Shown here: piece after piece, positions 1 through 64,000 of the stretch | Layout: each line of letters begins with the position of its first letter | How positions within the stretch are numbered: the stretch's first letter is position 1 | Assembly (NCBI RefSeq): GCF_002797445.1 | Contig: NZ_PGEP01000001.1 | Location: forward strand, 1,363,001-1,427,000 | Direction: 5' to 3' | DNA from: Acidovorax sp. 69 | Lineage (GTDB): Bacteria > Pseudomonadota > Gammaproteobacteria > Burkholderiales > Burkholderiaceae_C | DNA length: 64,000 nt | Program-made: the position numbers and the translations under genes | Notes under the pieces: model-generated | Databases searched by the model: none | Seen by the model: only the letters and a program-made list of their open reading frames with translations | What the model was told of the DNA's origin: nothing

Positions 1-267
1 TTATTCCTCGCGGACCTCAATGTTGCTAGGCAGCATATTTTCCGCTCGCAACCTATTCATCTCCTCCAGTAGTTTGTGCCGGCTCTCGGGCGACATCTGG
101 GACGGATCTACTTCGCTCTCCGAGAAGCTGTTCGGCGCGAAGTTCACATGCAGCTGGCGAGCTATGTGCGTATTTCGGCTCTCCTGGACATCCAGTTCGG
201 CACGGTGGACACCGAGTTCGGCACCGTGGGCAGATGGCAAGCAGGCTAGACCATCGCGGAGGAACAA
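1..267 (-). CDS. Hypothetical protein, 88 aa
   Basis: A short open frame whose TAA stop lies at the very left edge of the window. The only start in frame that gives full length is TTG; no convincing ribosome-binding site is visible, so the true start could be further in. The C-terminal half is charged and helix-prone (HKLLEEMNRLRAEN), which looks like real protein. The N-terminal part is low in information. No family recognised. It is oriented away from the signal-peptide gene that follows. Confidence 0.35.
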   Translation of the reverse strand: MFLRDGLACLPSAHGAELGVHRAELDVQESRNTHIARQLHVNFAPNSFSESEVDPSQMSPESRHKLLEEMNRLRAENMLPSNIEVREE

Positions 268-335
268 TTGGGTCGGTGGACTAGACTTCCGCTATCCGCC
301 AGAAGCGGTCGTCCATGACCGAGAAGGATTGATCT

Positions 336-734
336 ATGAAGCGAACCTTTGCAATCTTGTTTTTGGCTGCACCTTTGCTGGCCGCTGCCGGAACTCTTTC
401 AATCAAGTGCATTGGGCCGGAGTCTGATAACTGTCCGGTCTCAATCGACGTCTCTCTCGTCGATGAAAAATTTCAGGCTGAATATCTCATCAAGTCCTCG
501 GTGGGTTTTGAGGTCGGATCGCTCGGCTGGTGTGAGCGTATTCAGGGCACCGGTAGTCGTTCGGTGGGGTGGGAACCACATGCGTGTTATACAACCGGGA
601 ACTTCCGTGTGGTGAATGGCGAACTGACCATGAGGCAGCTTGCAGCGGGCTCAATTTCTTTCACCATGACGAAGCTCAAAGCCTTCTGCGCAGATTCATC
701 TGGAAGCGCAAAGTGCTACATGCCTCCTCCCTGA
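336..734 (+). CDS. Secreted hypothetical protein, 132 aa
   Basis: ATG preceded by an AAGGA-type ribosome-binding site about 6 bases upstream. Residues 1-18 form a clear Sec signal peptide (MKRTFAILFLAAPLLAAAG). The mature part is about 114 residues with six cysteines, consistent with a disulfide-stabilised periplasmic or extracellular protein. No catalytic motif and no family recognised. It ends about 50 bases before an IS66 transposase remnant, so it lies at the edge of a rearranged stretch, but the gene itself appears complete. Confidence 0.6.
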   Translation: MKRTFAILFLAAPLLAAAGTLSIKCIGPESDNCPVSIDVSLVDEKFQAEYLIKSSVGFEVGSLGWCERIQGTGSRSVGWEPHACYTTGNFRVVNGELTMRQLAAGSISFTMTKLKAFCADSSGSAKCYMPPP

Positions 735-785
735 ATAAATGGTATTCGGTGGTGGACACGAGCCTGCCATTCTATTGGGAGGTGA

Positions 786-1117
786 CCTGCCGCGGCCAGA
801 CATGAAGCCGCCATCCCTACCACCGGTCTGCTGGCCCAGGTGCTGGCGGGCAAGTACGCCAACCACCTCCCGCTGTACCGCCAGGAGGCGATCTTCGGGC
901 GTGCCGGGCTGGCCATTCCACGATCGACCCTGGCTCAGTGGGTGGGCACGTGTGGTGTGCGTCTGCAGCCGCTGGTGGATGCACTCAAGGCTGAGATCCT
1001 GCAACACCGCGTGCTTCACGCGGATGAGACGCCGGTGGCGATGCTCAAACCGGGTGACGGCAAAACGCACCGCGTCTACTGCGTGCACCGGACATCATGT
1101 ATCACTGAACCAATTTA
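786..1117 (+). pseudogene. tnpC: IS66 transposase TnpC, central fragment
   Basis: The frame reads as the middle of an IS66 TnpC transposase: LAQVLAGKYANHLPLYRQE, then RAGLAIPRSTLAQWVG, then the catalytic-core stretch HADETPV (the first acidic residue of the DDE triad). The N-terminal third of TnpC is absent. A stop at 783-785 precedes the fragment, and the homology collapses after KTHR around 1070-1100. The remainder of the transposase resumes at 2241, so this is the left half of a transposase gene split by inserted DNA. Not functional. Confidence 0.8.
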
Positions 1118-1244
1118 GGCCGAAGAACCCCGCCGCACCTGGTGATCATCTGAACGACGAAGCAGCTTTCTCTTGCGTTCTACCTCTGTCCACACTGGCC
1201 GCTGGCGGTCTGGAGAGCCGCGCGGCCTTCGTGATAATCGTTCG

Positions 1245-2066
1245 ATGCCTTGCACCGCCACCCTCCCCAGAACCGTCGTTGCCACCCGGTATGTCACCCC
1301 GTTACGCGAAGGCAGCTCGCTGCCAGCCCTCATTGAGGCCGATGACGCCGGCATGTACGTGCTCAAGTTCCGCGGCGCGGGCCAAGGTCTGAAGGCGCTG
1401 GTGGCTGAACTGCTGGCAGGCGAGGTGGCACGCATTCTTGGCCTGCCAGTGCCCGAGATCGTTCTCGTCGAACTGGACGCCGAGCTGGCCCGCCATGAGC
1501 CCGAAGCCTTGATCCGCAACCTGGTCCATGCCAGCAGCGGGGTGAACCTGGCGCTCGACTACCTTCCGGGTTCCACGATGTTCGGACCCCGGTCGGCCAA
1601 GCCCGATGGCACGCTGGCGTCACGCATCGTCTGGTTCGACGCCTTCGTCTCTAACCCCGATCGCACGCTACGCAATACCAACATACTCGTTTGGCATGAC
1701 AAGGTTTGGCTCATCGATCACGGCGCCGCGCTCTACTTCCACCATCAGTGGGACGGCTTCCTTGATCGGGCCCAAAGCCCTTTCACGCTGGTGAAGAACC
1801 ATGTGCTGCTGCCCTTGGCCACCCAGTTGCACGAGGTGGACGCCGAGATGAGCGCCCGCCTCACACCCGAGGTGCTCCACGCCCTGGTCGCCTTGGTTCC
1901 CGACGACTGGATGACCTCGGACCCCGCCTTCTCGGACGTGGCGGCGCGGCGGCAAGCGTATGTCGACTACTTCGTTCGGCGCGTGCAGGGGCCTCGCCCT
2001 TTCATGAAGGAGGCCGCCTGCGCCCACTACGCTATCGGATCGGGCGTCACCGAGTGCGGCATCTGA
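1245..2066 (+). CDS. HipA-like kinase domain protein
   Basis: 273 aa from the ATG at 1245, chosen because homology starts there (ATLPRTVVATRYVTPLREG); an upstream GTG would add 24 unrelated residues. It resembles the stand-alone HipA-like kinase family (HipA_2). Visible elements are a P-loop-like lysine at K41 (YVLKFRG), the catalytic NPDR around D139, N146 (NTNIL), and the metal-binding D158 (LIDHG). Such proteins are usually followed by a DUF3037 gene. Here only a short frame (2065-2109) overlaps the stop, so the partner appears lost. The gene lies inside the disrupted IS66 tnpC and was probably delivered by a later insertion. The kinase fold is well supported; the biological role is unknown. 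Confidence 0.75.
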   Translation: MPCTATLPRTVVATRYVTPLREGSSLPALIEADDAGMYVLKFRGAGQGLKALVAELLAGEVARILGLPVPEIVLVELDAELARHEPEALIRNLVHASSGVNLALDYLPGSTMFGPRSAKPDGTLASRIVWFDAFVSNPDRTLRNTNILVWHDKVWLIDHGAALYFHHQWDGFLDRAQSPFTLVKNHVLLPLATQLHEVDAEMSARLTPEVLHALVALVPDDWMTSDPAFSDVAARRQAYVDYFVRRVQGPRPFMKEAACAHYAIGSGVTECGI

Positions 2067-2240
2067 TGCGCGAGAGCAGGCTGCTGGCCCTGTGGCGGCG
2101 GAGCGCTTGAGAGTTGGACCCAGAGATTACGAAGGTCCACCAAATGCTCGCGAAACAGAAGGTATGCAGGAAACCCAGCAAGGTCTCCTTTTGGACTTTT
2201 CTTCATAAATAGTAGTCGCTGTCGGTGAAGCGATACTCAC

Positions 2241-2941
2241 ATGAGAACCGTGGTCTACGACTTCTGTGAGTCGCGTGCCGGCGAGCACGCCCGGACATTC
2301 CTGGGGGCATGGAAGGGCAGCCTGACCTGTGACGACTTCAGCGGCTACAAGCCGTTGATCGCCAGTGGGGTGACGGAGGTGGGCTGCCTGGCGCATGCGC
2401 GCCGCAAGCTCTTCGACCTGCACGCAGCCAAGAAGAGCCAGATTGCCGAGTTCGCCCTGCAGCAGTTCGCCCGGGTCTACGACATCGAGCGCGAGGTCAG
2501 GGATCTTGATTCCACGCAGCGCCGGAACATCCGGCAGCGGCAGACAAAACCGGTGCTCGACACGTTGCGCCAATGGATGCTACTGCAGCGCCAGAAGGTG
2601 CCTGAGGGATCGGCCACTGCCAAGGAGCTGGACTATAGCCTGCGGCGCTGGGAGGCGTTGACCCGATTCGTCGATGACGGCCAGCTGCCGGTGGACAACA
2701 ACCGGATCGAGAACCAGATCCAACCGATCGCCATTGGTCGCAACAACTGGCTGTTTGCCTGCAGTCTGCGCCCCGGCCAGCCGGCCAGCGGGCCGCCGCC
2801 GTCATGAGTCTGATCCAGCCAGCGCGCATGAACGGTCACGACCCGTATGCCTACCTCAAGGATGTGCTGACGCGTCTGCCAACCCAACGGGCCAGCTTGA
2901 TACATGAGCTGATGCCGCATCGCTGGCGACCTCAGATCTAG
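2241..2941 (+). pseudogene. tnpC: IS66 transposase TnpC, C-terminal fragment
   Basis: Continuation of the IS66 TnpC that breaks off near 1100. It contains CDDFSGYKPL (second acidic residue region), CLAHARRKLFDLH, and the C-terminal DDE segment LPVDNNRIENQI. Near 2775-2790 a repeated CCGGCCAGC introduces a frameshift. The true C-terminus (AAVMSLIQ... ending LMPHRWRPQI) continues in another frame to the TAG at 2939-2941. Together with the left fragment, only about ten residues of transposase are missing around the insertion, so the split was caused by inserted DNA rather than a large deletion. Confidence 0.8.
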
Positions 2942-2965
2942 CCACGGCGCGCACCACGAGATGGT

Positions 2966-3472
2966 TCATTGCACCGCTTGGAACGCTCGGTGATAGGTGA
3001 CCTCGCCCTGCGGGGTACTTGAGTCCCATACGATAGCTTGAAAATACTCCGCCGGCACGCCCGGCAGCACCAGGCCTGCGACATTCGAAAAGCCAAATCG
3101 GCTGTAGTAGCCCGGGTCACCCAGTACAACGCACCCCTTCGCGGATGTTGCCCGCAGTTGCTCGAGTGCCGCTTGCATAAGTTGGGTGCCGATACCCTTT
3201 GCCTGATGCGCAGGAAGCACGGAGATTGGCCCCAGTCCAAACCATCGGTCAACGCCACTGCTGATATGGATAGGTGAAACCGCCACGTGGCCGATAACCT
3301 GCCCGTGAGCTTCAGCCACGATGGATACCGTAAGGGCATTGGCAAGCCGCAACTCGCGAACAATGAACTGTTCCGTGTGGTCCGTGTGAGGCGCATTCTC
3401 GAATGCTTCAACGGTTACGCGCTCAATGGCCAACGCATCCCGTGGTTCTTCGGGACGAATGATTGTGGACAT
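2966..3472 (-). CDS. GNAT family N-acetyltransferase
   Basis: 168 aa, full length for a single-domain GNAT enzyme. Acetyl-CoA-binding motif A is visible as VLPAHQAKGIGTQLMQAAL (Q/R-x-x-G-x-G/A pattern) around residues 87-105. It is followed by the VVLGDPGYYSRFGFSN segment typical of the YhbS-like subgroup. It would transfer an acetyl group from acetyl-CoA to an amine; the substrate cannot be read from sequence. The start ATG gives the usual GNAT N-terminus (IIRPEEPRDALAIERV). It lies directly after the IS66 remnant and shows no operon partner. Confidence 0.85.
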   Translation of the reverse strand: MSTIIRPEEPRDALAIERVTVEAFENAPHTDHTEQFIVRELRLANALTVSIVAEAHGQVIGHVAVSPIHISSGVDRWFGLGPISVLPAHQAKGIGTQLMQAALEQLRATSAKGCVVLGDPGYYSRFGFSNVAGLVLPGVPAEYFQAIVWDSSTPQGEVTYHRAFQAVQ

Positions 3473-3857
3473 CTTGATGGGCGGGCGGCGCTACATGCGT
3501 GGTTCGCCAGCATGTTATTGCCTTCCTGCTCTACTCGCGCGCTGCCAAACAGTCAATATGGGATTGCCAATCGCTTACGGTGATGTGTTCAGCGCACGCA
3601 GTGACGATCCATACGTCACGCTGACGCGCTGACATATAGCGAAAGGCATCTTGATCTAGCTGCCACGCTCAATGATGTCGATCGGCATGTGTGCGCCGGG
3701 TCGCGACTGGAATCCGCATTAATGCCGAGCACCAGTCTGCCTGCCGTAAAGGCAACGGAGACGTATCTGGCAACAGCTGTTCCAAGGAATCGTGCAGGGC
3801 TGCTACGCCCTGCGCGTTGTCTTATTGCGGCTGCGGGGGTGAATCTCTTGGCATAAA
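3473..3857. other. Intergenic stretch, no gene seen
   Basis: About 385 bases between the GNAT gene and the end of the Hachiman helicase gene. Open frames here are short and lack both ribosome-binding sites and recognisable protein character. It has the look of degraded DNA at an island boundary. Confidence 0.5.
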
Positions 3858-6800
3858 TCAATTGACGATCAGATCGTTCGGGCCTATGTACTCAAACCGA
3901 ATCTTGTCGATATCACCAGTTGCGGTTGCTAGCGTCAAACCTATCGCATTTTGATTAAACGGGTAGGAAACTCTGCCAACCTCTTTGTAGTCGCTTGTGA
4001 AAATAAGTCCGGCGCTCGGTCCAGAGGCTGCTATGCGTAGGGGCGCACCAGGCGGCATTGGCACAGAATGCCATTTGACCTGTCCCGTGTACGCCATCGC
4101 CGTCCAAGGAGCGGAACTACCGGCACCGTGCGGAGCGATGAAGTCCTTCCACAATTCATGCGACTCAGCAGTTGGCCATGTGAGCAACTCACCCCACAGT
4201 CTGACGGGCGCAGAAGCCAACCACGCCCTCATTTCGGCCGCGTTATCGAACGTTGCGCCAGTTGTGGCAACTGCGTTGATGGCGCCAAGCCGGGACGCAA
4301 ATCCTTGCTTGATGAGCATCGCAGCAGGCACCGATAGCGTTCCCGTTTCTACTGCAGCAACCGCGTTCGCGTTGCCATAGCTTGCTAGGCTGGCGACCTC
4401 GTCGAACGGGTCTTTGTGGGCCTCGGCCCGAACGCGCACAGCTTCCATGGCCCAAGGCAGGTTATAGACAAATGCATGCTCAATCAGTGTGATCGCATCA
4501 TCAGCATCCTCGGCGCCTAACTCAGCAATAGGCGCTCCTCGCAACCATTTCTCCAGGATCTGACGCCAATCACCCGGTAGCGTCTTCGGTTTGAATGGCG
4601 TAATCCCAAAAGCAATCTCTGCGAACTTCACGATCGATTGGACAGCCTGGTCAGCATCTTGGACATCCACGGAAACGTTTGCTCCAAGCAAAAGCAACTC
4701 AAGCTCCGCAGCCTTTTCATCAAGTTTGCGCCCTGTTTCCAGACCAACGCCAGCGAGGAAGTACCCTCTTCGCTGAATGGCAGTTGAACTAGCCCAGATG
4801 AATTTGGCACGCGCCTTCAGCCCAGCGAGAACCTCGGTTTGAACTTTTTCGCTTTTTCTGGCCAGCCGACGCAGAAGTAGCGATGAGGAAAGCACCTCGT
4901 CTATCTTCGCCTCAACGGTATCCTCTGTCACCTGCGAGTCCCCAAGCAGGCTGAATATGGCTGTATCCAGGCTAGTCAAATGCCGAGGCCATTCATCTAT
5001 AGCCGCGGCCGCTTCTCCCGTGCTTTCTCCCAACACTACCGGAAAGTCCCATGCACCTTGACCTGCCACATACGCCAGCAACGCATTCAAATCTGCGGTT
5101 CCCAACCTCTTGGCCATTCGGCCGAGCAGCCAAGCAAGCAGACTGAAGAGCCCACTTTCCATCTCGCGGCCCTTTTCGCTCTTGATCAGCGCTTTCCAAA
5201 CTGCGCGGCGCTTTAAGTGGTCGTCGAACATGGGATACAACACCAAGCCTTCGATGTCCACATATGCACGGCCAGCGCGGCCAACTACGTTGCGGAACTC
5301 AGACTCCTCGATTGCCTTGCGATTCCTAAAATGCCCATGGAAGATGAGGCAGGTAGCGGCTAAATTGAGGCCCTGTGCGAGCGTAGGTGACGATATTGTG
5401 AGCCGCAGTATTCCGTCTCTAAGCAATCGCTCAACTTCCTTGCGAAAGTCTCTTGGAAGCTCGCCGTGATGAACCGCCACGCCCATGCGCAAGCACGACA
5501 AGATAGGATGGTCGGCACCAAACCATTCAGCCCCGACAGTCAAAGCGGACGCAATGGCAGTCGGTGGCGGAGTCATGATTGGAGGGAGTAGCCCGAGGTC
5601 GGTCAACTCCATGATGCGCTTGGCGAATGCTTTCACCGAAACCCTCAGTGGGCAGAAGACCAGGACAGACTGGCCGTCCTCAATCAAGCGCCAAGCGGTG
5701 AAAATACAGAGGTCGGTCTGCGATGCCGGATAGACCTTGGCATTCGCTCTCTTGGAAACCCTTTTCCCGATTACATACTTTGGGACGCACGGGCGTTCAT
5801 CTCCGACGACGATATTGAGTTGTGCGATCTTGGTTTTGGCGTTCCAGTCGACTTCACCGAACCTCAAACGCGTAGGTCGCCAACTGTTCTTGATGAGTCC
5901 TTCAGGACGGTCCGATGTTAGCCAAGCCGTGAAGTCGGCTAACTGCTCGCCCTCTGGAAGGATCGCGGAAAGGCACACGATCCTACGCGAGGCAGCATCG
6001 GGCCTGCGAAGCAGTCGCTGGATCTGAGCCTCGTAGCGGACCTCACGCTCACCGAGACCAATCATGTGTCCTTCATCGAGTACGACGAGTCCCACGTCGT
6101 CGAGCAGTGTTGGGTCGCTTCGAAGCGCGAAGTCGAGTTTCTCCGGAGTCGACACCACGATATCACGCGATTTCAGAGTATCCACGTCGCTGCCACTAAC
6201 GCCGATGCTGCCGTAGAGGCTCGAAACGGTCTTCCCCAATGCGCCGAAAGTACGACGCAGCGACACTTCAGTTTGAGCTGACAGTGCGCGCAGAGGCGTC
6301 ACGAACACAACACGTTTCTCCGCAGCTAAGCAAGCGAGGATGCACAACTCGGCTATGCGGGTTTTACCCGCGCTGGTGGGCAAAGAGAGGACTAGGTTTC
6401 TATCGAGCTCAAGCACGCGCTTCGCAGCGTCTACTTGGGACGGCCAGAGCTCAATTTCCGAGCGGTTGCGGCACATCAGGGACGCGATGAATTGCTTGCG
6501 CAACGCGGCCCAATCGCCGACTTCTGTCCCGTTCGGTCCCTGCATGGGCAAGATAGCGTGGAAGCTACTAGTCCAGAGGCCGTCAACGATGTAGAGCGCC
6601 AATCTGTGCACCCACCATTGACTGACAAAATTCATCTCACCTGCGACTGAGAGCCCTCGTTTAAGACGTTCCTGGGCTTGAGCAATCAAACCTTGCTCAC
6701 CTCGCTCCAGGGCAAGAAGCGTCTGCGACAGAGCCGATAGGAAGTTCCCTTCCAATCCAAGCAGTAAGGCTTCGACTACCCCCTCGTCATATCGGGAATT

Positions 6801-7361
6801 AGTCCCCGGATCATCCGCGCCGAACAGTGGCTCTATTTGAGCCATCAGGTTGACATCAGAGCCCACGCCAGACTCGAACCAATTGGTGATCGCACGACTG
6901 ACACCGCTCAGATCTCGCAGGATCAGCATTGCAAGACATCGTTCAACAACGGAAAAATTGGCCTCGACAAGGCTTGAGTGGAGGAGCGAATATGCCCGTG
7001 CCGAAAAGCGTCCTAGGTGATAGGCACTTCCCGCGATCAGACGGTGAAAGTCACGCGATTCGTTGCGCTCTCCCCTTGCGATCACAGCCTCGATAGACTC
7101 TGCCGCAACCTCGAATGCGACTCTTGCGGTTGGAAAATCTCCACCAAGATCCAGGTAGCGCAGACCGTGAAGGAGTAGTGAGTATCCGAAGGAGAGAAGG
7201 TCTTCAGACAACTGTGGACTAAAGCCGGGTGCGTCGATTGGCAACAAGCCAGCCTGCCAAATCATTCCGCGCGCTTGACCTCTGGCCAGAAGTTGCTGCC
7301 GATAACCCGGTTGCACTGCCTCCTGGATGTTGGAACGCAGCTCCTCAAGCGTCGCGGCCAT
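3858..7361 (-). CDS. hamB: Hachiman-type defence helicase HamB
   Basis: 1167-aa superfamily 2 DEAD/DEAH helicase. Residues 1-290 are an alpha-helical N-terminal region. The helicase core starts near 300: Walker A PTSAGKT (328-334), motif Ia TPLRALSAQ, motif II DEGH (429-432), motif III SAILPEGEQ, and C-terminal RecA-lobe motifs TLAQGLN and QTDLCIFTAWRL. The upstream gene carries a DUF1837 nuclease (HamA), and hamA-hamB is the defining layout of the Hachiman anti-phage system. The hamA stop and this ATG share one base (TGATG), so translation is coupled. The helicase is intact although its partner is truncated. The call rests on architecture plus the HamA neighbour. Confidence 0.8.
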   Translation of the reverse strand: MAATLEELRSNIQEAVQPGYRQQLLARGQARGMIWQAGLLPIDAPGFSPQLSEDLLSFGYSLLLHGLRYLDLGGDFPTARVAFEVAAESIEAVIARGERNESRDFHRLIAGSAYHLGRFSARAYSLLHSSLVEANFSVVERCLAMLILRDLSGVSRAITNWFESGVGSDVNLMAQIEPLFGADDPGTNSRYDEGVVEALLLGLEGNFLSALSQTLLALERGEQGLIAQAQERLKRGLSVAGEMNFVSQWWVHRLALYIVDGLWTSSFHAILPMQGPNGTEVGDWAALRKQFIASLMCRNRSEIELWPSQVDAAKRVLELDRNLVLSLPTSAGKTRIAELCILACLAAEKRVVFVTPLRALSAQTEVSLRRTFGALGKTVSSLYGSIGVSGSDVDTLKSRDIVVSTPEKLDFALRSDPTLLDDVGLVVLDEGHMIGLGEREVRYEAQIQRLLRRPDAASRRIVCLSAILPEGEQLADFTAWLTSDRPEGLIKNSWRPTRLRFGEVDWNAKTKIAQLNIVVGDERPCVPKYVIGKRVSKRANAKVYPASQTDLCIFTAWRLIEDGQSVLVFCPLRVSVKAFAKRIMELTDLGLLPPIMTPPPTAIASALTVGAEWFGADHPILSCLRMGVAVHHGELPRDFRKEVERLLRDGILRLTISSPTLAQGLNLAATCLIFHGHFRNRKAIEESEFRNVVGRAGRAYVDIEGLVLYPMFDDHLKRRAVWKALIKSEKGREMESGLFSLLAWLLGRMAKRLGTADLNALLAYVAGQGAWDFPVVLGESTGEAAAAIDEWPRHLTSLDTAIFSLLGDSQVTEDTVEAKIDEVLSSSLLLRRLARKSEKVQTEVLAGLKARAKFIWASSTAIQRRGYFLAGVGLETGRKLDEKAAELELLLLGANVSVDVQDADQAVQSIVKFAEIAFGITPFKPKTLPGDWRQILEKWLRGAPIAELGAEDADDAITLIEHAFVYNLPWAMEAVRVRAEAHKDPFDEVASLASYGNANAVAAVETGTLSVPAAMLIKQGFASRLGAINAVATTGATFDNAAEMRAWLASAPVRLWGELLTWPTAESHELWKDFIAPHGAGSSAPWTAMAYTGQVKWHSVPMPPGAPLRIAASGPSAGLIFTSDYKEVGRVSYPFNQNAIGLTLATATGDIDKIRFEYIGPNDLIVN

Positions 7362-7879
7362 CAGGGCCCCACGGCCGAAAAAACGGCACCGATGAACTTT
7401 TGATGCTCTGCAACCTTCAGACCGACATAGATTTGAGCAGATCCACCAGCGTAACTACTCAAGTTGACTTGAAGAATCTTGGTAGTGTCGTTGCCGCTCA
7501 TGGCGAACAGAAGATGTGTGACATCTGCAGGCTGCAGTGTGTGCTTCAGTTGCGCATCGTCGATCGCATTTCTCAACTGAATGTCGCCGGGCTCGGTGAG
7601 CCGATCGGCCACGAAGCTCATAGCATGCGGCGATGGAAGTTCGCCGAAATCGGAGAGAGCCGCGCGAGCGCGATTCACCGTAGTCGCGCTCATGATCTGA
7701 CCGCTTTTTGACTCCGCCTTCAGCACTGTCAAATGTCCAGTCGCTGGATTCAGATTGAAACCCAGCACATCGTCGCCTCGCATCGACATATTGCGGTGGT
7801 CTTTCCATCGTAGGCGTTTGATACCCTGAGTAAAGGGCGTGTGTTCATGAACGAACGTGGTGCACAAGACTTCGCCTAA
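7361..7879 (-). pseudogene. hamA: HamA (DUF1837 nuclease), N-terminally truncated
   Basis: The surviving C-terminal 172 residues read as DUF1837/HamA: LGEVLCTTFVHE, then WKDHRNMSMRGDD, then LKAESKSG. The last two carry a D...ExK pattern of PD-(D/E)XK nucleases, so the catalytic core remains. The frame runs on into the left end of an IS5-type element, whose terminus lies at 7880, adding about 45 unrelated residues. HamA proteins are usually longer at the N-terminus, so the start and probably the original promoter are lost. Translation could restart inside the IS or at an internal Met, but normal HamA function is unlikely. Coupled to hamB by a one-base stop/start overlap. Confidence 0.8.
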
Positions 7880-7899
7880 GGTCCCTCTGCACGAATCCC
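7876..7899 (+). repeat. Left IS5 end with CTAA flank
   Basis: The CTAA flank at 7876-7879 is followed by the left terminal repeat. Its inner part CACGAATC is shared with the right end. Confidence 0.7.
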
Positions 7900-9056
7900 T
7901 GCGCTGTGTGCTCGGACATGGCTGAAGCCCAGACAATAAGGCCATGAAGCAAAGCAGCCTGGGCCTGAGCAACACCACCAAGCGCACGCGCAAGCGTGAA
8001 TTCCTTGATGCCATGGAACTGGTGGTGCCCTGGGCTGAGTTGGTCTCGCTGATAGAGCCCTACGCACCCGAAGGTGGGCGCAGGGGCCAGCAGCCTTTTT
8101 CGGTGCAGACCCTGCTGCGCATCCATTTCATGCAGCAGTGGTTCAAGCTCAGCGACCCAGCCATGGAAGAAGCCTTGCACGACGTGCCCGCCTTTCGGGA
8201 CTTTGCGGGCCTATCGCACTGGGACGAGAGCATCCCCAGTGAATCGAGCATCTTGCGCTTTAGGCATCTGCTGGAGCGCCACAAGCTGGCCGAACAAATA
8301 CTCGCTACCGTCAATGCGCTGCTGCAGGCCAAAGGGCTGCAACTCAAAGCGGGCACGGTGGTGGATGCCACGCTCATTGCCGCACCCAGCTCCACCAAAA
8401 ACCAAAGCGGCGAGCGCGACCCCGAGATGCACCAAAGCAAGAAGGGCAACCAGTGGTACTTCGGCATGAAAGCCCACATTGGCGTAGATGCGGATTCAGG
8501 CTTGGTGCACAGCGTTCGGGGCACCAGCGGGAATGTGAACGATGTGGTGGAAGCAAACAGTCTGCTCCATGGGCAAGAAACTGATGCCTTTGGTGACGCT
8601 GGCTACCAAGGGGTGGACAGGCGGCCCGATGCCAACAAGAACGTGCGTTGGCATGTGGCCATGCGCCCGGGATTGCGCCGGGCTCTGGACAAAGACAAGC
8701 CTGTGGATGCGCTGACTGACCAACTTGAACGGACCAAGGCCAGCATCCGGGCCAAGGTGGAGCACCCGTTCAGAGTGCTCAAGCAGCAGTTCGGGTATGT
8801 GAAGGTGCGCTACCGTGGGCTCAAGAAGAACACGGCGCAGATCGTCACGCTGTTTGCGCTGTCCAACCTGTGGATGGCAAGGCACAAACTGCTGGCCTGT
8901 CGGGGACAGGTGCGCCTGCAAGGGGCTTAATGCCCCTGGAAACCGGGCAATTGCCCTCGCGCAGCGCCTGCTGGGCGCGCCCGATTCTCGAAAGCCGGTG
9001 CTGTTTTAGTTCGGCATCGCTATGGCACAGCCAGAACCGATTCGTGAAGAGCTTCC
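7880..9056 (+). mobile_element. IS5-family insertion sequence
   Basis: About 1.18 kb, bounded by imperfect terminal inverted repeats: GGTCCCTCTGCACGAATCCC at the left and GGAAGCTCTTCACGAATCGG read inward from the right, about 14 of 20 matching. One complete transposase lies between them. Bases outside the ends are CTAA on the left and CTAG on the right. IS5-group elements duplicate a 4-base YTAR target, so both flanks fit the target consensus but are not identical. That is what a deletion between two copies, or an adjacent deletion, would leave. It separates hamA and TIR fragments that are each cut exactly at the IS end. Confidence 0.8.
7944..8930 (+). CDS. IS5-family transposase
   Basis: 328 aa, full length for the IS5 group. 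The N-terminal region contains RTRKREFLDAMELVVPW and the typical DUF772-like segment (FSVQTLLRIHFMQQWFKLSD). DDE motifs follow: GTVVDATLI (first D), AFGDAGYQG (second D), and RAKVEHPFRVLK (E). It cuts and inserts the element at YTAR targets. No frameshift or stop interrupts it, so it may still be active. It runs opposite to the defence genes it disrupts. Confidence 0.95.
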   Translation: MKQSSLGLSNTTKRTRKREFLDAMELVVPWAELVSLIEPYAPEGGRRGQQPFSVQTLLRIHFMQQWFKLSDPAMEEALHDVPAFRDFAGLSHWDESIPSESSILRFRHLLERHKLAEQILATVNALLQAKGLQLKAGTVVDATLIAAPSSTKNQSGERDPEMHQSKKGNQWYFGMKAHIGVDADSGLVHSVRGTSGNVNDVVEANSLLHGQETDAFGDAGYQGVDRRPDANKNVRWHVAMRPGLRRALDKDKPVDALTDQLERTKASIRAKVEHPFRVLKQQFGYVKVRYRGLKKNTAQIVTLFALSNLWMARHKLLACRGQVRLQGA

Positions 9057-9060
9057 CTAG
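9037..9060 (-). repeat. Right IS5 end with CTAG flank
   Basis: The right terminal repeat contains GATTCGTGAAGAGCTTCC and is followed by CTAG at 9057-9060. It differs from the CTAA at the left flank, so no exact target duplication is present. Confidence 0.65.
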
Positions 9061-9489
9061 CAGTACCAGGTGAATGCTGCCAAAGCGGTTCATGGCGATA
9101 GCAATCTCATTGCGGCAGACACCCGGGTCGCGCATGGCATGGTTGCTGATGAAGGCAATCGTCAGTTCACTGGCATCGATACCACGTGTAATACGGCCCT
9201 TCCAATCATCCCAAACGCCAATCTCTTTCCAATCAATCCAAACCTTATGACCACGCTTTTCCAAACTGGTCACGAACAGCTCGACCAGTTCCCTATTACT
9301 GTCGTGTCCATAAGAAAAGAAGATGTTCTTGGGGCGCGAGGTTTGGCCATCGAGCTTCCTGGAGGGGGGGGCTGATCCCAGGTCTGCAAAACGTTCTTCG
9401 CAGTCGGCACATTCCCAAACCTGTGCTTTTTGTTTCCAGACCAACTGTTTGCTGTTGCAACTGGGACAATGATTTTCTGTCTGGATCAT
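9057..9489 (-). pseudogene. Zinc-ribbon TIR protein, C-terminally truncated
   Basis: The native part covers about 144 residues. The N-terminal zinc ribbon has two CxxC pairs (CPSC at 8-11, CADC at 27-30). The TIR domain begins at FFSYGHDSN and includes VWIDWKEIGVWDDW and the putative catalytic Glu128 in RNEIAIAM. The last TIR strand and anything C-terminal to it are replaced by IS5 sequence, in which the frame runs on to 8845. TIR domains in bacterial defence hydrolyse NAD+ or make NAD-derived signals. Whether this one sensed something through a lost C-terminal domain cannot be known. Same strand as hamAB, so probably part of one defence locus. Confidence 0.75.
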
Positions 9490-9762
9490 GGTGATCTTTT
9501 TTAGCTTGAGAGCGGACGTCGAGTCATGCTCTCAGGAGTAAAGGCGTGTACGTAAAGCTCGTACATCATGTCCGCACTTTAGCGAATCTAAGTCACATTG
9601 CATGCGGGGTACGGTCGTGCGCAGGACACAGACGCTCATCAGTCGAGGTTTTCAAACACCTACCGGGCCAGAGGTGACGGCAAGCACGTGGAGGATGAAG
9701 AAGACGGGGCAATCTTGGACGGGCATAAAGACCAATCGCGGCGGAGTGCTCCAGGGTTCGGT

Positions 9763-10371
9763 CTATTTGGACTGGATTGCGCAGCGGGGCGCCGGACCCA
9801 CTTCCTGCGCCAGGGGCCCGAGCACCGCCGCCGCATCTTGCACGAAGCCTTGCGGTCCTACGATGCGGTAGGCGCCCGCACCGTCCGGCCCGTCCACCAC
9901 GCGGGCCTGCGATTGGATCAGCACTCGTGTTAATTCACCCGCCGTTGTCTGGGGCGCCAGGCGCAACAGGACGGCCGGGCAGTTGGCTTTGTCATCGGTA
10001 CCGCCACCACGCATGGCGTCTTCCTGCACTGGACGTTGGGTCAGCCACACCAGGGCGCCGGCCTGGAGGACGACGATCACCATCGCGAAGGCGACCAGCC
10101 CCGACATGGCCGAGCGCAACGAAGCTATGCACTGCCTCAGCCATGCCCACGAGCCGTCAGCAGCGGCAGGTCCAGCCGCCACAGGCATCGCGGCGTGGCG
10201 CCGTGCCAACGCCTGGAAGGCCTCCCACGCGGGCGCTTCGTGCCGGGCCATGCGCTGCTCAAGTCGCAGGGCGGCCAGCAATCCAAAGGTAGCGCAATCG
10301 TCGGCCACCGCTGGGTCCGCTTCGGCGGCGGCGCGCAGTTGTCCCAGTTCGCTGGCCGTAAGGGGCCGCTC
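9763..10371 (-). pseudogene. Anti-sigma-factor-like membrane protein, N-terminus lost
   Basis: The C-terminal part of the frame reads PLTASELGQLRAAAEAD and an Ala-rich helical segment. One transmembrane helix follows (SGLVAFAMVIVVLQAGALVWL), then an exported domain ending PAPRCAIQSK. That layout (cytosolic sigma-binding helices, one membrane pass, extracytoplasmic tail) suggests an anti-sigma factor. No start codon lies near the beginning of the homology. Upstream of about 10366 the same frame is simply the antisense of the caspase gene, so the 5' end has been removed. The anti-sigma label is inference from layout. Confidence 0.5.
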
Positions 10372-11592
10372 AAGGCTACCCTTACGGCCAACACGCTGCG
10401 CAAGCTCGGCTTCCATACGAGCCTGGCCACAGACCGCAATACCGCGCAACTCAAAGCCGATCTGGATGCCTTCGGCCAAGCCGCGCGGGGCGCGGACATC
10501 GCCGTTTTCTTCTACGCCGGGCACAGCATCGCTGTGGAGAACATCAACTACCTGCTGGCAGTGGACCAGAAGCTGGCCACCGCCACTTCGCTGGACATGA
10601 AGCGCCAGGGCATCTCGCTGCGCTGGATCGAATCGCTGCTGCGCCAGGACATGGGCGTATCGGTGATCGTCGTGGATGCCTGCCGCAACCCTCTCCTGCG
10701 CGGGGTACCCCAGCAGGGCATGGCGGCGGCACCGCGCGCCGCGCGTGGAATGCTCACCTTCTACTCCACCGCGCCCGGTGCGCTTGCGCGCGACGGCACC
10801 GGAGCCAACAGCGACTTCAGCTCTGTCTTCAATCGCCACCTTGCTCGGCCCGACCTGTCGCTCAAGCAGATCGTCGAGGCTACCCAGCGCGACGTGAGCG
10901 CCGAAACCGGGGACACCCAGGTGCCATGGGTCAGCAGTGGCCTGGTCGGCGACGCACACCTGGCTAGCACTGAGCAGGTGGGCGTGGCCGCCTCGGCCCC
11001 GACCTCTTCGGTGGGAGCCGGACGCAAGCGCGGCGACACAGACACACCGCCCCCTGTCGTGCCGGTCCGCTTCTGGAACGAGAACCTCGCGCAACTTGAG
11101 GAGCACGTGCAGTTCGCGGTGATGAACTTCGACATCAACAGCAAGCGCGTGCTGGAACAGCGCGCAGCCGCTGGGGATGCGATGGCGTTGACCATCCTGG
11201 GCAGCGTGTACGCCGCGCCCGTCACGCCCAAGACCAGGGCCACGCGCAGCACCTATGGACTGGAAGCCCAGACCACGCCAAGGGGCAACGGGGTCGTTCC
11301 CGCCGATCCTGCGCGCGCCGTCCGTTACCTAGCCAAAGCCGCCGAACGGCGCTTCCCGCTCGCCCAGACCCTGCTGGCTGAGCTACTGGTTGAAGCCCCG
11401 CGCGGTGTACCGCGCGATTTCCAGCGCGCCGAGAACCTGCTGCAGGACGCCGCCGCCACAGGATACGGCCGCGCGCGACTGGACCTGTTGGACCTCAAGA
11501 TGCGCCGCGGCAATATGCAGCCGCGGGACCTGTTGGAAAATGGCAAGACCTTGGAGGCGTATATCGAGAGCTTCCAGCCGCCAAAGCGTTAG
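10366..11592 (+). pseudogene. Caspase-family (C14) peptidase, N-terminus lost
   Basis: Homology starts abruptly at PLK near 10366 and continues with TANTLRKLGFHTSLATD. The catalytic His is in VFFYAGHS and the catalytic Cys in IVVDACRNP. The rest of the p20-like domain follows (GMLTFYSTAPG, SDFSSVFNRHL), then a C-terminal Sel1-like helical repeat region (AAAGDAMALTILGS, AERRFPLAQTLLAELL). The first beta strand and start of the caspase fold are missing; the upstream frame is antisense of the anti-sigma-like gene. Bacterial caspase-like peptidases act in regulated self-cleavage or suicide systems. This copy keeps the His-Cys dyad but has no natural start. Confidence 0.7.
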
Positions 11593-11630
11593 CACCCTAT
11601 GGCTCAACCCTTTAGCACCTTGGCGACTAC

Positions 11631-11825
11631 TTACGGCTTCCCCGTAAGAATGACCGAATGAGCCGCACCCTCAACGCTGAGGTAGGTTTCAGGTGCGGAG
11701 CACAAATACTTCGGATGTTCGCTTAGAAATTCAACCACTGCGCCATCAAGAGGCGGCTTTGGGCGAAAAACCGCCGTCTGATTGGCTCCGCTGAAGGTCT
11801 GCAACCAGCCTAAACCTGACCCCAC
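11631..11825 (-). CDS. Possible small protein, 64 aa
   Basis: A short frame containing RPKPPLDGAVVEFLSEHPKY with protein-like composition but no clear ribosome-binding site and no family. It lies between the caspase fragment and the integrase, in a stretch (11593-11988) otherwise without genes. It could be the tail of a deleted gene. Confidence 0.25.
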   Translation of the reverse strand: MGSGLGWLQTFSGANQTAVFRPKPPLDGAVVEFLSEHPKYLCSAPETYLSVEGAAHSVILTGKP

Positions 11826-11988
11826 AACTTTGGTATCGCCTTCGCATATCCCCTCAGGCCAATCGTTGGCTTCTCAGAATCTCCGTGAGCGCTTACTGCA
11901 AACCTCCCAAGAACTCCCGGCAAAAATGAGGCGGATCTAGCTGGTTGGGAGAATTTTCAAGTTGACAAAATGTCTCGCGAATTCGCTG

Positions 11989-13218
11989 TCAAATCGGGCT
12001 TTCTGATGCAATTCCTAAAGACAGCTTGCCAGATACGAATGCTGCCCAAGCATTCATAACCTCTCGTCGTTGTTCCAACAAATCGGTGCGATGGTAGGCC
12101 GCTTCGACTTTATCTTTGATGGTGTGGGCCAAGGACCGCTCGGCCAGATCTCGTGAGTAGCCCATCTCGCTGCACCAATCCCGAAAGCTGGACCGAAACC
12201 CATGGGTCGTCGCGACTCTTCCTGGCGTGTCGCTCCGTGCTTTCAGCTTTCGAAGTAGTGAAGTCAGAGCCATATCCGAGAGCTCAACCCGATCACGAAT
12301 CGACGGAAAGACAAGGTTCTCATGTTGGCCCTTCTGCCTTTCAATTAACGTCATTGCACGTGGGGAGAGGGGAAGGCGATGGGGAAGCTTTGCTTTCATT
12401 CGCTCCGCAGGAATCGTCCATACTTTGTTCTTCAGATCAAGCTCGCTCCAGCGCATTCCTCGTGCTTCCCCTGAGCGACTGGCCGTCAAGATTACAAACT
12501 CAAGCATTGTGCGCGTCACCTCTGGTCGAGTGCTTTGCCAGAGGTGTTCCTGCACAAACTTCGGAATCTCGCGCCATGGCATAGCTGGATGATGCTGAGT
12601 TCGTACAGCCTTGCCTGGCTGCTGCGCGAGCAGGTGTCCAACAACGTCAACTGGGTTTGATTGACAGTATCCGTGAGCCCAACCCCAAGCAATCACAGCG
12701 TGAATGCGCTGTTTGACCCGGCTAGCAGTTTCTGCCTTTGTGAGCCAGATGGGTTTCAGGACCTCTGCAACATCGCCAGGTTGGATTTCATGAAGAAATT
12801 TCCCTCCAAGCCGCGGGAAGACGTACTCCTCCAAGGTGTTGATCCATTGGCGGCCATGCTTTGGGTTTTTCCAGCCAGGAAGAAGGTCACCGTGCAGATT
12901 CAAAGCTGCCTCTTTGAACGTGGGAATCTTGGGCTTGTCTTCTAGCTTTGCCTTTTCCTCCAGAGGATCCTTGCCCTCCGCTAGTGCAATACGCATGGCG
13001 GTCGCACGCTTGCCTACTTCGGCGATGCTGATCTCCGGGTAAGAACCCAAGCCCGCGTTTCGACGTTTGCCCGACACGGGGCTTACGTATCGGAGGACCC
13101 ACTTTCCATGGCCCTTCAGGTTGGAAGGATGTAGTGCCAAACCGGTCACGCTTCCATGGGGAATGGCGGTGTCAGAGGGTTTGATGTTCCTGGCTTTGGT
13201 ATCGGTAATGGTGGCCAT
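11989..13218 (-). CDS. int: Tyrosine recombinase / phage-type integrase (P4 family)
   Basis: 409 aa from the ATG at 13218 (MATITDTKARNIKPSD), the standard start of this family; upstream codons in the track frame add an atypical leader. An N-terminal DUF4102-like arm-binding domain is followed by a SAM-like core-binding domain. The catalytic domain shows Arg in SRSGEARG, HGFR (H-x-x-R), LAHTIKDKVEAAYHR (H and the nucleophile Tyr). It integrates an element at the 3' end of a tRNA gene. A matching tRNA-Ser 3' end lies about 155 bases upstream at 13373. All catalytic residues are present, so it is probably functional. Confidence 0.95.
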   Translation of the reverse strand: MATITDTKARNIKPSDTAIPHGSVTGLALHPSNLKGHGKWVLRYVSPVSGKRRNAGLGSYPEISIAEVGKRATAMRIALAEGKDPLEEKAKLEDKPKIPTFKEAALNLHGDLLPGWKNPKHGRQWINTLEEYVFPRLGGKFLHEIQPGDVAEVLKPIWLTKAETASRVKQRIHAVIAWGWAHGYCQSNPVDVVGHLLAQQPGKAVRTQHHPAMPWREIPKFVQEHLWQSTRPEVTRTMLEFVILTASRSGEARGMRWSELDLKNKVWTIPAERMKAKLPHRLPLSPRAMTLIERQKGQHENLVFPSIRDRVELSDMALTSLLRKLKARSDTPGRVATTHGFRSSFRDWCSEMGYSRDLAERSLAHTIKDKVEAAYHRTDLLEQRREVMNAWAAFVSGKLSLGIASESPI

Positions 13219-13372
13219 TGGAGTTGCGTTCCGGTATGCCATCCAGTATGCCATCAAGCAATTGCTGCTGTTGGATGTCTTTAGATTGATTTGGATAAAT
13301 ATCTATACAAAACAAAGACTTGCAGGAATTTTATAGATGTCATTAGTTATCATTGAATCTCAATCAGGCAGA

Positions 13373-13385
13373 CACCCTCTCCGCC
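13373..13385 (+). other. Candidate attachment site: copy of a tRNA-Ser 3' end
   Basis: ACCCTCTCCGCCA matches the 3' terminus of bacterial tRNA-Ser genes, including CCA, but no cloverleaf precedes it. The integrase gene lies on one side and a strong terminator on the other, as expected where an island recombined into a tRNA-Ser and left a 3'-end repeat at its far boundary. The intact tRNA would lie outside the window, to the left. Confidence 0.5.
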
Positions 13386-13400
13386 AGTAAGTATGCAAAC

Positions 13401-13424
13401 AAGCGCCTTTCGGGGCGCTTTTTT
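13401..13424 (+). terminator. Rho-independent terminator
   Basis: AAGCGCC and GGCGCTT pair around a short loop (13401-13420), followed by a T run TTTTGTTT. It sits 15 bases after the tRNA-Ser-like 3' end and was probably the native terminator of that tRNA gene. Confidence 0.8.
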
Positions 13425-13795
13425 GTTTGTATCTACCATTCAACCTACCAACCACCAGTGCCATTGGTTAGGACTTGGATGGACCTCATCGGACGCACTG
13501 CAAAGCCTCTGACGCTACTCATGAGTTCCCCTGTGCATCAAGACAATGCGTGGGGGTATAGAAAAACACCCAAGCGATATTGGTCGCAGGCAGTTCAAGC
13601 AGATCAGTGTTGTGCAGAAACAGGCACGGCGCATGACCAGGTCAACGCCATAGATCAGTTTGCATGCTCCTTGCTGTACCCGCTGCGCACGTTCTGCCAA
13701 TTTCGATCGTGACCCGTGACTAGCGAAAACGGCGCACCGTGAACTTGAGCGGGGCTTTGCTGGGGCAGACCTTAAAAAATCAGGGCGCGCGGATC
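13425..13795. other. Degenerate stretch, no gene seen
   Basis: About 370 bases between the terminator and the recognisable IS5-type remnant. Frames are short and interrupted. It may include the decayed 5' part of that transposase, but no motif is clear. Confidence 0.4.
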
Positions 13796-14103
13796 GCGAG
13801 AAACTTTGTCGTAACGCCTCAAGCGCGTTGTTGATCGTAGACGTGCAGAGTGTGAAGAACAGAGGCACAGCAGTCCTGAAAAATCATGGTGCGGGCAGCA
13901 AAGTCTCGGGCGCCAAGCCCCACATTGGAGTGGGTACCCAAGGCCTGCCCAGCGCTAACGCGGTGATATCAGCCGAAGTGTCAGATCGCACAGGGGGCGC
14001 TCAAGGGATCGCAGCGCTGCTAACCTGCCCTGGGCAAGTTACAGCTGCTGCTGTGTGACAACGGCTATGTGGGCAAGCCGTGCGCCTGAGGCGCCTAAGG
14101 CAT
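13796..14103 (+). pseudogene. IS5-family (IS1031/ISL2-like) transposase remnant
   Basis: The degraded translation follows the family pattern: LLIVDVQSVKN (first D region), KVSGAKPHIGVGTQGLP (normally GxKRHIAVDTQGLPH), AEVSDRTGGAQ, and in another frame CDNGYVGKP. Stops and a frameshift after 14040 break it, and the start and end of the gene are missing. It belongs to a different IS5 subgroup from the intact element at 7880. Confidence 0.7.
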
Positions 14104-14289
14104 GATGCGCGCGCGTGTCAGCATGCGAATTCCAAGTGCAGAAAGCAAACGGCTAAGGCGACGTCCCATCGCTTGGCGGGGCAGCGCACCCTTGTGGTGT
14201 TGGCACTGCTGCTCAAAAGACGGTGAACATGCTCACCCGTCGCTTTCGTGGGCGCGCTCTTGACGGAGTTGCCGCCCCTCCGATACACT

Positions 14290-14440
14290 GAAATCAAGCA
14301 AGGCGTAAAGCCGTCCTTTGCAGATCCTCGAGGCGCCATTTATTGGCATTCATCCCTCGAGCTTAATCAAGTTAGGCGTAAATCCGTCCTACTTAGACCC
14401 TCGGGGCGCCAGCAATTGGCAGCCAGTAACCGAGTTCAAA
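14290..14440 (+). repeat. Two imperfect direct repeats of about 60 bp
   Basis: A unit beginning AATCAAGCAAGGCGTAAAGC near 14293 recurs about 73 bases later as AATCAAGTTAGGCGTAAATC near 14366. Both continue with CCGTCCT, a CCTCG-A/G-GGCGCC core, and an ATTGGCA tail. They precede the AlpA and DUF3987 genes. Possible roles are binding sites for replication or excision proteins of the small element, or a decayed duplication. Confidence 0.5.
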
Positions 14441-14659
14441 TGAACCGCGCCGGCGCCCGGGCGGTTTAAAAGTGTCTCATGACCTCGCGTCCTGGCCACT
14501 AGTCCCCAGAGCGATTTACTCGCTTCTGTTCCTTGGCACCTACGCGGTGCGTATGTAATTTCCGCATTCGTTTTGAACGTTTGCGTTTCATTTTGGAGCT
14601 CGTCGCGGATCAAGCCGTGCCGAGTAAGGGTTTGTATTTTTTTGAATCTGGGGTTTTGT

Positions 14660-14902
14660 ATGACTAATTCTAAAATTCGCCCTTGTACGGTGAGCGTGAA
14701 AGAGGTTGCTATATTAATCGGTATTTCAAAGTCCACCGTGTATGAGTATATCAAGCCAACATCACGGTCGTATAAAAAGGATTTTCCTAGGCCTTTTAGC
14801 TATTCGGATGATGGGGTGGGCCCTTCGCGTTGGAAGCTGGAGAGTATTGAGGAGTGGGTAGAAAATCGCTCGAAAAATTATAAAGGAGCTAATCATGGAT
14901 GA
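14660..14902 (+). CDS. alpA: AlpA-family excisionase/regulator
   Basis: 80 aa from the ATG at 14660. The frame upstream is uninterrupted but not protein-like. A MerR/AlpA-type winged helix-turn-helix is visible at VSVKEVAILIGISKSTVYEYI (split here as VSVKEVAILIG then ISKSTVYEY). It is followed by FPRPFSYSDDGVGPSRW and WKLESIEEWVENR, the usual AlpA ending that selects W-x-x-x-x-I-x-x-W. AlpA-type proteins regulate integrase or excision in P4-like satellites. It overlaps the next gene by 8 bases. AT-rich codon use sets it apart from the GC-rich surroundings. Confidence 0.85.
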   Translation: MTNSKIRPCTVSVKEVAILIGISKSTVYEYIKPTSRSYKKDFPRPFSYSDDGVGPSRWKLESIEEWVENRSKNYKGANHG

Positions 14903-16223
14903 TTTTCCGTTAAATGCATTTTCTTCGATGCTGGAGAATATCTCTAAAACTGTTCAAGAAAGAACCCAGGCTCCCATGGCCATGGTGGCGACTTCGTTGT
15001 TAACGGGGATGAGTGCGGTTAATCAGAATCTATTGGTGGTTGAGTTGCCAACTGGCCAGATTGCACCAGTTGGGCAATATGGCGGTGTTGTTGGTGATAG
15101 TGGCTCTGGAAAGACGGCTGTCGATAATGCCGTAGTAAATCCTATTCGCCAATTTTATTGGAAAAAAAGTGATGAGTGGAGGGCTGAGAATGAGAGTAAA
15201 AAATCTGCGCAAAAGGGTAAAAAAAAAGACCGGAAGGCCGATTTGGATGATAATCCGGAGCCTAGATTTATATTATCTGAGGCTTCTCCTGAGGCAGTAA
15301 TTTATCAGCATAAAGATCAGCCTAGCATATTTTTGAACTCTGCGGAGGGGGGTGTCATTTTGAATGGGAGGGCAGCTAAGGGATTGCCTCTCTTTTGTGA
15401 TGGTTGGAGCGGGTCTGAGATCTCTGTGGATCGGAGGAGCTACCCGAGTTTTACTATCCGTCATCCCTGCATGGCAATTTTGATAATGATTCAAGAGGGG
15501 CAGCTCGAAGCATTTATGAGGCGTCATAAGGCTTTTGGTCTGGGTTTCGGTTTCTTTGAACGTACGGAGTTTTGCAGGCCGAGATCACTTGTTGGAAATC
15601 GCCGAATTCAGGAATATTCAACGAGTGAGGGTGCCGATTTTTGGTTAGACCACTACCGCCATAGGATTACGGAAATTCTTGGTGAAGGGTGGGATAGGTA
15701 CCAGAATAAGAAACCTAAATTAACAGTGAAATTTTCTGAAGAGGCTAAAAAAACATGGATTGGTTTTTCAAACTGGATTGAAAGAGAGCTCAGAAAGGGT
15801 GGGCAGTATGAGCATATGCGGGGTTTTGCTACTAAGGCGCCGAACAATATCGCCCGTCGTGCTGCTAACATGCAGTATTTTCTAACGGGTGATGCGGTTA
15901 TTTCGGATGATATGCTCTGGCGATCAATTGAAATTTCATATTACTATTTGGAAGAGCATTTGCGTATATTTGGACCGCCTCAGGCAATCAATGTGATCGA
16001 TAGATATTCCGAGGAATTGTTAGGATGGCTCAAGGACCAAGTGAGGACAAGAAATTTGTCTTCTTTTCGACTGACGGATTTGTACCGGTTAGGGCCATCC
16101 ATGTTGAGGCTTCGGGACGATATGGAGATCGCTATCAATGCCTTGGTTGAACGTCAACTGGTTCTTGACTATCGTCATGAAAAGCCAGCACGTATAGCCC
16201 TGAGTCTGAGTGCATTTGCCTGA
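14895..16223 (+). CDS. DUF3987 (YfjI-like) P-loop ATPase
   Basis: 442 aa with AAGGAG seven bases before the ATG. The Walker A motif is GDSGSGKTA near residue 77; ILSEASPEAVIY and FLNSAEGGVILNG form the following core, consistent with a Walker B/sensor region. DUF3987 proteins recur in satellites and integrative elements beside AlpA and YfjJ-type genes and are thought to have a replication or primase-helicase-related role. This is a family-level inference; no activity has been demonstrated for this protein. Strongly AT-rich relative to neighbours, marking recent transfer. Followed immediately by a perfect 17-bp hairpin. Confidence 0.85.
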   Translation: MDDFPLNAFSSMLENISKTVQERTQAPMAMVATSLLTGMSAVNQNLLVVELPTGQIAPVGQYGGVVGDSGSGKTAVDNAVVNPIRQFYWKKSDEWRAENESKKSAQKGKKKDRKADLDDNPEPRFILSEASPEAVIYQHKDQPSIFLNSAEGGVILNGRAAKGLPLFCDGWSGSEISVDRRSYPSFTIRHPCMAILIMIQEGQLEAFMRRHKAFGLGFGFFERTEFCRPRSLVGNRRIQEYSTSEGADFWLDHYRHRITEILGEGWDRYQNKKPKLTVKFSEEAKKTWIGFSNWIERELRKGGQYEHMRGFATKAPNNIARRAANMQYFLTGDAVISDDMLWRSIEISYYYLEEHLRIFGPPQAINVIDRYSEELLGWLKDQVRTRNLSSFRLTDLYRLGPSMLRLRDDMEIAINALVERQLVLDYRHEKPARIALSLSAFA

Positions 16224-16227
16224 CTTT

Positions 16228-16264
16228 GTGCTGCGACCGCAGCGACTCGCTGCGGTCGCAGCAC
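16228..16264 (+). terminator. Perfect 17-bp hairpin after the DUF3987 gene
   Basis: GTGCTGCGACCGCAGCG (16228-16244) pairs perfectly with 16248-16264 around the loop ACT, four bases after the stop codon. Only a weak T tract (TTATTTG) follows, so it may be a terminator, an mRNA-stabilising stem, or a protein or replication site. Confidence 0.65.
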
Positions 16265-16410
16265 TTATTTGAAAAATTACGCTACTCCACCAAAACGGAT
16301 GTAAGTGCACGAGAGATTGTTCTCCAACATGCCGAGGGATTGGTGTGTTCCTCAGGGGTTCTTTGATATTTACTGCTCAGATTGGAGCTTTTAAATAGGG
16401 AGTGTATGTT

Positions 16411-17541
16411 ATGTCTTCCAGTGATAGTATTGAGCGTATTGTATTTGGTAAAAAAGATGGTTTTGTTATTAATACGTTACACCTTAGGGATGGCTTAGAG
16501 ATGGAGTCAGTAAGTGCACTCCAGCCATCGTTATCATCGGATATCGTTGTGAACGATGTGCAATGTAATCGGCGATTAGATGATCATTTATCATCAATAG
16601 CCGAAATTAATATTCGATGGATTGCTGAGCTACATGAAGCCGCATTGAAGTGCATGACCAATAAGCGCAGGCTGATGGTGAGCAAGAGGTTGAGCCCTCT
16701 TGGAGAAAGGACAGCCTTAACCTTCGCAGGGCTATTGGCAGGTCTGACATGGCGAGGTGCTTACGATCGCCTTGCAAAGGTTCGTCAGCCCTATATGCAG
16801 TGGGTGACAAGGGCACTCGAACGCCTGCGTCCCCACGTTGACCCTGATGTGCTGATCGATGAACAACAGGCCACTCCTATTGCACGACGCTTGGTCGTTG
16901 AAATGGTCTGCCTTCTGGAGAACAAACTGATCTTGGCTCGTCTCGATAACGTACGCCGAGAGCATCAGCGAAAGCGCTCTGTGCTGCTCAAGCGTCTCGT
17001 TGCTTTCAAGCGAGTCATACCCAAGCTGATGGTCCTACGCTTGGACCTCGGCTACGGCAAGGAGCATGCATCTGCCTCCATGGACCGCATCATTGATGAT
17101 TGGGCGGCTCTGAAAGCCTTCATCACGACGAACTTTCCCAGCTACCTGAGCCATGTCGTCAAGCTCGAATACGGGCTGCAGAAGGGGGCTCACATGCATG
17201 TGCTCCTGCTATTCAACGGTGCAATGGTGCGTCAGGATGTGACCATTGCGAAGCTGATCGGTGAGCACTGGTCCAAGGTGACCACTGGCGGCATGGGTGT
17301 GTACTTCAACTGCAATGCAGCGCCCTATAAGAACCGCTTCAGTCACTGTGGTGTGGGGGTTTTCAACCGTTTGGATGAAGCAACGGTGGCGGGATTTCAG
17401 GCGGTGGCCGACTACATCACTAAACCTGATCCGTTGGTGACCTTGATGATGCCCAGTGAAAAGCGGTTTTATCGTGCCCACTTGGTATTGCCAGAGAGAA
17501 GGCGTCGTCCTTGCTCCAGGACAGCGGCTGTGGCAGCGTAG
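16411..17541 (+). CDS. Inovirus Gp2 / YagK-YfjJ domain protein
   Basis: 376 aa from the ATG at 16411 (GGGAG upstream); a GTG nine bases earlier is an alternative. The C-terminal half carries the YagK/YfjJ (inovirus Gp2) domain: LMVLRLDLGYGKEH, then GAHMHVLLLFNG, an HxH arrangement as in HUH-type replication proteins, then a Tyr-containing segment MGVYFNCN and KPDPLVTLMM. This suggests a rolling-circle-type replication or nicking role. Base composition switches from AT-rich in the first 70 codons to GC-rich afterwards, as if two sources had been joined inside the gene. Last gene of the AlpA-DUF3987 module. Confidence 0.8.
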   Translation: MSSSDSIERIVFGKKDGFVINTLHLRDGLEMESVSALQPSLSSDIVVNDVQCNRRLDDHLSSIAEINIRWIAELHEAALKCMTNKRRLMVSKRLSPLGERTALTFAGLLAGLTWRGAYDRLAKVRQPYMQWVTRALERLRPHVDPDVLIDEQQATPIARRLVVEMVCLLENKLILARLDNVRREHQRKRSVLLKRLVAFKRVIPKLMVLRLDLGYGKEHASASMDRIIDDWAALKAFITTNFPSYLSHVVKLEYGLQKGAHMHVLLLFNGAMVRQDVTIAKLIGEHWSKVTTGGMGVYFNCNAAPYKNRFSHCGVGVFNRLDEATVAGFQAVADYITKPDPLVTLMMPSEKRFYRAHLVLPERRRRPCSRTAAVAA

Positions 17542-17557
17542 GTAGGCGCGGAATCGG

Positions 17558-17576
17558 AAGGGGCACAACGCCCCTT
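17558..17576 (+). terminator. Hairpin after the Gp2-like gene
   Basis: AAGGGGC and GCCCCTT pair around ACAAC, 16 bases after the stop codon. No long T run follows. Probable terminator for the module and possibly for the convergent nuclease gene. Confidence 0.55.
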
Positions 17577-17628
17577 CGTCCGAGCACCGTACAGTGGCTA
17601 TGCATCCTGACTCGTTTGGGATGAGGGC

Positions 17629-18444
17629 TCAATGAGGCACTGCATTTTTGGGCAAAAACTCCACGCCCGTGCGCTTCACGAGCTCCTGATAGCTGATCGG
17701 CCGACCCACCGTCTCCCCCTCGCGGTTCTGTTGCCAATGCGCCCAGGCCTTGTTGGTCGTGGCGTCATAAACGAGCTTGTACAGGTAAGTCGGCACCTTC
17801 ACCCCATTGGCTCCAATTCGTGGCCCCGCATCCGTGAACACCGGCCCGGTGATCACAAACACATCCCCCTTGGCCCGCTTCACATAGTGCCGTGTGTCCT
17901 GCTCGATCTTGCTCCAGGCGCCGCTGTTGTGTTGGGCAATCTGGGGAACCATGTTCGCCAGACTGAAGCTTTGCGCCATCGCCGTAGGCGTCGGCATGTC
18001 TCCCGCAGGCGCCATGTGACCCCGGCTGTAGCCTGAGTTCTTGTAGTCCTCCAACTCCGCCCGTTCGCCAAAGGGCAATCGCGCATCCGCAAAGAATCGC
18101 TTCGCCCGCTTCTCGTCGGCATCCTCGATGAGCCTGCGATTCAAGCGTTGGGCCACAAACACCGGTGTCTTCGTCGTCCCGGAGTGCAGCACCGCAAACG
18201 CCTCATAGCAAAGCTCACGCAGCTGCGGCCGGGGCGTGATGGCCGGTGGTATGCCATTCGCAAAGAACTGCGGGCACTGAGCAAAGGAGGTGGGCTCGGG
18301 CGTGAGCAGCGCCGCACTGTCGAATTGCGCAAACCGCGCCCAGGAAGGATGGGGGAGAGCAGCGCCGGCAAGAGTCAGGGCCAGCAGAGCTGCCAGGCGC
18401 ACACGGCCTGGCCAAGAGGACAAACGATTCACAGAAGAAGACAT
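17629..18444 (-). CDS. DNA/RNA non-specific endonuclease (NucA/EndoG family), secreted
   Basis: 271 aa from the ATG at 18444 (MSSSVNRLSS), chosen because a Sec signal peptide follows (VRLAALLALTLAGAALPHPSWA). The betabetaalpha-metal nuclease signature is SRGHMAPAGDM, with catalytic His in RGH, then the structural LANMVPQIAQHN, whose Asn binds Mg2+. FVITGPVF is also family-typical. It would degrade nucleic acids in the periplasm or outside the cell. The first residue of the usual DRGH is Ser here. It stands alone, convergent with the satellite module. Confidence 0.9.
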   Translation of the reverse strand: MSSSVNRLSSWPGRVRLAALLALTLAGAALPHPSWARFAQFDSAALLTPEPTSFAQCPQFFANGIPPAITPRPQLRELCYEAFAVLHSGTTKTPVFVAQRLNRRLIEDADEKRAKRFFADARLPFGERAELEDYKNSGYSRGHMAPAGDMPTPTAMAQSFSLANMVPQIAQHNSGAWSKIEQDTRHYVKRAKGDVFVITGPVFTDAGPRIGANGVKVPTYLYKLVYDATTNKAWAHWQQNREGETVGRPISYQELVKRTGVEFLPKNAVPH

Positions 18445-18555
18445 CGAGTCAAACAAAACGGAGCCCGATTGGAGCACCGTTCATCTCTCACTTCTGGTCC
18501 GAATGCTCGGATCCCGCAGGGTTTTACAGCTGCTTGCAGCGACAGGGCCCACAAA

Positions 18556-18586
18556 CAGAAAGGGCTCCCTTCGGGAGCCCTTTCTG
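18556..18586. terminator. Strong bidirectional hairpin terminator
   Basis: A perfect 14-bp stem CAGAAAGGGCTCCC with loop TTC, with A-tract and T-tract inside the stem. It separates the end of the SRAP gene (18755) from the start of the nuclease gene (18444), both on the minus strand. Confidence 0.8.
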
Positions 18587-18754
18587 CCTGCCCGCCCCTG
18601 CGGTTCAGTGAACACTCCCCATGGCAACAGCACCCGCAAATGCGATGTGCCACCACCATGGGAAGTCTTGCAACTGCATCAATTCAACCCAAGCAGTTGG
18701 TATGCCAAGTTCCATGGCGCTGAATTCGCCAAAGGGTGAGGGCTTCTTCATGCA

Positions 18755-19453
18755 TCACACTGATTCGACAGGTAACTCTACCTGCTGTGCCGGATCTTTC
18801 GCCCGGTGCACAAACAGCTCCAGTGGCGGCACTTTGATCAACGCCTCAGCCTGCTCGATGGTGCCGTGCAGCCAGGTGTCCCAGTCGCCCTTTTCCAGCG
18901 GCACCACGGTACGCTTGTCCTGCATGTCGGGCGCGCGCTTGGGGTCTGGCCGGTGCATCAAGTTCAGCACCGGCACGTCGTCGCAGTTCTGCGTGACCAT
19001 GGTGTAGCTGGGCAGCACCTCACCCGTGGCCGGGTCAGTCCACTCGCTCCACAGGCCCGCCAGGCCCCAGGGCTCGCCGTCGGCGCGCTCGAACTGCCAG
19101 GGGATGTGCTTGCCTGTTCCCCAGTAGGGTTCGACGTACAACTGCGCCGGGATGATGCAGCGCTGTCCCTTGCGCCAAGGGCCGCCATAGGTCCATGACT
19201 TGGCCATCCCTTCGCGCCGGGCGTTGACGGTGCTCAGGCGCTTGCCATCCTTGCCAGTGGGGATGTGTGTCTTAGAGTGCGGCGGGATCATGCCCCACTG
19301 GCCTACCACCAACTCGCGCCCGGCTTCGCCCTTGGCCCGCAGGAACGGCCCACGGTACAGCGGGCTCATCTTGTCGCGCCACTCTTCCTCGGGCACGTCA
19401 CCGAAGTGCAGCACCAACTGCTCACGGCCCGGGACCTCGTAGTAGGTACACAT
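18755..19453 (-). CDS. yedK: SOS response-associated peptidase (SRAP/YedK family)
   Basis: 232 aa. Cys2 is present after the initiator Met, as required for the thiazolidine crosslink to abasic sites in single-stranded DNA. Other active-site elements are STVNARRE (Asn), CIIPAQLYVEPY (Glu of the conserved WxE region), and NLMHRPDP (His). The N-terminus reads MCTYYE rather than the common MCGRY/F, which marks a divergent subgroup. SRAP proteins protect abasic sites at replication forks. The gene diverges from umuDC across a region containing a LexA box, so SOS control is likely. Confidence 0.9.
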   Translation of the reverse strand: MCTYYEVPGREQLVLHFGDVPEEEWRDKMSPLYRGPFLRAKGEAGRELVVGQWGMIPPHSKTHIPTGKDGKRLSTVNARREGMAKSWTYGGPWRKGQRCIIPAQLYVEPYWGTGKHIPWQFERADGEPWGLAGLWSEWTDPATGEVLPSYTMVTQNCDDVPVLNLMHRPDPKRAPDMQDKRTVVPLEKGDWDTWLHGTIEQAEALIKVPPLELFVHRAKDPAQQVELPVESV

Positions 19454-19481
19454 GGCAACATTCTGGCAGCAGGGAGTTATA

Positions 19482-19497
19482 CTGTAAATATGTACAG
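19482..19497 (+). promoter_or_regulatory. LexA (SOS) box
   Basis: CTGTAAATATGTACAG matches the CTGT-N8-ACAG SOS operator consensus and lies between the divergent SRAP and umuD genes. The assigned umuD ATG (19490) lies inside the box. Confidence 0.85.
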
Positions 19498-19936
19498 TCT
19501 TTGGAATTCCCCGCTACCCGTGCCGTACGACACGGCGGCGCAGTCGCTGGCCTTGCCCCTGTGCGGGGTGAGCGTGCGCGCGGGGTTTCCATCGCCAGCT
19601 GACGACTTCGTTGTGGAGCGGCTGGACATCATGCAGCTGCTGGTGAAGCACCCCCAGGCCACCTACTTCTGGCGCGTGCGGGGCGACTCGATGCGCGACG
19701 CTGGCATTGAGGACGGCAGCATCATCGCGGTGGACCGGGCGATCAAGCCCAAGCACAACAGCATCGTGGTGGCCATTGTGGACGGCGAATGCACCGTGAA
19801 GTATCTGCATCAGCGTGCCGGCCGCATCAAGCTGCGCGCGGCCAACCCCACCTATCCCGACATCATCCCCCGCGACAGCCAGACCATTGAGGTGTGGGGC
19901 GTGGTGAGTGGGTGCGTGAAGCTGTTTCTCACCTGA
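19490..19936 (+). CDS. umuD: UmuD-like polymerase V accessory peptidase
   Basis: 148 aa, the usual UmuD size. The self-cleavage bond is probably Ala31-Gly32 in RAGFPSPADD; E. coli uses CysGly in the same FPSPA context. The catalytic pair is Ser67 (RGDSMRDAGI) and Lys104 (CTVKYL). RecA-stimulated self-cleavage yields UmuD', the partner of UmuC in error-prone synthesis. The ATG overlaps the LexA box and has a poorly spaced GGGAG, so the transcript may be nearly leaderless or the start may differ slightly. umuC follows after 20 bases. Confidence 0.9.
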   Translation: MYSLWNSPLPVPYDTAAQSLALPLCGVSVRAGFPSPADDFVVERLDIMQLLVKHPQATYFWRVRGDSMRDAGIEDGSIIAVDRAIKPKHNSIVVAIVDGECTVKYLHQRAGRIKLRAANPTYPDIIPRDSQTIEVWGVVSGCVKLFLT

Positions 19937-19956
19937 TCTGATGGACGGAGGCCAGC

Positions 19957-21255
19957 ATGTATGCGCTGGTGGATGGCAACAATTTTTACGTGAGCTGCGA
20001 GCGGGTGTTCCGCCCCAGCCTGAACGGCCGCCCGGTGGTGGTGCTGAGCAACAACGACGGCTGCGCCATCGCCCGCAGCAATGAAGCCAAGGCCCTGGGC
20101 ATCAAGATGGGGGCGCCGTGGTTCCAGATTCGGCACATGGAAGAGACTCACGGCCTGGTGGCCTTGAGTGCCAACTTCACCCTATACGGCGACATGAGCA
20201 ACCGGATGATGAGCCTGGCGGCGGGCCTGGGCCCCTCGCAGGAGATCTACAGCATCGATGAGTCGTTCATCGGCCTGCAGGGGCTACGGGGTGACCTGGG
20301 CACACGCAGCCACGCCATCCGTGCCCGCATCCACCAGTGGGTGGGCATCCCCTGCGGCATTGGGATTGGCCAGACCAAGACGCTGGCGAAGCTGGCCAAC
20401 CACATCGCCAAAACGGCCGAGCGCAAACCGGGGAGCTACCCAGCCGAGCTGGCCCAGGTGTGCAACCTGACCGCACTTCCTGCCCAAGACCTGGACGACG
20501 TGCTGGCCGCCACGATGGTGGAAGAAGTCTGGGGCGTTGGCCGCAAGATAGCAGCGCAGCTGCATGAGGGCGGCGTGCATACCGTGCTGGACTTGGCGCG
20601 GCTGGACCCGGCCATGGTGCGCAGGCGCTGGAGCGTGGTGCTGGAGCGCACCGTGCGCGAGCTGCAGGGTATGCAATGCATAGAGCTGGATGATGCGCCC
20701 GAGCCCAAGAGAGAGATCGCCTGCACCCGGTCGTTTGGCCATGCGGTGACCGAGCTGCCCCCGTTGGTAGAGGCTGTGAGTGAGTTCGCCAGCCGCGCGG
20801 CCGAGAAGCTGCGCAAGCAAGGCAGTCTGGCCAGTCAGCTGCTGGTGTTCTGTCACACCTCCCCCTTCCGACCTGGTCCGCGCTTTAACAAGTCGGTGGT
20901 GGTCCCCCTGCGCCGACCTACTGCGGACACCGGCAAGCTGGTCTGGGCGGCCGCAGCTGGCATGCGCCGCATTTATGAGCCTGGCTACAAGATGGCCAAG
21001 GCCGGGGTGATGCTGCTGGACCTGATGCCAGGCAATGTGCTGCAGTGTGAGCTGGATCTGGAGGATGAAGACCACCGGGACCGCACCCAACTGATGGTGG
21101 CGCTGGATGCGCTCAACCAGCGGTATGGCAAGGGCACGGTGCATTCAGGTGCCACGGGCGGCACCAACAAGGGCAAGGACTGGGGGATGAAGCAGGAGAG
21201 GCGTACGCCGCAGTACACGACGCGGTGGGAGAATGTGCCTGTGGCGCGGGCCTGA
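19957..21255 (+). CDS. umuC: UmuC-like Y-family DNA polymerase V
   Basis: 432 aa, full length. Palm-domain metal ligands lie in [16 protein letters not shown] (Asp) and YSIDESF (Asp-Glu). [21 protein letters not shown] is the conserved finger region, and [15 protein letters not shown] and [12 protein letters not shown] are the thumb HhH-like segments. The C-terminus carries the UmuC-specific DUF4113 region ([17 protein letters not shown]: [13 protein letters not shown]). It performs translesion synthesis with UmuD'. Second gene of the umuDC operon, under the LexA box at 19482. Such copies are common on plasmids and islands. Confidence 0.95.
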
Positions 21256-21370
21256 AAATGGGAGTGCTGCCACGCCCGAGGGCGGCTCTGCAGCGGTTGC
21301 AGTCGATGACGGTGGGCCGGCGAAGGACGGCTTTTTGTGCTCTTACCGCCATTCACCCCACAGCAGGAGG

Positions 21371-23602
21371 CTAGTGGCCTTTAATACTTATCCACCATAC
21401 GTAAATCAAGCCATGGAGTACGCTTGGTTGTGTCAGACTATTCTTGATCCGATCGATAAGTTCGAGGCTGTCGGTTTTGGTGAGGCGTAGCCGCTGAGTA
21501 GCTAGCGCCAAGCCAAATTCCAGGGAGGCTTCGCCGTACGGGCGGTTTGCATTGAGGAAAACCTTCTCAAGAAACTCGCGCAGCATCTCGCTCAGTTCTG
21601 GCGAACCAGAATAATCAAGTTCATGTGCATCGGCTGCTCGAAGTAAGCTCGCCTGCAGCACGCCATCGTTAAAGCGAAGAAAGTTCTCAACGTCCAGGAC
21701 AACGGCCTCGTGCATTGATGAACTCAATCGGCTACCTACCTCCTGATGCTCTCGCGCGTTTTGTAGAGCGGCTGACATGGCCAGGAAGCTCACTGCAGCA
21801 TTGTTGCTTGCAGCGCGAATTTCATCTGTTGGATCCCAGAATACGAAACCGCTTGTCAGTTGTAGGACATTGCCAGACTCGGTCCGCAGGTAGCCGTCTC
21901 GAAGTGAATCCAGAGCCTTTGCCATTTCCGAAATCGAAGCTAGGGACTGCTCCTTGGGCCACGGCGCATGATCGGTGATGTCCATTTGGTCGGCTTGCTG
22001 CATAAGTTCGGCTGCGCGCCGCCAAGCATCCCCGGTTCCAGATGGAGCGCCTGTGGGTAGAACCTTCCAAGATGAAAGCAGGTATGGACGCTCCTTGTCT
22101 CCGGACTGGATTAAGAACTGCTTGAGCCGAAGCCAAGCGCGCATCGTTTCAGGTAGCCCGACAGCCACGACAAAGTGCCGCGACGCCTTAGGCACAAGCT
22201 CTCGAAGGTCGCGTGCGATGGCTCTCAGACTGTGACCGTCACCGACGACGGCACCGCACACAAGAACCCCGGTTACTTCTGTACGAGTCGTATCACCAAG
22301 GGCCAATAGATCTGCCAAGCTCACGAGCTTCGGTGGCCGGCCAGCAATGCCCTGCAAAATTTGTCCACAGACCTGCGCCATACGTTGTCCACCCGCGCCA
22401 TCAAGACCAAGGATGTGTGAGACGCTAGCCGGCGTCTTGAAGCGAACTTCGTCTTCCAGCCATGCTTTCAATTCTGTGTTGTCTGCGACCGTTGCTTCAT
22501 CTAGGCTGACGAGGTCCGTGCGAGCGGTGTTTTCGGCACGAGCATGGTTGAGTCGGAGCACGGAACGATGACTGAAGTGCTTGAGCAATGCTTGCAGCGA
22601 AGCAGGCTGGTGGGCTTTAGTAAGCACGAAAGGCCGCGGCTTTTTTCCCTGGGCAGCAAAATACTCGCCAGCGAGTTCGATTACGGTCTCGTTATGACTT
22701 CGCTGTGGTCTGCTCGCTTCGGTATGTCTATTGCGCGCGTAGACAACGCTACCAAGCCTGCCATCATCGGACATGTCCAGAAGGGTTATCAAAGCGTCTT
22801 CAGGCACTCCGTCCTCGCGAAGTTTCGCAACCATTGATCCAGTCGTCGACGCGCTTACAAGAACCGCATCAGAGTCGGTCAGCACGGTGTGTAGTCCTGC
22901 CATTCCTCCGTGCGAGTGGAAGCTATCTATCTCCCATGTTGGTACTTTGCCGCCGCAACGGCGCGTGATGTCCTCGACCGCCCGAGCTACTGGATAGATT
23001 CCCATGGTGTCAATGTGCAGTGTTGACGTGCCCTTCAATCTGTTCCATGCGGTGATACAGACCGCGACAGCCACAAAGTAGGCATCCACCTCGTCCCTCA
23101 GAAGCTCACTCGCCAGCAAAAACTGTCGCGTCGCGCGCCCAGAAGGGTGCTTGAATATGTGGCCTGGAGGTGCTTCCTGAAACGCTCCCCGGACATCAAC
23201 AAGTTGTGCTAGTCCGTCGCGCCAAAGCTTTGCAAGGTCGAGGTCGTAGCTCTGTCGCGATTGGTCGTCGCGAAAGATCTTGATGAACGAGCCGTCATGG
23301 AACTTCCAAATTGCTAGCTCTTTGAGGTAGTCCACAGCGTTCCGCTGGCCTCGTCTCACAAGACCGTCAGCGCGCGTCTTGTTCTGCTTCCAAACTTCGA
23401 TGAGGCGATCTGCGTGTTCATCAAACGACACAAGTAGCACGGCGTCCGGTAGCGGATCATCCGTCTTCAGGTTGTCCTGGATTTCATCGTCTAGGACGTT
23501 CATATCGAGTTCAGCCCGCCCGAAAAACACCACGAGCACATCGATGAACTCTCCGGAGCCCCTACAGTTTGTACGAGACCTGAAGGCGTGGGTGCGCTTC
23601 AT
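21371..23602 (-). CDS. Phosphoribosyltransferase-like protein, partner of the GHKL ATPase
   Basis: 743 aa; no named family recognised. Residues about 148-260 follow the order of an orotate-phosphoribosyltransferase-like fold. KHPSGRATRQFLLASE resembles the SGKxSxxY strand-helix entry, STLHIDTMGIYPVARAV the GGIPLA loop, and DAVLVSASTTGSMVAKL the PRPP-binding motif (normally VDDVxTTGxS). The two acidic residues of the PRPP motif are replaced by Ser-Ala, so catalysis would be atypical or absent. The remaining 480 residues are mixed alpha/beta with no familiar motif. The ATG overlaps the stop of the GHKL gene by four bases (ATGA), so the two are co-translated; M34 is an alternative start. Last gene of the cluster starting at 29282. 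Confidence 0.6.
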   Translation of the reverse strand: MKRTHAFRSRTNCRGSGEFIDVLVVFFGRAELDMNVLDDEIQDNLKTDDPLPDAVLLVSFDEHADRLIEVWKQNKTRADGLVRRGQRNAVDYLKELAIWKFHDGSFIKIFRDDQSRQSYDLDLAKLWRDGLAQLVDVRGAFQEAPPGHIFKHPSGRATRQFLLASELLRDEVDAYFVAVAVCITAWNRLKGTSTLHIDTMGIYPVARAVEDITRRCGGKVPTWEIDSFHSHGGMAGLHTVLTDSDAVLVSASTTGSMVAKLREDGVPEDALITLLDMSDDGRLGSVVYARNRHTEASRPQRSHNETVIELAGEYFAAQGKKPRPFVLTKAHQPASLQALLKHFSHRSVLRLNHARAENTARTDLVSLDEATVADNTELKAWLEDEVRFKTPASVSHILGLDGAGGQRMAQVCGQILQGIAGRPPKLVSLADLLALGDTTRTEVTGVLVCGAVVGDGHSLRAIARDLRELVPKASRHFVVAVGLPETMRAWLRLKQFLIQSGDKERPYLLSSWKVLPTGAPSGTGDAWRRAAELMQQADQMDITDHAPWPKEQSLASISEMAKALDSLRDGYLRTESGNVLQLTSGFVFWDPTDEIRAASNNAAVSFLAMSAALQNAREHQEVGSRLSSSMHEAVVLDVENFLRFNDGVLQASLLRAADAHELDYSGSPELSEMLREFLEKVFLNANRPYGEASLEFGLALATQRLRLTKTDSLELIDRIKNSLTQPSVLHGLIYVWWISIKGH

Positions 23603-24795
23603 ACTGTAGGACGCGGCAAAGGGATAAAGATGCTCACAAGAGTGCCGGCTACACGAAGTAGTCCGCGCTCAGGGCCAAACCAATTCTCGAAATCCAAGTT
23701 CTGAACTTGGCTACTTTCCCCCGGCAAGAAGCATTTGAAGATGGCTTGCCTACCGGAACGAATTCGGACAAAACCAGCCGCTTGGGCAATTTCAGACAGA
23801 ACTGCGTTGAGCCCAAGGCCAGTCGCATGGTTGCTCTTGGAGGTGACGTGCATTCTCAAACATTGTCGAAGCGCGCTGGCCTCTTCCTTTTCAGTCATCT
23901 GAAAAAGCGGCTTGCCGAGTAGCCGAGCCGCCATACCAGGACCCGAGTCCAGAAAGTTGAAGCAAAGGCCTGACACCCTGTCTCGCCCGGTTTGGCACGA
24001 TGAGATGGCTTCCCAATATTCGCGAAGGGTTTCATTCCCGTAGAAATCTCCTTTGGCATCCTCCTCCGAGCTTGTAATCCAACCAACATTTAGCAGCTCA
24101 ACGTGTCTTCTGTAGACTTGGCCGCGCTCATCTGCAATCGCATGGTCTTGGGTATTTTCAAACAGCTCATGCGTGAGGGTAGCGAGCGATGAAAGTGTGC
24201 CCTCGTCAAGGTCTGTAGACGAAGGTGCTGCGCGCATTGCAAGACCGCGAATAGTGGACTTAAGGTCAAATTTGTCCTTGACCTGTCTTGGCGAAGGTCC
24301 GTTGAACAACGGTTTGAGGAACTGACGTGACGCACCACTCACCGAGAGAAGGTCGATAGTCCTTCCACGCACGAGCGAGGCATAGTCACCTTGGTAGGCT
24401 GCCTCGATTCTCGACTTGGCGCCCACAAGCGCAAGCTGCCGAGCAACGGATTCACCACGCACCTTGACCGAGCCGCTAACCGACATGGCTGCGATGCCGA
24501 TGGAGTAGCCACAGGCTTCGTCGAGGATTTCAGAGTCACTTTGCTCCGAACCACCGCCCACGTTAAGGGCAGCGTCCGGATTCAGACGAGACCAAGTCAG
24601 CAACGCTTGGAGATATGCTGCGTCTCGAAGGGAGCCACGCCTCTTGTTTAGGTTTCCGGCTGAAACAGCGAGTCCATACTCACGATGCCCATGGATAGTG
24701 CCCAGAGCCCGTTCAATGTCCTCTAGTGAGTCGATGCCAGTAAGGCGAAATTCCTGGGACGGGTTCATCGGATAGCTCAAACCTGACGATGTCAT
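23599..24795 (-). CDS. GHKL-family (HSP90/histidine-kinase-like) ATPase
   Basis: 398 aa. The Bergerat ATP-binding fold is visible: N box HELFENTQDHA (209-219, with E213 and N214), G1 box FLDSGPGM (281-288), G2 box HATGLGLNAVL (323-333). There is no phosphoacceptor His domain, receiver or membrane segment, so it is not an ordinary sensor kinase. Residues 1-190 form an uncharacterised N-terminal domain (FRLTGIDSLEDIERALG). ATG 24795 or 24768 could be the start; neither has a strong ribosome-binding site. Coupled by overlap to the downstream phosphoribosyltransferase-like gene and 272 bases after the glycosyltransferase-radical SAM gene. Stand-alone GHKL ATPases of this kind are frequent in bacterial conflict systems. 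Confidence 0.75.
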   Translation of the reverse strand: MTSSGLSYPMNPSQEFRLTGIDSLEDIERALGTIHGHREYGLAVSAGNLNKRRGSLRDAAYLQALLTWSRLNPDAALNVGGGSEQSDSEILDEACGYSIGIAAMSVSGSVKVRGESVARQLALVGAKSRIEAAYQGDYASLVRGRTIDLLSVSGASRQFLKPLFNGPSPRQVKDKFDLKSTIRGLAMRAAPSSTDLDEGTLSSLATLTHELFENTQDHAIADERGQVYRRHVELLNVGWITSSEEDAKGDFYGNETLREYWEAISSCQTGRDRVSGLCFNFLDSGPGMAARLLGKPLFQMTEKEEASALRQCLRMHVTSKSNHATGLGLNAVLSEIAQAAGFVRIRSGRQAIFKCFLPGESSQVQNLDFENWFGPERGLLRVAGTLVSIFIPLPRPTV

Positions 24796-24846
24796 TGGAC
24801 ATGTTGTAGAGCATAGCTCAGTGGCAATGCGTCTGTTGGCTAAGGC

Positions 24847-25179
24847 TCAAACATTTGCTCTCACAGACGCCGCTGTGGAGCAGTCATATCGGCGCAGATC
24901 GCTACCAGCCAAGAGCTGGAGTGCGGCAACTTCAATCGCTCCACTTTGACTATCGCCGACCAGTTTGAAACGCCACGTTGGGGGCAATCCTGCAGCCATT
25001 GCGATCCTTGCTTTGAGAAACTCAATGCCCGGAAAGGGTCGCTCAACATTGTCGTGACTGATCAGATCTAGTAGCCCGCGGCGACGAGTTGCTTGAAGTC
25101 CAGCACAAAATCTCGCCGTAAATAAAAGGTCCGGTACGCTTTCTCCACCATCGCGAAGTACTGGTCGGGCTTGTTCCAC
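24847..25179 (-). other. Overlapping open frame at the end of the radical SAM gene
   Basis: The gap between the radical SAM gene stop (25068) and the GHKL gene is filled by a protein-like frame. It reads HDNVERPFPGIEFLKARIAM then GLPPTWRFKLVGDSQSGAIE and ends at 24847. Its only long-form start is a GTG inside the preceding gene, in another frame. It may be a small translationally coupled gene, or the tail of the 1404-aa protein reached by frameshifting or lost by a mutation. No family recognised. Confidence 0.3.
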
Positions 25180-28100
25180 GTAACCCTATTCAACACCTCG
25201 CCGGCTGGCCCATCCTTGGCGTGATAGTCGTTGTACTTCACGAGATCCTCAAATCGGAAGCCCAGGCGTGCAAGCTGCTGATAGGTGCGCCGTTCAGCCG
25301 CGTCGACCGGTTCGGAAAGGCTCGCTGCGACCGGGGCCGCGACAATGTGCGTACGCGTCGTGAACGCGTCGTCCCATGCAGACAGCATCTGCTCGTAGTC
25401 AAGCAGGCTCTCCGTCACTGGATCACGCAACCCACGATCTTGGCTTAGCTGCTTCTGCGCTCGGACAAAGTCCTTGTAGAGCGCAAAGTAGGCCAGCGTT
25501 GCGCCCGATGACACCGCGAACGAAATCGTCTCCCTTGTCAGGCGTGCGTTTTCCTTATGGCCACCAATGATGAAGTAGGCCTTGGTGAAGATCCCTGCGT
25601 CGCGAAGTCTCCTGAATAGATTCCTGATCACCTGGTTCGTGAACTTACGACCACCTGCCTTGACGCTGAACCGTCGCGCTGCATTGCCCGACTCCACGCC
25701 AAACGCCAGCATGTTGCAGCCTGCCGCAGAGAGAAGGTTGACAAATCCACCCTTCTCGCCCTGCGCTTCATACGCGTCGAAGTCCTCAAGCCTAAAGATG
25801 CCGCGCCAAGTCAGGCTGCCGCTTCGCTCGCGTCGGATCGTGGCAAGCCCGTTCAGGAACCGCTCGGCCCAGGCCACCCCCTCTTTCACCCGGACGCTTC
25901 CGGCGTTTTCCGGCGATGCGATTTGAGGAAGCAGGTTGTCATCGATGAACTGAATTCGTAAATTGGGATGCGAAACCGCGAGTTGGCGTATTTCCTCCAA
26001 GATGGAGTCGACCTCGCGCCGACGCTCGCCTTTACTCAGACTTCGTCGCTCAGTGCAGAAGCTGCAGTTCCAGTCGCAGCCCTTGGACATCACCACGTGA
26101 GCCTCGTGAACGCGGCCCTTCACATCCCGTGTCTTGCCTGGCTCGTACGGCCCCTCAGGACCAGCGTACAGCCTCCGGTCCAGTTGGATCTTCATCCAGC
26201 CCAAGTCACTGGCCGGCTTGTCCACGCCCGTAACGGCGGCTGCGGGCATCACCTTAACGTCGCGCAGGGCGACGAAACTGCTGTGCGGGTTCGCAACCAA
26301 CCCATTGCTCAGCGGCCAGGGGTTCGTCGTCTTGAGCGCCTCCACCAGCAGCTCGAGGTTGCCAACGGCGTCGTCGGAGATCGCGAAATCCCAGTTCTCT
26401 CGGTCACCCTCATTCATGGCCGAGAACTGCCAGCCATCGAGGTTGGCTGCAGGCCCGCCAACCACCAGAACAGGTCGCCCAGTCGCGTTGCGGATCCGGC
26501 TGAGCATTTGCCGAGTAGACCGAACCGTGCTGAAAACCGTGTTGAAGCCGATCAGGTTGAACGTCTTGGCTCGATTGATTACATCGGTGACCAAGTTCGG
26601 GAACCGGTGGCAGTCGATAAGGTGGACGTCATGCCCGAGATTCGAAATGTGGGTTGCCAACAGCCCGAGGCCAAGAGGAGGCGTGCTGGTTTTTGATGCT
26701 GCTCGACCCGCGGCGGTTTGAACGGAGATTGGTGGCAGTACCAGTAGCACTCGCTTGACGAACTCAGCTGCGCGTTCCCGTGCGTCTATGACTTCGGGAT
26801 GCATCTGGCGGCCCAATGTGCCGCCCTTATGTCCCACGCTGGGCCCAAATAGTTCCCTCGACTTGGGGAAGTCCGTCAAGGTGAACTTGGCCAGCTGCGC
26901 TGGCCACGGATCCTTCGAGCTGTGCTCCTCGCGGTAGTGGTGCAAGAACTCCCGAGCCAGCCAGGGATGCCCGCCATCGAACGAGACGGCAATATCAACT
27001 ATTTTGCCAAGCTTGGCACATAGCGTGCGGCCAGAGCCTGAAGACGCATCCGACGACGCCAACCGGACGCGCAGCACAGGAGAAAAGGCGAGGTCAAGCG
27101 CAGCCCATCGGATGGCCTCTTCTTCATCATTGGCCATTGCCTCCAGCACATGGAATACATGCGCACTCGAGATGGAGACCGTGATCATCCCCGCCGCGAG
27201 GCGCTTATCGCCACGCCAGGTCTTGGTTACCTCATTTTTGGGGTCCAGCCGGTTGAAAAAGCCGATTGGCTGTTCCATCGACTGGCGCGCGGCGTCGGGC
27301 TTCAAGCTGAATAGCGCCAACGCTGTAGGCGCAATGTCGGCCTCACGCTGAAGCAGCTCCCCGATGTCAAACGGCCTTGCCATGGCCCTGGCGCATCGGG
27401 CTGATTCCTCAGCGAAGTCTGGGAGCCCTTCCGTGTTGATCACGCGTTTGAGGTTGGGATTGGTCACGCACAGGCGAGCCACACGGATGCGCAACGCACT
27501 ATCGTGAGGGAGATGCTTCACCAGGGGTTCAAGGAAATCTCCGGCCTGGTCATCGAACCGACCGTCAAAGTCGGCCGAATAGCGTGACACGTAAAAGAGC
27601 AGCTCCTTGCGCAAAAACCCGTCCCCGAATATGCGATCGCGCATCACGTCAGGCAGGAGTGCCTTGAAGTCGCCGAAGTTCTTCGCCAGCTTGGAGGCTG
27701 CGGCCATGAACCTCCAACACAGATCGAGGAACACCGTGTCGAGAATCGGCAGCCCGCCTGCTTTGACATGGCTAGCCAATGCCTCAGAGATCGCTCTCCC
27801 TATCGTCTCCAGTGCCGTTTTGAACTCCCACCGATCCTTCATGGTCGCAGTAGCGCCGACATCGCTGAAGAAGTTCATTGCGGAACAAACCTGGCCCCAG
27901 TCGCGCTCGACATGCCCTGATTGACACGCCTCCAGCGCGGTCAGCATCATTTCGGCACCAGCAGCCCCGTCTCGACTGTCGACCGCTCGCTGCGCGGCCA
28001 ACTGGCGCTGAAACCAGTCTCGCGGGTTCGCCCATGGCCACTTGGCATTGGCCAGGAGTTCGGCAGCACACCCTTCCCAGGTGAACAACTGCCTGATGAG

Positions 28101-29282
28101 TGGCGCGAGTTCCATCGCGGCCTTCTTGCGAGCCGGGTACTCGCGCACCATCTTTTGAACTGCATCGCGCAGTGCATTCGTGTCCTGCTCGGAGGGGTGC
28201 CCGGCCGGGGATCCGCCGGCCATGACGACGGGAAGCACCCCAGCAAAGTCCGAGTCCGGGAACCGATCCCGAAGTTGGCCGACCAAGACAGCCAGGCCGG
28301 ATTGAGTCGAGCAGACCAATGGAACGCCTGCACAAAGCGCCTCCCAGCCAGCCAGTCCGAAGCCTTCGTGCCATGACGGCATCAGCGCCACGTCGGCATT
28401 GATGAGGTAGTCATGCAGATCTTCCTGCCGATTCGTGAACGGCATCGGTTCCAGTTCAAAAGCGGCGTCCTCGCGGACGTCTCTTTTCAATATGTCGATG
28501 AGCTCGCTGTCCTTCTCGGGATCGACACCACACGCATAGAAGTGCCCGCGCTGCGTCCAGCGCCCAGGGGTTGCACTCGACCTTTCCGCGACATAGGCGG
28601 CTTTCACGGCGCGAACTGCCAGCACCCCGTTCTTGATCGGGTCGTCCTCAAGGCCTAGTCTTCCGCTCATATAGAAGCTCAGCGCCCCATCGCCCTCGGC
28701 TTGCGCCCTGATGGTTGAACTTCCAGGTGTCAGTGCAATGACCCGGTCCTTGCGATCGCGACGCGCCTTCTGAAATCCATCGGCCAGCAGTGGCCCGATA
28801 GCAAACGCAAAGTCGGCGGCAAAGACAACAGCGTGCTGCCTGCGTGACTTCTCAAAGACGCTGGGCAGCGACTGCCCCTTGCGTCGCGAGTATTCGGCGT
28901 AGTCCATGTGACTGATCACTGCCGACTTCACCGACGTGTCGCGGCCCAGCCGAATCTGCAGATCCTTGGCGCAGTCGATAGCCAATTGACCCGTCTTCAG
29001 ATCATGCCCGATGACCAATATCCCTTCGATATCGGGCAGCGGCGTCTTCAGAACCTCTTTAAGAACGGTCTCCAGCACCACATCGACTTCAAAGGTCCTA
29101 GGACTGATGACCTCGACCTTCAAGGGAGTGGCTGTCTTCAACGCCTCCTCAACGACGCAAATGCAACGGCCGCCCTTTGGAATGATGTTGGCGACCCCTC
29201 GTGCCAATCCCGTGTTGACCACGTTGATGCCACCATGCGTGCTGCCCCAACCTGTGGCAATGCATACAACAATGTAGGCCAC
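25068..29282 (-). CDS. Glycosyltransferase (GT4-like) fused to B12-binding/radical SAM protein
   Basis: 1404 aa, GTG start with GGGAGAGAGA just upstream. Residues 1-415 are a GT-B glycosyltransferase: glycine-rich TGWGSTHGGINVV near 10-22, then SWHEGFGLAGWEALCAGVPLV with the GT4 E-x7-E pair E306/E314. Residues about 420-830 are helical, possibly HEAT-like. Residues about 845-1000 resemble a cobalamin-binding Rossmann domain (PPLGLGLLATHISNLGHDVHL; VLVVGGPAA). Residues about 1055-1300 are radical SAM, with the 4Fe-4S cysteines 1069, 1073 and 1076 in KGCDWNCSFC, and IQFIDDNLLP and FGVESGN typical of the B12-dependent class. Substrates are unknown. First gene of the minus-strand cluster continuing to 21371. 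I know of no named family with this fusion. Confidence 0.7.
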   Translation of the reverse strand: MAYIVVCIATGWGSTHGGINVVNTGLARGVANIIPKGGRCICVVEEALKTATPLKVEVISPRTFEVDVVLETVLKEVLKTPLPDIEGILVIGHDLKTGQLAIDCAKDLQIRLGRDTSVKSAVISHMDYAEYSRRKGQSLPSVFEKSRRQHAVVFAADFAFAIGPLLADGFQKARRDRKDRVIALTPGSSTIRAQAEGDGALSFYMSGRLGLEDDPIKNGVLAVRAVKAAYVAERSSATPGRWTQRGHFYACGVDPEKDSELIDILKRDVREDAAFELEPMPFTNRQEDLHDYLINADVALMPSWHEGFGLAGWEALCAGVPLVCSTQSGLAVLVGQLRDRFPDSDFAGVLPVVMAGGSPAGHPSEQDTNALRDAVQKMVREYPARKKAAMELAPLIRQLFTWEGCAAELLANAKWPWANPRDWFQRQLAAQRAVDSRDGAAGAEMMLTALEACQSGHVERDWGQVCSAMNFFSDVGATATMKDRWEFKTALETIGRAISEALASHVKAGGLPILDTVFLDLCWRFMAAASKLAKNFGDFKALLPDVMRDRIFGDGFLRKELLFYVSRYSADFDGRFDDQAGDFLEPLVKHLPHDSALRIRVARLCVTNPNLKRVINTEGLPDFAEESARCARAMARPFDIGELLQREADIAPTALALFSLKPDAARQSMEQPIGFFNRLDPKNEVTKTWRGDKRLAAGMITVSISSAHVFHVLEAMANDEEEAIRWAALDLAFSPVLRVRLASSDASSGSGRTLCAKLGKIVDIAVSFDGGHPWLAREFLHHYREEHSSKDPWPAQLAKFTLTDFPKSRELFGPSVGHKGGTLGRQMHPEVIDARERAAEFVKRVLLVLPPISVQTAAGRAASKTSTPPLGLGLLATHISNLGHDVHLIDCHRFPNLVTDVINRAKTFNLIGFNTVFSTVRSTRQMLSRIRNATGRPVLVVGGPAANLDGWQFSAMNEGDRENWDFAISDDAVGNLELLVEALKTTNPWPLSNGLVANPHSSFVALRDVKVMPAAAVTGVDKPASDLGWMKIQLDRRLYAGPEGPYEPGKTRDVKGRVHEAHVVMSKGCDWNCSFCTERRSLSKGERRREVDSILEEIRQLAVSHPNLRIQFIDDNLLPQIASPENAGSVRVKEGVAWAERFLNGLATIRRERSGSLTWRGIFRLEDFDAYEAQGEKGGFVNLLSAAGCNMLAFGVESGNAARRFSVKAGGRKFTNQVIRNLFRRLRDAGIFTKAYFIIGGHKENARLTRETISFAVSSGATLAYFALYKDFVRAQKQLSQDRGLRDPVTESLLDYEQMLSAWDDAFTTRTHIVAAPVAASLSEPVDAAERRTYQQLARLGFRFEDLVKYNDYHAKDGPAGEVLNRVTWNKPDQYFAMVEKAYRTFYLRRDFVLDFKQLVAAGY

Positions 29283-29483
29283 TTCTCTCTCCCTCTGTTC
29301 GTTTGACGGCAGATCTCACTGCCACACGGACCGTTTCTGATGGACTGTGTCTTTTAGTGAAGTCGAAGCGAATGTCCACAGCCCTGCCTTAGTAAGGGCA
29401 ACGTAGCTTTCTAGCTGTGACGATAACGATTATGAAGGCTCACTAGGTACACCGGCTGGGCTACCCCGGTCGGGTAAACGCTC

Positions 29484-29739
29484 ATGGTTGGCCTCAAAGC
29501 GGTCGCTAGATTCTTCTCGACGCTTAAGATCGAGCGCTGCGCTCGCACGGTGTACCTAAGCAGAGAACAGGCAAGGGCCGATATTTTCGATTACATCGAG
29601 CGGTTCTATGACCCGCCCAGGAAACACTCAAAATTGAACTACCTCAGCCTGGTTCAATTCGAATAGCGGGAGCGATTCAAGGGCCAAGCAAAGCGTCCGG
29701 GAAACTGGGGGAAGCCCACACTCCGGGAGCACCGATAAG
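29484..29739 (+). pseudogene. IS3-family transposase C-terminal remnant
   Basis: The C-terminal rve segment of an IS3 OrfB: VARFFSTLKIERCARTVY, then REQARADIFDYIERFYDPPRKHSKL and SLVQFE. An in-frame stop at 29664-29666 interrupts it before RERFKGQAKRP. The catalytic core upstream is missing. A scar between the upstream end of the radical SAM cluster and the next gene pair. Confidence 0.75.
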
Positions 29740-30104
29740 GCATGCGGCTTTACCTGAATTGGATTCACGATGGTGAGGGCGCTAGCTTCTTCATATCCGA
29801 CCTCCACACGGCGTGCGAAACAAGTTTGGACTGAAGTCTCCATGGGGTCACCGCGACCTTAGCGAAGTGTTAACTAAGCGTGTTTTACCTTACTGGGTGG
29901 CGTGTGGTTTGGTAACCGTGAGCGGTGGAGACGTGATTGTTATCGGATCACGGCCACGAAGGTAACGACGTTCAGCTGGCCGACGATGCGACCCGTTCGG
30001 TAGCCGATAGTGCTTCGCTTCTCCGTACCGATGCGGATGTTCACGCAGAAAGCTTGAAACCAATCACCTACTCCCATTGAGCCCCCTAGGCTGCGTGTGA
30101 CCGC
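29740..30104. other. Intergenic stretch, no gene seen
   Basis: About 365 bases after the IS3 remnant. Frames are short and no motif is recognisable. It probably contains IS3-associated debris and the 3' region of the DUF2726 gene. Confidence 0.5.
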
Positions 30105-32771
30105 TCAAGTTCTAACGCCAGACAGGTCTTCCAGCAGACCACGCGCTTGGTCGTACCCGGGCAAGTCGGCGCGCAGGCTGCGCACCAGTTCATCGACGTG
30201 CTCGGCGACCTGGGCACGGATGGTGTTCTCGGACGGGCTGCCGACCGGCCGAAGGCGCATGAACGGAATGCCGGCGGCTGCGAACAGCCGGTCCTTCTTG
30301 TTGTCGTTCCGTTGCTGGCGCTCGGTGTCGTGCCAGACCGAATCGACTTCGATGGCCAGCATGGGCAGGTAGGTCGTCGACGACACGACGACGATGTCGA
30401 CGCTCGCCCGCAGGTAGTAGCCGAAGTCGTCATCGCTCACCAGCTCCTTCATGCGGTCGAAGCTCATGACGCTCTGCAGCGCGCAGTTCGGGAACACGAG
30501 GTGGTTGGGGCACAACTGCACCAGCACCTGGTAGATGGTGAACTCGCGCTGGCTGTTGAACACTTGCTTGACCGCGCTGGTGCCCTGGGAGCGAACAATC
30601 CTGCCGATGACCGCGTGCTGAGACTCGCGTTCAAGCAGCGGCGCGATGTGCGGGTTGATGCGGAAGGTCTTGTCCGTGACCAAGAGCATCCCGAGCTCGA
30701 CCAGCTTGTCGTAGTGTCGGCCGGCCCAGGTCAGGTCCATGCCGGCGTACTCCGCCACCTCGGCCAGGCCGTTGTAGCTCTTGATGCTGGCGAACACGCT
30801 GAGCAGCTTGCGCGCAGGTGCGGTCAGCGACGGCCAGCGACTAACCGCCGTCCGCTCGAACTGGTCGCGTTTGTTCAGGGTGGCAAGGCGCGCCTTCGCA
30901 TCCGTCAGAAGCTGCTGCACCACGTCGGCGCGACTCGACGTCGGCATCTCCTCTTGAAGCTTGTCGACGAACTGCTGCACTTGGCCCAGGTCCTCGGACC
31001 GGGCCCAAAGCAGCTTGGCGTTCTTCACACTGACGTCGGGCAGGTTCTCGGCGGTGTCGAGGTTGATGAGGTAGTAGTGCAGGGCATCGTCCGGGTCGCC
31101 CGCGACCTGCTCGAGGTAGGCCAGCCGGAACGAATGCTCCTTCTCAAGAAGGTCATCGCTGAAGTCGCGGGCCAGGGGCAGCAGCTGGGCTCGCACCTTG
31201 TCGCCAAGCTTGGACAACGCGTCGAAAATGTCCCCCACGACCTCGAGCCACATGCGCCGGGTCTTCTCGGTCATCTGCTGGCGCACCGCCGACAGTTGCT
31301 CGAGTGCATCGAGCACCGGCCAGGCTTCGGGCTCATCGAGGTCCTCGCCGCTGAGGTCGCCAGAGTAGTAGTTCTGCGGCATCGGCACGCCAGCACTTGT
31401 CGCTCGACGCATAGCGTCGAGCAGCAGGCGCATCCGACCCGCCACTCCTTGGATGACGTAGGCCGCCGCGAGCTGGAAAGACAAGCTCTGCTCGCATAGC
31501 CAGGCAAGGCCCGGCATGTCCTCGTCGCCGTGCGCCTCGTCCTCCAGCGGGGAGTACTGGGTACTGGCGGTGAAAATCCGATAGAGGCTCTCGAGCTCGG
31601 CTCGCCGTGCGAAGTCCTCGGGCGAATGCTCATACAGCCGCAACAGCAGGTCGCCGACCGATGCCATGTGCAGCCCTGACATTCCCACGTAGATTTCCTG
31701 CACCCCCTCGGACAGCGTCATCGTCAGCTGCTCCCCGAACCAATGGGCGTCAGCATCGGCTAACCGCATCAAGGCGCGCACCGCGAGCGACAAATGCTCG
31801 TCCACGTCGGCGGGCGCGGCCGACAGGGCACAAAGCACCCGGCGAAGCCCTTCACAGGCATCGCAGGCGAATGGCTCGGGGAAGCGCTGCAGCAGGTCGG
31901 CCAAGCCCTCGCCGGGGGTGTGCTCGAGCATCCACATGAAAGCCCAGGCACGAGGTGTCAGCCGCAGTTGCGCGCGGCCCGACGATTCGTCCTTCGGCAA
32001 GGCGATGAGGGAGCTCTCGCTCGGGCATGGAAGCCGAAGAAGCGCGTCCCCAACTCGCCCATAGTCCCACGGGTCAGCCATCAGCAGGTCGAGGTCGAGC
32101 CGCAGCACATTGACGAGTGCACGGCCCTCTTCATCGAGGGCTCCGCCCTGCTCTGCCGCCGCATAGGCTTCGCTGAGCGCCAAGGTGAGGTCTGGAAGGG
32201 CGGCCAGCGTCTCCTGGTCAGTGGCCGAAATTTCCTCGCCCCGCCGCCCCTCCCTGGCCCGCAGCAGCGTCAGCGCGCGCCCTCGAAGCTTCCGCAGCCA
32301 GTCGACATTCGTGAGCTCCATGCAGGCACGCGACAGGCGCCGGAACGCTTGTGCGCTGCCGTCAATCGACCACCCCTTGGATTCAAGATACAGCTCGAAC
32401 TCCGGCAGGGTGTGCAGCGCACCGACGCGGGCGGCCAACTGCTCGAGCGCGTCATCGAACTCCTTGCGTGCAGCCGTTGGCAGGTCGTAGATGGACTGCA
32501 CGCCGGGCGGATAGAGGCCAACAATTTTGAGCCGCAGTTGCCACACCTCAGCTTCCTTGCGGTCGTCCTCGTGAATGGCCCTCAACGGCACACGGCCCAG
32601 CGCGAGAATCTCGGCCCAGGCCTTGTTGTCAAAGTGAGCTCGAGCCGAGGCCTGCATGTCCGCCAAGCGGAACTGCGACTCCGCGAAGGAATCCGGCTCG
32701 ACGGCGATGGCACTCACCGCGGCCACTACTGCGGCCGTCGCCTGCAGCTTTTTCTTCGACTTCTTACTCAT
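30105..32771 (-). CDS. Large protein with C-terminal DUF2726 nuclease-like domain
   Basis: 888 aa from the ATG at 32771 (MSKKSKKKL, GGAGGG upstream); a longer frame adds 20 residues with no ribosome-binding site. The start overlaps the stop of the upstream gene by four bases (ATGA). Residues 1-25 are Lys-rich. Residues about 40-680 are helical and repeat-like, possibly TPR/HEAT. A winged-helix-like segment follows (ASIKSYNGLAEVAEYAG, WAGRHYDKLVELGML). Residues about 750-850 match DUF2726, a PD-(D/E)XK-type domain: D792 (ASVDIVVV), E808-x-D810 (AIEVDSVWHD), K825/K826 (NKKDRLFAAAGIPFMRLR). This suggests a sensor-nuclease layout, though activity is inference. Stable partner: the 557-aa protein upstream. 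Confidence 0.65.
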   Translation of the reverse strand: MSKKSKKKLQATAAVVAAVSAIAVEPDSFAESQFRLADMQASARAHFDNKAWAEILALGRVPLRAIHEDDRKEAEVWQLRLKIVGLYPPGVQSIYDLPTAARKEFDDALEQLAARVGALHTLPEFELYLESKGWSIDGSAQAFRRLSRACMELTNVDWLRKLRGRALTLLRAREGRRGEEISATDQETLAALPDLTLALSEAYAAAEQGGALDEEGRALVNVLRLDLDLLMADPWDYGRVGDALLRLPCPSESSLIALPKDESSGRAQLRLTPRAWAFMWMLEHTPGEGLADLLQRFPEPFACDACEGLRRVLCALSAAPADVDEHLSLAVRALMRLADADAHWFGEQLTMTLSEGVQEIYVGMSGLHMASVGDLLLRLYEHSPEDFARRAELESLYRIFTASTQYSPLEDEAHGDEDMPGLAWLCEQSLSFQLAAAYVIQGVAGRMRLLLDAMRRATSAGVPMPQNYYSGDLSGEDLDEPEAWPVLDALEQLSAVRQQMTEKTRRMWLEVVGDIFDALSKLGDKVRAQLLPLARDFSDDLLEKEHSFRLAYLEQVAGDPDDALHYYLINLDTAENLPDVSVKNAKLLWARSEDLGQVQQFVDKLQEEMPTSSRADVVQQLLTDAKARLATLNKRDQFERTAVSRWPSLTAPARKLLSVFASIKSYNGLAEVAEYAGMDLTWAGRHYDKLVELGMLLVTDKTFRINPHIAPLLERESQHAVIGRIVRSQGTSAVKQVFNSQREFTIYQVLVQLCPNHLVFPNCALQSVMSFDRMKELVSDDDFGYYLRASVDIVVVSSTTYLPMLAIEVDSVWHDTERQQRNDNKKDRLFAAAGIPFMRLRPVGSPSENTIRAQVAEHVDELVRSLRADLPGYDQARGLLEDLSGVRT

Positions 32772-34441
32772 TCGCCCTCCTTGATGCAGTCGATGTCCAG
32801 GTAGATGGCGTGCCCGAAGGCGAACGACCACATATTGGGAAGCTTCTCGATGACGCCTTCCGTCGAGATGAGGTGCGGCATCACGCCAACGTACATCTCC
32901 AGGCCCATTGCTTCGAGCTTCAGCCGCAGCTCCTCGCCGTCCCCGGCATAGCAGAGGTACGGCAGCGGGTCGTCACTTTCGACGAACTGCCCAAGCTGCT
33001 GCATCTTCTGGATGCGGATGGAGGCACTGAAGTCCTCGATGGCATCGCGAATGCCTTCGACCTGGTCGGGGGTCAGGTCTCGCGGCGTCCGATAGCGCAC
33101 GAAGTCCACACGCGGCATCAGCGAGCGGATGAGGGTGTCGTCGACGGCCTTGGCCAGCTTCGCCCGCGGCGGTGAGGCAAAGAGTTTGTTGGGGTCCTTG
33201 AGCTTCAGGTGTTCCGCCAGCGTCATGACGAAGCCAACCTTTACCTCAGGAACCTTGTCCTGCTCGATGCCGGTTTCGGCGCAGAACGAGTCCCAGTCGT
33301 GGCCAGCGTCGTTCAGCGCGTGGAATACCCGATGAAGGTCGACGCGATAGGTGTCGTCCGGGCCGCTCAGGTATTTCAGCTGCTTTGTGAGGTGGTGGTG
33401 CTTCACTTTGCCGCCGAGGATGCGCTTGGCCAGACGGTAGCGCCGAAGCAGCTTCTCGGATTCGGCCCCGGTCAGCATCGAGTGAGCCTGGCCAGGAACG
33501 TAGTCGTTGGGGTGCAGGGTCGTCATCTGCCACACATAGCGGCCCTTGCCGACACGCCAGGCGGCCTCCTCCAGGGAAATGTCCAGCGGCTGGCCCTTCG
33601 CTTCGTCCTTAACGGCCAGCTCGAGTTGGGACCAGCACGTCATTTCGTCGCCGCGGGCGATTTCGAACCCGTCGCCTGGCATCAGCTCGTTGTCCTCGCG
33701 AAGGAGCACCAGCTCGGAATTGCAGGTGTCGTCGGGCGTGACGGGCAGCGGGATGGCCGGCAGGCTCGCCAACACTTCGGATCCGTGTCGACCGCAAATC
33801 TGGAGCGTTGCTACCCCGTCCAGGATGGCCTTGTCGGTTTCCTCCAACCGCCTGCGGACCATCTCGAACGCCGCCGGCGCCTCGGCCAGCCAGCCCTGAG
33901 GGCCGCCAAGCGGAGTAATGGACAGTGCCGGCACCATGTCGGTCTCGCCGGCGACGCTGTCCTTCTTCGGCTCCGGCACGCAAACCAGGATGAAGTCGCT
34001 GCCGAACCGAACCTCGAACACCTTGGTGGGCTTGACCTGATGCCAAGCCTCGAGCCACTCGGCGAGCCGCGGCGCGAGCTCGTGCCAGCTGGAGAACTCC
34101 TCCTCCGGCGCCTTGACCACCATGGCGAGCTTGAGCTTCGGGGTGAGCGGCTCCAGATTGAGGGCGTGCCAGCTGGACCGGCCGAGGATGCGGGACGCGG
34201 CGTCCAGCGCTGCTGTGTGCTTGAGAGCGACGCCCGTGTCGCTCAGAGCCTTGCGCAGGCGCTTGGCCAGGAGCTTGGGGTCTTCATCGGGCCGGGGCTG
34301 GAGGCCTTCGACGACCTTGAGCGCGGCCTCGGAGGTGAAGCGGGGCACCTTGAGATGGACGTAGGTCCACAGGGCTGCGGCCGTAGCCTGTAGGTCTTGA
34401 GGGGAAGCGGGATGCGCCGTCGGCGCAGCAGTGTTTGCCAT
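32768..34441 (-). CDS. Uncharacterised 557-aa partner of the DUF2726 protein
   Basis: ATG at 34441 with AGGAG seven bases upstream; the track-style extension to 34462 lacks a ribosome-binding site. The N-terminal region contains KLLAKRLRKALSDTGVALKH and ALDAASRILGRSSWHALN. That resembles the small helical domain (alternating K-x-x-A, H-x-x-ALD-x-x-A, S/N-WHAL) found at the start of glyoxalase-superfamily and plasmid-borne proteins. The rest is mixed and unrecognised, with no catalytic signature. The stop overlaps the start of the DUF2726 gene, so the two proteins are made together and probably act together. Confidence 0.6.
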   Translation of the reverse strand: MANTAAPTAHPASPQDLQATAAALWTYVHLKVPRFTSEAALKVVEGLQPRPDEDPKLLAKRLRKALSDTGVALKHTAALDAASRILGRSSWHALNLEPLTPKLKLAMVVKAPEEEFSSWHELAPRLAEWLEAWHQVKPTKVFEVRFGSDFILVCVPEPKKDSVAGETDMVPALSITPLGGPQGWLAEAPAAFEMVRRRLEETDKAILDGVATLQICGRHGSEVLASLPAIPLPVTPDDTCNSELVLLREDNELMPGDGFEIARGDEMTCWSQLELAVKDEAKGQPLDISLEEAAWRVGKGRYVWQMTTLHPNDYVPGQAHSMLTGAESEKLLRRYRLAKRILGGKVKHHHLTKQLKYLSGPDDTYRVDLHRVFHALNDAGHDWDSFCAETGIEQDKVPEVKVGFVMTLAEHLKLKDPNKLFASPPRAKLAKAVDDTLIRSLMPRVDFVRYRTPRDLTPDQVEGIRDAIEDFSASIRIQKMQQLGQFVESDDPLPYLCYAGDGEELRLKLEAMGLEMYVGVMPHLISTEGVIEKLPNMWSFAFGHAIYLDIDCIKEGE

Positions 34442-34963
34442 GGATGAACTCCTAGAGAGCATCGAGGGACGGCACGCGTTGTCCGGCTCTCCAAGTGGAG
34501 GTCATCGAGCCGGGGAAAGGGAACTCTCGCAATCCAACTGGCTTTGCCGTGCCGGACAGGGTCCGGTGCGTGCACTGACGGGCGCCAACTTGCCCACGAT
34601 TCGGCTTGAACCGCAGGTAGATCGTAAGAAGGAGCGGCTACCGGTGTCAACTACTAATGGAGCACCTACGTCAGGTCTCACTTACACCTGACATTCAGCT
34701 TTGCGAACTTGAGCGACTGCACCCAGCCTGAAGCAGCCGTATCGACCATTTTTCAGCTGCATTCATTCGCTTCATCCCATCCAAAGCAGTCACCTCCCAC
34801 TGGAAGCCCTCGCTTCTTATCTTTTGTGGGACGACCATCAGCGCCCCCCCCCGAGCTGCGTTCACATCTGCTCAGACCAAAAAAAGAAGCCACAATAAAA
34901 AAGAGACCAGGCCACAGCCTAGTCCCCTTCAACAGTAGTGGCCAACGCCACATTCGCCAGGCC
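34442..34963. other. Intergenic stretch with no clear gene
   Basis: About 520 bases upstream of the 557-aa gene, likely containing its promoter. No frame here has a ribosome-binding site together with protein-like composition. No repeat or hairpin stands out, apart from an A-rich tract near 34880. Confidence 0.5.
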
Positions 34964-35392
34964 TCACCCCAGCCTGCACAACTCCATGTTTACCTTGACG
35001 AGCTCTGACTCGTGAACCCACCCGAGGGTGGAGTTCGGACCAAACTCGGCGTCATGGACTCCCTTCAACTGCACCCACTCCTGAAACCGCCCCACCACCC
35101 GCAAGGTAAACCCCTTCATCAGGATCATCTTGGGCTTGGTGTCCTCGTACGGCACAGCAGTCTCAAATACCCGCGTGCCTACAAACACCGTACGGTTCTT
35201 CACCTCCTTGCTCAGCGGCCGCACGCAAGCCGAAGTCTCCGGCTGTGGTGACTGCGCCCATGCGCCTTGCACCAGCAACGCACACAAAAGGCCGCCAGCT
35301 AGCAATAGGGCAGGGCAGGTAACTCCCTGGTGGTGCCTAGGAATTGCTTTCGTTCCAACATCTTGAACCTGCTTATTTCTTGTTGTCTTCAT
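34964..35392 (-). CDS. Exported SH3-like hypothetical protein, 142 aa
   Basis: AAGGAG precedes the ATG by seven bases. A long signal peptide is centred on CPALLLAGGLLCALLVQGAWA, giving cleavage after residue 46 or so. The mature part of about 95 residues has an SH3b-like layout (RTVFVGTRVFETA, LRVVGRFQEWVQLKGV, LGWVHESELV). Such domains bind peptides or cell wall. It lies in a run of small envelope proteins on the same strand (35417-36200), so probably co-expressed with them. Confidence 0.65.
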   Translation of the reverse strand: MKTTRNKQVQDVGTKAIPRHHQGVTCPALLLAGGLLCALLVQGAWAQSPQPETSACVRPLSKEVKNRTVFVGTRVFETAVPYEDTKPKMILMKGFTLRVVGRFQEWVQLKGVHDAEFGPNSTLGWVHESELVKVNMELCRLG

Positions 35393-35416
35393 TGCATATC
35401 TCCTTTCCGCGCCAGA

Positions 35417-35746
35417 TCAGCGCCCGTGTTTCTGAACACACTCGATCAAAGCCTTCGCAAAATCTGCCTGCAGGGTCTGCAGCGGAATCCCGCCCCGGCT
35501 CTCCGCAAACTCATCCAGGTTCTTGAGGTCGTAGCGCTCGCCCATCTTGTCCACCGCGCACTGACAGGTCTTCTTGCTGCTGCCCCCATCAGTGCAGCCC
35601 TTGACCATCATTCGTTCCGTCTTGGAGCCAGAACACCCCACCAAAGCCAGCACGGCACCCAACGTGAGTGCTGTGATCACACCCCTGGACCCACGGATCC
35701 AGCTTTGCAGACCCACTAGCTGCGCCCCCGTCATTCCGAATCGCAT
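35417..35746 (-). CDS. Small lipoprotein, 109 aa
   Basis: ATG at 35746 with AGGAGG upstream (AAGGAGGGGTT). A lipobox LALVGC follows a hydrophobic stretch, with an unusually long N-region for a lipoprotein signal. The mature part has four cysteines (KGCTDGG, KTCQCAVDKMGE, ECVQKHG) and helical segments. No family recognised. Next to other small envelope genes on the same strand. Confidence 0.65.
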   Translation of the reverse strand: MRFGMTGAQLVGLQSWIRGSRGVITALTLGAVLALVGCSGSKTERMMVKGCTDGGSSKKTCQCAVDKMGERYDLKNLDEFAESRGGIPLQTLQADFAKALIECVQKHGR

Positions 35747-35822
35747 AACCCCTCCTTGTGTATAAAAACGCACGCCCAGCCCTCCAGGCGCGCTCATCGT
35801 TCTGTTCCCAACTCAAAGCCCC

Positions 35823-35957
35823 TCACCGCTTTCCACTGTTGGCCATCCCAATCAGCAGCCAGAGCACGATCACTCCCAGCCCGAACCAGAAGCCCAGCGA
35901 GGCAAAGAACAGGTAGACCATCAAACACACCAAAATCACCTGTGCCAAAAACGCCAT
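35823..35957 (-). CDS. Small membrane protein, 44 aa
   Basis: ATG at 35957 with AGGAG upstream and a TGA at 35823. The translation starts MAFLAQVILVCLMVYLFFA and continues with a second hydrophobic stretch ending GMANSGKR. It therefore has two membrane segments. Function unknown. Lies between the lipoprotein gene and another small membrane gene, 21 bases from the latter's stop. Confidence 0.6.
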   Translation of the reverse strand: MAFLAQVILVCLMVYLFFASLGFWFGLGVIVLWLLIGMANSGKR

Positions 35958-35978
35958 GGTGCTTTCTCCTGTCCAGCC

Positions 35979-36200
35979 TTAACTGGCCATCACAAACGCC
36001 ACCATGGCAACGATCAGTAAGCCCCCAATGAACTTGCCCAGTCCTGGCAACACCATCACAGGCCACACCAACCCCTGGCCCAGGTGGTACGCAAAACTTC
36101 GGTAGGGCTCATCCCCCCAGTTGTTGGCATAGATCGCATACAGCAGCCCGAACAAGAAATACCCCACCACCACCCAACGACCCCAAGCAAACCGCTTCAT
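35979..36200 (-). CDS. Small inner-membrane protein, 73 aa
   Basis: ATG at 36200 (MKRFAWGRWVVVGYFLFG) with a near-perfect AGGAGG ribosome-binding site; the longer frame to 36233 lacks one. Two hydrophobic helices, WVVVGYFLFGLLYAIYA and FIGGLLIVAMVAFVMA, with an amphipathic linker. No family recognised. First gene of the small envelope run, divergent from the XRE regulator. Confidence 0.6.
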   Translation of the reverse strand: MKRFAWGRWVVVGYFLFGLLYAIYANNWGDEPYRSFAYHLGQGLVWPVMVLPGLGKFIGGLLIVAMVAFVMAS

Positions 36201-36310
36201 GGCAATTCCTCCTAAAGTTGAAGCACTAACCACTCAACATTCCCACGGAGCGCACAAATAGTGATGCAAACTCCGTAGATGCAAAGAAGGCAAAACCGCA
36301 TCCTCTTGCG

Positions 36311-36616
36311 GTGTCTGCCAAACCCACGCCACCGACCCATCTGCCCGACCCGGGCAACGTGCGCGAAGTCCTCGCGTACTGGATTCGGCTACTGCGTGTA
36401 GAAAAAGGATGGTCCCAAGAGCGCCTAGCCCACGAGTGCGAACTCGACCGCACCTACGTCTCGGCGGTTGAGCGCTGCCGCTGGAACATCGCCCTGGCCA
36501 ACATCGAACGCTTGGCGCAGGCCCTGGGCGTTGAGCCCTGGACCCTGCTCAAACCCCCAGATCAAGCGATCAAGCCCGCACGCAAAGTCGCCCGAAAGAC
36601 CCCCGCCAAAGCTTGA
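36311..36616 (+). CDS. XRE-family transcriptional regulator
   Basis: 101 aa; the GTG start is chosen because stops or non-start codons precede it, and no strong ribosome-binding site is visible. The helix-turn-helix occupies residues about 22-75: RLLRVEKGWSQERLAHECEL, then LDRTYVSAVERCRWN, then IALANIERLAQALGV. The C-terminal tail is Lys/Arg-rich (KPARKVARKTPAKA) and may add non-specific DNA binding. It diverges from the small envelope genes and converges on a lipoprotein gene, so it may control the adjacent genes. Confidence 0.85.
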   Translation: MSAKPTPPTHLPDPGNVREVLAYWIRLLRVEKGWSQERLAHECELDRTYVSAVERCRWNIALANIERLAQALGVEPWTLLKPPDQAIKPARKVARKTPAKA

Positions 36617-36648
36617 GCCTGAGGCCGAACGCAAAGGTACAAGCTCCT

Positions 36649-37548
36649 TCATTGCGAAGGCACCGGCTTGCCGTCCAGCGTGAGCAAACCCTGCTGGTAA
36701 ACAAACTCCACCATCTTCTGAGCCGCCTTGCGCTGCTCTTCCTCGGGTTCGAACGGCCCCGCAAACCCCAGCATCCGAATGGACAGCTTGGGAGCCATAT
36801 TGGGCTTGTCCTCGACCACAGCAAACACCCGATCCGAGCAAGACCCAAACTTCGGCGACACCTGCACCCCCTGCGCCGACACCGCCAGCACCTGGAAGAG
36901 GGCAGGGCAGGCAGTCCCCGATCCGCTTTGCAGCAACAGCACATCCTCTGCACCTACCGGCGCATTGCGCACGATGCGCACGGATTCCTCCTGAGGCGGT
37001 AGAACGGTTTGCCCGTTCAAAACAACCGAAGAATCTCCCTCCTGCACAGCCACCACCCCAAACCGGGTCTTGACCCGCATCTCGGGTTCTTCGAGCGCTG
37101 ACTCCACGCGGGCGTCCCCCGCGTCAACCATCCCCAGCCACGCCGAGGGCGACACACTGAACCCCAACTCGCCCAAGACCTTCGTGGCCTGTGCCTGACT
37201 GTCCAGTGGTCTTGCCCGCACACCCTCCACCAGACACGGCATGTTCTGCACACACTGCGACAAAAGCCGCTGTCCCAGAGCACTCTTTGGATCGAACACA
37301 AACGCCACCAGATCCCCCGTCTCCGGGCTGACCTCGAACACCGCCCCCTGTTCCCCCCGGCGATCCAAGACCCCACCGATCTCCAGGAACCCCGAGACCG
37401 TTTGCACCGGCAACTCAGGCGCCTGCACCTCGGCCTCCTTGCGCTGGCAACCGGCCAGCAAGCCCGCCGCACCCACCACCGCCAACGCCGCCAACGACAC
37501 CAACACCCGGCTGCGCGCAAGTCGCATCCTTGTTCTCACGGACTGCAT
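36649..37548 (-). CDS. Lipoprotein, 299 aa, unknown function
   Basis: The ATG has GAGGGAG upstream. A signal peptide ending in the lipobox LLAGC puts the lipidated Cys near residue 34. The mature part of about 265 residues is beta-rich (ETGDLVAFVFDPKS, TRFGVVAVQEGDSSVVLNG). Three Cys positions may form disulfides. No catalytic motif and no family recognised. It converges with the XRE gene, ending 32 bases from it. Confidence 0.6.
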   Translation of the reverse strand: MQSVRTRMRLARSRVLVSLAALAVVGAAGLLAGCQRKEAEVQAPELPVQTVSGFLEIGGVLDRRGEQGAVFEVSPETGDLVAFVFDPKSALGQRLLSQCVQNMPCLVEGVRARPLDSQAQATKVLGELGFSVSPSAWLGMVDAGDARVESALEEPEMRVKTRFGVVAVQEGDSSVVLNGQTVLPPQEESVRIVRNAPVGAEDVLLLQSGSGTACPALFQVLAVSAQGVQVSPKFGSCSDRVFAVVEDKPNMAPKLSIRMLGFAGPFEPEEEQRKAAQKMVEFVYQQGLLTLDGKPVPSQ

Positions 37549-37826
37549 AGAACTCCCTCTCTATTGGTAAATGATATGTGATGCAAATGCATCAATTGAA
37601 CGCCAACCAAAGACCATCGGTTGACTCAATGCTGAACGGGCAGGGATGGGGAAGTGGCTGCGAGATCTTTGCCGCAGCTCAGCCGCTACCGTGTGAGATG
37701 TTCCATATGGAGCGAGAACATCCCTGCCCGTGACCAGCTTCCCCCGTGGACCTGTACAAACTCCGTTGCCTTGGTACGATCCCAAGTGCACGCAACGAAG
37801 ACCCCCACCTAGAACAGATCCCCTGA

Positions 37827-38060
37827 GTGAAGAACCTGAGCGCCTCCATCTCGATGAACCCGTCCACCGCCAGGAACTGCTGCGGCTACTGTGGTGCAAC
37901 CAGCTACCACCGCGTGCTCGCACGCGATGACGCCGGAGTCATGCGCTACACCGAAGCCCTGCGTTGCACAGGTTGCGGCCGGGAATACGCCAACCTGCAG
38001 GTATGGCGCCAGGGCGACACCCAAGAATCCGTGACTCCCCCCGTTGCAACTGCCCACTGA
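37827..38060 (+). CDS. Small zinc-ribbon protein, 77 aa
   Basis: Two cysteine pairs, CCGYCG and CTGCG, about 30 residues apart form a zinc ribbon. GTG 37827 is used; ATG 37854 is an alternative and neither has a strong ribosome-binding site. RCTGCGREYANLQVW resembles the C-terminal half of rubredoxin-like ribbons. It precedes the H-NS-like gene on the same strand with a 100-base gap. Function unknown. Confidence 0.55.
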   Translation: MKNLSASISMNPSTARNCCGYCGATSYHRVLARDDAGVMRYTEALRCTGCGREYANLQVWRQGDTQESVTPPVATAH

Positions 38061-38160
38061 GCATTCCTGGGCTCCAGTTCGCGTAGAGTGCTCCCTGTGC
38101 CTAAAAGGTCCTCCTTGGACCCAATCACAACAGCCCAGCACTCATTCCCAACACATTCGC

Positions 38161-38442
38161 ATGTCCAGCTACGCCGAACTCCTGGCCCAGAAAAAGCTCC
38201 TCGAAGAACAAATCGCCAACGTCAAGAAGGCTGAGTCCGAACAGGCCCTCCAGACCGTCCTGCAACTCGTTCAGGAATTCGGCTTCACCGCCCAGCAAGT
38301 CTTTCCTTGGAAGCCGACCAAACCCAAGAAGAAGGTGGAAGCCAAGTACCGGGATCCCGCTACCGGCGCCACCTGGTCCGGCCGAGGCAAGCCGCCCCAG
38401 TGGATTGCGGGCAAGGACCGCACGCCCTTTGTGATTGCCTGA
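38161..38442 (+). CDS. H-NS histone-like nucleoid protein
   Basis: 93 aa from the ATG at 38161. Residues 1-45 are a coiled-coil oligomerisation region (LLAQKKLLEEQIANVKKAE). The C-terminal DNA-binding motif is YRDPATGATWSGRGKPPQW, the betaproteobacterial variant of the H-NS core (normally YRGPNGEEWSGRGRxPxWL). It binds AT-rich DNA and silences foreign genes. Island-borne H-NS copies help an element silence itself in a new host. A linker KPTKPKKKVEA joins the two parts. Confidence 0.9.
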   Translation: MSSYAELLAQKKLLEEQIANVKKAESEQALQTVLQLVQEFGFTAQQVFPWKPTKPKKKVEAKYRDPATGATWSGRGKPPQWIAGKDRTPFVIA

Positions 38443-38497
38443 TCGGCACTGAAAGAGATCCAAGCAGTGCGTAGACACTGCCTGACATCCCGCCAGA

Positions 38498-39211
38498 TCA
38501 CTGGGCGCCATAGCCCTTGCCGGGAGACAGTGCGATCGCTGAGAGGACGAACCCACAGTCCAGTCCTCCCTCCACCGTACGCGCCGACCACACTGCACGA
38601 AACTCCGCCACCTGCATGGCTGCCTCATGGTGTAGATAGGCACCAGGAACCAGACGCTGGTTGTGTCCCAACCCCCAGCCAGGATGCACCTGGGTATCCA
38701 GGACGAGGAGTCCGGAAGCCTCTGTGCACGGAACACTGCCTGACCCATCCCCCACCGGACTCCAAGGCCCCTCCACCCCGACCACCAGCATCCAGTGAGG
38801 TGCAGGGCAGGGCCTCCTGGTAGTTCCTCGCATCTCCCTGGCAATCGACTGCCACAGCAGGAGCACCAGGCCACCCCGGTGAACCGCGTCGTGGCACAGC
38901 GCCAGCAAATCCGCCGGTGCTTGTTCCCAGACCCGCTGAGCATGGAATCCAGGGAGTAAGCGCTGCGCATGGCGCAACACACCGGCCGCACTGGTCACAG
39001 TTGGTACTGCAACCCGCGCGCCGGTGAGTAAGGCCACCGCCTGCTGCAGTACCGCCGCCCCCGTGCGATGGGGCGGTGCTCGATGCCTCACCAGAATCCC
39101 CGGCAGCACCTTGGCACCAGGTTCTGAATCCGGCCCACTGCGATAGCAAGGTACCGTCTCCATCACCAACCCCACGGCATAGCGCCGAACCCTCCCTTCA
39201 GGCACCCGCAT
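38498..39211 (-). CDS. C39/papain-like cysteine-peptidase-fold protein (putative)
   Basis: 237 aa from the ATG at 39211, inside the 3' end of the preceding gene (14-base overlap). A much longer frame upstream is only a shadow of that gene. The C-terminal half shows HWMLVVGVEG followed by GLLVLDTQ, the His-(h)n-Asp spacing of papain-like C39 folds. ALLTGARVAVPTVTSAAGV lies upstream where a catalytic Cys would be expected, but a Cys is not obvious, so it may be inactive. A role in processing or binding is speculation. Same strand and spacing as the recombination module. Confidence 0.5.
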   Translation of the reverse strand: MRVPEGRVRRYAVGLVMETVPCYRSGPDSEPGAKVLPGILVRHRAPPHRTGAAVLQQAVALLTGARVAVPTVTSAAGVLRHAQRLLPGFHAQRVWEQAPADLLALCHDAVHRGGLVLLLWQSIAREMRGTTRRPCPAPHWMLVVGVEGPWSPVGDGSGSVPCTEASGLLVLDTQVHPGWGLGHNQRLVPGAYLHHEAAMQVAEFRAVWSARTVEGGLDCGFVLSAIALSPGKGYGAQ

Positions 39212-40172
39212 GGGAACCCCCCGGATCACCCGTTGCGGTGGCTCGTGCTCCCAGCGCTTCGTGCTTGCGATGCAGCTTGCCCCGCAGCGAGATCGGCGCG
39301 GGTGCTTGCTCCGCTCCACCATCTCCATTCGGATCGGAATCCGGATAGAACTCCTCGACGACCTCCACCCCTTCCTCTTCCGACTCCTCAAACTCCCCCA
39401 GTGCCAAACCCTGCCGCGCCGCTTCATCCAGCGCCGCCTGGTCCAGCCCCAGTGCAGCCTGCTGCTCGCGCTCCTGCCGTGCCAACGCCACAACCTGGGC
39501 CAGTGAGGCACCAGGGCGCAGCATCAGATCCACGTAGTAGATCGGTGTGCGGTGCGACAGCGTGGTGGACTTGCCCCGCAGCCGAAGCTCCAAGGGCAAC
39601 CCGGCCAGCAACCCACCCGACACCGCAAACAGATACCGCAGCCGGGTCGACAGTGTCCGGATGCTGTTGAACCCCGTCGTCCGGAACACAAAGCTGCCCA
39701 GTTCATCGCCATTCATACCCTCTTTACCCGCCTCGGTACTCCCCTCAGCCTCCACCCGCACATGCAGCCGCCCATACGGCTTGCAGTTCCCGTCCTGCGC
39801 GAGCGCACACACCGCGGGCGAAGGACAGGGCAGGGACTGCATCCCTGACAGGGTCACCCGCTTGCAGCTTTCTCCATCTCCAACACACAGAGGTCGTCCC
39901 GTGGCCCGATCAAACATTGTGTAGTTCGCCCTGAGGCTCAAGTCCGGATCGTCAAACAGCAACCGCACCGGAATGCTGCGCAGCTTCGCCCCCGGCTCCT
40001 TGCGCAATAGCGCATCCACCGGATGTGGCACCCACCCCTCCTTGTTCTGAACTTGGCTGGTCAGGGTGAACTCGTCGTCCTTCTCCGGAAGACGACGTCC
40101 TGCCTTCTCCACCACCCGCCCAATCGCAATGCGCCCGATCACGGGCGGTGTCAAAGCCAAACCTTTGAGCAT
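39198..40172 (-). CDS. Conserved integrative-element protein (hydrolase/metal-binding type)
   Basis: 324 aa from the ATG at 40172 with AAGGAG upstream (MLKGLALTPPVIGRIAIG). It resembles the protein commonly labelled hydrolase or metal-binding protein in Tn4371-like integrative elements, where it sits beside YqaJ and DUF932 genes as here. Recognisable pieces are RLPEKDDEFTLTSQVQ, CPSPAVCALAQDGNCKPYGRL (split here, a Cys cluster able to bind zinc), GSFVFRTTGFNSIRTLSTRL and LPLELRL. The C-terminus is acidic (EESEEEGVEVVEEF). The role is probably in element DNA recombination. Overlaps the downstream gene by 14 bases. Confidence 0.65.
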   Translation of the reverse strand: MLKGLALTPPVIGRIAIGRVVEKAGRRLPEKDDEFTLTSQVQNKEGWVPHPVDALLRKEPGAKLRSIPVRLLFDDPDLSLRANYTMFDRATGRPLCVGDGESCKRVTLSGMQSLPCPSPAVCALAQDGNCKPYGRLHVRVEAEGSTEAGKEGMNGDELGSFVFRTTGFNSIRTLSTRLRYLFAVSGGLLAGLPLELRLRGKSTTLSHRTPIYYVDLMLRPGASLAQVVALARQEREQQAALGLDQAALDEAARQGLALGEFEESEEEGVEVVEEFYPDSDPNGDGGAEQAPAPISLRGKLHRKHEALGARATATGDPGGSHAGA

Positions 40173-40212
40173 GTGAATCTCCTTGTTGAATGTGAATGCC
40201 CCCCAAAACACA

Positions 40213-40242
40213 ACGGGCCTCACCGTCACCGATGAAGCCCGT
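40213..40242 (-). terminator. Hairpin between YqaJ and the downstream gene
   Basis: ACGGGC and GCCCGT pair. On the minus strand the stem is followed by TGTGTTTTGGGG. It lies between the YqaJ stop (40305) and the next start (40172). Confidence 0.6.
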
Positions 40243-40304
40243 CTGGGGATGCGTGAATAGAAAATGAATTGAATGAACCTGGGCCCCGATGTCCCCGGCC
40301 CACC

Positions 40305-41318
40305 TCAGGTCTGCACCAGAAACCTCCGACTCCCAGGCTTGGGTACCGTGTAGGCCTTCACGATCTCCGGCTGCTCCTTGGCCAGCCGCGCGGTATCGAG
40401 CTGCGTCCCATCCCGACTGCGTTTGAAGCTGACCTCCCCGTTCTCAAACACCGCCCGGCTGGAATCCCCCATGCGCTGCTGAATGGCCTGCTTGAGCTGG
40501 GCCTCCAGCGCCGTGTTCGTCGCCAACACCTCCCGTACCGCCAACAGGTCCGAGAACACGGCCCCCATCACCAGGTCATGTTTGAGATTCAGGGTGAAGC
40601 CCGTGTCTCTTGGATACAGCGCCCGCAATGCCCGGTCTGCTGAATCCGACCCATCGGCCGGCGGCGCCTGGCCCCGCTCCACATAGCCCCAGAACTCCCG
40701 CTCCAAGGTGATGAGTTGGGCAATCAGCTCCTCATCCCGCTCGATCCGGAAAATCTGCAGTTCCTGACCCCCGAGCAGTACCGCCACATCTGCCGCCTGC
40801 TTGCCCGTCACGGCCAACTGGTGCTGGACTTGCAGCTGCACATACTCGGGCACCCCATCGCGCCAGAGCCAGGCGCCCTGAATCCCCGCGGTCTTGCACT
40901 CCAGCAACTGGACATCGGGTGCCCCAAGGACCTCCCGGTCGATATTGGCCAGCATCCAAGGATGCTCAGGATGCTGCAGCACCGCATTGATGCGCCGTAC
41001 CCGGTTGCCCGTACGGCGGGTGTAGTGCGCCGCCACGATGGGCTCCAGAAGCGAACCCCAGTACATCGGACTCAGATCGTCCGCACCCCCATCACCCGGT
41101 GGGACGACAGGCGCACGACCGGTCTTCTCCATCCATAGCTCCAGCTGCGACTGGTAGGGATTGAGCCCCACCGCAGCCGCGGCATCTGAACTGCCAATGC
41201 CTCCCTTGCGCACCTGCAACCACTGATCGCGATCCAGGTCCTGGGTCTTGACCAGCCGAAGGGCAGGGCGGGCTTTGGTGGAGGAAGTCCCCACCGGTGA
41301 AACAACAGGTTGAACCAT
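40305..41318 (-). CDS. YqaJ-family viral recombinase nuclease
   Basis: 337 aa from the ATG at 41318 with AAGGAG upstream. The YqaJ/lambda exonuclease-type core is clear: RKGGIGSSDAAAAVGLNPY, then WGSLLEPIVAAHY, the metal-binding D in MLANIDREV, the E-x-K in LLECKTAG, and EYVQLQVQHQLAVTG. It is a 5'-3' exonuclease that makes single strands for annealing. In this context it would act with the DUF932 protein in element recombination. The C-terminal part (ALEAQLKQAIQQRMGD) matches the usual accessory domain. Confidence 0.9.
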   Translation of the reverse strand: MVQPVVSPVGTSSTKARPALRLVKTQDLDRDQWLQVRKGGIGSSDAAAAVGLNPYQSQLELWMEKTGRAPVVPPGDGGADDLSPMYWGSLLEPIVAAHYTRRTGNRVRRINAVLQHPEHPWMLANIDREVLGAPDVQLLECKTAGIQGAWLWRDGVPEYVQLQVQHQLAVTGKQAADVAVLLGGQELQIFRIERDEELIAQLITLEREFWGYVERGQAPPADGSDSADRALRALYPRDTGFTLNLKHDLVMGAVFSDLLAVREVLATNTALEAQLKQAIQQRMGDSSRAVFENGEVSFKRSRDGTQLDTARLAKEQPEIVKAYTVPKPGSRRFLVQT

Positions 41319-41371
41319 GCTGACTCCTTGAACGTGAAAGAAACGAACACCCGCCCGACCCCCAAAACAAA

Positions 41372-41402
41372 AGACCCCGGACCAATGAAGGAGCCGGGGT
41401 CT
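41372..41402 (-). terminator. Hairpin between DUF932 and YqaJ genes
   Basis: AGACCCCGG pairs with CCGGGGTCT. The minus-strand reading ends in TTTTGTTTTGGGGG, a strong rho-independent terminator in the YqaJ leader. Confidence 0.8.
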
Positions 41403-41481
41403 ATGCCGTGGAGGGCGATGGAGGTGAATGGGTAAGGTGCGAGACAAAAACCAGAATGGGCCGGCAGAACGGCAGACACGA

Positions 41482-42495
41482 TCACGAAGCCAACTGCAAG
41501 GCCTGCTCCAGTGCCCGCTGTTTGAGGGTGGCCCCCTGGCCAAACCAGGCACTGTCCAGGCGGTATTCCTGATTGCGCGCCCGGCGCTCATGGTCCACGA
41601 ACTCGGTGACGGCGCACAGCAGACCCCAGGCCGTGCCCTTGGCGGCTGCCAACTCGGCACCCCGGCCCTGGCCCTCATACATGGCCTGCACCTTCTTGAG
41701 GGCACGCTCATTGGTGAGACCTGCAGAAGCATCCGCATGCCCATCCGTCTGGCACAGCACCTTGAGGAAATAGTTCATGGACTCATGGCTCTTGACCTTG
41801 CGCTCGGACAGGGTCTTCATGCGGTACATGAAACCGTCCCATTGCGAGACGGCAATGCCCAACTGCTTCTTGACCGCCTGCGCATCAAAGCTGGTGCTGT
41901 GGGGCACCTTGATCGCACTCGATATTCCGGAAAGAGCAATCGAGAGCGTGTTGTTGCAGACCACCCGCACCGTTGTCGGTGTGGCTGTGGTGGCCAGCGT
42001 CCCATCACACGACGTTGCCAGCAGCAGATAGCCATTGACCACATCGTTGCCCTTCAGAGCAGAGGATTTGCCGGTACGGGCCAAGGCCCAGAATTTGCGG
42101 CCGGCCTTCAGCACCCCGGCGGTCTCCAGCTCATACCCAGAGACTTCCGTCAGATCCCGATAGAACTCCAGCACCTGCTTGGGCTGAACCACCTGGTAGC
42201 GGGCACTGACCACTGACAGGGGGGCCTTGGTATCGCTGCGGTACAGCACCTTCTGGTCGGGGAACTCCATGGGTTCGCCATAGAGGTCCGAGACGGAAGA
42301 CGCAGCACCAGATCCGGACACGGAGCCAGAAACAGCCTGCGTGGCCATGTAGCGCACAGGGGTCTCGCGGATGGTCCAGTCCATGCCTGCTTCACGGGCC
42401 CAGACATCGATGGGTTGTTTGGCGGGCAGTTGCTGACCCAGGTTGTGCCAGGGGGTCTCACCGACATAGGCCATGGTTTGAACGAGATGTGCCAT
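41482..42495 (-). CDS. DUF932 protein
   Basis: 337 aa from the ATG at 42495 with AAGGAG upstream. It starts with the hallmark ETPWHNLGQQL and continues DWTIRETPVRYMA, LSVVSARYQVVQPKQVLEFY, and GNDVVNGYLLLATSCDGTLA, all typical of DUF932. Phage and element DUF932 proteins are linked to single-strand annealing or DNA-binding functions, and they commonly accompany YqaJ nucleases as here. Full length with no defects seen. Confidence 0.85.
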   Translation of the reverse strand: MAHLVQTMAYVGETPWHNLGQQLPAKQPIDVWAREAGMDWTIRETPVRYMATQAVSGSVSGSGAASSVSDLYGEPMEFPDQKVLYRSDTKAPLSVVSARYQVVQPKQVLEFYRDLTEVSGYELETAGVLKAGRKFWALARTGKSSALKGNDVVNGYLLLATSCDGTLATTATPTTVRVVCNNTLSIALSGISSAIKVPHSTSFDAQAVKKQLGIAVSQWDGFMYRMKTLSERKVKSHESMNYFLKVLCQTDGHADASAGLTNERALKKVQAMYEGQGRGAELAAAKGTAWGLLCAVTEFVDHERRARNQEYRLDSAWFGQGATLKQRALEQALQLAS

Positions 42496-42679
42496 TGAAA
42501 TACTCCTTGTAGAAATGGAAGAGAGGATGAGAAAACGCAAGAACAAAAACACGAAACCACCCGCCCACGGCTGCGCCACTGCGCGACTCCAAAGAGCGCA
42601 CAGCAAGGACTAAGAGGCGGGTGGGGGAGTGAGAGAAGGGAGACCGAGGAGTCAGCAGGACGAGTACCGCCCATGCACC

Positions 42680-43009
42680 TCAGTCACGTGGAGGGCCAAA
42701 GGTGTGACCGCACTCCAGGCAGCGGTAGTTGTCCAGGCAGTTCTGATCGACGGCTTCACCGATCTTGCTGCCGACTTCGCAACCGATGGCGCCGCCGACC
42801 AGGCCACCGAGGGCGGCACCGGCGAGACCGCCAAGGACTGACCCTGCAGGACCGGCGAATGCGCCGAAAGTAGCGCCCAGTCGGGCACCGCGCAGCGCAC
42901 TGGCTGCACCGCTGGCAGCGCCTGCGAGAGCGCCGACAGCGCCGCCCGTGTTGCGACCGAGATTGCGGGATTCCAATCGCGGAGATTGGCATTGGGGACA
43001 GGTAAGCAT
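42680..43009 (-). CDS. Zinc-ribbon and glycine-zipper protein, 109 aa
   Basis: ATG at 43009 (MLTCPQCQSPRLESRN). The N-terminal pair CPQC and the C-terminal pair CLEC (YRCLECGHTFG) can form one zinc ribbon. Between them lies a long Gly/Ala-zipper membrane hairpin (GAVGALAGAASGAA, GAFAGPAGSVLGGLAG, LGGLVGGAIG). Found regularly in element regions beside DUF932. Function unknown; insertion into membrane is likely. Confidence 0.7.
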   Translation of the reverse strand: MLTCPQCQSPRLESRNLGRNTGGAVGALAGAASGAASALRGARLGATFGAFAGPAGSVLGGLAGAALGGLVGGAIGCEVGSKIGEAVDQNCLDNYRCLECGHTFGPPRD

Positions 43010-43091
43010 GGAAATTTCCTTGAAAGAACATGCGGGTGAAAGAACCAGAAAACCAAGATAGACAGACCAACAGGCAGCCCCAAAAAGCAAA

Positions 43092-43119
43092 AGCCCCGGG
43101 TGCGTGAACACACGGGGCT
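43092..43119 (-). terminator. Hairpin upstream of the glycine-zipper gene
   Basis: AGCCCCG and CGGGGCT pair. The minus-strand reading continues TTTTGCTTTTTGG. It lies in the leader of the gene starting at 43009. Confidence 0.7.
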
Positions 43120-43180
43120 GAGGGGGCGCCAGATCGCAGAACCGAGAGGCAAAAAGGTAGAGAACTCCGACCAGGACGGC

Positions 43181-43220
43181 ATAAGGCCCGGCAGCTCGCA
43201 ATGAGCTTGCCGGGCTTTAT
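43181..43220 (-). terminator. Second hairpin upstream of the glycine-zipper gene
   Basis: ATAAGGCCCGGCAGCTC and GAGCTTGCCGGGCTTTAT pair with one mismatch region around GCAAT. Together with the hairpin at 43092 it separates the DUF3223 and glycine-zipper genes. Confidence 0.6.
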
Positions 43221-43355
43221 GGGCGTTGAACCGCTGCCAAGGGGCAGACGTTGGTCAGGTCCCTGGGGTGATATGTGACTGAAGAAATTTGGGATCGAAG
43301 GAAAAGGGCGTTCGCCCGGCTCATATGTGGCCTCCAGGGACGCTGCCAAAGAGTG

Positions 43356-43706
43356 TCAAGCCACGGAGGGCTGCGACTGTGCGTTTGATGAAGGTACCTC
43401 TTTGGTGCAAGCGCATTGCCGTACGGAGCGCACGATGGAGATGGTCTGCAGGGACCGCTCCTTGTCGCGGATGGCAAAGCAATGGCGGCCGTACTTGCCC
43501 TGGATCACACGAATCTGTGCGTCAGATGCGGGAGGCTGAGGAGTTTGCTGTGCACTGTGTATCAGGCGTTTGATCTCGAGTTGATCGGGGTCTGATACTG
43601 ATTGGCCTGGCTGATGGCGGTGCAGGATCTCTCGGTAGAAGAGGCTGGCTTTGTTGATGCTCGGAAAGTCTTGGCCGTCGATGTGGACGGGGATTCTGGA
43701 TGGCAT
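43356..43706 (-). CDS. DUF3223-like small protein, 116 aa
   Basis: ATG at 43706 with GGAG upstream. VHIDGQDFPSINKASLFYRE and IRVIQGKYGRHCFAIRDKER fit a DUF3223-type layout, in which a helix-turn segment precedes a beta-rich tail. Such proteins recur in element and plasmid accessory regions and have no established activity. First gene of the minus-strand recombination module. Confidence 0.55.
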   Translation of the reverse strand: MPSRIPVHIDGQDFPSINKASLFYREILHRHQPGQSVSDPDQLEIKRLIHSAQQTPQPPASDAQIRVIQGKYGRHCFAIRDKERSLQTISIVRSVRQCACTKEVPSSNAQSQPSVA

Positions 43707-43989
43707 GGGAACTCCACGGGTCGCGGGGACCGTTGTTGTTGAACAAGTGGAGTGGCCCGGGCTACTGTGAACCACTCACAGTATTGGGGGGCTCTTGAGC
43801 CGCGTGACTCGTTTCAGAGGGTTGCTTCAGGCTGGTTGCCGTCGCTCAGTCTGACAATGTCGTTGGCCGCTTTCTTCGAAAGCAGACCTTCCACTTCTCG
43901 TCGAGTCAGCTATTTCCGTCTTTGAACCCCTTGCCTTGTCCAGTTCTGGGGATTACCAGACTCCGATGTCGTGCTCAAATCCCTCACCT

Positions 43990-45045
43990 ATGAAGCGTGA
44001 CCCTTTGCATCTTCCCGCCTTGCGCGGTGGCTTTCTCGCCCTGCTGGCGGCGGTACTCTTCGGCATCAGCACGCCCGCGGTACAGAGGCTGGGCGCAGGG
44101 CTCGGGGCCTTCACGACCGCAGCGCTGCTGTACTTAGGAGCGGCCCTGATCGGGGCACTGTCGCTGCGGACTGCTGCGCATGAAGCGCGAGTGCAGAGGT
44201 CCGACATTCCGCGCCTTCTGGCGATGGCTGGCTTTGGCGCCGCGCTGGGGCCGGTGGCCCTGGCCTGGGGCCTGCAGCACACGAGCGGAGCCAGCGCGTC
44301 GCTCATGCTCACTCTGGAAGCGCTGTTCACCGCCACGCTGGCATGGTGGCTGTACAGCGAAACCATGGACCGCCGCGTGTGGGCCGCCATGCTGTTGCTG
44401 CTCGCAGGAGGAATGGCGCTCGTTCTGGACCAAGGCCTGCAAGGAGGCGTGCAGTTGCTGGGGCTGCTTGCCGTGCTGCTGGCCACGGTCGCCTGGGGGG
44501 TGGACAACACCTTGTCCCGTGGGCTGGCTGAGCGCGACCCCAGCCAGGTGGTGATGGCCAAGGCCACCCTGGGGGCCGCAGCGACGGCTGCATTGGCTGT
44601 TTCGACTGGGGAGCCTTTGCCTTCCCTGTCCGCAGCACTGGGACTTCTCGCCGTTGGAGCCACTGGTTACGGCCTGAGTCTGCGCTGTTACCTCCTGGCC
44701 CAGCGGGCATTTGGTGCGGCGCGGACGGGCTCGGTGTTCGCCTTCGCGCCCTTCATTGGTGCTGCCGTGGCCTTCGGTTTCGGGGAACGCTCTGCGGGGT
44801 GGTTTATGCTCTTGGGTGGAGTGTTCATGTTGGCGGGAGTAATGCTCCATCTGGCGGAAAGCCATGGACACGAGCACACGCACGAAGTGCTGGAGCATGA
44901 GCATGCTCACCGGCACGACGATGGGCACCATGCACATGTGCACGTAGTAATGCCAACTGGCAGCCACAGCCACAAGCACACCCATGAGCCTGTGACCCAC
45001 GCCCATCCCCATGCTCCTGACGTGCACCATCAGCACGTTCACTGA
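43990..45045 (+). CDS. DMT-family (EamA) transporter with His-rich tail
   Basis: 351 aa from the ATG at 43990. Two EamA repeats with ten membrane helices are visible (FLALLAAVLFGISTPAVQRLG; LLGLLAVLLATVAWGVDNTLSRG; FMLLGGVFMLAGVMLHLAE). After helix ten comes a tail of about 55 residues with over 20 His (HGHEHTHEV, HEHAHRHDDGHHAHVHV), a metal-sensing or metal-buffering feature. Genes of this type accompany cadA-cadR cassettes, so heavy-metal efflux is likely. It converges on cadA with only 11 bases between the stops. Confidence 0.85.
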   Translation: MKRDPLHLPALRGGFLALLAAVLFGISTPAVQRLGAGLGAFTTAALLYLGAALIGALSLRTAAHEARVQRSDIPRLLAMAGFGAALGPVALAWGLQHTSGASASLMLTLEALFTATLAWWLYSETMDRRVWAAMLLLLAGGMALVLDQGLQGGVQLLGLLAVLLATVAWGVDNTLSRGLAERDPSQVVMAKATLGAAATAALAVSTGEPLPSLSAALGLLAVGATGYGLSLRCYLLAQRAFGAARTGSVFAFAPFIGAAVAFGFGERSAGWFMLLGGVFMLAGVMLHLAESHGHEHTHEVLEHEHAHRHDDGHHAHVHVVMPTGSHSHKHTHEPVTHAHPHAPDVHHQHVH

Positions 45046-45056
45046 ACCCGCTAGAT

Positions 45057-47378
45057 CTAACCAACAGCGCGGACCGCGTGAGCGCGGGCACCGCGCAACA
45101 GCCTCAGCCCATTGCCGACCACCAGGAGGCTGGCCCCCATGTCCGCAAAAACCGCCATCCACATCGACGCGTTCCCAAAAACCGCAAGCACCAGAAACAC
45201 CGTCTTGATGCCAAGCGCCAGCATGATGTTCTGAAGAAGGATGCTCCGCGTGCGCTTGGAGAGCTGGATGATTTCAGGGATGCGGCGCAGATCGTCGTTC
45301 ATGATGACGATGTCCGCAGCCTCCATGGCCGTGTCGGTTCCTGCCGCACCCATGGCCAGGCCGATGTCGGCGCGTGCCAGCGCAGGGGCGTCGTTAATGC
45401 CATCCCCCGTCATCGCCGTGGCACCGTACTGGGCCTGCATCTGCTCAATGGCCGACAGCTTGTCTTCTGGCAGCAGGTTTCCATGCGCCTGGTCGATGCC
45501 CGCCTGTTTGGCGATGGTCTTTGCCGTGGATTGGTTGTCTCCGGTCAGCATGACCGAGGCGATCCCCAGGGCGTGGAGCTGGGCGATAGCTTCCCGTGAG
45601 CTGTCCTTGATGGTGTCGGCCACCGCAAAGATAGCAAGAACCTCAGATTGGCTGGCCAGAAGGGTCACCGTGCGGCCCTGCGACTCCTGCTCCTGCAGCA
45701 GTGCCTCAATGGCGGGACTGCAAAGACCCCGTTCCTCGATGAGCCGGTGATTCCCCAGGATCAGGGGTTGGCCTTCAAGCTGGGCTTCCACACCACGTCC
45801 GGCAAGGGCCGTGAAGCCCGCCACGGTGCCCTGGCCGGCAAACAGCCCTTGCGCGATGGCCCTGGACACGGGGTGGTCCGAGTGCCCGGCCAGGTCCGCC
45901 GCCCAGCCCAGAATCTGGGTTTCGGGATACGTTCTGGCCAGCACGTGCTGGGCCACCAGTTTGGGTTTTCCTTCCGTGATCGTGCCGGTCTTGTCGAGCG
46001 CAATGGCCTTGAGTTTGTGCGCGTCTTCCAGGTAAACCCCGCCCTTGATGAGGATGCCACGCCGGGCCGCAGAAGCCAGACCACTGACCACCGTCACCGG
46101 CGTTGCGATCACCAGCGCACAGGGGCAGGCGATGACCAGCAGTACCAGAGCCTTGTAGACGGCATCCACCCACGTCAGGCCCATGAAGACCGGAGTGAGC
46201 GTCGCCACAAGAACGGCCATGATGAACACAGCCGGGGTGTAAATGGCAGCAAACCGGTCCACGAACTGCTGTGTGGGGGCGCGTGAGCCCTGCGCCTGTT
46301 CCACCGAGTGAATGATGCGGGCCAAGGTGGTGTTGCTGGCCTCTGCCGTGACCATCACCTCCAGGGTGCCTGTTTCGTTGATGGTGCCAGCAAACACGGG
46401 ATCTCCAGGAACCTTGTCCACCGGAATGCTCTCTCCCGTGACCGGCGCCTGGTTGACTGCGCTGGTCCCAACGGCCACCGTGCCGTCCAGCGGCATGCGC
46501 TCGCCCGGCCTGACCCGGACGATGGCGTTGACGGGAACCTGTGCAGCGGCCACCGATTTCCAGCTGCCGTCAGGCTGGCGTACTTCGGCCGTCTCGGGCG
46601 TGAGATCCAACAGGCTCTTGATGGCATTGCGTGCACGGTCTACCGCGCGGCCTTCGATCAATTCAGCAATGGCATAGAGGGCCATCACCATGGCGGCTTC
46701 TGGCCATTGGCCAATGAGAAACGCGCCGGTCACGGCCACTGTCATCAGCGCATTGATGTTCAGCCGTCCCTGCAGCAAGGCGGCAAACCCCTTGCGATAG
46801 GTAGAAAAGCCCGCCAGCCAGATGGCCGCCGCCGCCAGGGCCATGCCAATGCCCTTGAAGACCAGCGTGTCTGGAGAAAAGAAGGCCACGGCTTCGGCGC
46901 AGACGGCCAGGCCCAGCGCCAGCCCCATGCGCCCGAGTCCGTCGGTGGTGGAGGCCCGCCCAGGGGCTTCGCCCGTTGCCGCAGCGGTTGCCATGGGCTG
47001 CGGGTCGAACCCTGCCTCGCGAATGGCCGCCAGGGCTTGAGGAATCACAGCATCGGGGGCGTCAATGGTCAGCGTGCGTGCGCCGAGCTGAAACCCCAGG
47101 CCGCGTACCCCGGCAATTGGCTCCAGCGCGCGGCGGATCTCACTTTCTTCGGCAGCACAGTCCATGGCTCCGATGCGGAACATGGCTCCTTGGGGGCCAC
47201 GCCCATTTGCAACCGAAGGCGCTGCGGTTGCTACCGAATGTGGGGTACAGCAAGTATCTGGAGAGGCCGCAACCGGGCTGGCGCAACAGGAATCAAGCTG
47301 AGTAGAGACGGGAGCGGATGGAGCGCAGCATGGGTCCTGGGAGGTTGGTTTTTGTGCTTCGTCGCAGCAGGATTTCAT
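45057..47378 (-). CDS. cadA: Zn/Cd/Pb-translocating P1B-type ATPase
   Basis: 773 aa. A Cys-rich metal-binding N-terminus (MKSCCDE, DPCCAPS, DSCCAS, DTCCTP) precedes an HMA domain with the Zn/Cd-type MDCAAEE motif (C74). The core has TGES near 316, the transmembrane metal site CPC at 418-420 (VIACPCALV), the phosphorylation site DKTGT at 462-466, HP (SDHPVSRA) and GDGINDAPAL. MDCxxEE plus CPC identifies the zinc/cadmium/lead class (ZntA/CadA), not copper. It exports these ions across the inner membrane. Divergent from cadR and controlled from the MerR-type promoter between them. Confidence 0.95.
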   Translation of the reverse strand: MKSCCDEAQKPTSQDPCCAPSAPVSTQLDSCCASPVAASPDTCCTPHSVATAAPSVANGRGPQGAMFRIGAMDCAAEESEIRRALEPIAGVRGLGFQLGARTLTIDAPDAVIPQALAAIREAGFDPQPMATAAATGEAPGRASTTDGLGRMGLALGLAVCAEAVAFFSPDTLVFKGIGMALAAAAIWLAGFSTYRKGFAALLQGRLNINALMTVAVTGAFLIGQWPEAAMVMALYAIAELIEGRAVDRARNAIKSLLDLTPETAEVRQPDGSWKSVAAAQVPVNAIVRVRPGERMPLDGTVAVGTSAVNQAPVTGESIPVDKVPGDPVFAGTINETGTLEVMVTAEASNTTLARIIHSVEQAQGSRAPTQQFVDRFAAIYTPAVFIMAVLVATLTPVFMGLTWVDAVYKALVLLVIACPCALVIATPVTVVSGLASAARRGILIKGGVYLEDAHKLKAIALDKTGTITEGKPKLVAQHVLARTYPETQILGWAADLAGHSDHPVSRAIAQGLFAGQGTVAGFTALAGRGVEAQLEGQPLILGNHRLIEERGLCSPAIEALLQEQESQGRTVTLLASQSEVLAIFAVADTIKDSSREAIAQLHALGIASVMLTGDNQSTAKTIAKQAGIDQAHGNLLPEDKLSAIEQMQAQYGATAMTGDGINDAPALARADIGLAMGAAGTDTAMEAADIVIMNDDLRRIPEIIQLSKRTRSILLQNIMLALGIKTVFLVLAVFGNASMWMAVFADMGASLLVVGNGLRLLRGARAHAVRAVG

Positions 47379-47400
47379 AAATTTCTCTCCTTGATGCCTC

Positions 47401-47440
47401 GATTGGAAACCTTGGAGTAGCTACAGTGTCAAGACCTCCA
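47401..47440 (-). promoter_or_regulatory. CadR-type promoter/operator for cadA
   Basis: Minus strand: TTGACA (47427-47432) is followed by CTGTAGCTACTCCAAGG before a weak -10. The stretched 19-20-base spacer with an internal dyad is characteristic of MerR-family operators. It lies between cadA and cadR. Confidence 0.65.
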
Positions 47441-47456
47441 ATATCCAGCTCTCAAC

Positions 47457-47891
47457 ATGCAGATCAAGGAACTGGCCGCCGCAACAGGCGTTGACGCCGA
47501 AACGATCCGTTTTTACGAAAAGGAAGGCTTGTTGCCCCAGCCCGCGCGGCTGGCCAACGGCTATCGCAACTATGCTCCCGCTCACCTGGAGCGGCTGTCC
47601 TTTGTACGGCACTGTAGGGCACTCGACATCCCACTGGCAGATGTGAGGAGCCTGTTGGGTGCGCTAGATGCGCCCCAGGAGGCGTGCGCAGACGTCAACA
47701 ATCTGATTGACGACCAGCTAAGTCGGCTGCGCGCTCGTCTCATCAGCATGATGGCGTTGGAAAAGCAACTGCTGCAGCTGCGCTCAGCATGCAGTGGAGA
47801 GCATGCGCATCAGAGCTGTGGAATTCTTAATGAGCTTGTCGCGGCCGCCCATGGCGAGGCGTGTCTGTGCCATGGAGGAAAAAGTGGTTGA
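47457..47891 (+). CDS. cadR: CadR-type MerR-family metal-responsive regulator
   Basis: 144 aa. The N-terminal winged helix reads MQIKELAAATGVDAETIRFY and EGLLPQPARLANGYRNY, followed by a dimerisation helix (LIDDQLSRLRARLISMMALE). Metal-binding cysteines are Cys78 region ACADVN and CSGEHAHQSCGI, with a His/Cys-rich tail (HGEACLCHGG) typical of Cd(II)/Pb(II)-responsive CadR/PbrR. It represses and, when metal-bound, activates cadA by untwisting the long-spacer promoter. Divergent from cadA. Confidence 0.9.
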   Translation: MQIKELAAATGVDAETIRFYEKEGLLPQPARLANGYRNYAPAHLERLSFVRHCRALDIPLADVRSLLGALDAPQEACADVNNLIDDQLSRLRARLISMMALEKQLLQLRSACSGEHAHQSCGILNELVAAAHGEACLCHGGKSG

Positions 47892-47951
47892 CCTTGCCAC
47901 TGTGGCAAGTCCGAGACTGCACTCCTCTCAACTCTTTGCCACGAGAAGTAA

Positions 47952-48143
47952 ATGCATGAATTCCAGCTTCCCGACATGACCTGCGGGCACTGCGCAGGGA
48001 TGGTGAACCAGACACTGCAGATGGTGGATCCTGGCTGCAAGGTGCAGGTGGACATGTCCAAGCGCTTGGTTACGGTGCAGAGTGCTGAAGACCGCCTGAC
48101 GCTTGCGGAAGCGCTCACCGAGGCGGGCTACCCGCCCTCTTGA
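47952..48143 (+). CDS. Small HMA-domain metal chaperone (CopZ-like)
   Basis: 63 aa, one HMA domain. The metal-binding GMTCxxC equivalent is PDMTCGHCAGMV near residues 8-18, then VDMSKRLVTVQS and EALTEAGYPPS complete the ferredoxin-like fold. It would pass a soft metal ion to an efflux pump. It sits 60 bases after cadR and between the cadmium and copper modules, so either could use it. Confidence 0.85.
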   Translation: MHEFQLPDMTCGHCAGMVNQTLQMVDPGCKVQVDMSKRLVTVQSAEDRLTLAEALTEAGYPPS

Positions 48144-48300
48144 CTACGCGTCCGTACCGCAAAAGATCTGCTCCGGCACACGTTCATCGCGGCGGGCATT
48201 GACACCGCCTTGGAGCCGCCGACCATCGCCTTGACGCAGCGATGGTCGGCCTGAGGTCTTTGGGCGGTTGCTACTTTTTAGCCACCTCTCTGTCTCGGAA

Positions 48301-48594
48301 CTACTTGGGCGTGGAGCCCGGAGTGGCTTCCTTGTGCGGCATGGCTTCACGCGCATTGGCCTTTTCCTGACCACGGGCTTCGGCCTTGCTGGTGTCGGCG
48401 ATGCCAGAGCCTTCACCCCGCGCCGTACTGCCATCCTTGGTCCGCTTCACACCGGTCGCAGGACGGGCCTTTTTGTGTTCCTCGCCATGCGCTTGCGCCT
48501 TGGAGTTGGTGTAGGGCGTGGCCTCTTGGGTGTCGCCAGCGGCGAATGCGGACGATGCGGCGGTCATGGCCAGGGCGATAAGGAGAGTTCTCAT
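48301..48594 (-). CDS. Secreted hypothetical protein, 97 aa
   Basis: ATG at 48594 with GGA-type upstream bases. The Sec signal is MRTLLIALAMTAASSAFA. The mature part is hydrophilic and low-complexity (Lys, Ala, Glu, with EEHKKARPATGVKRTKDG), probably disordered. No family recognised. It ends the minus-strand copper gene set, 79 bases after the CusF-like gene. Confidence 0.6.
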   Translation of the reverse strand: MRTLLIALAMTAASSAFAAGDTQEATPYTNSKAQAHGEEHKKARPATGVKRTKDGSTARGEGSGIADTSKAEARGQEKANAREAMPHKEATPGSTPK

Positions 48595-48672
48595 GATTTT
48601 TCCTTGGTAGGTTGACGTGCGAACAGAAGAACGCCCCCTTTTCTTGAGGGCGTATCGAGACACTTTTTGCGC

Positions 48673-49014
48673 TTACTTGGCAGGCTCGATGGCGGTGACC
48701 ACCATCTTTCCGCCCTCGTTGATCACCATGAAGCGGATCTTGTCGCCGACCTGCGCCTTGTCGAGCAGGGCCTTGTCCTTGGCAGCAAACACCATGGTCA
48801 TCCCCGGCATCTCCAAGTGCTTGATGTCGCCATGCTTGATGGTGATTTTTCCGGCGTCCTTGTCGATCTTGCGCACCTCTCCATCGGTCATGGAGGCTGC
48901 GGTCGTGGATGCGGCTTTTCCGGCGTCTCCAGCGGCCTGCGCCACGGCCGACAGCGGCATGAGAGTGACCAGCGACAACATAGCGCCGATCAATAAAGTG
49001 TTTGCGTTTTTCAT
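48673..49014 (-). CDS. cusF: CusF-like periplasmic copper-binding protein
   Basis: 113 aa with a signal peptide (LLIGAMLSLVTLMPLSAVAQA). The CusF-type beta-barrel shows EVRKIDKDAGKITIKHGDI and the metal-binding HLEMPGMTMVFAAKD, where the Met pair and His bind Cu(I)/Ag(I). It would hand copper to an exporter or buffer it in the periplasm. Fifth gene of the copper set reading left from 52753. Confidence 0.85.
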   Translation of the reverse strand: MKNANTLLIGAMLSLVTLMPLSAVAQAAGDAGKAASTTAASMTDGEVRKIDKDAGKITIKHGDIKHLEMPGMTMVFAAKDKALLDKAQVGDKIRFMVINEGGKMVVTAIEPAK

Positions 49015-49052
49015 ACGAGCTCCTTGTTCAATTGCGTGCAGGGATTCCCCGA

Positions 49053-49538
49053 TTACTTCTTGACCACCGTGACCTGGCCCTTCATGCCTGCGTCGTAGTG
49101 GCCTGGGTACAGGCAGGCGAACTTCACTTCGCCAGCCTTGGTGAACTGCCAGATGATTTCGCCTTGCTTGCCGGGGGCCAGCGACACCTTGCTGGGCTCG
49201 TCATGCTCCATGTCCGGGAACTTCTTCATCGTCTCGTAGTGCTCCTTGAGTTCGGCATCGGTGCCCAGGCTGAACTCATGCTTGACCTGGCCACTGTTCT
49301 TGATCACGAACTTGACCGTTTCGCCCTGCTTGACGGAGATCGCGGCGGGCGTGAAGCGCATGGTGTCAGCCATGTCCACGTTGATTGTGCGACTGACTTT
49401 GGAGGCTTTGCCTGGTTCGCCGATGGCTGACTCCTCGCTTCCATGGCCGTGACCGCCGCTGTGGGTACCGCCCGCAAAGCTGTTGAAGGACAGGGCCACC
49501 AGGGCGGAGGCGGCGATCAGGGAAAGAGTGTGTTTCAT
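49053..49538 (-). CDS. copI: Cupredoxin-family copper resistance protein (CopI/azurin-like)
   Basis: 161 aa from the ATG at 49538. A signal peptide (LSLIAASALVALSFNSFAG) is followed by a His/Gly-rich stretch GGTHSGGHGHGSEES. The type-1 copper ligands are His in QVKHEFS and Cys, His, Met in CLYPGHYDAGM (C-x4-H-x4-M). The fold matches periplasmic cupredoxins that protect against copper in betaproteobacteria and Vibrio. Between the multicopper oxidase and CusF-like genes. Confidence 0.85.
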   Translation of the reverse strand: MKHTLSLIAASALVALSFNSFAGGTHSGGHGHGSEESAIGEPGKASKVSRTINVDMADTMRFTPAAISVKQGETVKFVIKNSGQVKHEFSLGTDAELKEHYETMKKFPDMEHDEPSKVSLAPGKQGEIIWQFTKAGEVKFACLYPGHYDAGMKGQVTVVKK

Positions 49539-49573
49539 AGTTACCTTGGGTTGTGGATGAGGAAAGGAGGCGA

Positions 49574-50986
49574 TCAGTGGCCGCTGTGCGAAGACGGCTT
49601 TTTGACCTTGACGACAGTGTCCGAGCTGGACTTCTCTTTGCGGGGCATGGATTGGCCACCTTCGGCTTTGAAGCGGGCTGGCTCCGCCATCGGGCCGGTG
49701 TATTCGTACGCCACCGTGCCCTCCGGGTTCTTGTACCAACCCGGGTTCTTGTAGTCGCCCGGCTTCTGGTCGCGGCGCACCTTCAGGACACTGAACATGC
49801 CACCCATCTCCACCGAACCGAAGGGGCCTTCCCCCGTCATCATGGGGATGGTGTTGTCCGGAATGGGCATCTCCATCTCGGTCATGTCTGCCATGCCCCG
49901 CTCGCCCATGACCATGTAGTCGGGGATCAGGTTGTTGATCTTCTTGGCCACACCCCGGTGGTCCACGCCGATCATGGTGGGAATGTCGTGACCCATCGCG
50001 TTCATGGTGTGGTGGCTCTTGTGGCAGTGGAATGCCCAGTCACCTTCTTCGTCTGCGAGGAACTCGATCTGGCGCATCTGGCCTACGGCCACGTCGGTGG
50101 TCACTTCGTAGAGACGGGTGCTCTTGGGTGTGGGGCCGCCATCCGTTCCCGTTACCAAAAACTCGTGACCGTGCAGGTGCATCGGGTGGTTGGTCATGGT
50201 GAGGTTGCCAATGCGAATACGCACCTTGTCATTGAGCCGGACGTTCAAGGAGTCGATGCCAGGAAAGATGCGGCTGTTCCATGTCCACAGATTGAAGTTC
50301 GTCATCTCTGCAACCTTGGGTGTCGCGGCCCCTGGCTCAATGTCATAGGCACTGAGCAGGAAGCAGAAATCACGGTGCACTTCGTCGATCAGCGGATGCT
50401 TGGCCTTGGGGTGCGTGATCCAGAAGCCCATCATGCCCATGGCCATCTGGGTCATTTCATCGGCATGCGGGTGGTACATGAAGGTACCCGGTCGGCGTGC
50501 CACGAACTCGTAGACGAAGGTCTTGCCCGACTGGATCGCGGGCTGGTTCAGGCCCGCCACGCCATCCATGCCGTTGGGCAAACGCTGTCCATGCCAGTGG
50601 ATGCTGGTGTGCTCGGGCAGCTTGTTGGTCACAAAAATGCGAACGCGGTCGCCTTCCACCACTTCAATGGTGGGACCAGGACTCTGGCCGTTGTATCCCC
50701 ACAGGTGGGCCTTGAAGCCAGGGGCCATTTCGCGCACGACGGGTTCTGCCACCAGGTGGAACTCCTTGACCCCCTGGTTCATGCGCCAGGGCAGCGTCCA
50801 GCCGTTGAGCGTGACCACCGGGTTGTAGGGGCGCCCGGAGTTTGGCACCAGCGGCGCCATGGTGTCTGCGCTTGTCTGGTACACGGGTTCTGGCAGTGCG
50901 GCCATTGCCACGCGGCTCACACTCGCTGCGGCCACGGCCCCTCCGGCAATGCCAGCAAACCGGAAAAAATCTCTTCTTGAATTCAT
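49574..50986 (-). CDS. copA: CopA-type multicopper oxidase
   Basis: 470 aa from the ATG at 50986. The Tat signal carries RRDFFRFAGIAGGAVAAAS. Copper sites are HWHG (SIHWHGQRLPNGMDG), HPHADEM, HLHGHEF (HPMHLHGHE) and the C-terminal HCHKSHHTMNAMGHDIP, which contain the type 1, 2 and 3 ligands. It is exported folded and oxidises Cu(I) or other substrates in the periplasm. The outer-membrane gene follows upstream after 19 bases, so they share a transcript. Confidence 0.9.
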   Translation of the reverse strand: MNSRRDFFRFAGIAGGAVAAASVSRVAMAALPEPVYQTSADTMAPLVPNSGRPYNPVVTLNGWTLPWRMNQGVKEFHLVAEPVVREMAPGFKAHLWGYNGQSPGPTIEVVEGDRVRIFVTNKLPEHTSIHWHGQRLPNGMDGVAGLNQPAIQSGKTFVYEFVARRPGTFMYHPHADEMTQMAMGMMGFWITHPKAKHPLIDEVHRDFCFLLSAYDIEPGAATPKVAEMTNFNLWTWNSRIFPGIDSLNVRLNDKVRIRIGNLTMTNHPMHLHGHEFLVTGTDGGPTPKSTRLYEVTTDVAVGQMRQIEFLADEEGDWAFHCHKSHHTMNAMGHDIPTMIGVDHRGVAKKINNLIPDYMVMGERGMADMTEMEMPIPDNTIPMMTGEGPFGSVEMGGMFSVLKVRRDQKPGDYKNPGWYKNPEGTVAYEYTGPMAEPARFKAEGGQSMPRKEKSSSDTVVKVKKPSSHSGH

Positions 50987-51005
50987 GTTGGTTTCCTTGA
51001 GGGGA

Positions 51006-52439
51006 TCAGTGGCCTGCACCGGCTTCGGCAGCGGCTGCGCCACCGCCCGAGACGCCAGCGCTGGTGGGCTTGCCGATGAGAGAGGCCTGAAGGGCGGCGT
51101 CCGCCAGCCAGAACTGCTGTTCGGCGTTCAGGGCCGCCATCACCGAGTTCACCTGGTCGCGGGAGTCGGCAAGCAACTCGAAAACGCTGATCAGCATCCC
51201 GTTGTAGCGAAGCTGGTTTTCTTCGGAGATGGTTTTTCGCAGGGGGATCACCTCGTCGCGGTGGTGGCGCGCGATGTCATATGCCGTGCGGTACGCGGAG
51301 TAGCTCTCCCGAAGGTTCGAGCCTGCCGAGCGTGCGGTTGCTTCCAGGCGGTTGGCCGCAGCCAGGGTCTGCGCATTCATGGCGTCGCGCCGCATGCCCC
51401 CCCAATCGAAGATCGGCAGCTGCAAGCTGATCTCGAAGCCGCGCCGCGTGGAGTGGGTGTTCTCGGCGGCATCAAAGACTGAGTCGCGCCGCACGCCCAG
51501 CTCGATGTCCGTGAAGGTCGTGATCGTGTTCCAGCCTTGCGCGCGTGCGGCTGCGTCGTAGTCGGCCTTCGCGATCTGCAGATCCAGTCGCCCCTTGGAT
51601 GCCTGGCGGCCAGCGTCCGATGGGGACAGCGGCTCCTTGGGCAGTGTGGGCAGGCGCTCAGGCAGCTTGAGTTGTTGGGCTTGGCTATCGTCCAGGCCCA
51701 GCAGCCGGACCAGTTCCTCACGGGCTGCCGTGACTTGGTGCTGGGCACTGGCCAGCTGGGTCGCTGTGTCGGCATAGAACGCTTGCTGGCGTGCACGGTC
51801 AAGCTTGTTGAAATTGCCCACCGCCTGCATGCGCTTGGCCAGTTCGGCACTTGCCTGGGCACTGGCGACGACCTGTTGGGTATAGATCAGCGTCTGTTGT
51901 GCAGCGACAGCGCGTACCCAGGATTGCCGAACCTGAGTGACTTGGTCCACTACATCGCTGCTCAGGCGCAACTGGGTCTGCTTGATGCGCTGCTCGGCGA
52001 TGCCCTTGCGCGTCGGCAAAGTCAGCAGGTCCAGCAGGCCGAAGGACAGAAGGCGGCCGATCTCCGTCTCGCTGCCCAGGCGAACGCGCTCCAGGCTCAG
52101 GATGGGGTTGGCGATGCGGCCCGACTGGGCTGCCGTGGAAGCGTCCGCCCAGTTTTGGGCCACGAGGGCCTGCAGGGATGGGCTATTGACCAGCGCAAGT
52201 TGCACGGCATCCTTTTGGCTCAGCGGCTTGGCCAGCAGATCCGAAGCGCGCTGACGCAAGGTATCGCGCTCGTTCTGGTCCCGGGCCAAGGTGAGCTGGC
52301 CGTCTGTGAAACCGCTTGTGGCTGCATTGGCGCTGGTGAGGTTCTGCTCTAGATTCACGCTGGCGCAGCCAGACAAGACCGCCACTGCGGCCATGGCGAT
52401 CACGAGTTTGGCGCGGGGCGTGCGCAAGGGGCGGCTCAT
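51006..52439 (-). CDS. TolC/CusC-family outer-membrane efflux protein
   Basis: 477 aa. The lipobox VLSGC (Cys near residue 25) marks a lipid-anchored OEP protein. The two helical OEP repeats are visible, for example DAVQLALVNSPSLQALVAQN, DQVTQVRQSWVRAVAAQQTL and ALLADSRDQVNSVMAALN-type segments. It forms the outer-membrane channel of a tripartite exporter. No RND pump or membrane-fusion gene is in this cluster, so it would need a partner from elsewhere. Its ATG overlaps the upstream stop by four bases. Confidence 0.85.
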   Translation of the reverse strand: MSRPLRTPRAKLVIAMAAVAVLSGCASVNLEQNLTSANAATSGFTDGQLTLARDQNERDTLRQRASDLLAKPLSQKDAVQLALVNSPSLQALVAQNWADASTAAQSGRIANPILSLERVRLGSETEIGRLLSFGLLDLLTLPTRKGIAEQRIKQTQLRLSSDVVDQVTQVRQSWVRAVAAQQTLIYTQQVVASAQASAELAKRMQAVGNFNKLDRARQQAFYADTATQLASAQHQVTAAREELVRLLGLDDSQAQQLKLPERLPTLPKEPLSPSDAGRQASKGRLDLQIAKADYDAAARAQGWNTITTFTDIELGVRRDSVFDAAENTHSTRRGFEISLQLPIFDWGGMRRDAMNAQTLAAANRLEATARSAGSNLRESYSAYRTAYDIARHHRDEVIPLRKTISEENQLRYNGMLISVFELLADSRDQVNSVMAALNAEQQFWLADAALQASLIGKPTSAGVSGGGAAAAEAGAGH

Positions 52440-52753
52440 TGTTTGCCCCCGTGGTGTGCGTCATGGCCCTGCGCGGGTTGGTCCTGACCGGTTGTGGGTG
52501 CCGCCTGGCGCATTTCCTTGGCATAGGTGCGCCAGCCTCCGATCTCGCCCACCTTGTCATTGGCCGCTCTCCAGGGCTGGACGGATTGCTCTTTGTAGGC
52601 CTCGTAGCCCGAAAGGGCTGAGCGGTACGAAAGCTGATAGTCCACCTTCGCGGGTTCGCCCTCGGGCATCTGAGCCAGGGCCAGGGACGGCGCTACTAGC
52701 GCGGCGGCCAGCCAGGGGGTTGAGGTAGGTCGTGAAAGCCAGGAATTTCTCAT
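52436..52753 (-). CDS. Small exported protein opening the copper set, 105 aa
   Basis: ATG at 52753. Signal peptide TPWLAAALVAPSLALA. The mature part includes VDYQLSYRSALSGYEAYKEQ and WRAANDKVGEIGGWRTYAKE, a helical domain that regularly precedes TolC-type genes in copper clusters, and ends with a metal-binding His run (GHDAHHGGK). Its stop overlaps the TolC start by four bases. First gene of the minus-strand copper operon, divergent from copRS. Confidence 0.65.
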   Translation of the reverse strand: MRNSWLSRPTSTPWLAAALVAPSLALAQMPEGEPAKVDYQLSYRSALSGYEAYKEQSVQPWRAANDKVGEIGGWRTYAKEMRQAAPTTGQDQPAQGHDAHHGGKQ

Positions 52754-52820
52754 AGGTTCACCATGCGTTTTGATGCAACGCATTGTGTGAGTCGGTGCCT
52801 GCCATAGACATAACGGCTTC

Positions 52821-52838
52821 ATTACATCTTTGTCATCT
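52821..52838. promoter_or_regulatory. Candidate CopR box
   Basis: CATTACATCTTTGTCATC lies between the divergent copper structural genes and copRS. It resembles CopR/CusR operators, which pair ATTAC/GTCAT-type half-sites. Confidence 0.5.
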
Positions 52839-52896
52839 GGAAGAAAGCCTGCGATCTGCGGGCACACTTGCCGCCATTCGCAGCCAGGGAGATCCC

Positions 52897-53583
52897 GTGA
52901 AGATATTGATCGTCGAGGATGAAATCAAAACCGGCGAATACCTGCGCCAAGGCTTGCGTGAGGCGGGGTTCAACGCCGATCTGGTCCACAACGGAGTCGA
53001 TGGCCTGCATCTGGCCCAGGAAGGTGACTACGACCTGGTAATCCTGGATGTGATGCTTCCTGGGATGGACGGCTGGCAGGTGCTCACCCATCTGCGCCGC
53101 CGGGGCCTGGAGATGCCTGTACTGTTTCTCACAGCCAAGGATCAGGTGCAAGACCGGATCAAAGGGTTGGAGCTGGGGGCGGACGACTACCTGGTCAAAC
53201 CGTTTTCCTTTGCCGAGCTACTGGCGCGAGCGCGCACCATCCTCAGGCGTGGTCGCAATGGCACTGAGGTGACGATCCTCCAGGTGGCCGATCTCGAACT
53301 GGACCTCTTGCGGCGGCGAGTCAGCAGATCGGGCAAACGCATTGACCTCACGGCCAAGGAGTTCGGACTCCTGGAGCTGCTGATGCGCCGCCAAGGGGAA
53401 GTTCTGCCGCGCTCTCTGATCGCGTCGCAGGTGTGGGATATGAATTTCGACAGCGATTCCAACGTGATTGAGGTGGCGATGCGCAGGCTTCGGGCCAAGA
53501 TTGACGATGCCTATGACGCCAAGCTGATTCAGACGGTGCGGGGGATGGGGTATGTGCTTGAAGCGCCGCAGGAGCGTGCGTGA
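52897..53583 (+). CDS. copR: CopR/CusR-type response regulator
   Basis: 228 aa from the GTG at 52897 with GGGAG six bases upstream. Receiver domain: [15 protein letters not shown] (acidic pocket), phosphoacceptor Asp in [18 protein letters not shown], and Lys in DYLVKPFSF. The OmpR-type winged helix follows, with [20 protein letters not shown] and [12 protein letters not shown] and the C-terminal hairpin VRGMGYVLE. It belongs to the CusR/CopR/IrlR branch. The stop overlaps the kinase start by four bases (GTGA). Confidence 0.95.
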
Positions 53584-54986
53584 AAGCCCGGTACTCGCTC
53601 ACGACACGGCTGACGGTCTTTTTTACTTTGGCGTCCGCCCTTGTGCTGATCGGCCTGGGGACTCTCGTGGCTATTTCCATCGACCGGCATTTCGTGGAAC
53701 TTGACCGCGATGCACTGCGTGACAAGGTTCACCTGACGCGTGAAGTCATCGGCAAATCGAAGTCGCCGCAGGATCTGAAGACGCGGCTGGATGACGTTTT
53801 GCACAGCCATGAGGGCCTCTTCGTCACCGTGCTTCGCAATGGTCAATCGCTGTACTCGACGGAGGACTTTGAGTTTCCTGCGGATTTGAGCGTGCGGACC
53901 CAGCATTCCCGCTTGGGGGTTGCCTCGTGGCGAATCAAGGACCGTGAGTACCGGGGAATGTCCGAAGCCGTGACGCTGTCGGGTTCCGCAGAGCCGCCGC
54001 TGCAGGTCTGGGTGGCCGTGGACATTGCCCACCACAAGCACTTCATGTACGAATTGATTTGGGTGCTTGTGGGCTACGTGGCATTGGCAACGCTGGTGGC
54101 TGGGGTCCTGGGCTGGTGGGCCGCAAAGAATGGATTGGCCCCCCTTCGCGCCATGCGGTCCCGCGCCATGGCCATCACGGCACAGCGGCTGGACGAGCGG
54201 ATGCCAACCCAGGAGTTTCCGGTGGAGATGGCCGACCTGGCGACCACCCTCAACGAGATGCTCCGGCGTCTGAAGGAGGAGTTCGACCGGTTGTCCGAGT
54301 TTTCTTCGGACCTGGCCCACGAGCTGCGTACGCCCATCAACAATCTGATGACACAGACCCAGGTCACGCTCAGCCAGGCTCGTTCTTCCGAGGAGTACCA
54401 GGACATACTGGCTTCCAACGCCGAGGAGTACCAGCGCCTGGCCCGCATGGTGGCTGACATGTTGTTCCTGGCCAAGGCTGACCACGGTCTCATTCTTCCC
54501 AGCACGGAAAGAATCGCGGTCCATGATGAAGCTCAGGCTTTGTTTGACTTCTACGAGGCCTTGGCAGAAGAGAAGAAAGTCCGACTGCAATTGATCGGGA
54601 CGGCGGAGATCACAGGCGACCGGTTGATGTTGCGCCGGGCGCTCAGCAATCTCCTGTCCAACGCCATTCGCTACACCCCACCAGGCGAGCTGGTGGTCGT
54701 GGACATCCAGGGGGGCCTGCACGGAACCACCGTGGACGTCGTCAACACTGGACCTTCCATCGAGGCGCAGATGATCCCCCGCCTGTTCGACCGCTTCTTT
54801 AGGGCGGACAAGTCGCGCAAGCAGCTGGACTCGGACGGAGCGGGGTTGGGCTTGTCCATTACCCAGGCGATTGTTCACGCACACCGGGGACGGATTTCCG
54901 TGAGTTCGGCGGATGGCAGGACTTGTTTTTCGATGTATTTCCCCAGTGCACAGAGCATTGGCAAGCACCTCACGACAGATGCATGA
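53580..54986 (+). CDS. copS: CopS/CusS-type heavy-metal sensor histidine kinase
   Basis: 468 aa; GTG start overlaps the copR stop. Two membrane helices flank a periplasmic metal-sensing domain ([21 protein letters not shown] near residue 15; [21 protein letters not shown] near 165). A HAMP segment precedes the H box [12 protein letters not shown] (phosphoacceptor His). ATPase boxes are N ([12 protein letters not shown]), G1/F ([12 protein letters not shown]) and G2 (GAGLGLSI). It senses periplasmic copper and phosphorylates CopR. The next gene starts inside its last codons. Confidence 0.95.
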
Positions 54987-56241
54987 CCCTTTGGAAACTC
55001 TCATAGACTGCTGGAAGGCAGACCCGAGCAGCACCTACAACACCTGGTTCTTGTGGGATCAGCGGATCAAGAACTTCCGCTCCATTCGCCGAGGCATTGC
55101 TCAGGTGGTGCAGGACATCCGGGGCGGAACGTTTGGCAACGCCTACCGAGGCTCCTCGCTAGAGACGATCGTGGGTTCCGTGGCAGAGCAGCGCCAGATT
55201 TTCAAAGGGGCGGACCACGCGTTCCTCTGGAAACCCAAGCTGCGGATTCCGGACATCTACGAGAACACGAGCAACCAGCTCGCCTTCGCAGACCTTCTTC
55301 ACACTTGCGATCACTGTGACTGCGCAGAAGACGTAGTGGCCGCCATACAGCGCATTGATGCAATTGGCATCAAAGGCTTGGGCCCAGCAGTCGCCAACTT
55401 GCTGTACTTCATCCACCCAACGCTGGTCTCTCCCTTCAACACGGCCATCGTCAATGGTTTCAACGCGGTGACCGGGGGGCGCGTGAAGCTCGGACGCTGG
55501 GACCACTATCTTTCGATGCGAGAAGGTTTGCTACGCTTGAACGCGCACTACCGGCTGAAGCTATCGAATGATCTGGGTGCGATCGCGGGACTCATGTTTG
55601 ACATTGGCAGTGGCCGATATGCTGCGCCGCCACCAGCCATGGATCAGGCGGCGACAGCTCTCTGGCAAGAAGACCTTGAACGTGTGCGGCAGGAATCCAC
55701 CGCATTGCAACGGGAACTGTCCCAGGCGACCGAGAGCGATGCGACCCACACGGGTGTCCAGGCTTCGCTGCGCGACCTGGGAAAGGCCCTCGGCTTCGAG
55801 GTCTGGATCGCGTCCAACGACCGGGGCCGCGCCTATGGCGGGGGGGTGCTGGGAGACGGATGCCTCTCGCAGTTGCCAGCCAGCCTGGACCGAGGACTGG
55901 AGTCCGTGCGACTGATCGATGTTGTATGGGTTGATCCCCAGACCTCGCAATTCGCCGCCGCATTCGAAGTCGAACACACCACGTCCATCTATTCGGGCAT
56001 CGTACGCATGCTCGATCTGGCCCTGGGCACGCCGGTTGCAGGCAACTGCGCCCTGTTTCTGGTGGCTCCAGACAATCGCAGAGACAAGGTCGCTGAGCAA
56101 CTTCAAAGGCCTGCCTTCTCCAGGGTGTCGGAGCTGGGAATCCGGTACTTGCCTTACAGCCAGCTGGAGCAGAACCATGCCTCCATGAGCCGCTTTGGGT
56201 CCAGCATCAAGCCGTTGCTGGAGATTTCGCAGCGGCTGTGA
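54979..56241 (+). CDS. PD-(D/E)XK-like nuclease with HhH-like N-terminus, coupled to copS
   Basis: 420 aa; ATG 54979 lies 8 bases inside the copS 3' end, so translation is coupled. The N-terminal 220 residues contain a helix-hairpin-helix-like segment (IDAIGIKGLGPAVANLLYFI) of the type found in DNA glycosylases. A coiled coil follows (LERVRQESTALQRELSQATE). The C-terminal 160 residues look like a restriction-endonuclease fold, with VRLIDVVWVDP and AAFEVEHTTSIYSGI (D...ExE/H in place of ExK). No methylase is nearby. Function unknown; the coupling to a copper sensor is unusual. Confidence 0.6.
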   Translation: MHDPLETLIDCWKADPSSTYNTWFLWDQRIKNFRSIRRGIAQVVQDIRGGTFGNAYRGSSLETIVGSVAEQRQIFKGADHAFLWKPKLRIPDIYENTSNQLAFADLLHTCDHCDCAEDVVAAIQRIDAIGIKGLGPAVANLLYFIHPTLVSPFNTAIVNGFNAVTGGRVKLGRWDHYLSMREGLLRLNAHYRLKLSNDLGAIAGLMFDIGSGRYAAPPPAMDQAATALWQEDLERVRQESTALQRELSQATESDATHTGVQASLRDLGKALGFEVWIASNDRGRAYGGGVLGDGCLSQLPASLDRGLESVRLIDVVWVDPQTSQFAAAFEVEHTTSIYSGIVRMLDLALGTPVAGNCALFLVAPDNRRDKVAEQLQRPAFSRVSELGIRYLPYSQLEQNHASMSRFGSSIKPLLEISQRL

Positions 56242-56480
56242 GCCACGGCTATTTCGTGCGGCGCGCTTCGCTGCGCTCGGCTCTTTGGGCCCCAGGGATG
56301 CGGCGACCCACGGCGATGTCGGCAAGATGAAGTTTCTGTTATCCCGAACGGCGGGATTGACGGGTGGCGCCTTGCGTTGCGAAAGCTACAGATCGAACTC
56401 CAATCTCTACGATTGGGCGTTGCCTCGGTACAGATTTCGAGGCAGAACTTCGCAAACTCTTCGCCCCAGAAAGCCTCGGC

Positions 56481-56789
56481 ATGAACGTCACGACAAAGCC
56501 ATTGGATGCACTATTGCCTGTCAGTTCGCTGGGAAACTCTGTGCCCAAAGCACCGAGCATCCAGGGAGGCGGTTTTCTGGACGCGATGAAGCAGGCGCTT
56601 TCAACCACAAGCCAGTTGCAGAGTGAGTCTGGTCGCCTAAGCCGCGAGGTCACATTCGGCAATCCCACGGTCAGTCTTGAAGAAACGATGCTCGCTGGAG
56701 TCAAGTCGAACATCGCGTTTCAGGCCACGCTTCAGAGCCGCAACCGCATTGTTCAGGCCTACACCGATGTGATGAACATGCAGGTCTGA
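56481..56789 (+). CDS. fliE: FliE-like flagellar basal-body protein (orphan)
   Basis: 102 aa. The C-terminal half matches FliE: SREVTFGNPTVSLEETMLAG, then VKSNIAFQATLQSRNRIVQA, ending AYTDVMNMQV. FliE joins the MS ring to the rod in the flagellar basal body. No other flagellar gene is in the window. A frame without a visible start ends overlapping this ATG (SLRLGVASVQISRQNF), so an upstream partner may have been lost. The copy sits between the copper and mercury modules, so it is either an accessory homologue or a relocated fragment. Confidence 0.7.
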   Translation: MNVTTKPLDALLPVSSLGNSVPKAPSIQGGGFLDAMKQALSTTSQLQSESGRLSREVTFGNPTVSLEETMLAGVKSNIAFQATLQSRNRIVQAYTDVMNMQV

Positions 56790-56931
56790 TGCTCGGAGGT
56801 CGGAGCAATGCAAAAGCAGATGTCGCACGCACTTGCTGCTGGCACCGCAGACGTGCATGGCGAGCCAACTGGAGATGGGCCTGTTTCGAAAGACCCCTCC
56901 AGATCAGCAGCCGACCGCCCGGAGAACCTGT

Positions 56932-57456
56932 TTAGAACCGAGGGGCCTTGGTGGATTCGTCCGAGGTGGCGGCCACAGCTGCATGGTGCGCTGCGTGGTA
57001 GCGGTCAGGATAGATTTCATTGAGCTTGCGGCCGTCTTCGCCCACAGCGATGATTTCTCCTTCGCGGATGGCGCGTGCCAACTCACTCTTGACTTGTTCC
57101 CGCGTCTTCAACGACTTGCCTGCCACGATCGGATAGCGACCAGACATCAACTCATTGCGTTTGACTCCGAATTCACCGGCCACCATGATGTCACCCGTAC
57201 GGATAGCCTGCTCCAATTCTTCCCGCACTTGCTCGCGGGATTTGCTAGCCTGAGTCGAAGTAGTCGAGCGATAGGCTCCGGGGTTGATTTGCTTGAGAGT
57301 CATCCCCGAGTCGCCTGCAGCAAGCATCTCGCCGTTTTGCTGAGCCTGCGCCAATTCAGCCAGCACTTGTTCGCGCGTCTTGCTGACCGCTTGGTCCGAC
57401 GCAAAAGCGGGGGCTGCGATGAGGGAAAGGACGATGAGGGTGGACTTCAGTTTCAT
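56932..57456 (-). CDS. DUF4148-repeat secreted protein, 174 aa
   Basis: ATG at 57456. Signal peptide LKSTLIVLSLIAAPAFAS. Three DUF4148-like repeats follow, each with the pattern TREQV-x-x-EL-x-x-A-x-x-x-G (KTREQVLAELAQAQQNGEML, KSREQVREELEQAIRTGDIM, KTREQVKSELARAIREGEII). The family is common and poorly understood in Burkholderiales. Periplasmic or secreted; function unknown. Same strand as the second DUF4148 gene, 95 bases away. Confidence 0.8.
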   Translation of the reverse strand: MKLKSTLIVLSLIAAPAFASDQAVSKTREQVLAELAQAQQNGEMLAAGDSGMTLKQINPGAYRSTTSTQASKSREQVREELEQAIRTGDIMVAGEFGVKRNELMSGRYPIVAGKSLKTREQVKSELARAIREGEIIAVGEDGRKLNEIYPDRYHAAHHAAVAATSDESTKAPRF

Positions 57457-57551
57457 GATGGTGTTTCCTTTTTGGGTAGATGGCAATGGTTCAGGTGCAA
57501 CCGCAGGCCGGTTTGGGAGGGCACGCGGTTGCCGGTGATCGTTGAGAGGGT

Positions 57552-57923
57552 TCAGGGCAGTTGGCGGGCATCGACCCAGCCAGCTTCGCCGCCCATATCC
57601 CGTACACCGTCACGACCGACGGGGTTGCGCTTGGCTGACTGCAACTCATCGAGGACTTGCTGGCGGGTCTTGGTCAGTTTGGGGCCCGGAACGAGTGGAT
57701 AAGTGGCAGGGTAGCCACGGCTGATCCAGTACAGCGAACCGTCCTTCTGAGCGGCCAGCACGGTGCTTTCGACCGCTTGGCGGCTCACCGCATTGCCCAA
57801 ATGGTCGGCGGCCAGGCTCACGCCTTCCTCCTGGCTTGGGCTTGCGTGGTAAACGGAAGTTGCGAAAGAGGCGGTGGCGGATGCAGCAAGGCTGGCGACG
57901 AGGATTGCGGTACGAACTTTCAT
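57552..57923 (-). CDS. DUF4148-like secreted protein, 123 aa
   Basis: ATG at 57923. Signal peptide VRTAILVASLAASATASFA. A single DUF4148 repeat lies at KTRQQVLDELQSAKRNP near the C-terminus; the segment before it (YHASPSQEEGVSLAADH, AQKDGSLYWISRGYPATY) is DUF4148-family-like in Burkholderiales. Function unknown. Lies beside the mer operon, read away from merR. Confidence 0.7.
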   Translation of the reverse strand: MKVRTAILVASLAASATASFATSVYHASPSQEEGVSLAADHLGNAVSRQAVESTVLAAQKDGSLYWISRGYPATYPLVPGPKLTKTRQQVLDELQSAKRNPVGRDGVRDMGGEAGWVDARQLP

Positions 57924-58120
57924 GATGGTCTCCTGTGGCGCCGGATGCCCGATATGGTTCATCCAGGTGGCGTTTTCTGCACCACGGAGAGAAGTCTAAA
58001 AATTGCCGCCCCACATGGAGGTGACCTCCTGATTACGCTTTCGACAGCAATCTGCAATCCACTAAAACCCGAGTGCATCCCCCGCGTCGGTTCTGGGCGT
58101 CATACGACACTGCGGCCACC

Positions 58121-58549
58121 TCATTGCGGCAACGAGAGTCTCCCGCCGTCCTGCAGCGACGCAATCAGCGGGCAGGAGACATTCCCTTTTCTCGCATGGC
58201 ATGCGCATACCAGTTCAGACAGCACCGACTCCATGCGTGCCAAATCGGCTATCTTCTCGCGCACATCCTTGAGCTTGGACTCAGCCAGTGCGCTGGCTTC
58301 TTCACAATGAGTTCCATCGTCTAGCCGCAGCAGCTCGGCTATTGCATCCAGGCTGAAGCCCAGGCGCTGAGCCGCTTTGACGAAGCGCACCCGCGTCACA
58401 TCTGCATCTCCATAGCGGCGGATGCTGCCGTGAGGCTTGGCCGGCTCGGGCAACAATCCCTTGCGCTGATAGAACCGGATGGTCTCTACATTGACCCCGG
58501 CCGCCTCGGCAAAAGCGCCGATCGTAAAACTCTCCAAATTGGCTTTCAT
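58121..58549 (-). CDS. merR: Mercury-responsive transcriptional regulator MerR
   Basis: 142 aa. Winged helix [20 protein letters not shown] and [15 protein letters not shown], then the dimerisation helix. The Hg(II) ligands are the three Cys of the Tn21-type pattern: [17 protein letters not shown], and [10 protein letters not shown]. It represses merTPA without mercury and activates it when Hg(II) is bound. Divergent from merT across the operator at 58555. Confidence 0.95.
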
Positions 58550-58554
58550 ACCGC

Positions 58555-58585
58555 TTGACTCCGTACATGACTACGGAAGTAAGGT
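58555..58585 (+). promoter_or_regulatory. mer operon promoter and MerR operator
   Basis: The -35 TTGACT (58555-58560) and -10 TAAGGT (58580-58585) are separated by a 19-base spacer holding the dyad CCGTACATGACTACGG. This is the overlong spacer on which MerR acts by DNA distortion. Confidence 0.9.
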
Positions 58586-58619
58586 TACGGGATTCAACCA
58601 ATTTTGAAAGGTCAAGCGC

Positions 58620-58970
58620 ATGTCGGAGCCAAACAACGGGCGCACAGCGCTCTTCGCCGGAGGGCTGGCGGCCATCCTTGCCTCGACTTGCTGCCTCGGA
58701 CCGCTGGTCCTGATCACCCTGGGATTCAGCGGGGCATGGATTGGCAAGCTGACCGCGCTGGAGCCCTACCGCCCGATCTTCATCGGGGTCGCGCTGGTGG
58801 CGCTGTTCTTCGCCTGGCGGCGCATTTACCGCCCGGTGCAAGCCTGTAAACCGGGGGAGATCTGCGCGATTCCCCAGGTGCGAGCTGCCTACAAGCTTAT
58901 TTTCTGGAGCGTGGCCGCACTGATTGTGGTCGCGCTCGGGTTCCCCTATGTCATGCCATTTTTCTATTGA
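58620..58970 (+). CDS. merT: Mercuric ion transporter MerT
   Basis: 116 aa. Three membrane helices; the first carries the Hg(II) Cys pair STCCLGPLVL (residues 24-25) and the cytosolic loop carries the second pair ACKPGEICAIP. It carries Hg(II) inward to MerA. Start ATG 35 bases after the promoter -10. First gene of the merTPA operon; merP follows 15 bases later. Confidence 0.95.
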   Translation: MSEPNNGRTALFAGGLAAILASTCCLGPLVLITLGFSGAWIGKLTALEPYRPIFIGVALVALFFAWRRIYRPVQACKPGEICAIPQVRAAYKLIFWSVAALIVVALGFPYVMPFFY

Positions 58971-58985
58971 TCACAGGAGTTCTTC

Positions 58986-59261
58986 ATGAAACAACTACTT
59001 GCCTCCCTGGCGCTCACCCTGGCCGTTGTCCCCGTGTGGGCCGCCACCCAGACCGTCATGCTGGCCATTCCCGGCATGACCTGCTCCACCTGCCCGATCA
59101 TCGTCAAAAAAGCGCTTTCCAAGATCGAAGGCGTTAGCGAAGTTGAGGTGACCTTTGAGACGCGCGACGCAGCTGTCACCTTCGATGACGCAAAGACCAG
59201 CGTGCAGAAGCTGACCAAGGCAACCGCAGAGGTGGGGTTTCCATCCAGTGTCAAGCGGTGA
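58986..59261 (+). CDS. merP: Periplasmic mercury-binding protein MerP
   Basis: 91 aa. Signal peptide LLASLALTLAVVPVWA. The HMA motif is GMTCSTCPIIV, followed by KIEGVSEVEVTFETRDA, the standard MerP core. It scavenges periplasmic Hg(II) and passes it to MerT. AGGAG upstream. Confidence 0.95.
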   Translation: MKQLLASLALTLAVVPVWAATQTVMLAIPGMTCSTCPIIVKKALSKIEGVSEVEVTFETRDAAVTFDDAKTSVQKLTKATAEVGFPSSVKR

Positions 59262-59269
59262 AGCATTGA

Positions 59270-61015
<1,746 letters not shown>

Positions 61016-61336
61016 GAAGCGGGCGAGATGATGAGAGTGCCCGCACAGTAGCTCAAATCGCTATTGATTGGCGCCGACTTGCCAAGCAACAGCCAACGCC
61101 GAGCGAACTTGGTGCAGGGACACTTTTCTGAGTGAAATTTCTCAGCATCCGAAACGCTTCACGGCGCGCCCAAAGCGGCGCCTGCCAGCATTACAGAAAT
61201 ATCATCGACCCATCATCTTCTGGTGTGTTGCTGTATTCCAAACTTCCCCTCGTCACGACGCGCACCGAGCCCATCGGACCGCGTGGGGCCGTCAGCCTGG
61301 CTGACGTTTCAATGACTCATGATGAGGGTTAAGACC
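61016..61336. other. Intergenic stretch after merA
   Basis: About 320 bases with only short frames and no recognisable mer gene remnant. A weak GCGGGC...GCCCGC pairing near 61020-61045 could help terminate merA. Confidence 0.4.
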
Positions 61337-61609
61337 ATGTTCAAAAAGATCTTTGCACCCGCCGTTGTCGCGGCGCTGTCGATGGCTTGTGCAGTTGCTT
61401 TCGCAGCTTCCGCTGGCAACGAGGCACGCGACCAGGCATCGCCGGTCAAGATGCAGGTCGGGGAAGAAACGGCACGCTACTGGAGTCATCCGAGGCTGGG
61501 AATGGTCAAGGTGGACGCCGCTGGCCGCATGCTCACGGGTGACTCTGCCAAGGATGATGCTGCGCGATCTGCAGCTCCTTCCGGCAATCCCTCGACCCGC
61601 ACACGTTGA
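61337..61609 (+). CDS. Secreted hypothetical protein, 90 aa
   Basis: ATG at 61337 with GAGG upstream; an ATG at 61319 is an alternative. Signal peptide FKKIFAPAVVAALSMACAVAFA. The short mature part contains VGEETARYWSHPRLGMVKVD and a Ser/Ala-rich tail. No family recognised. Between mer and the copper P-type ATPase genes. Confidence 0.5.
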   Translation: MFKKIFAPAVVAALSMACAVAFAASAGNEARDQASPVKMQVGEETARYWSHPRLGMVKVDAAGRMLTGDSAKDDAARSAAPSGNPSTRTR

Positions 61610-61822
61610 CGCACCCCGGCGAGGCGGTGCAACACCCGTAGCGTCCAGGGAAGGCGGCAAGGGAGCATTGCTGCGATCAAAGTTGAACGCCTGGACATAC
61701 CGCCATTCATGTGACGCAAGTCAAGGATTGATGATGATCATGCTTGACATTGCCACCATGTAAACCCTTATCGTTCCCCCAAGGTCCATCACCATCTCGA
61801 TGACCACTTCTTGGAGATCGCC

Positions 61823-62062
61823 ATGAACCACGACCACACCACAGGGCATTCAGAAGCTGCCAACGCCAGCGGAGGCAGCCGCAAATTGATCGGCGCGGTG
61901 ATCATGCTTGCGCTCATCGGGGCATTCTTCTTGCTCAGGGAGCATTGGTCGCACATCGCGGGCTACTGGCCGTATCTGCTCTTGCTGGCTTGCCCGTTGA
62001 TGCACCTCTTACATGGGCACGGGGGGCACGGCTCTCACGAAGGCGATTCGAGCAAAAAGTAA
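61823..62062 (+). CDS. DUF2933 small membrane protein
   Basis: 79 aa from the ATG at 61823 with GGAG upstream. His-rich N-terminus ([11 protein letters not shown]), two membrane helices ([37 protein letters not shown]) and a His-rich tail, the DUF2933 layout found beside copper/silver ATPases. Probably a membrane metal-binding helper. 38 bases before the ATPase gene. Confidence 0.8.
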
Positions 62063-62100
62063 TCTTGCAGGCACACAACACATTTGCAGGGAGGCCATTC

Positions 62101-64000
62101 ATGTCCAACGCGGAACCGCACGATCACACCCACCATGGCCATCAGCATCATGAGGGGGTCCACGGGGATACACCGCCGCCCATGACGAAACTGAAAGATC
62201 CAGTCTGCGGTATGGACGTGACGGAACAATCGCATCACTCGGCGGAGCATGAGGGGCGGCACTACTACTTCTGTAGCGCCAAGTGCCAAACGAAGTTTGT
62301 TGAGGACCCGGACAAGTACGCTGTCACGCCTCCCGGTACCGACAAGGTTGCGCGAGAGCCAGAAGCCACTCAGCCCGGCACCATCTACACCTGCCCCATG
62401 CACCCTGAGGTGCAGCAGGACCACCCCGGGAACTGCCCCAAATGCGGCATGACGCTGGAGCCCATGCTCCCCACGCTGGATGAGGGAGAAAACGCCGAAC
62501 TCGTGGATTTCCGGCATCGCTTCTGGTGGACGTTGCCACTGACCGTGGTGGTCACTGTTCTGGCCATGGTGGGGCACAGGCTGCAGTGGTTCGAAATGGC
62601 CACCCAGAGCTGGATTGAGCTGGTGCTGACGGTACCCATCGTGCTGTGGGCTGGCTGGCCCTTCTTTGTGCGTGGTGCCCAGTCCATCGCGAACCGCAGT
62701 CCCAACATGTGGACCTTGATCGGCCTGGGCACGGGCGCCGCATTTGTCTACAGCGTGGTCGCGACCGTTGCGCCGGGGGTATTTCCAGCCTCGTTCCAGG
62801 CCATGGGCCGCGTGGCGGTGTACTTCGAAGCCGCAGCTGTCATCATCTCGCTCACGCTGCTGGGCCAGATGCTGGAGCTGAAAGCACGCTCCCAGACCTC
62901 AGCCGCCATCAAATCGCTGCTGGGCCTGGCCCCCAAGACCGCACGGCGTATCGACGCCAACGGTCAGGAGAGTGATGTTCCCTTGTCCCATGTCCATGTG
63001 GGAGACCTCTTGCGCGTACGTCCCGGTGAGAAGGTGCCGGTGGATGGCGTGGTGGTCGAGGGGAGCAGCGCGGTGGACGAAGCCATGCTCACTGGCGAGC
63101 CGGTGCCCATCGTCAAGGGGCCTGGCGATGCCGTCATCGGTGCCACGCTCAATACCAACGGGGCACTGGTGATCCGGTCCGAGCGGGTGGGCTCCGCCAC
63201 CATGCTGTCCCAGATCGTTCAGATGGTTGCGCAGGCACAGCGCTCACGGGCTCCCATGCAGCGCATGGCGGACCAGGTGGCGGGCTATTTCGTGATGGCC
63301 GTGGTGGGTATCGCGTTGCTCACACTGTTCGCGTGGGGCCTGTTCGGTCCGGAGCCACGCTGGGTCTACGGCCTGGTCAATGCAGTTGCGGTGTTGATCA
63401 TCGCGTGCCCTTGTGCGTTGGGATTGGCAACACCCATGTCGATCATGGTGGCTACCGGCCGGGGGGCGACCAGCGGGGTTCTGTTCAGGGACGCAGCAGC
63501 CATCGAGAACCTGCGCAAGGTGGATACGCTGATCGTGGACAAGACTGGCACGCTCACAGAGGGCAAGCCTTCCTTCGAGCGGGTTGTTGCCATGCCCGGT
63601 CTGTCCGAGGATGAGGTTCTGCGCCTGGCAGCCAGTCTGGATCAAGGCAGCGAGCATCCGCTGGCCGATGCCATTGTCCAAGCGGCCCGCGCCAAGGGGC
63701 TGGCCCTGGACAAGCCCGAGGACTTTGAGTCCGGGTCGGGCATCGGGGTGCGCGGACAGGTCGCTGGACGCCAGCTCGCCCTGGGCAACACAGTCCTCAT
63801 GGAGCAGGTCGGGGTTTCTGCGAACCCGCTGCTTGCGCAGGCAGAGGCCTTGCGCGCCACAGGCGCCAGCGTGATGTACCTGGCGGCCGATGGCCAGCTT
63901 CAAGGCCTGCTGGCGGTCTCGGATGCCATCAAGGCCAGCACGCCGGAAGCGCTGGCGACCTTGCACGCGGCGGGGCTGCGCATTGTCATGGCCACGGGCG
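62101..64000 (+). CDS. YHS-domain copper/silver P1B-type ATPase, 3' end outside the window
   Basis: 633 codons visible with no stop. A His-rich start ([13 protein letters not shown]) is followed by a YHS domain ([21 protein letters not shown]) and a heavy-metal-binding domain ([20 protein letters not shown]). The ATPase core contains the TGEP loop, CPC at 436-438 (IIACPCALG) and DKTGT at 480-484. YHS plus CPC is the SilP/CopA-type Cu(I)/Ag(I) class, distinct from the zinc-type CadA at 45057. The P-domain GDGxND motif and last helices lie beyond the right edge. Follows the DUF2933 gene. Confidence 0.9.

Follow-up and report, generated by a model that had tools for sequence, protein, structure and literature searches.

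A PDC-M65-type gene pair beside a GT4-conflict/B12/radical SAM gene in Acidovorax sp. 69: one system or two?

Do three large neighbouring genes on one strand form a system of their own, or have separate units come to lie side by side? The question is raised by a locus in a 64,000-nucleotide stretch of Acidovorax sp. 69 DNA (hereafter the window). A preliminary description had read the three genes as a single, undescribed system, with a modified sugar or nucleotide made under ATPase control.

Layout of the locus

The three large minus-strand ORFs, of 743, 398 and 1404 aa, are intact where they had been placed (Table 1). We refer to their products as M65B, M65A and GT4-rSAM, respectively. According to the ORF coordinates, the first two share a 4-base overlap, as had been reported. 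Homologues of the 398-aa protein mostly begin at its Met10, and the true M65A start is therefore probably 24768. M65A is separated from GT4-rSAM by 272 bp counted from the ORF start, or by 299 bp if the likely start is used. In this gap no match resembling a promoter or terminator was listed, a result that is uninformative because match numbers were near chance. Shared strand and nearness are what remains of the proposal that the genes are "one cluster".

The surroundings had been described correctly. They include SOS genes (an S24 peptidase with a Y-family polymerase, and SRAP), a nuclease-domain pair and a broken Hachiman locus. In the latter, a transposase ORF overlaps HamA, which is shortened at its 5' end, and the neighbouring HamB is full-length. 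Hachiman is the defence neighbour of the M65 genes within the window. The window also holds an integrase and a DUF3987 gene, as does the neighbourhood of one GT4-rSAM gene from our Pseudomonas sample.

Table 1. Features of the locus and its surroundings, in window coordinates
Feature	Position	Strand	Size or residues	Basis or remark
M65B, PRTase-like, member of PDC-M65B	21371..23602	-	743 aa	
PRTase domain of M65B	22013..22609	-	~residues 332-530	structure matches span 332-598
Possible first PRTase-like segment of M65B	22613..23236	-	~residues 123-330	loop SASTTGS at 250-256
M65A, GHKL-type ATPase, member of PDC-M65A	23599..24768	-	389 aa	from likely start
M65A ORF as first called	23599-24795	-	398 aa	
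Gap separating the two units	24769..25067	none		
GT4-conflict + helical middle part + B12-binding + radical SAM, stand-alone	25068..29282	-	1404 aa	ORF, Pfam, family search, DNA homology edges
Radical SAM domain	25518..26093	-	residues 1064-1255	PF04055, 8.2e-11
B12-binding-like domain	26427..26702	-	residues 861-952	PF02310, 2.1e-7
GT4-conflict domain	28056..29267	-	residues 6-409	PF20706, 6e-70
Integrase + DUF3987 gene	11989-16223			
SRAP	18755-19453			
S24 peptidase + Y-family polymerase	19265-21255			
DUF2726 protein with 564-aa partner	30105-34462			Pfam

The M65A-M65B pair

Neither M65A nor M65B had a Pfam match. Both were matched by profiles of the PADLOC candidate PDC-M65: M65A by PDC-M65A at 7.2e-20, with the best stretch covering only residues 193-394, and M65B by PDC-M65B at 1.4e-58, with the best stretch mainly at residues 304-722. 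The profiles, 398 and 763 positions long, stand in the same order as the window proteins of 398 and 743 aa, and nine relatives from five other loci match them as well. Scored by profile E-value, M65A and M65B together make up a divergent member of PDC-M65, an unproven PADLOC defence candidate. The label "undescribed" thus fails for the pair insofar as PADLOC already lists it, but it stands insofar as we found no paper naming PDC-M65; nor was a GHKL and PRTase pair among the literature matches listed.

AlphaFold models, together with matches to known structures, support the folds proposed earlier for both proteins. M65A has the Bergerat fold with the N-box and G boxes of the GHKL superfamily, and Glu201, Asn205, Asp274, Gly276, Gly278, Gly317 and Gly319 are kept in 55/55 aligned rows. 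It differs from the GHKL anti-sigma factor kinase SpoIIAB by an extra N-terminal domain. Foldseek returned nothing for M65A at E <= 0.001, and a sequence search of solved structures with M65A and M65B gave no significant match.

M65B has a PRTase fold. The PRPP loop of type I PRTases carries two adjacent acidic residues. With the positions assigned by eye against this motif, the pair is absent from both candidate PRPP loops of M65B in 48/48 aligned rows: in the loop at residues 445-458, an acidic residue occurs at 449/450 in 0/48 rows, and in the first-segment loop Ser250 and Ala251 are present in 48/48. Because the acid pair is absent from both loops, M65B was not filed as a PRTase enzyme. 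Orotate phosphoribosyltransferase and PyrR differ from it in this respect, and M65B has extra domains on both sides. A reading with two PRTase domains was not supported by profile comparison with 12 OPRT-like sequences, ORFs which we take to be OPRT from their motif (E 0.33 for segment 1, 0.19 for segment 2). Compared with each other, the two segments gave E 0.029 and a probability of 1.7%.

The pair was counted at 23 further loci, from five Pseudomonas genomes, one viral-collection contig, ten plasmids and seven genomes belonging to the same family or order as the window; the hosts include Pseudomonas, Pantoea, rhizobia, Burkholderiales and Spirosoma, among others. M65A adjoins M65B, 5' of it and on the same strand, at all 23. 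In three of these M65B is in pieces (L021, L083, L086), and in two it is short and separated from M65A by an ORF of 147 or 113 aa (L036, L085). Four loci (L018, L019, L022, L023) are not independent, since their flanks are related. Dropped before the count were L038 (15% of the query), L044 (43 positions), L087 (PADLOC 1e-6, then no A3/A4 match), L089 (96 positions, then no match) and the short, weak matches L004-L017. M65B is sporadic, occurring in 6/299 genomes of the window's family and 4/250 of its order, samples in which a part of the initial candidates was scored and misses weigh less; it had no match in the phage collection.

As a raw count, 12 of the 23 loci have known defence genes nearby. 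These comprise HsdR (near L084 and L104), a type ISP R-M system with GmrSD (L103), AbiE (L083), an AbiJ-type gene (L018, with relatives in L019, L022 and L023), QatC/QatD (L034), TIR with multiubiquitin-ThiF (L027), multiubiquitin-ThiF (L033) and a Cap4-type nuclease with ThiF (L036). None was recognised by annotation at the plasmid loci L025, L026, L028, L032, L035 and L037, or in the examined parts of L020, L021, L085, L086 and L102. Upstream of the pair, thyX was found directly adjoining it at three of the ten plasmid loci, and was seen in rhizobia only; Thy1 is named twice in the annotation of these loci, and one copy has a Pfam match at 4.7e-56. In the viral contig and at four Pseudomonas loci the upstream position is taken by a conserved gene of ~143 aa, which also has a relative in G341; its L018 product had no Pfam match.

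A role of the pair in phage defence appears probable. M65A may act as an ATP-binding GHKL switch, and the PRTase fold of M65B may bind a ribose-phosphate ligand, PRPP or a nucleotide for example. Since the usual acid pair is lost, a role as sensor or regulator is likelier for M65B than that of an ordinary PRTase. Before infection, the pair would be held inactive by the ATP state of M65A together with the ligand state of M65B; a phage that disturbs the nucleotide pools would release M65A-M65B, and the conserved C-terminal part of M65B, or a partner, would then stop the cell. This sensor mechanism is tentative, and we consider it somewhat unlikely as it stands. There is an experimental parallel for GHKL control of an effector. 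In VcSduA, a Shedu protein with an N-terminal GHKL domain, the GHKL ATPase is proposed to control a phage-defence effector (PMC12137116). That effector, however, is a PD-(D/E)xK nuclease on the same chain, whereas M65 has a separate PRTase-like protein. Alternatively, M65AB could be an enzyme system in which M65B turns PRPP into an unusual nucleotide-like product and M65A provides the power or acts as a gate. The PRTase fold, the thyX genes upstream in the three rhizobial plasmids and other invariant residues within the PRTase part of M65B are consistent with such an enzyme, but the acid pair missing from every row in both candidate loops argues against it, and we regard it as unlikely.

The GT4-conflict/B12/radical SAM protein

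For the 1404-aa protein, Pfam agrees with the domains named earlier. It belongs to PF20706 with 236.6 bits against a cut-off of 26, and it combines a CxxxCxxC motif with a B12-binding domain, as B12-dependent radical SAM proteins do, the B12 score (PF02310, 31.2 bits) lying just below the Pfam cut-off of 32.1. Across 31 aligned members, Glu306 and Glu314 of the GT4 domain, which we take to be the EX7E glutamates, Cys1069, 1073 and 1076, presumably the radical SAM cluster motif, and a C-terminal Gly-Tyr are all invariant. Pfam found no STAND, vWA, TRADD-N or other known conflict module in the 1404 aa, whose middle part carries no fold assignment.

The protein search gave 98 proteins including the window's own, with which the others share 35-93% identity; in the precomputed Pfam annotation, all three domains are present in 94 of the 98. 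The sources include Burkholderia, Paraburkholderia, Pseudomonas, Stutzerimonas, Rhizobium, Sphingomonas, Comamonas and Crenobacter. As judged by architecture and invariant motifs, these proteins form a family of their own. Scoring in the large genome samples was limited to some of the first-look candidates, which makes misses there weaker. Of 299 genomes of the window's family 49 matched, with long matches only in G000, G319 and G330, a match over the GT4 part in G500 and short ones in the other 45, and the gene occurs in 2/259 genomes of the genus to which P. cedrina belongs. Five of the seven matches in that genus, and three of four in another sample, are GT4-only. A six-pattern scan of viral contigs found no copy, and there was no match in the phage collection. 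The best PADLOC match of the window protein was 0.023, to PDC-M51A, and the G319 relative had none at 0.001.

According to Kaur et al. (2021, PMC8195603), the N-terminal GT4-conflict domain (PF20706) is a predicted effector in conflict systems. The window protein likewise has an N-terminal GT4 domain of this Pfam family; it adds the B12-binding and radical SAM domains, and the term "radical SAM" is absent from the paper's main text. We class the fusion as a variant of a conflict domain already described. Among the literature matches listed, none concerned GT4 with radical SAM in defence, and there was no match for GT4-conflict by name. GT4-rSAM might modify a target by sugar transfer combined with a B12-radical, methyl-transfer-type step. 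Its catalytic motifs are intact; such a double modification is conceivable, yet doubtful.

Could it be an ordinary cell-surface or natural-product enzyme instead of a conflict protein? The NCBIfam models closest to it describe phosphonate P-methyltransferases and sugar enzymes, in each case with a score far short of the cut-off, and the neighbours checked in G319 are genes for a GNAT and a hydrolase. Against this stand the strength of the GT4-conflict match (6e-70), the sporadic, single-gene occurrence and the setting of some copies: integrase genes lie near the copies in two Pseudomonas-sample genomes (L112 and L113, one of them also with a DUF3987 gene), and one copy is carried by a conjugative plasmid. 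We consider an ordinary enzyme improbable.

Two units or one system

If the three genes worked together, how often are they found together elsewhere? GT4-rSAM was absent from the examined flanking DNA of all 23 further M65 loci. It was also found in none of 22 M65-bearing sequences searched whole, namely 12 genomes and 10 single plasmids, L023 being left out; the positive controls for this search came from other scans, in which the same query matched G000, G1006 and G1093. Conversely, M65B was found in 0/5 GT4-rSAM-bearing genomes or records, while six positive controls matched; these five are G319, G1006, G1093, G330 (N-terminal part) and a Rhizobium plasmid whose copy is interrupted, the last a single plasmid record. 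The co-occurrence counts cover these genomes and records; the nearest relatives, 79-89% identical for M65 and 90-93% identical for GT4-rSAM, lie on metagenomic contigs outside them. In the family and order samples, M65B and GT4-rSAM overlap in the window's own genome only, but the counts are so low that this genome-wide overlap has little power, and we place the weight on adjacency and on the 0/22 and 0/5 results. Homologues that never occur together, named beforehand as evidence against a single system, are largely what we found for GT4-rSAM and the pair outside the window in the sequences searched; M65A and M65B are paired at every locus counted.

The edges of DNA homology point the same way. 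Within window positions 17000-36000, the G319 locus is homologous over 25067-29281 and the G330 locus over 27764-29410, neither including anything of M65, and in these two relatives the homology stops at or near the ORF ends. Composition differs too, with GC3 at 0.549 for M65A, 0.575 for M65B and 0.709 for GT4-rSAM (0.818 and 0.837 for the nuclease pair). Two independent conflict units side by side, the M65A-M65B pair and a stand-alone GT4-rSAM gene, are in our view the probable arrangement. A single system of three genes, favoured by a PADLOC candidate pair lying adjacent to a GT4-conflict gene on the same strand, and made conceivable by the upstream genes that M65 loci often have (thyX, the 143-aa gene) if such a partner were exchangeable, is rejected on co-occurrence in the genomes and records searched, homology edges and composition, with the 272-299 bp gap contrasting with the 4-base overlap, and we rate it as highly improbable. 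The conflict or defence role suggested for that system fits each of the two parts, given PDC-M65, GT4-conflict and the nearby defence genes, but not the three genes as one. Taken jointly, the proposals would have emptied PRTase folds read PRPP or nucleotides under a GHKL switch, with metabolic takeover by the phage as the trigger, and GT4-rSAM mark a target by glycosylation and B12-radical modification; that all of this holds is quite unlikely.

The locus is not a new kind of system: it consists of an existing candidate pair and a variant of a described conflict domain, and it most likely resolves into two separately testable units instead of one undescribed three-gene system. The GT4/B12/radical SAM family reaches across several groups of Pseudomonadota, and neither of the two members tested was convincingly matched by a PADLOC model. 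PDC-M65, for its part, gains a structural reading, as a GHKL protein with a degenerate PRTase, and through thyX a possible link to nucleotide metabolism.

Surroundings of the region in the window

The two sets of genes that flank the region probably constitute a mobile element. The window also holds a Hachiman locus, in which HamB is full length, with residues 1-1166 matching the PADLOC profile HamB1. The match of HamA (217 aa) is confined to positions 79-251 out of the 257 in its profile, and a transposase ORF on the opposite strand overlaps the 5' end of the gene. A relative of the larger protein of the DUF2726 pair was found on four Variovorax plasmids (40%, over 92% of its length).

Features in the window and in loci of other genomes and plasmids (L)
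Feature	Position	Strand	Remark
Hachiman locus, HamA + HamB	3858-8930		PADLOC
Integrase, DUF3987 and YagK/YfjJ-like genes	11989-17541		one flank
DUF2726 protein (908 aa) and partner (564 aa)	30105-34462	minus	two overlapping genes
Recombination-directionality-factor-like gene, YqaJ recombinase	39198-41744		other flank
Metal-handling genes	45057-61015		P-type ATPase with HMA domain, multicopper oxidase, outer membrane efflux protein; includes pyridine nucleotide-disulphide oxidoreductase containing HMA
thyX-M65A-M65B	L027:7843-12202; L032:5543-9899; L033:5550-9902		rhizobial plasmids
Small gene upstream of M65A	L018:8396-8827; L083:11249-11974
Restriction genes and M65 pair	L104:344-6912; L103:7463-16001; L084:3735-10437
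Long GT4-conflict proteins	L100:6367-10272; L101:8256-11174; L114:8197-12045

Relatives and neighbours in other genomes

Further long proteins (972-1301 aa) carry the GT4-conflict part near the N-terminus, with differing C-terminal parts. As for the M65 pair, the GHKL-type ATPase gene M65A and the PRTase-like gene M65B form an apparent operon with thyX, encoding FAD-dependent thymidylate synthase, on three plasmids. Immediately 5' of M65A, Pseudomonas loci and one further genome (G341) share a conserved gene of about 143 aa, whose product in L018 had no Pfam match. Finally, in three genomes of the window's order, M65 pairs follow immediately downstream of restriction genes of type I or type ISP, an arrangement that may point to a link with restriction systems.
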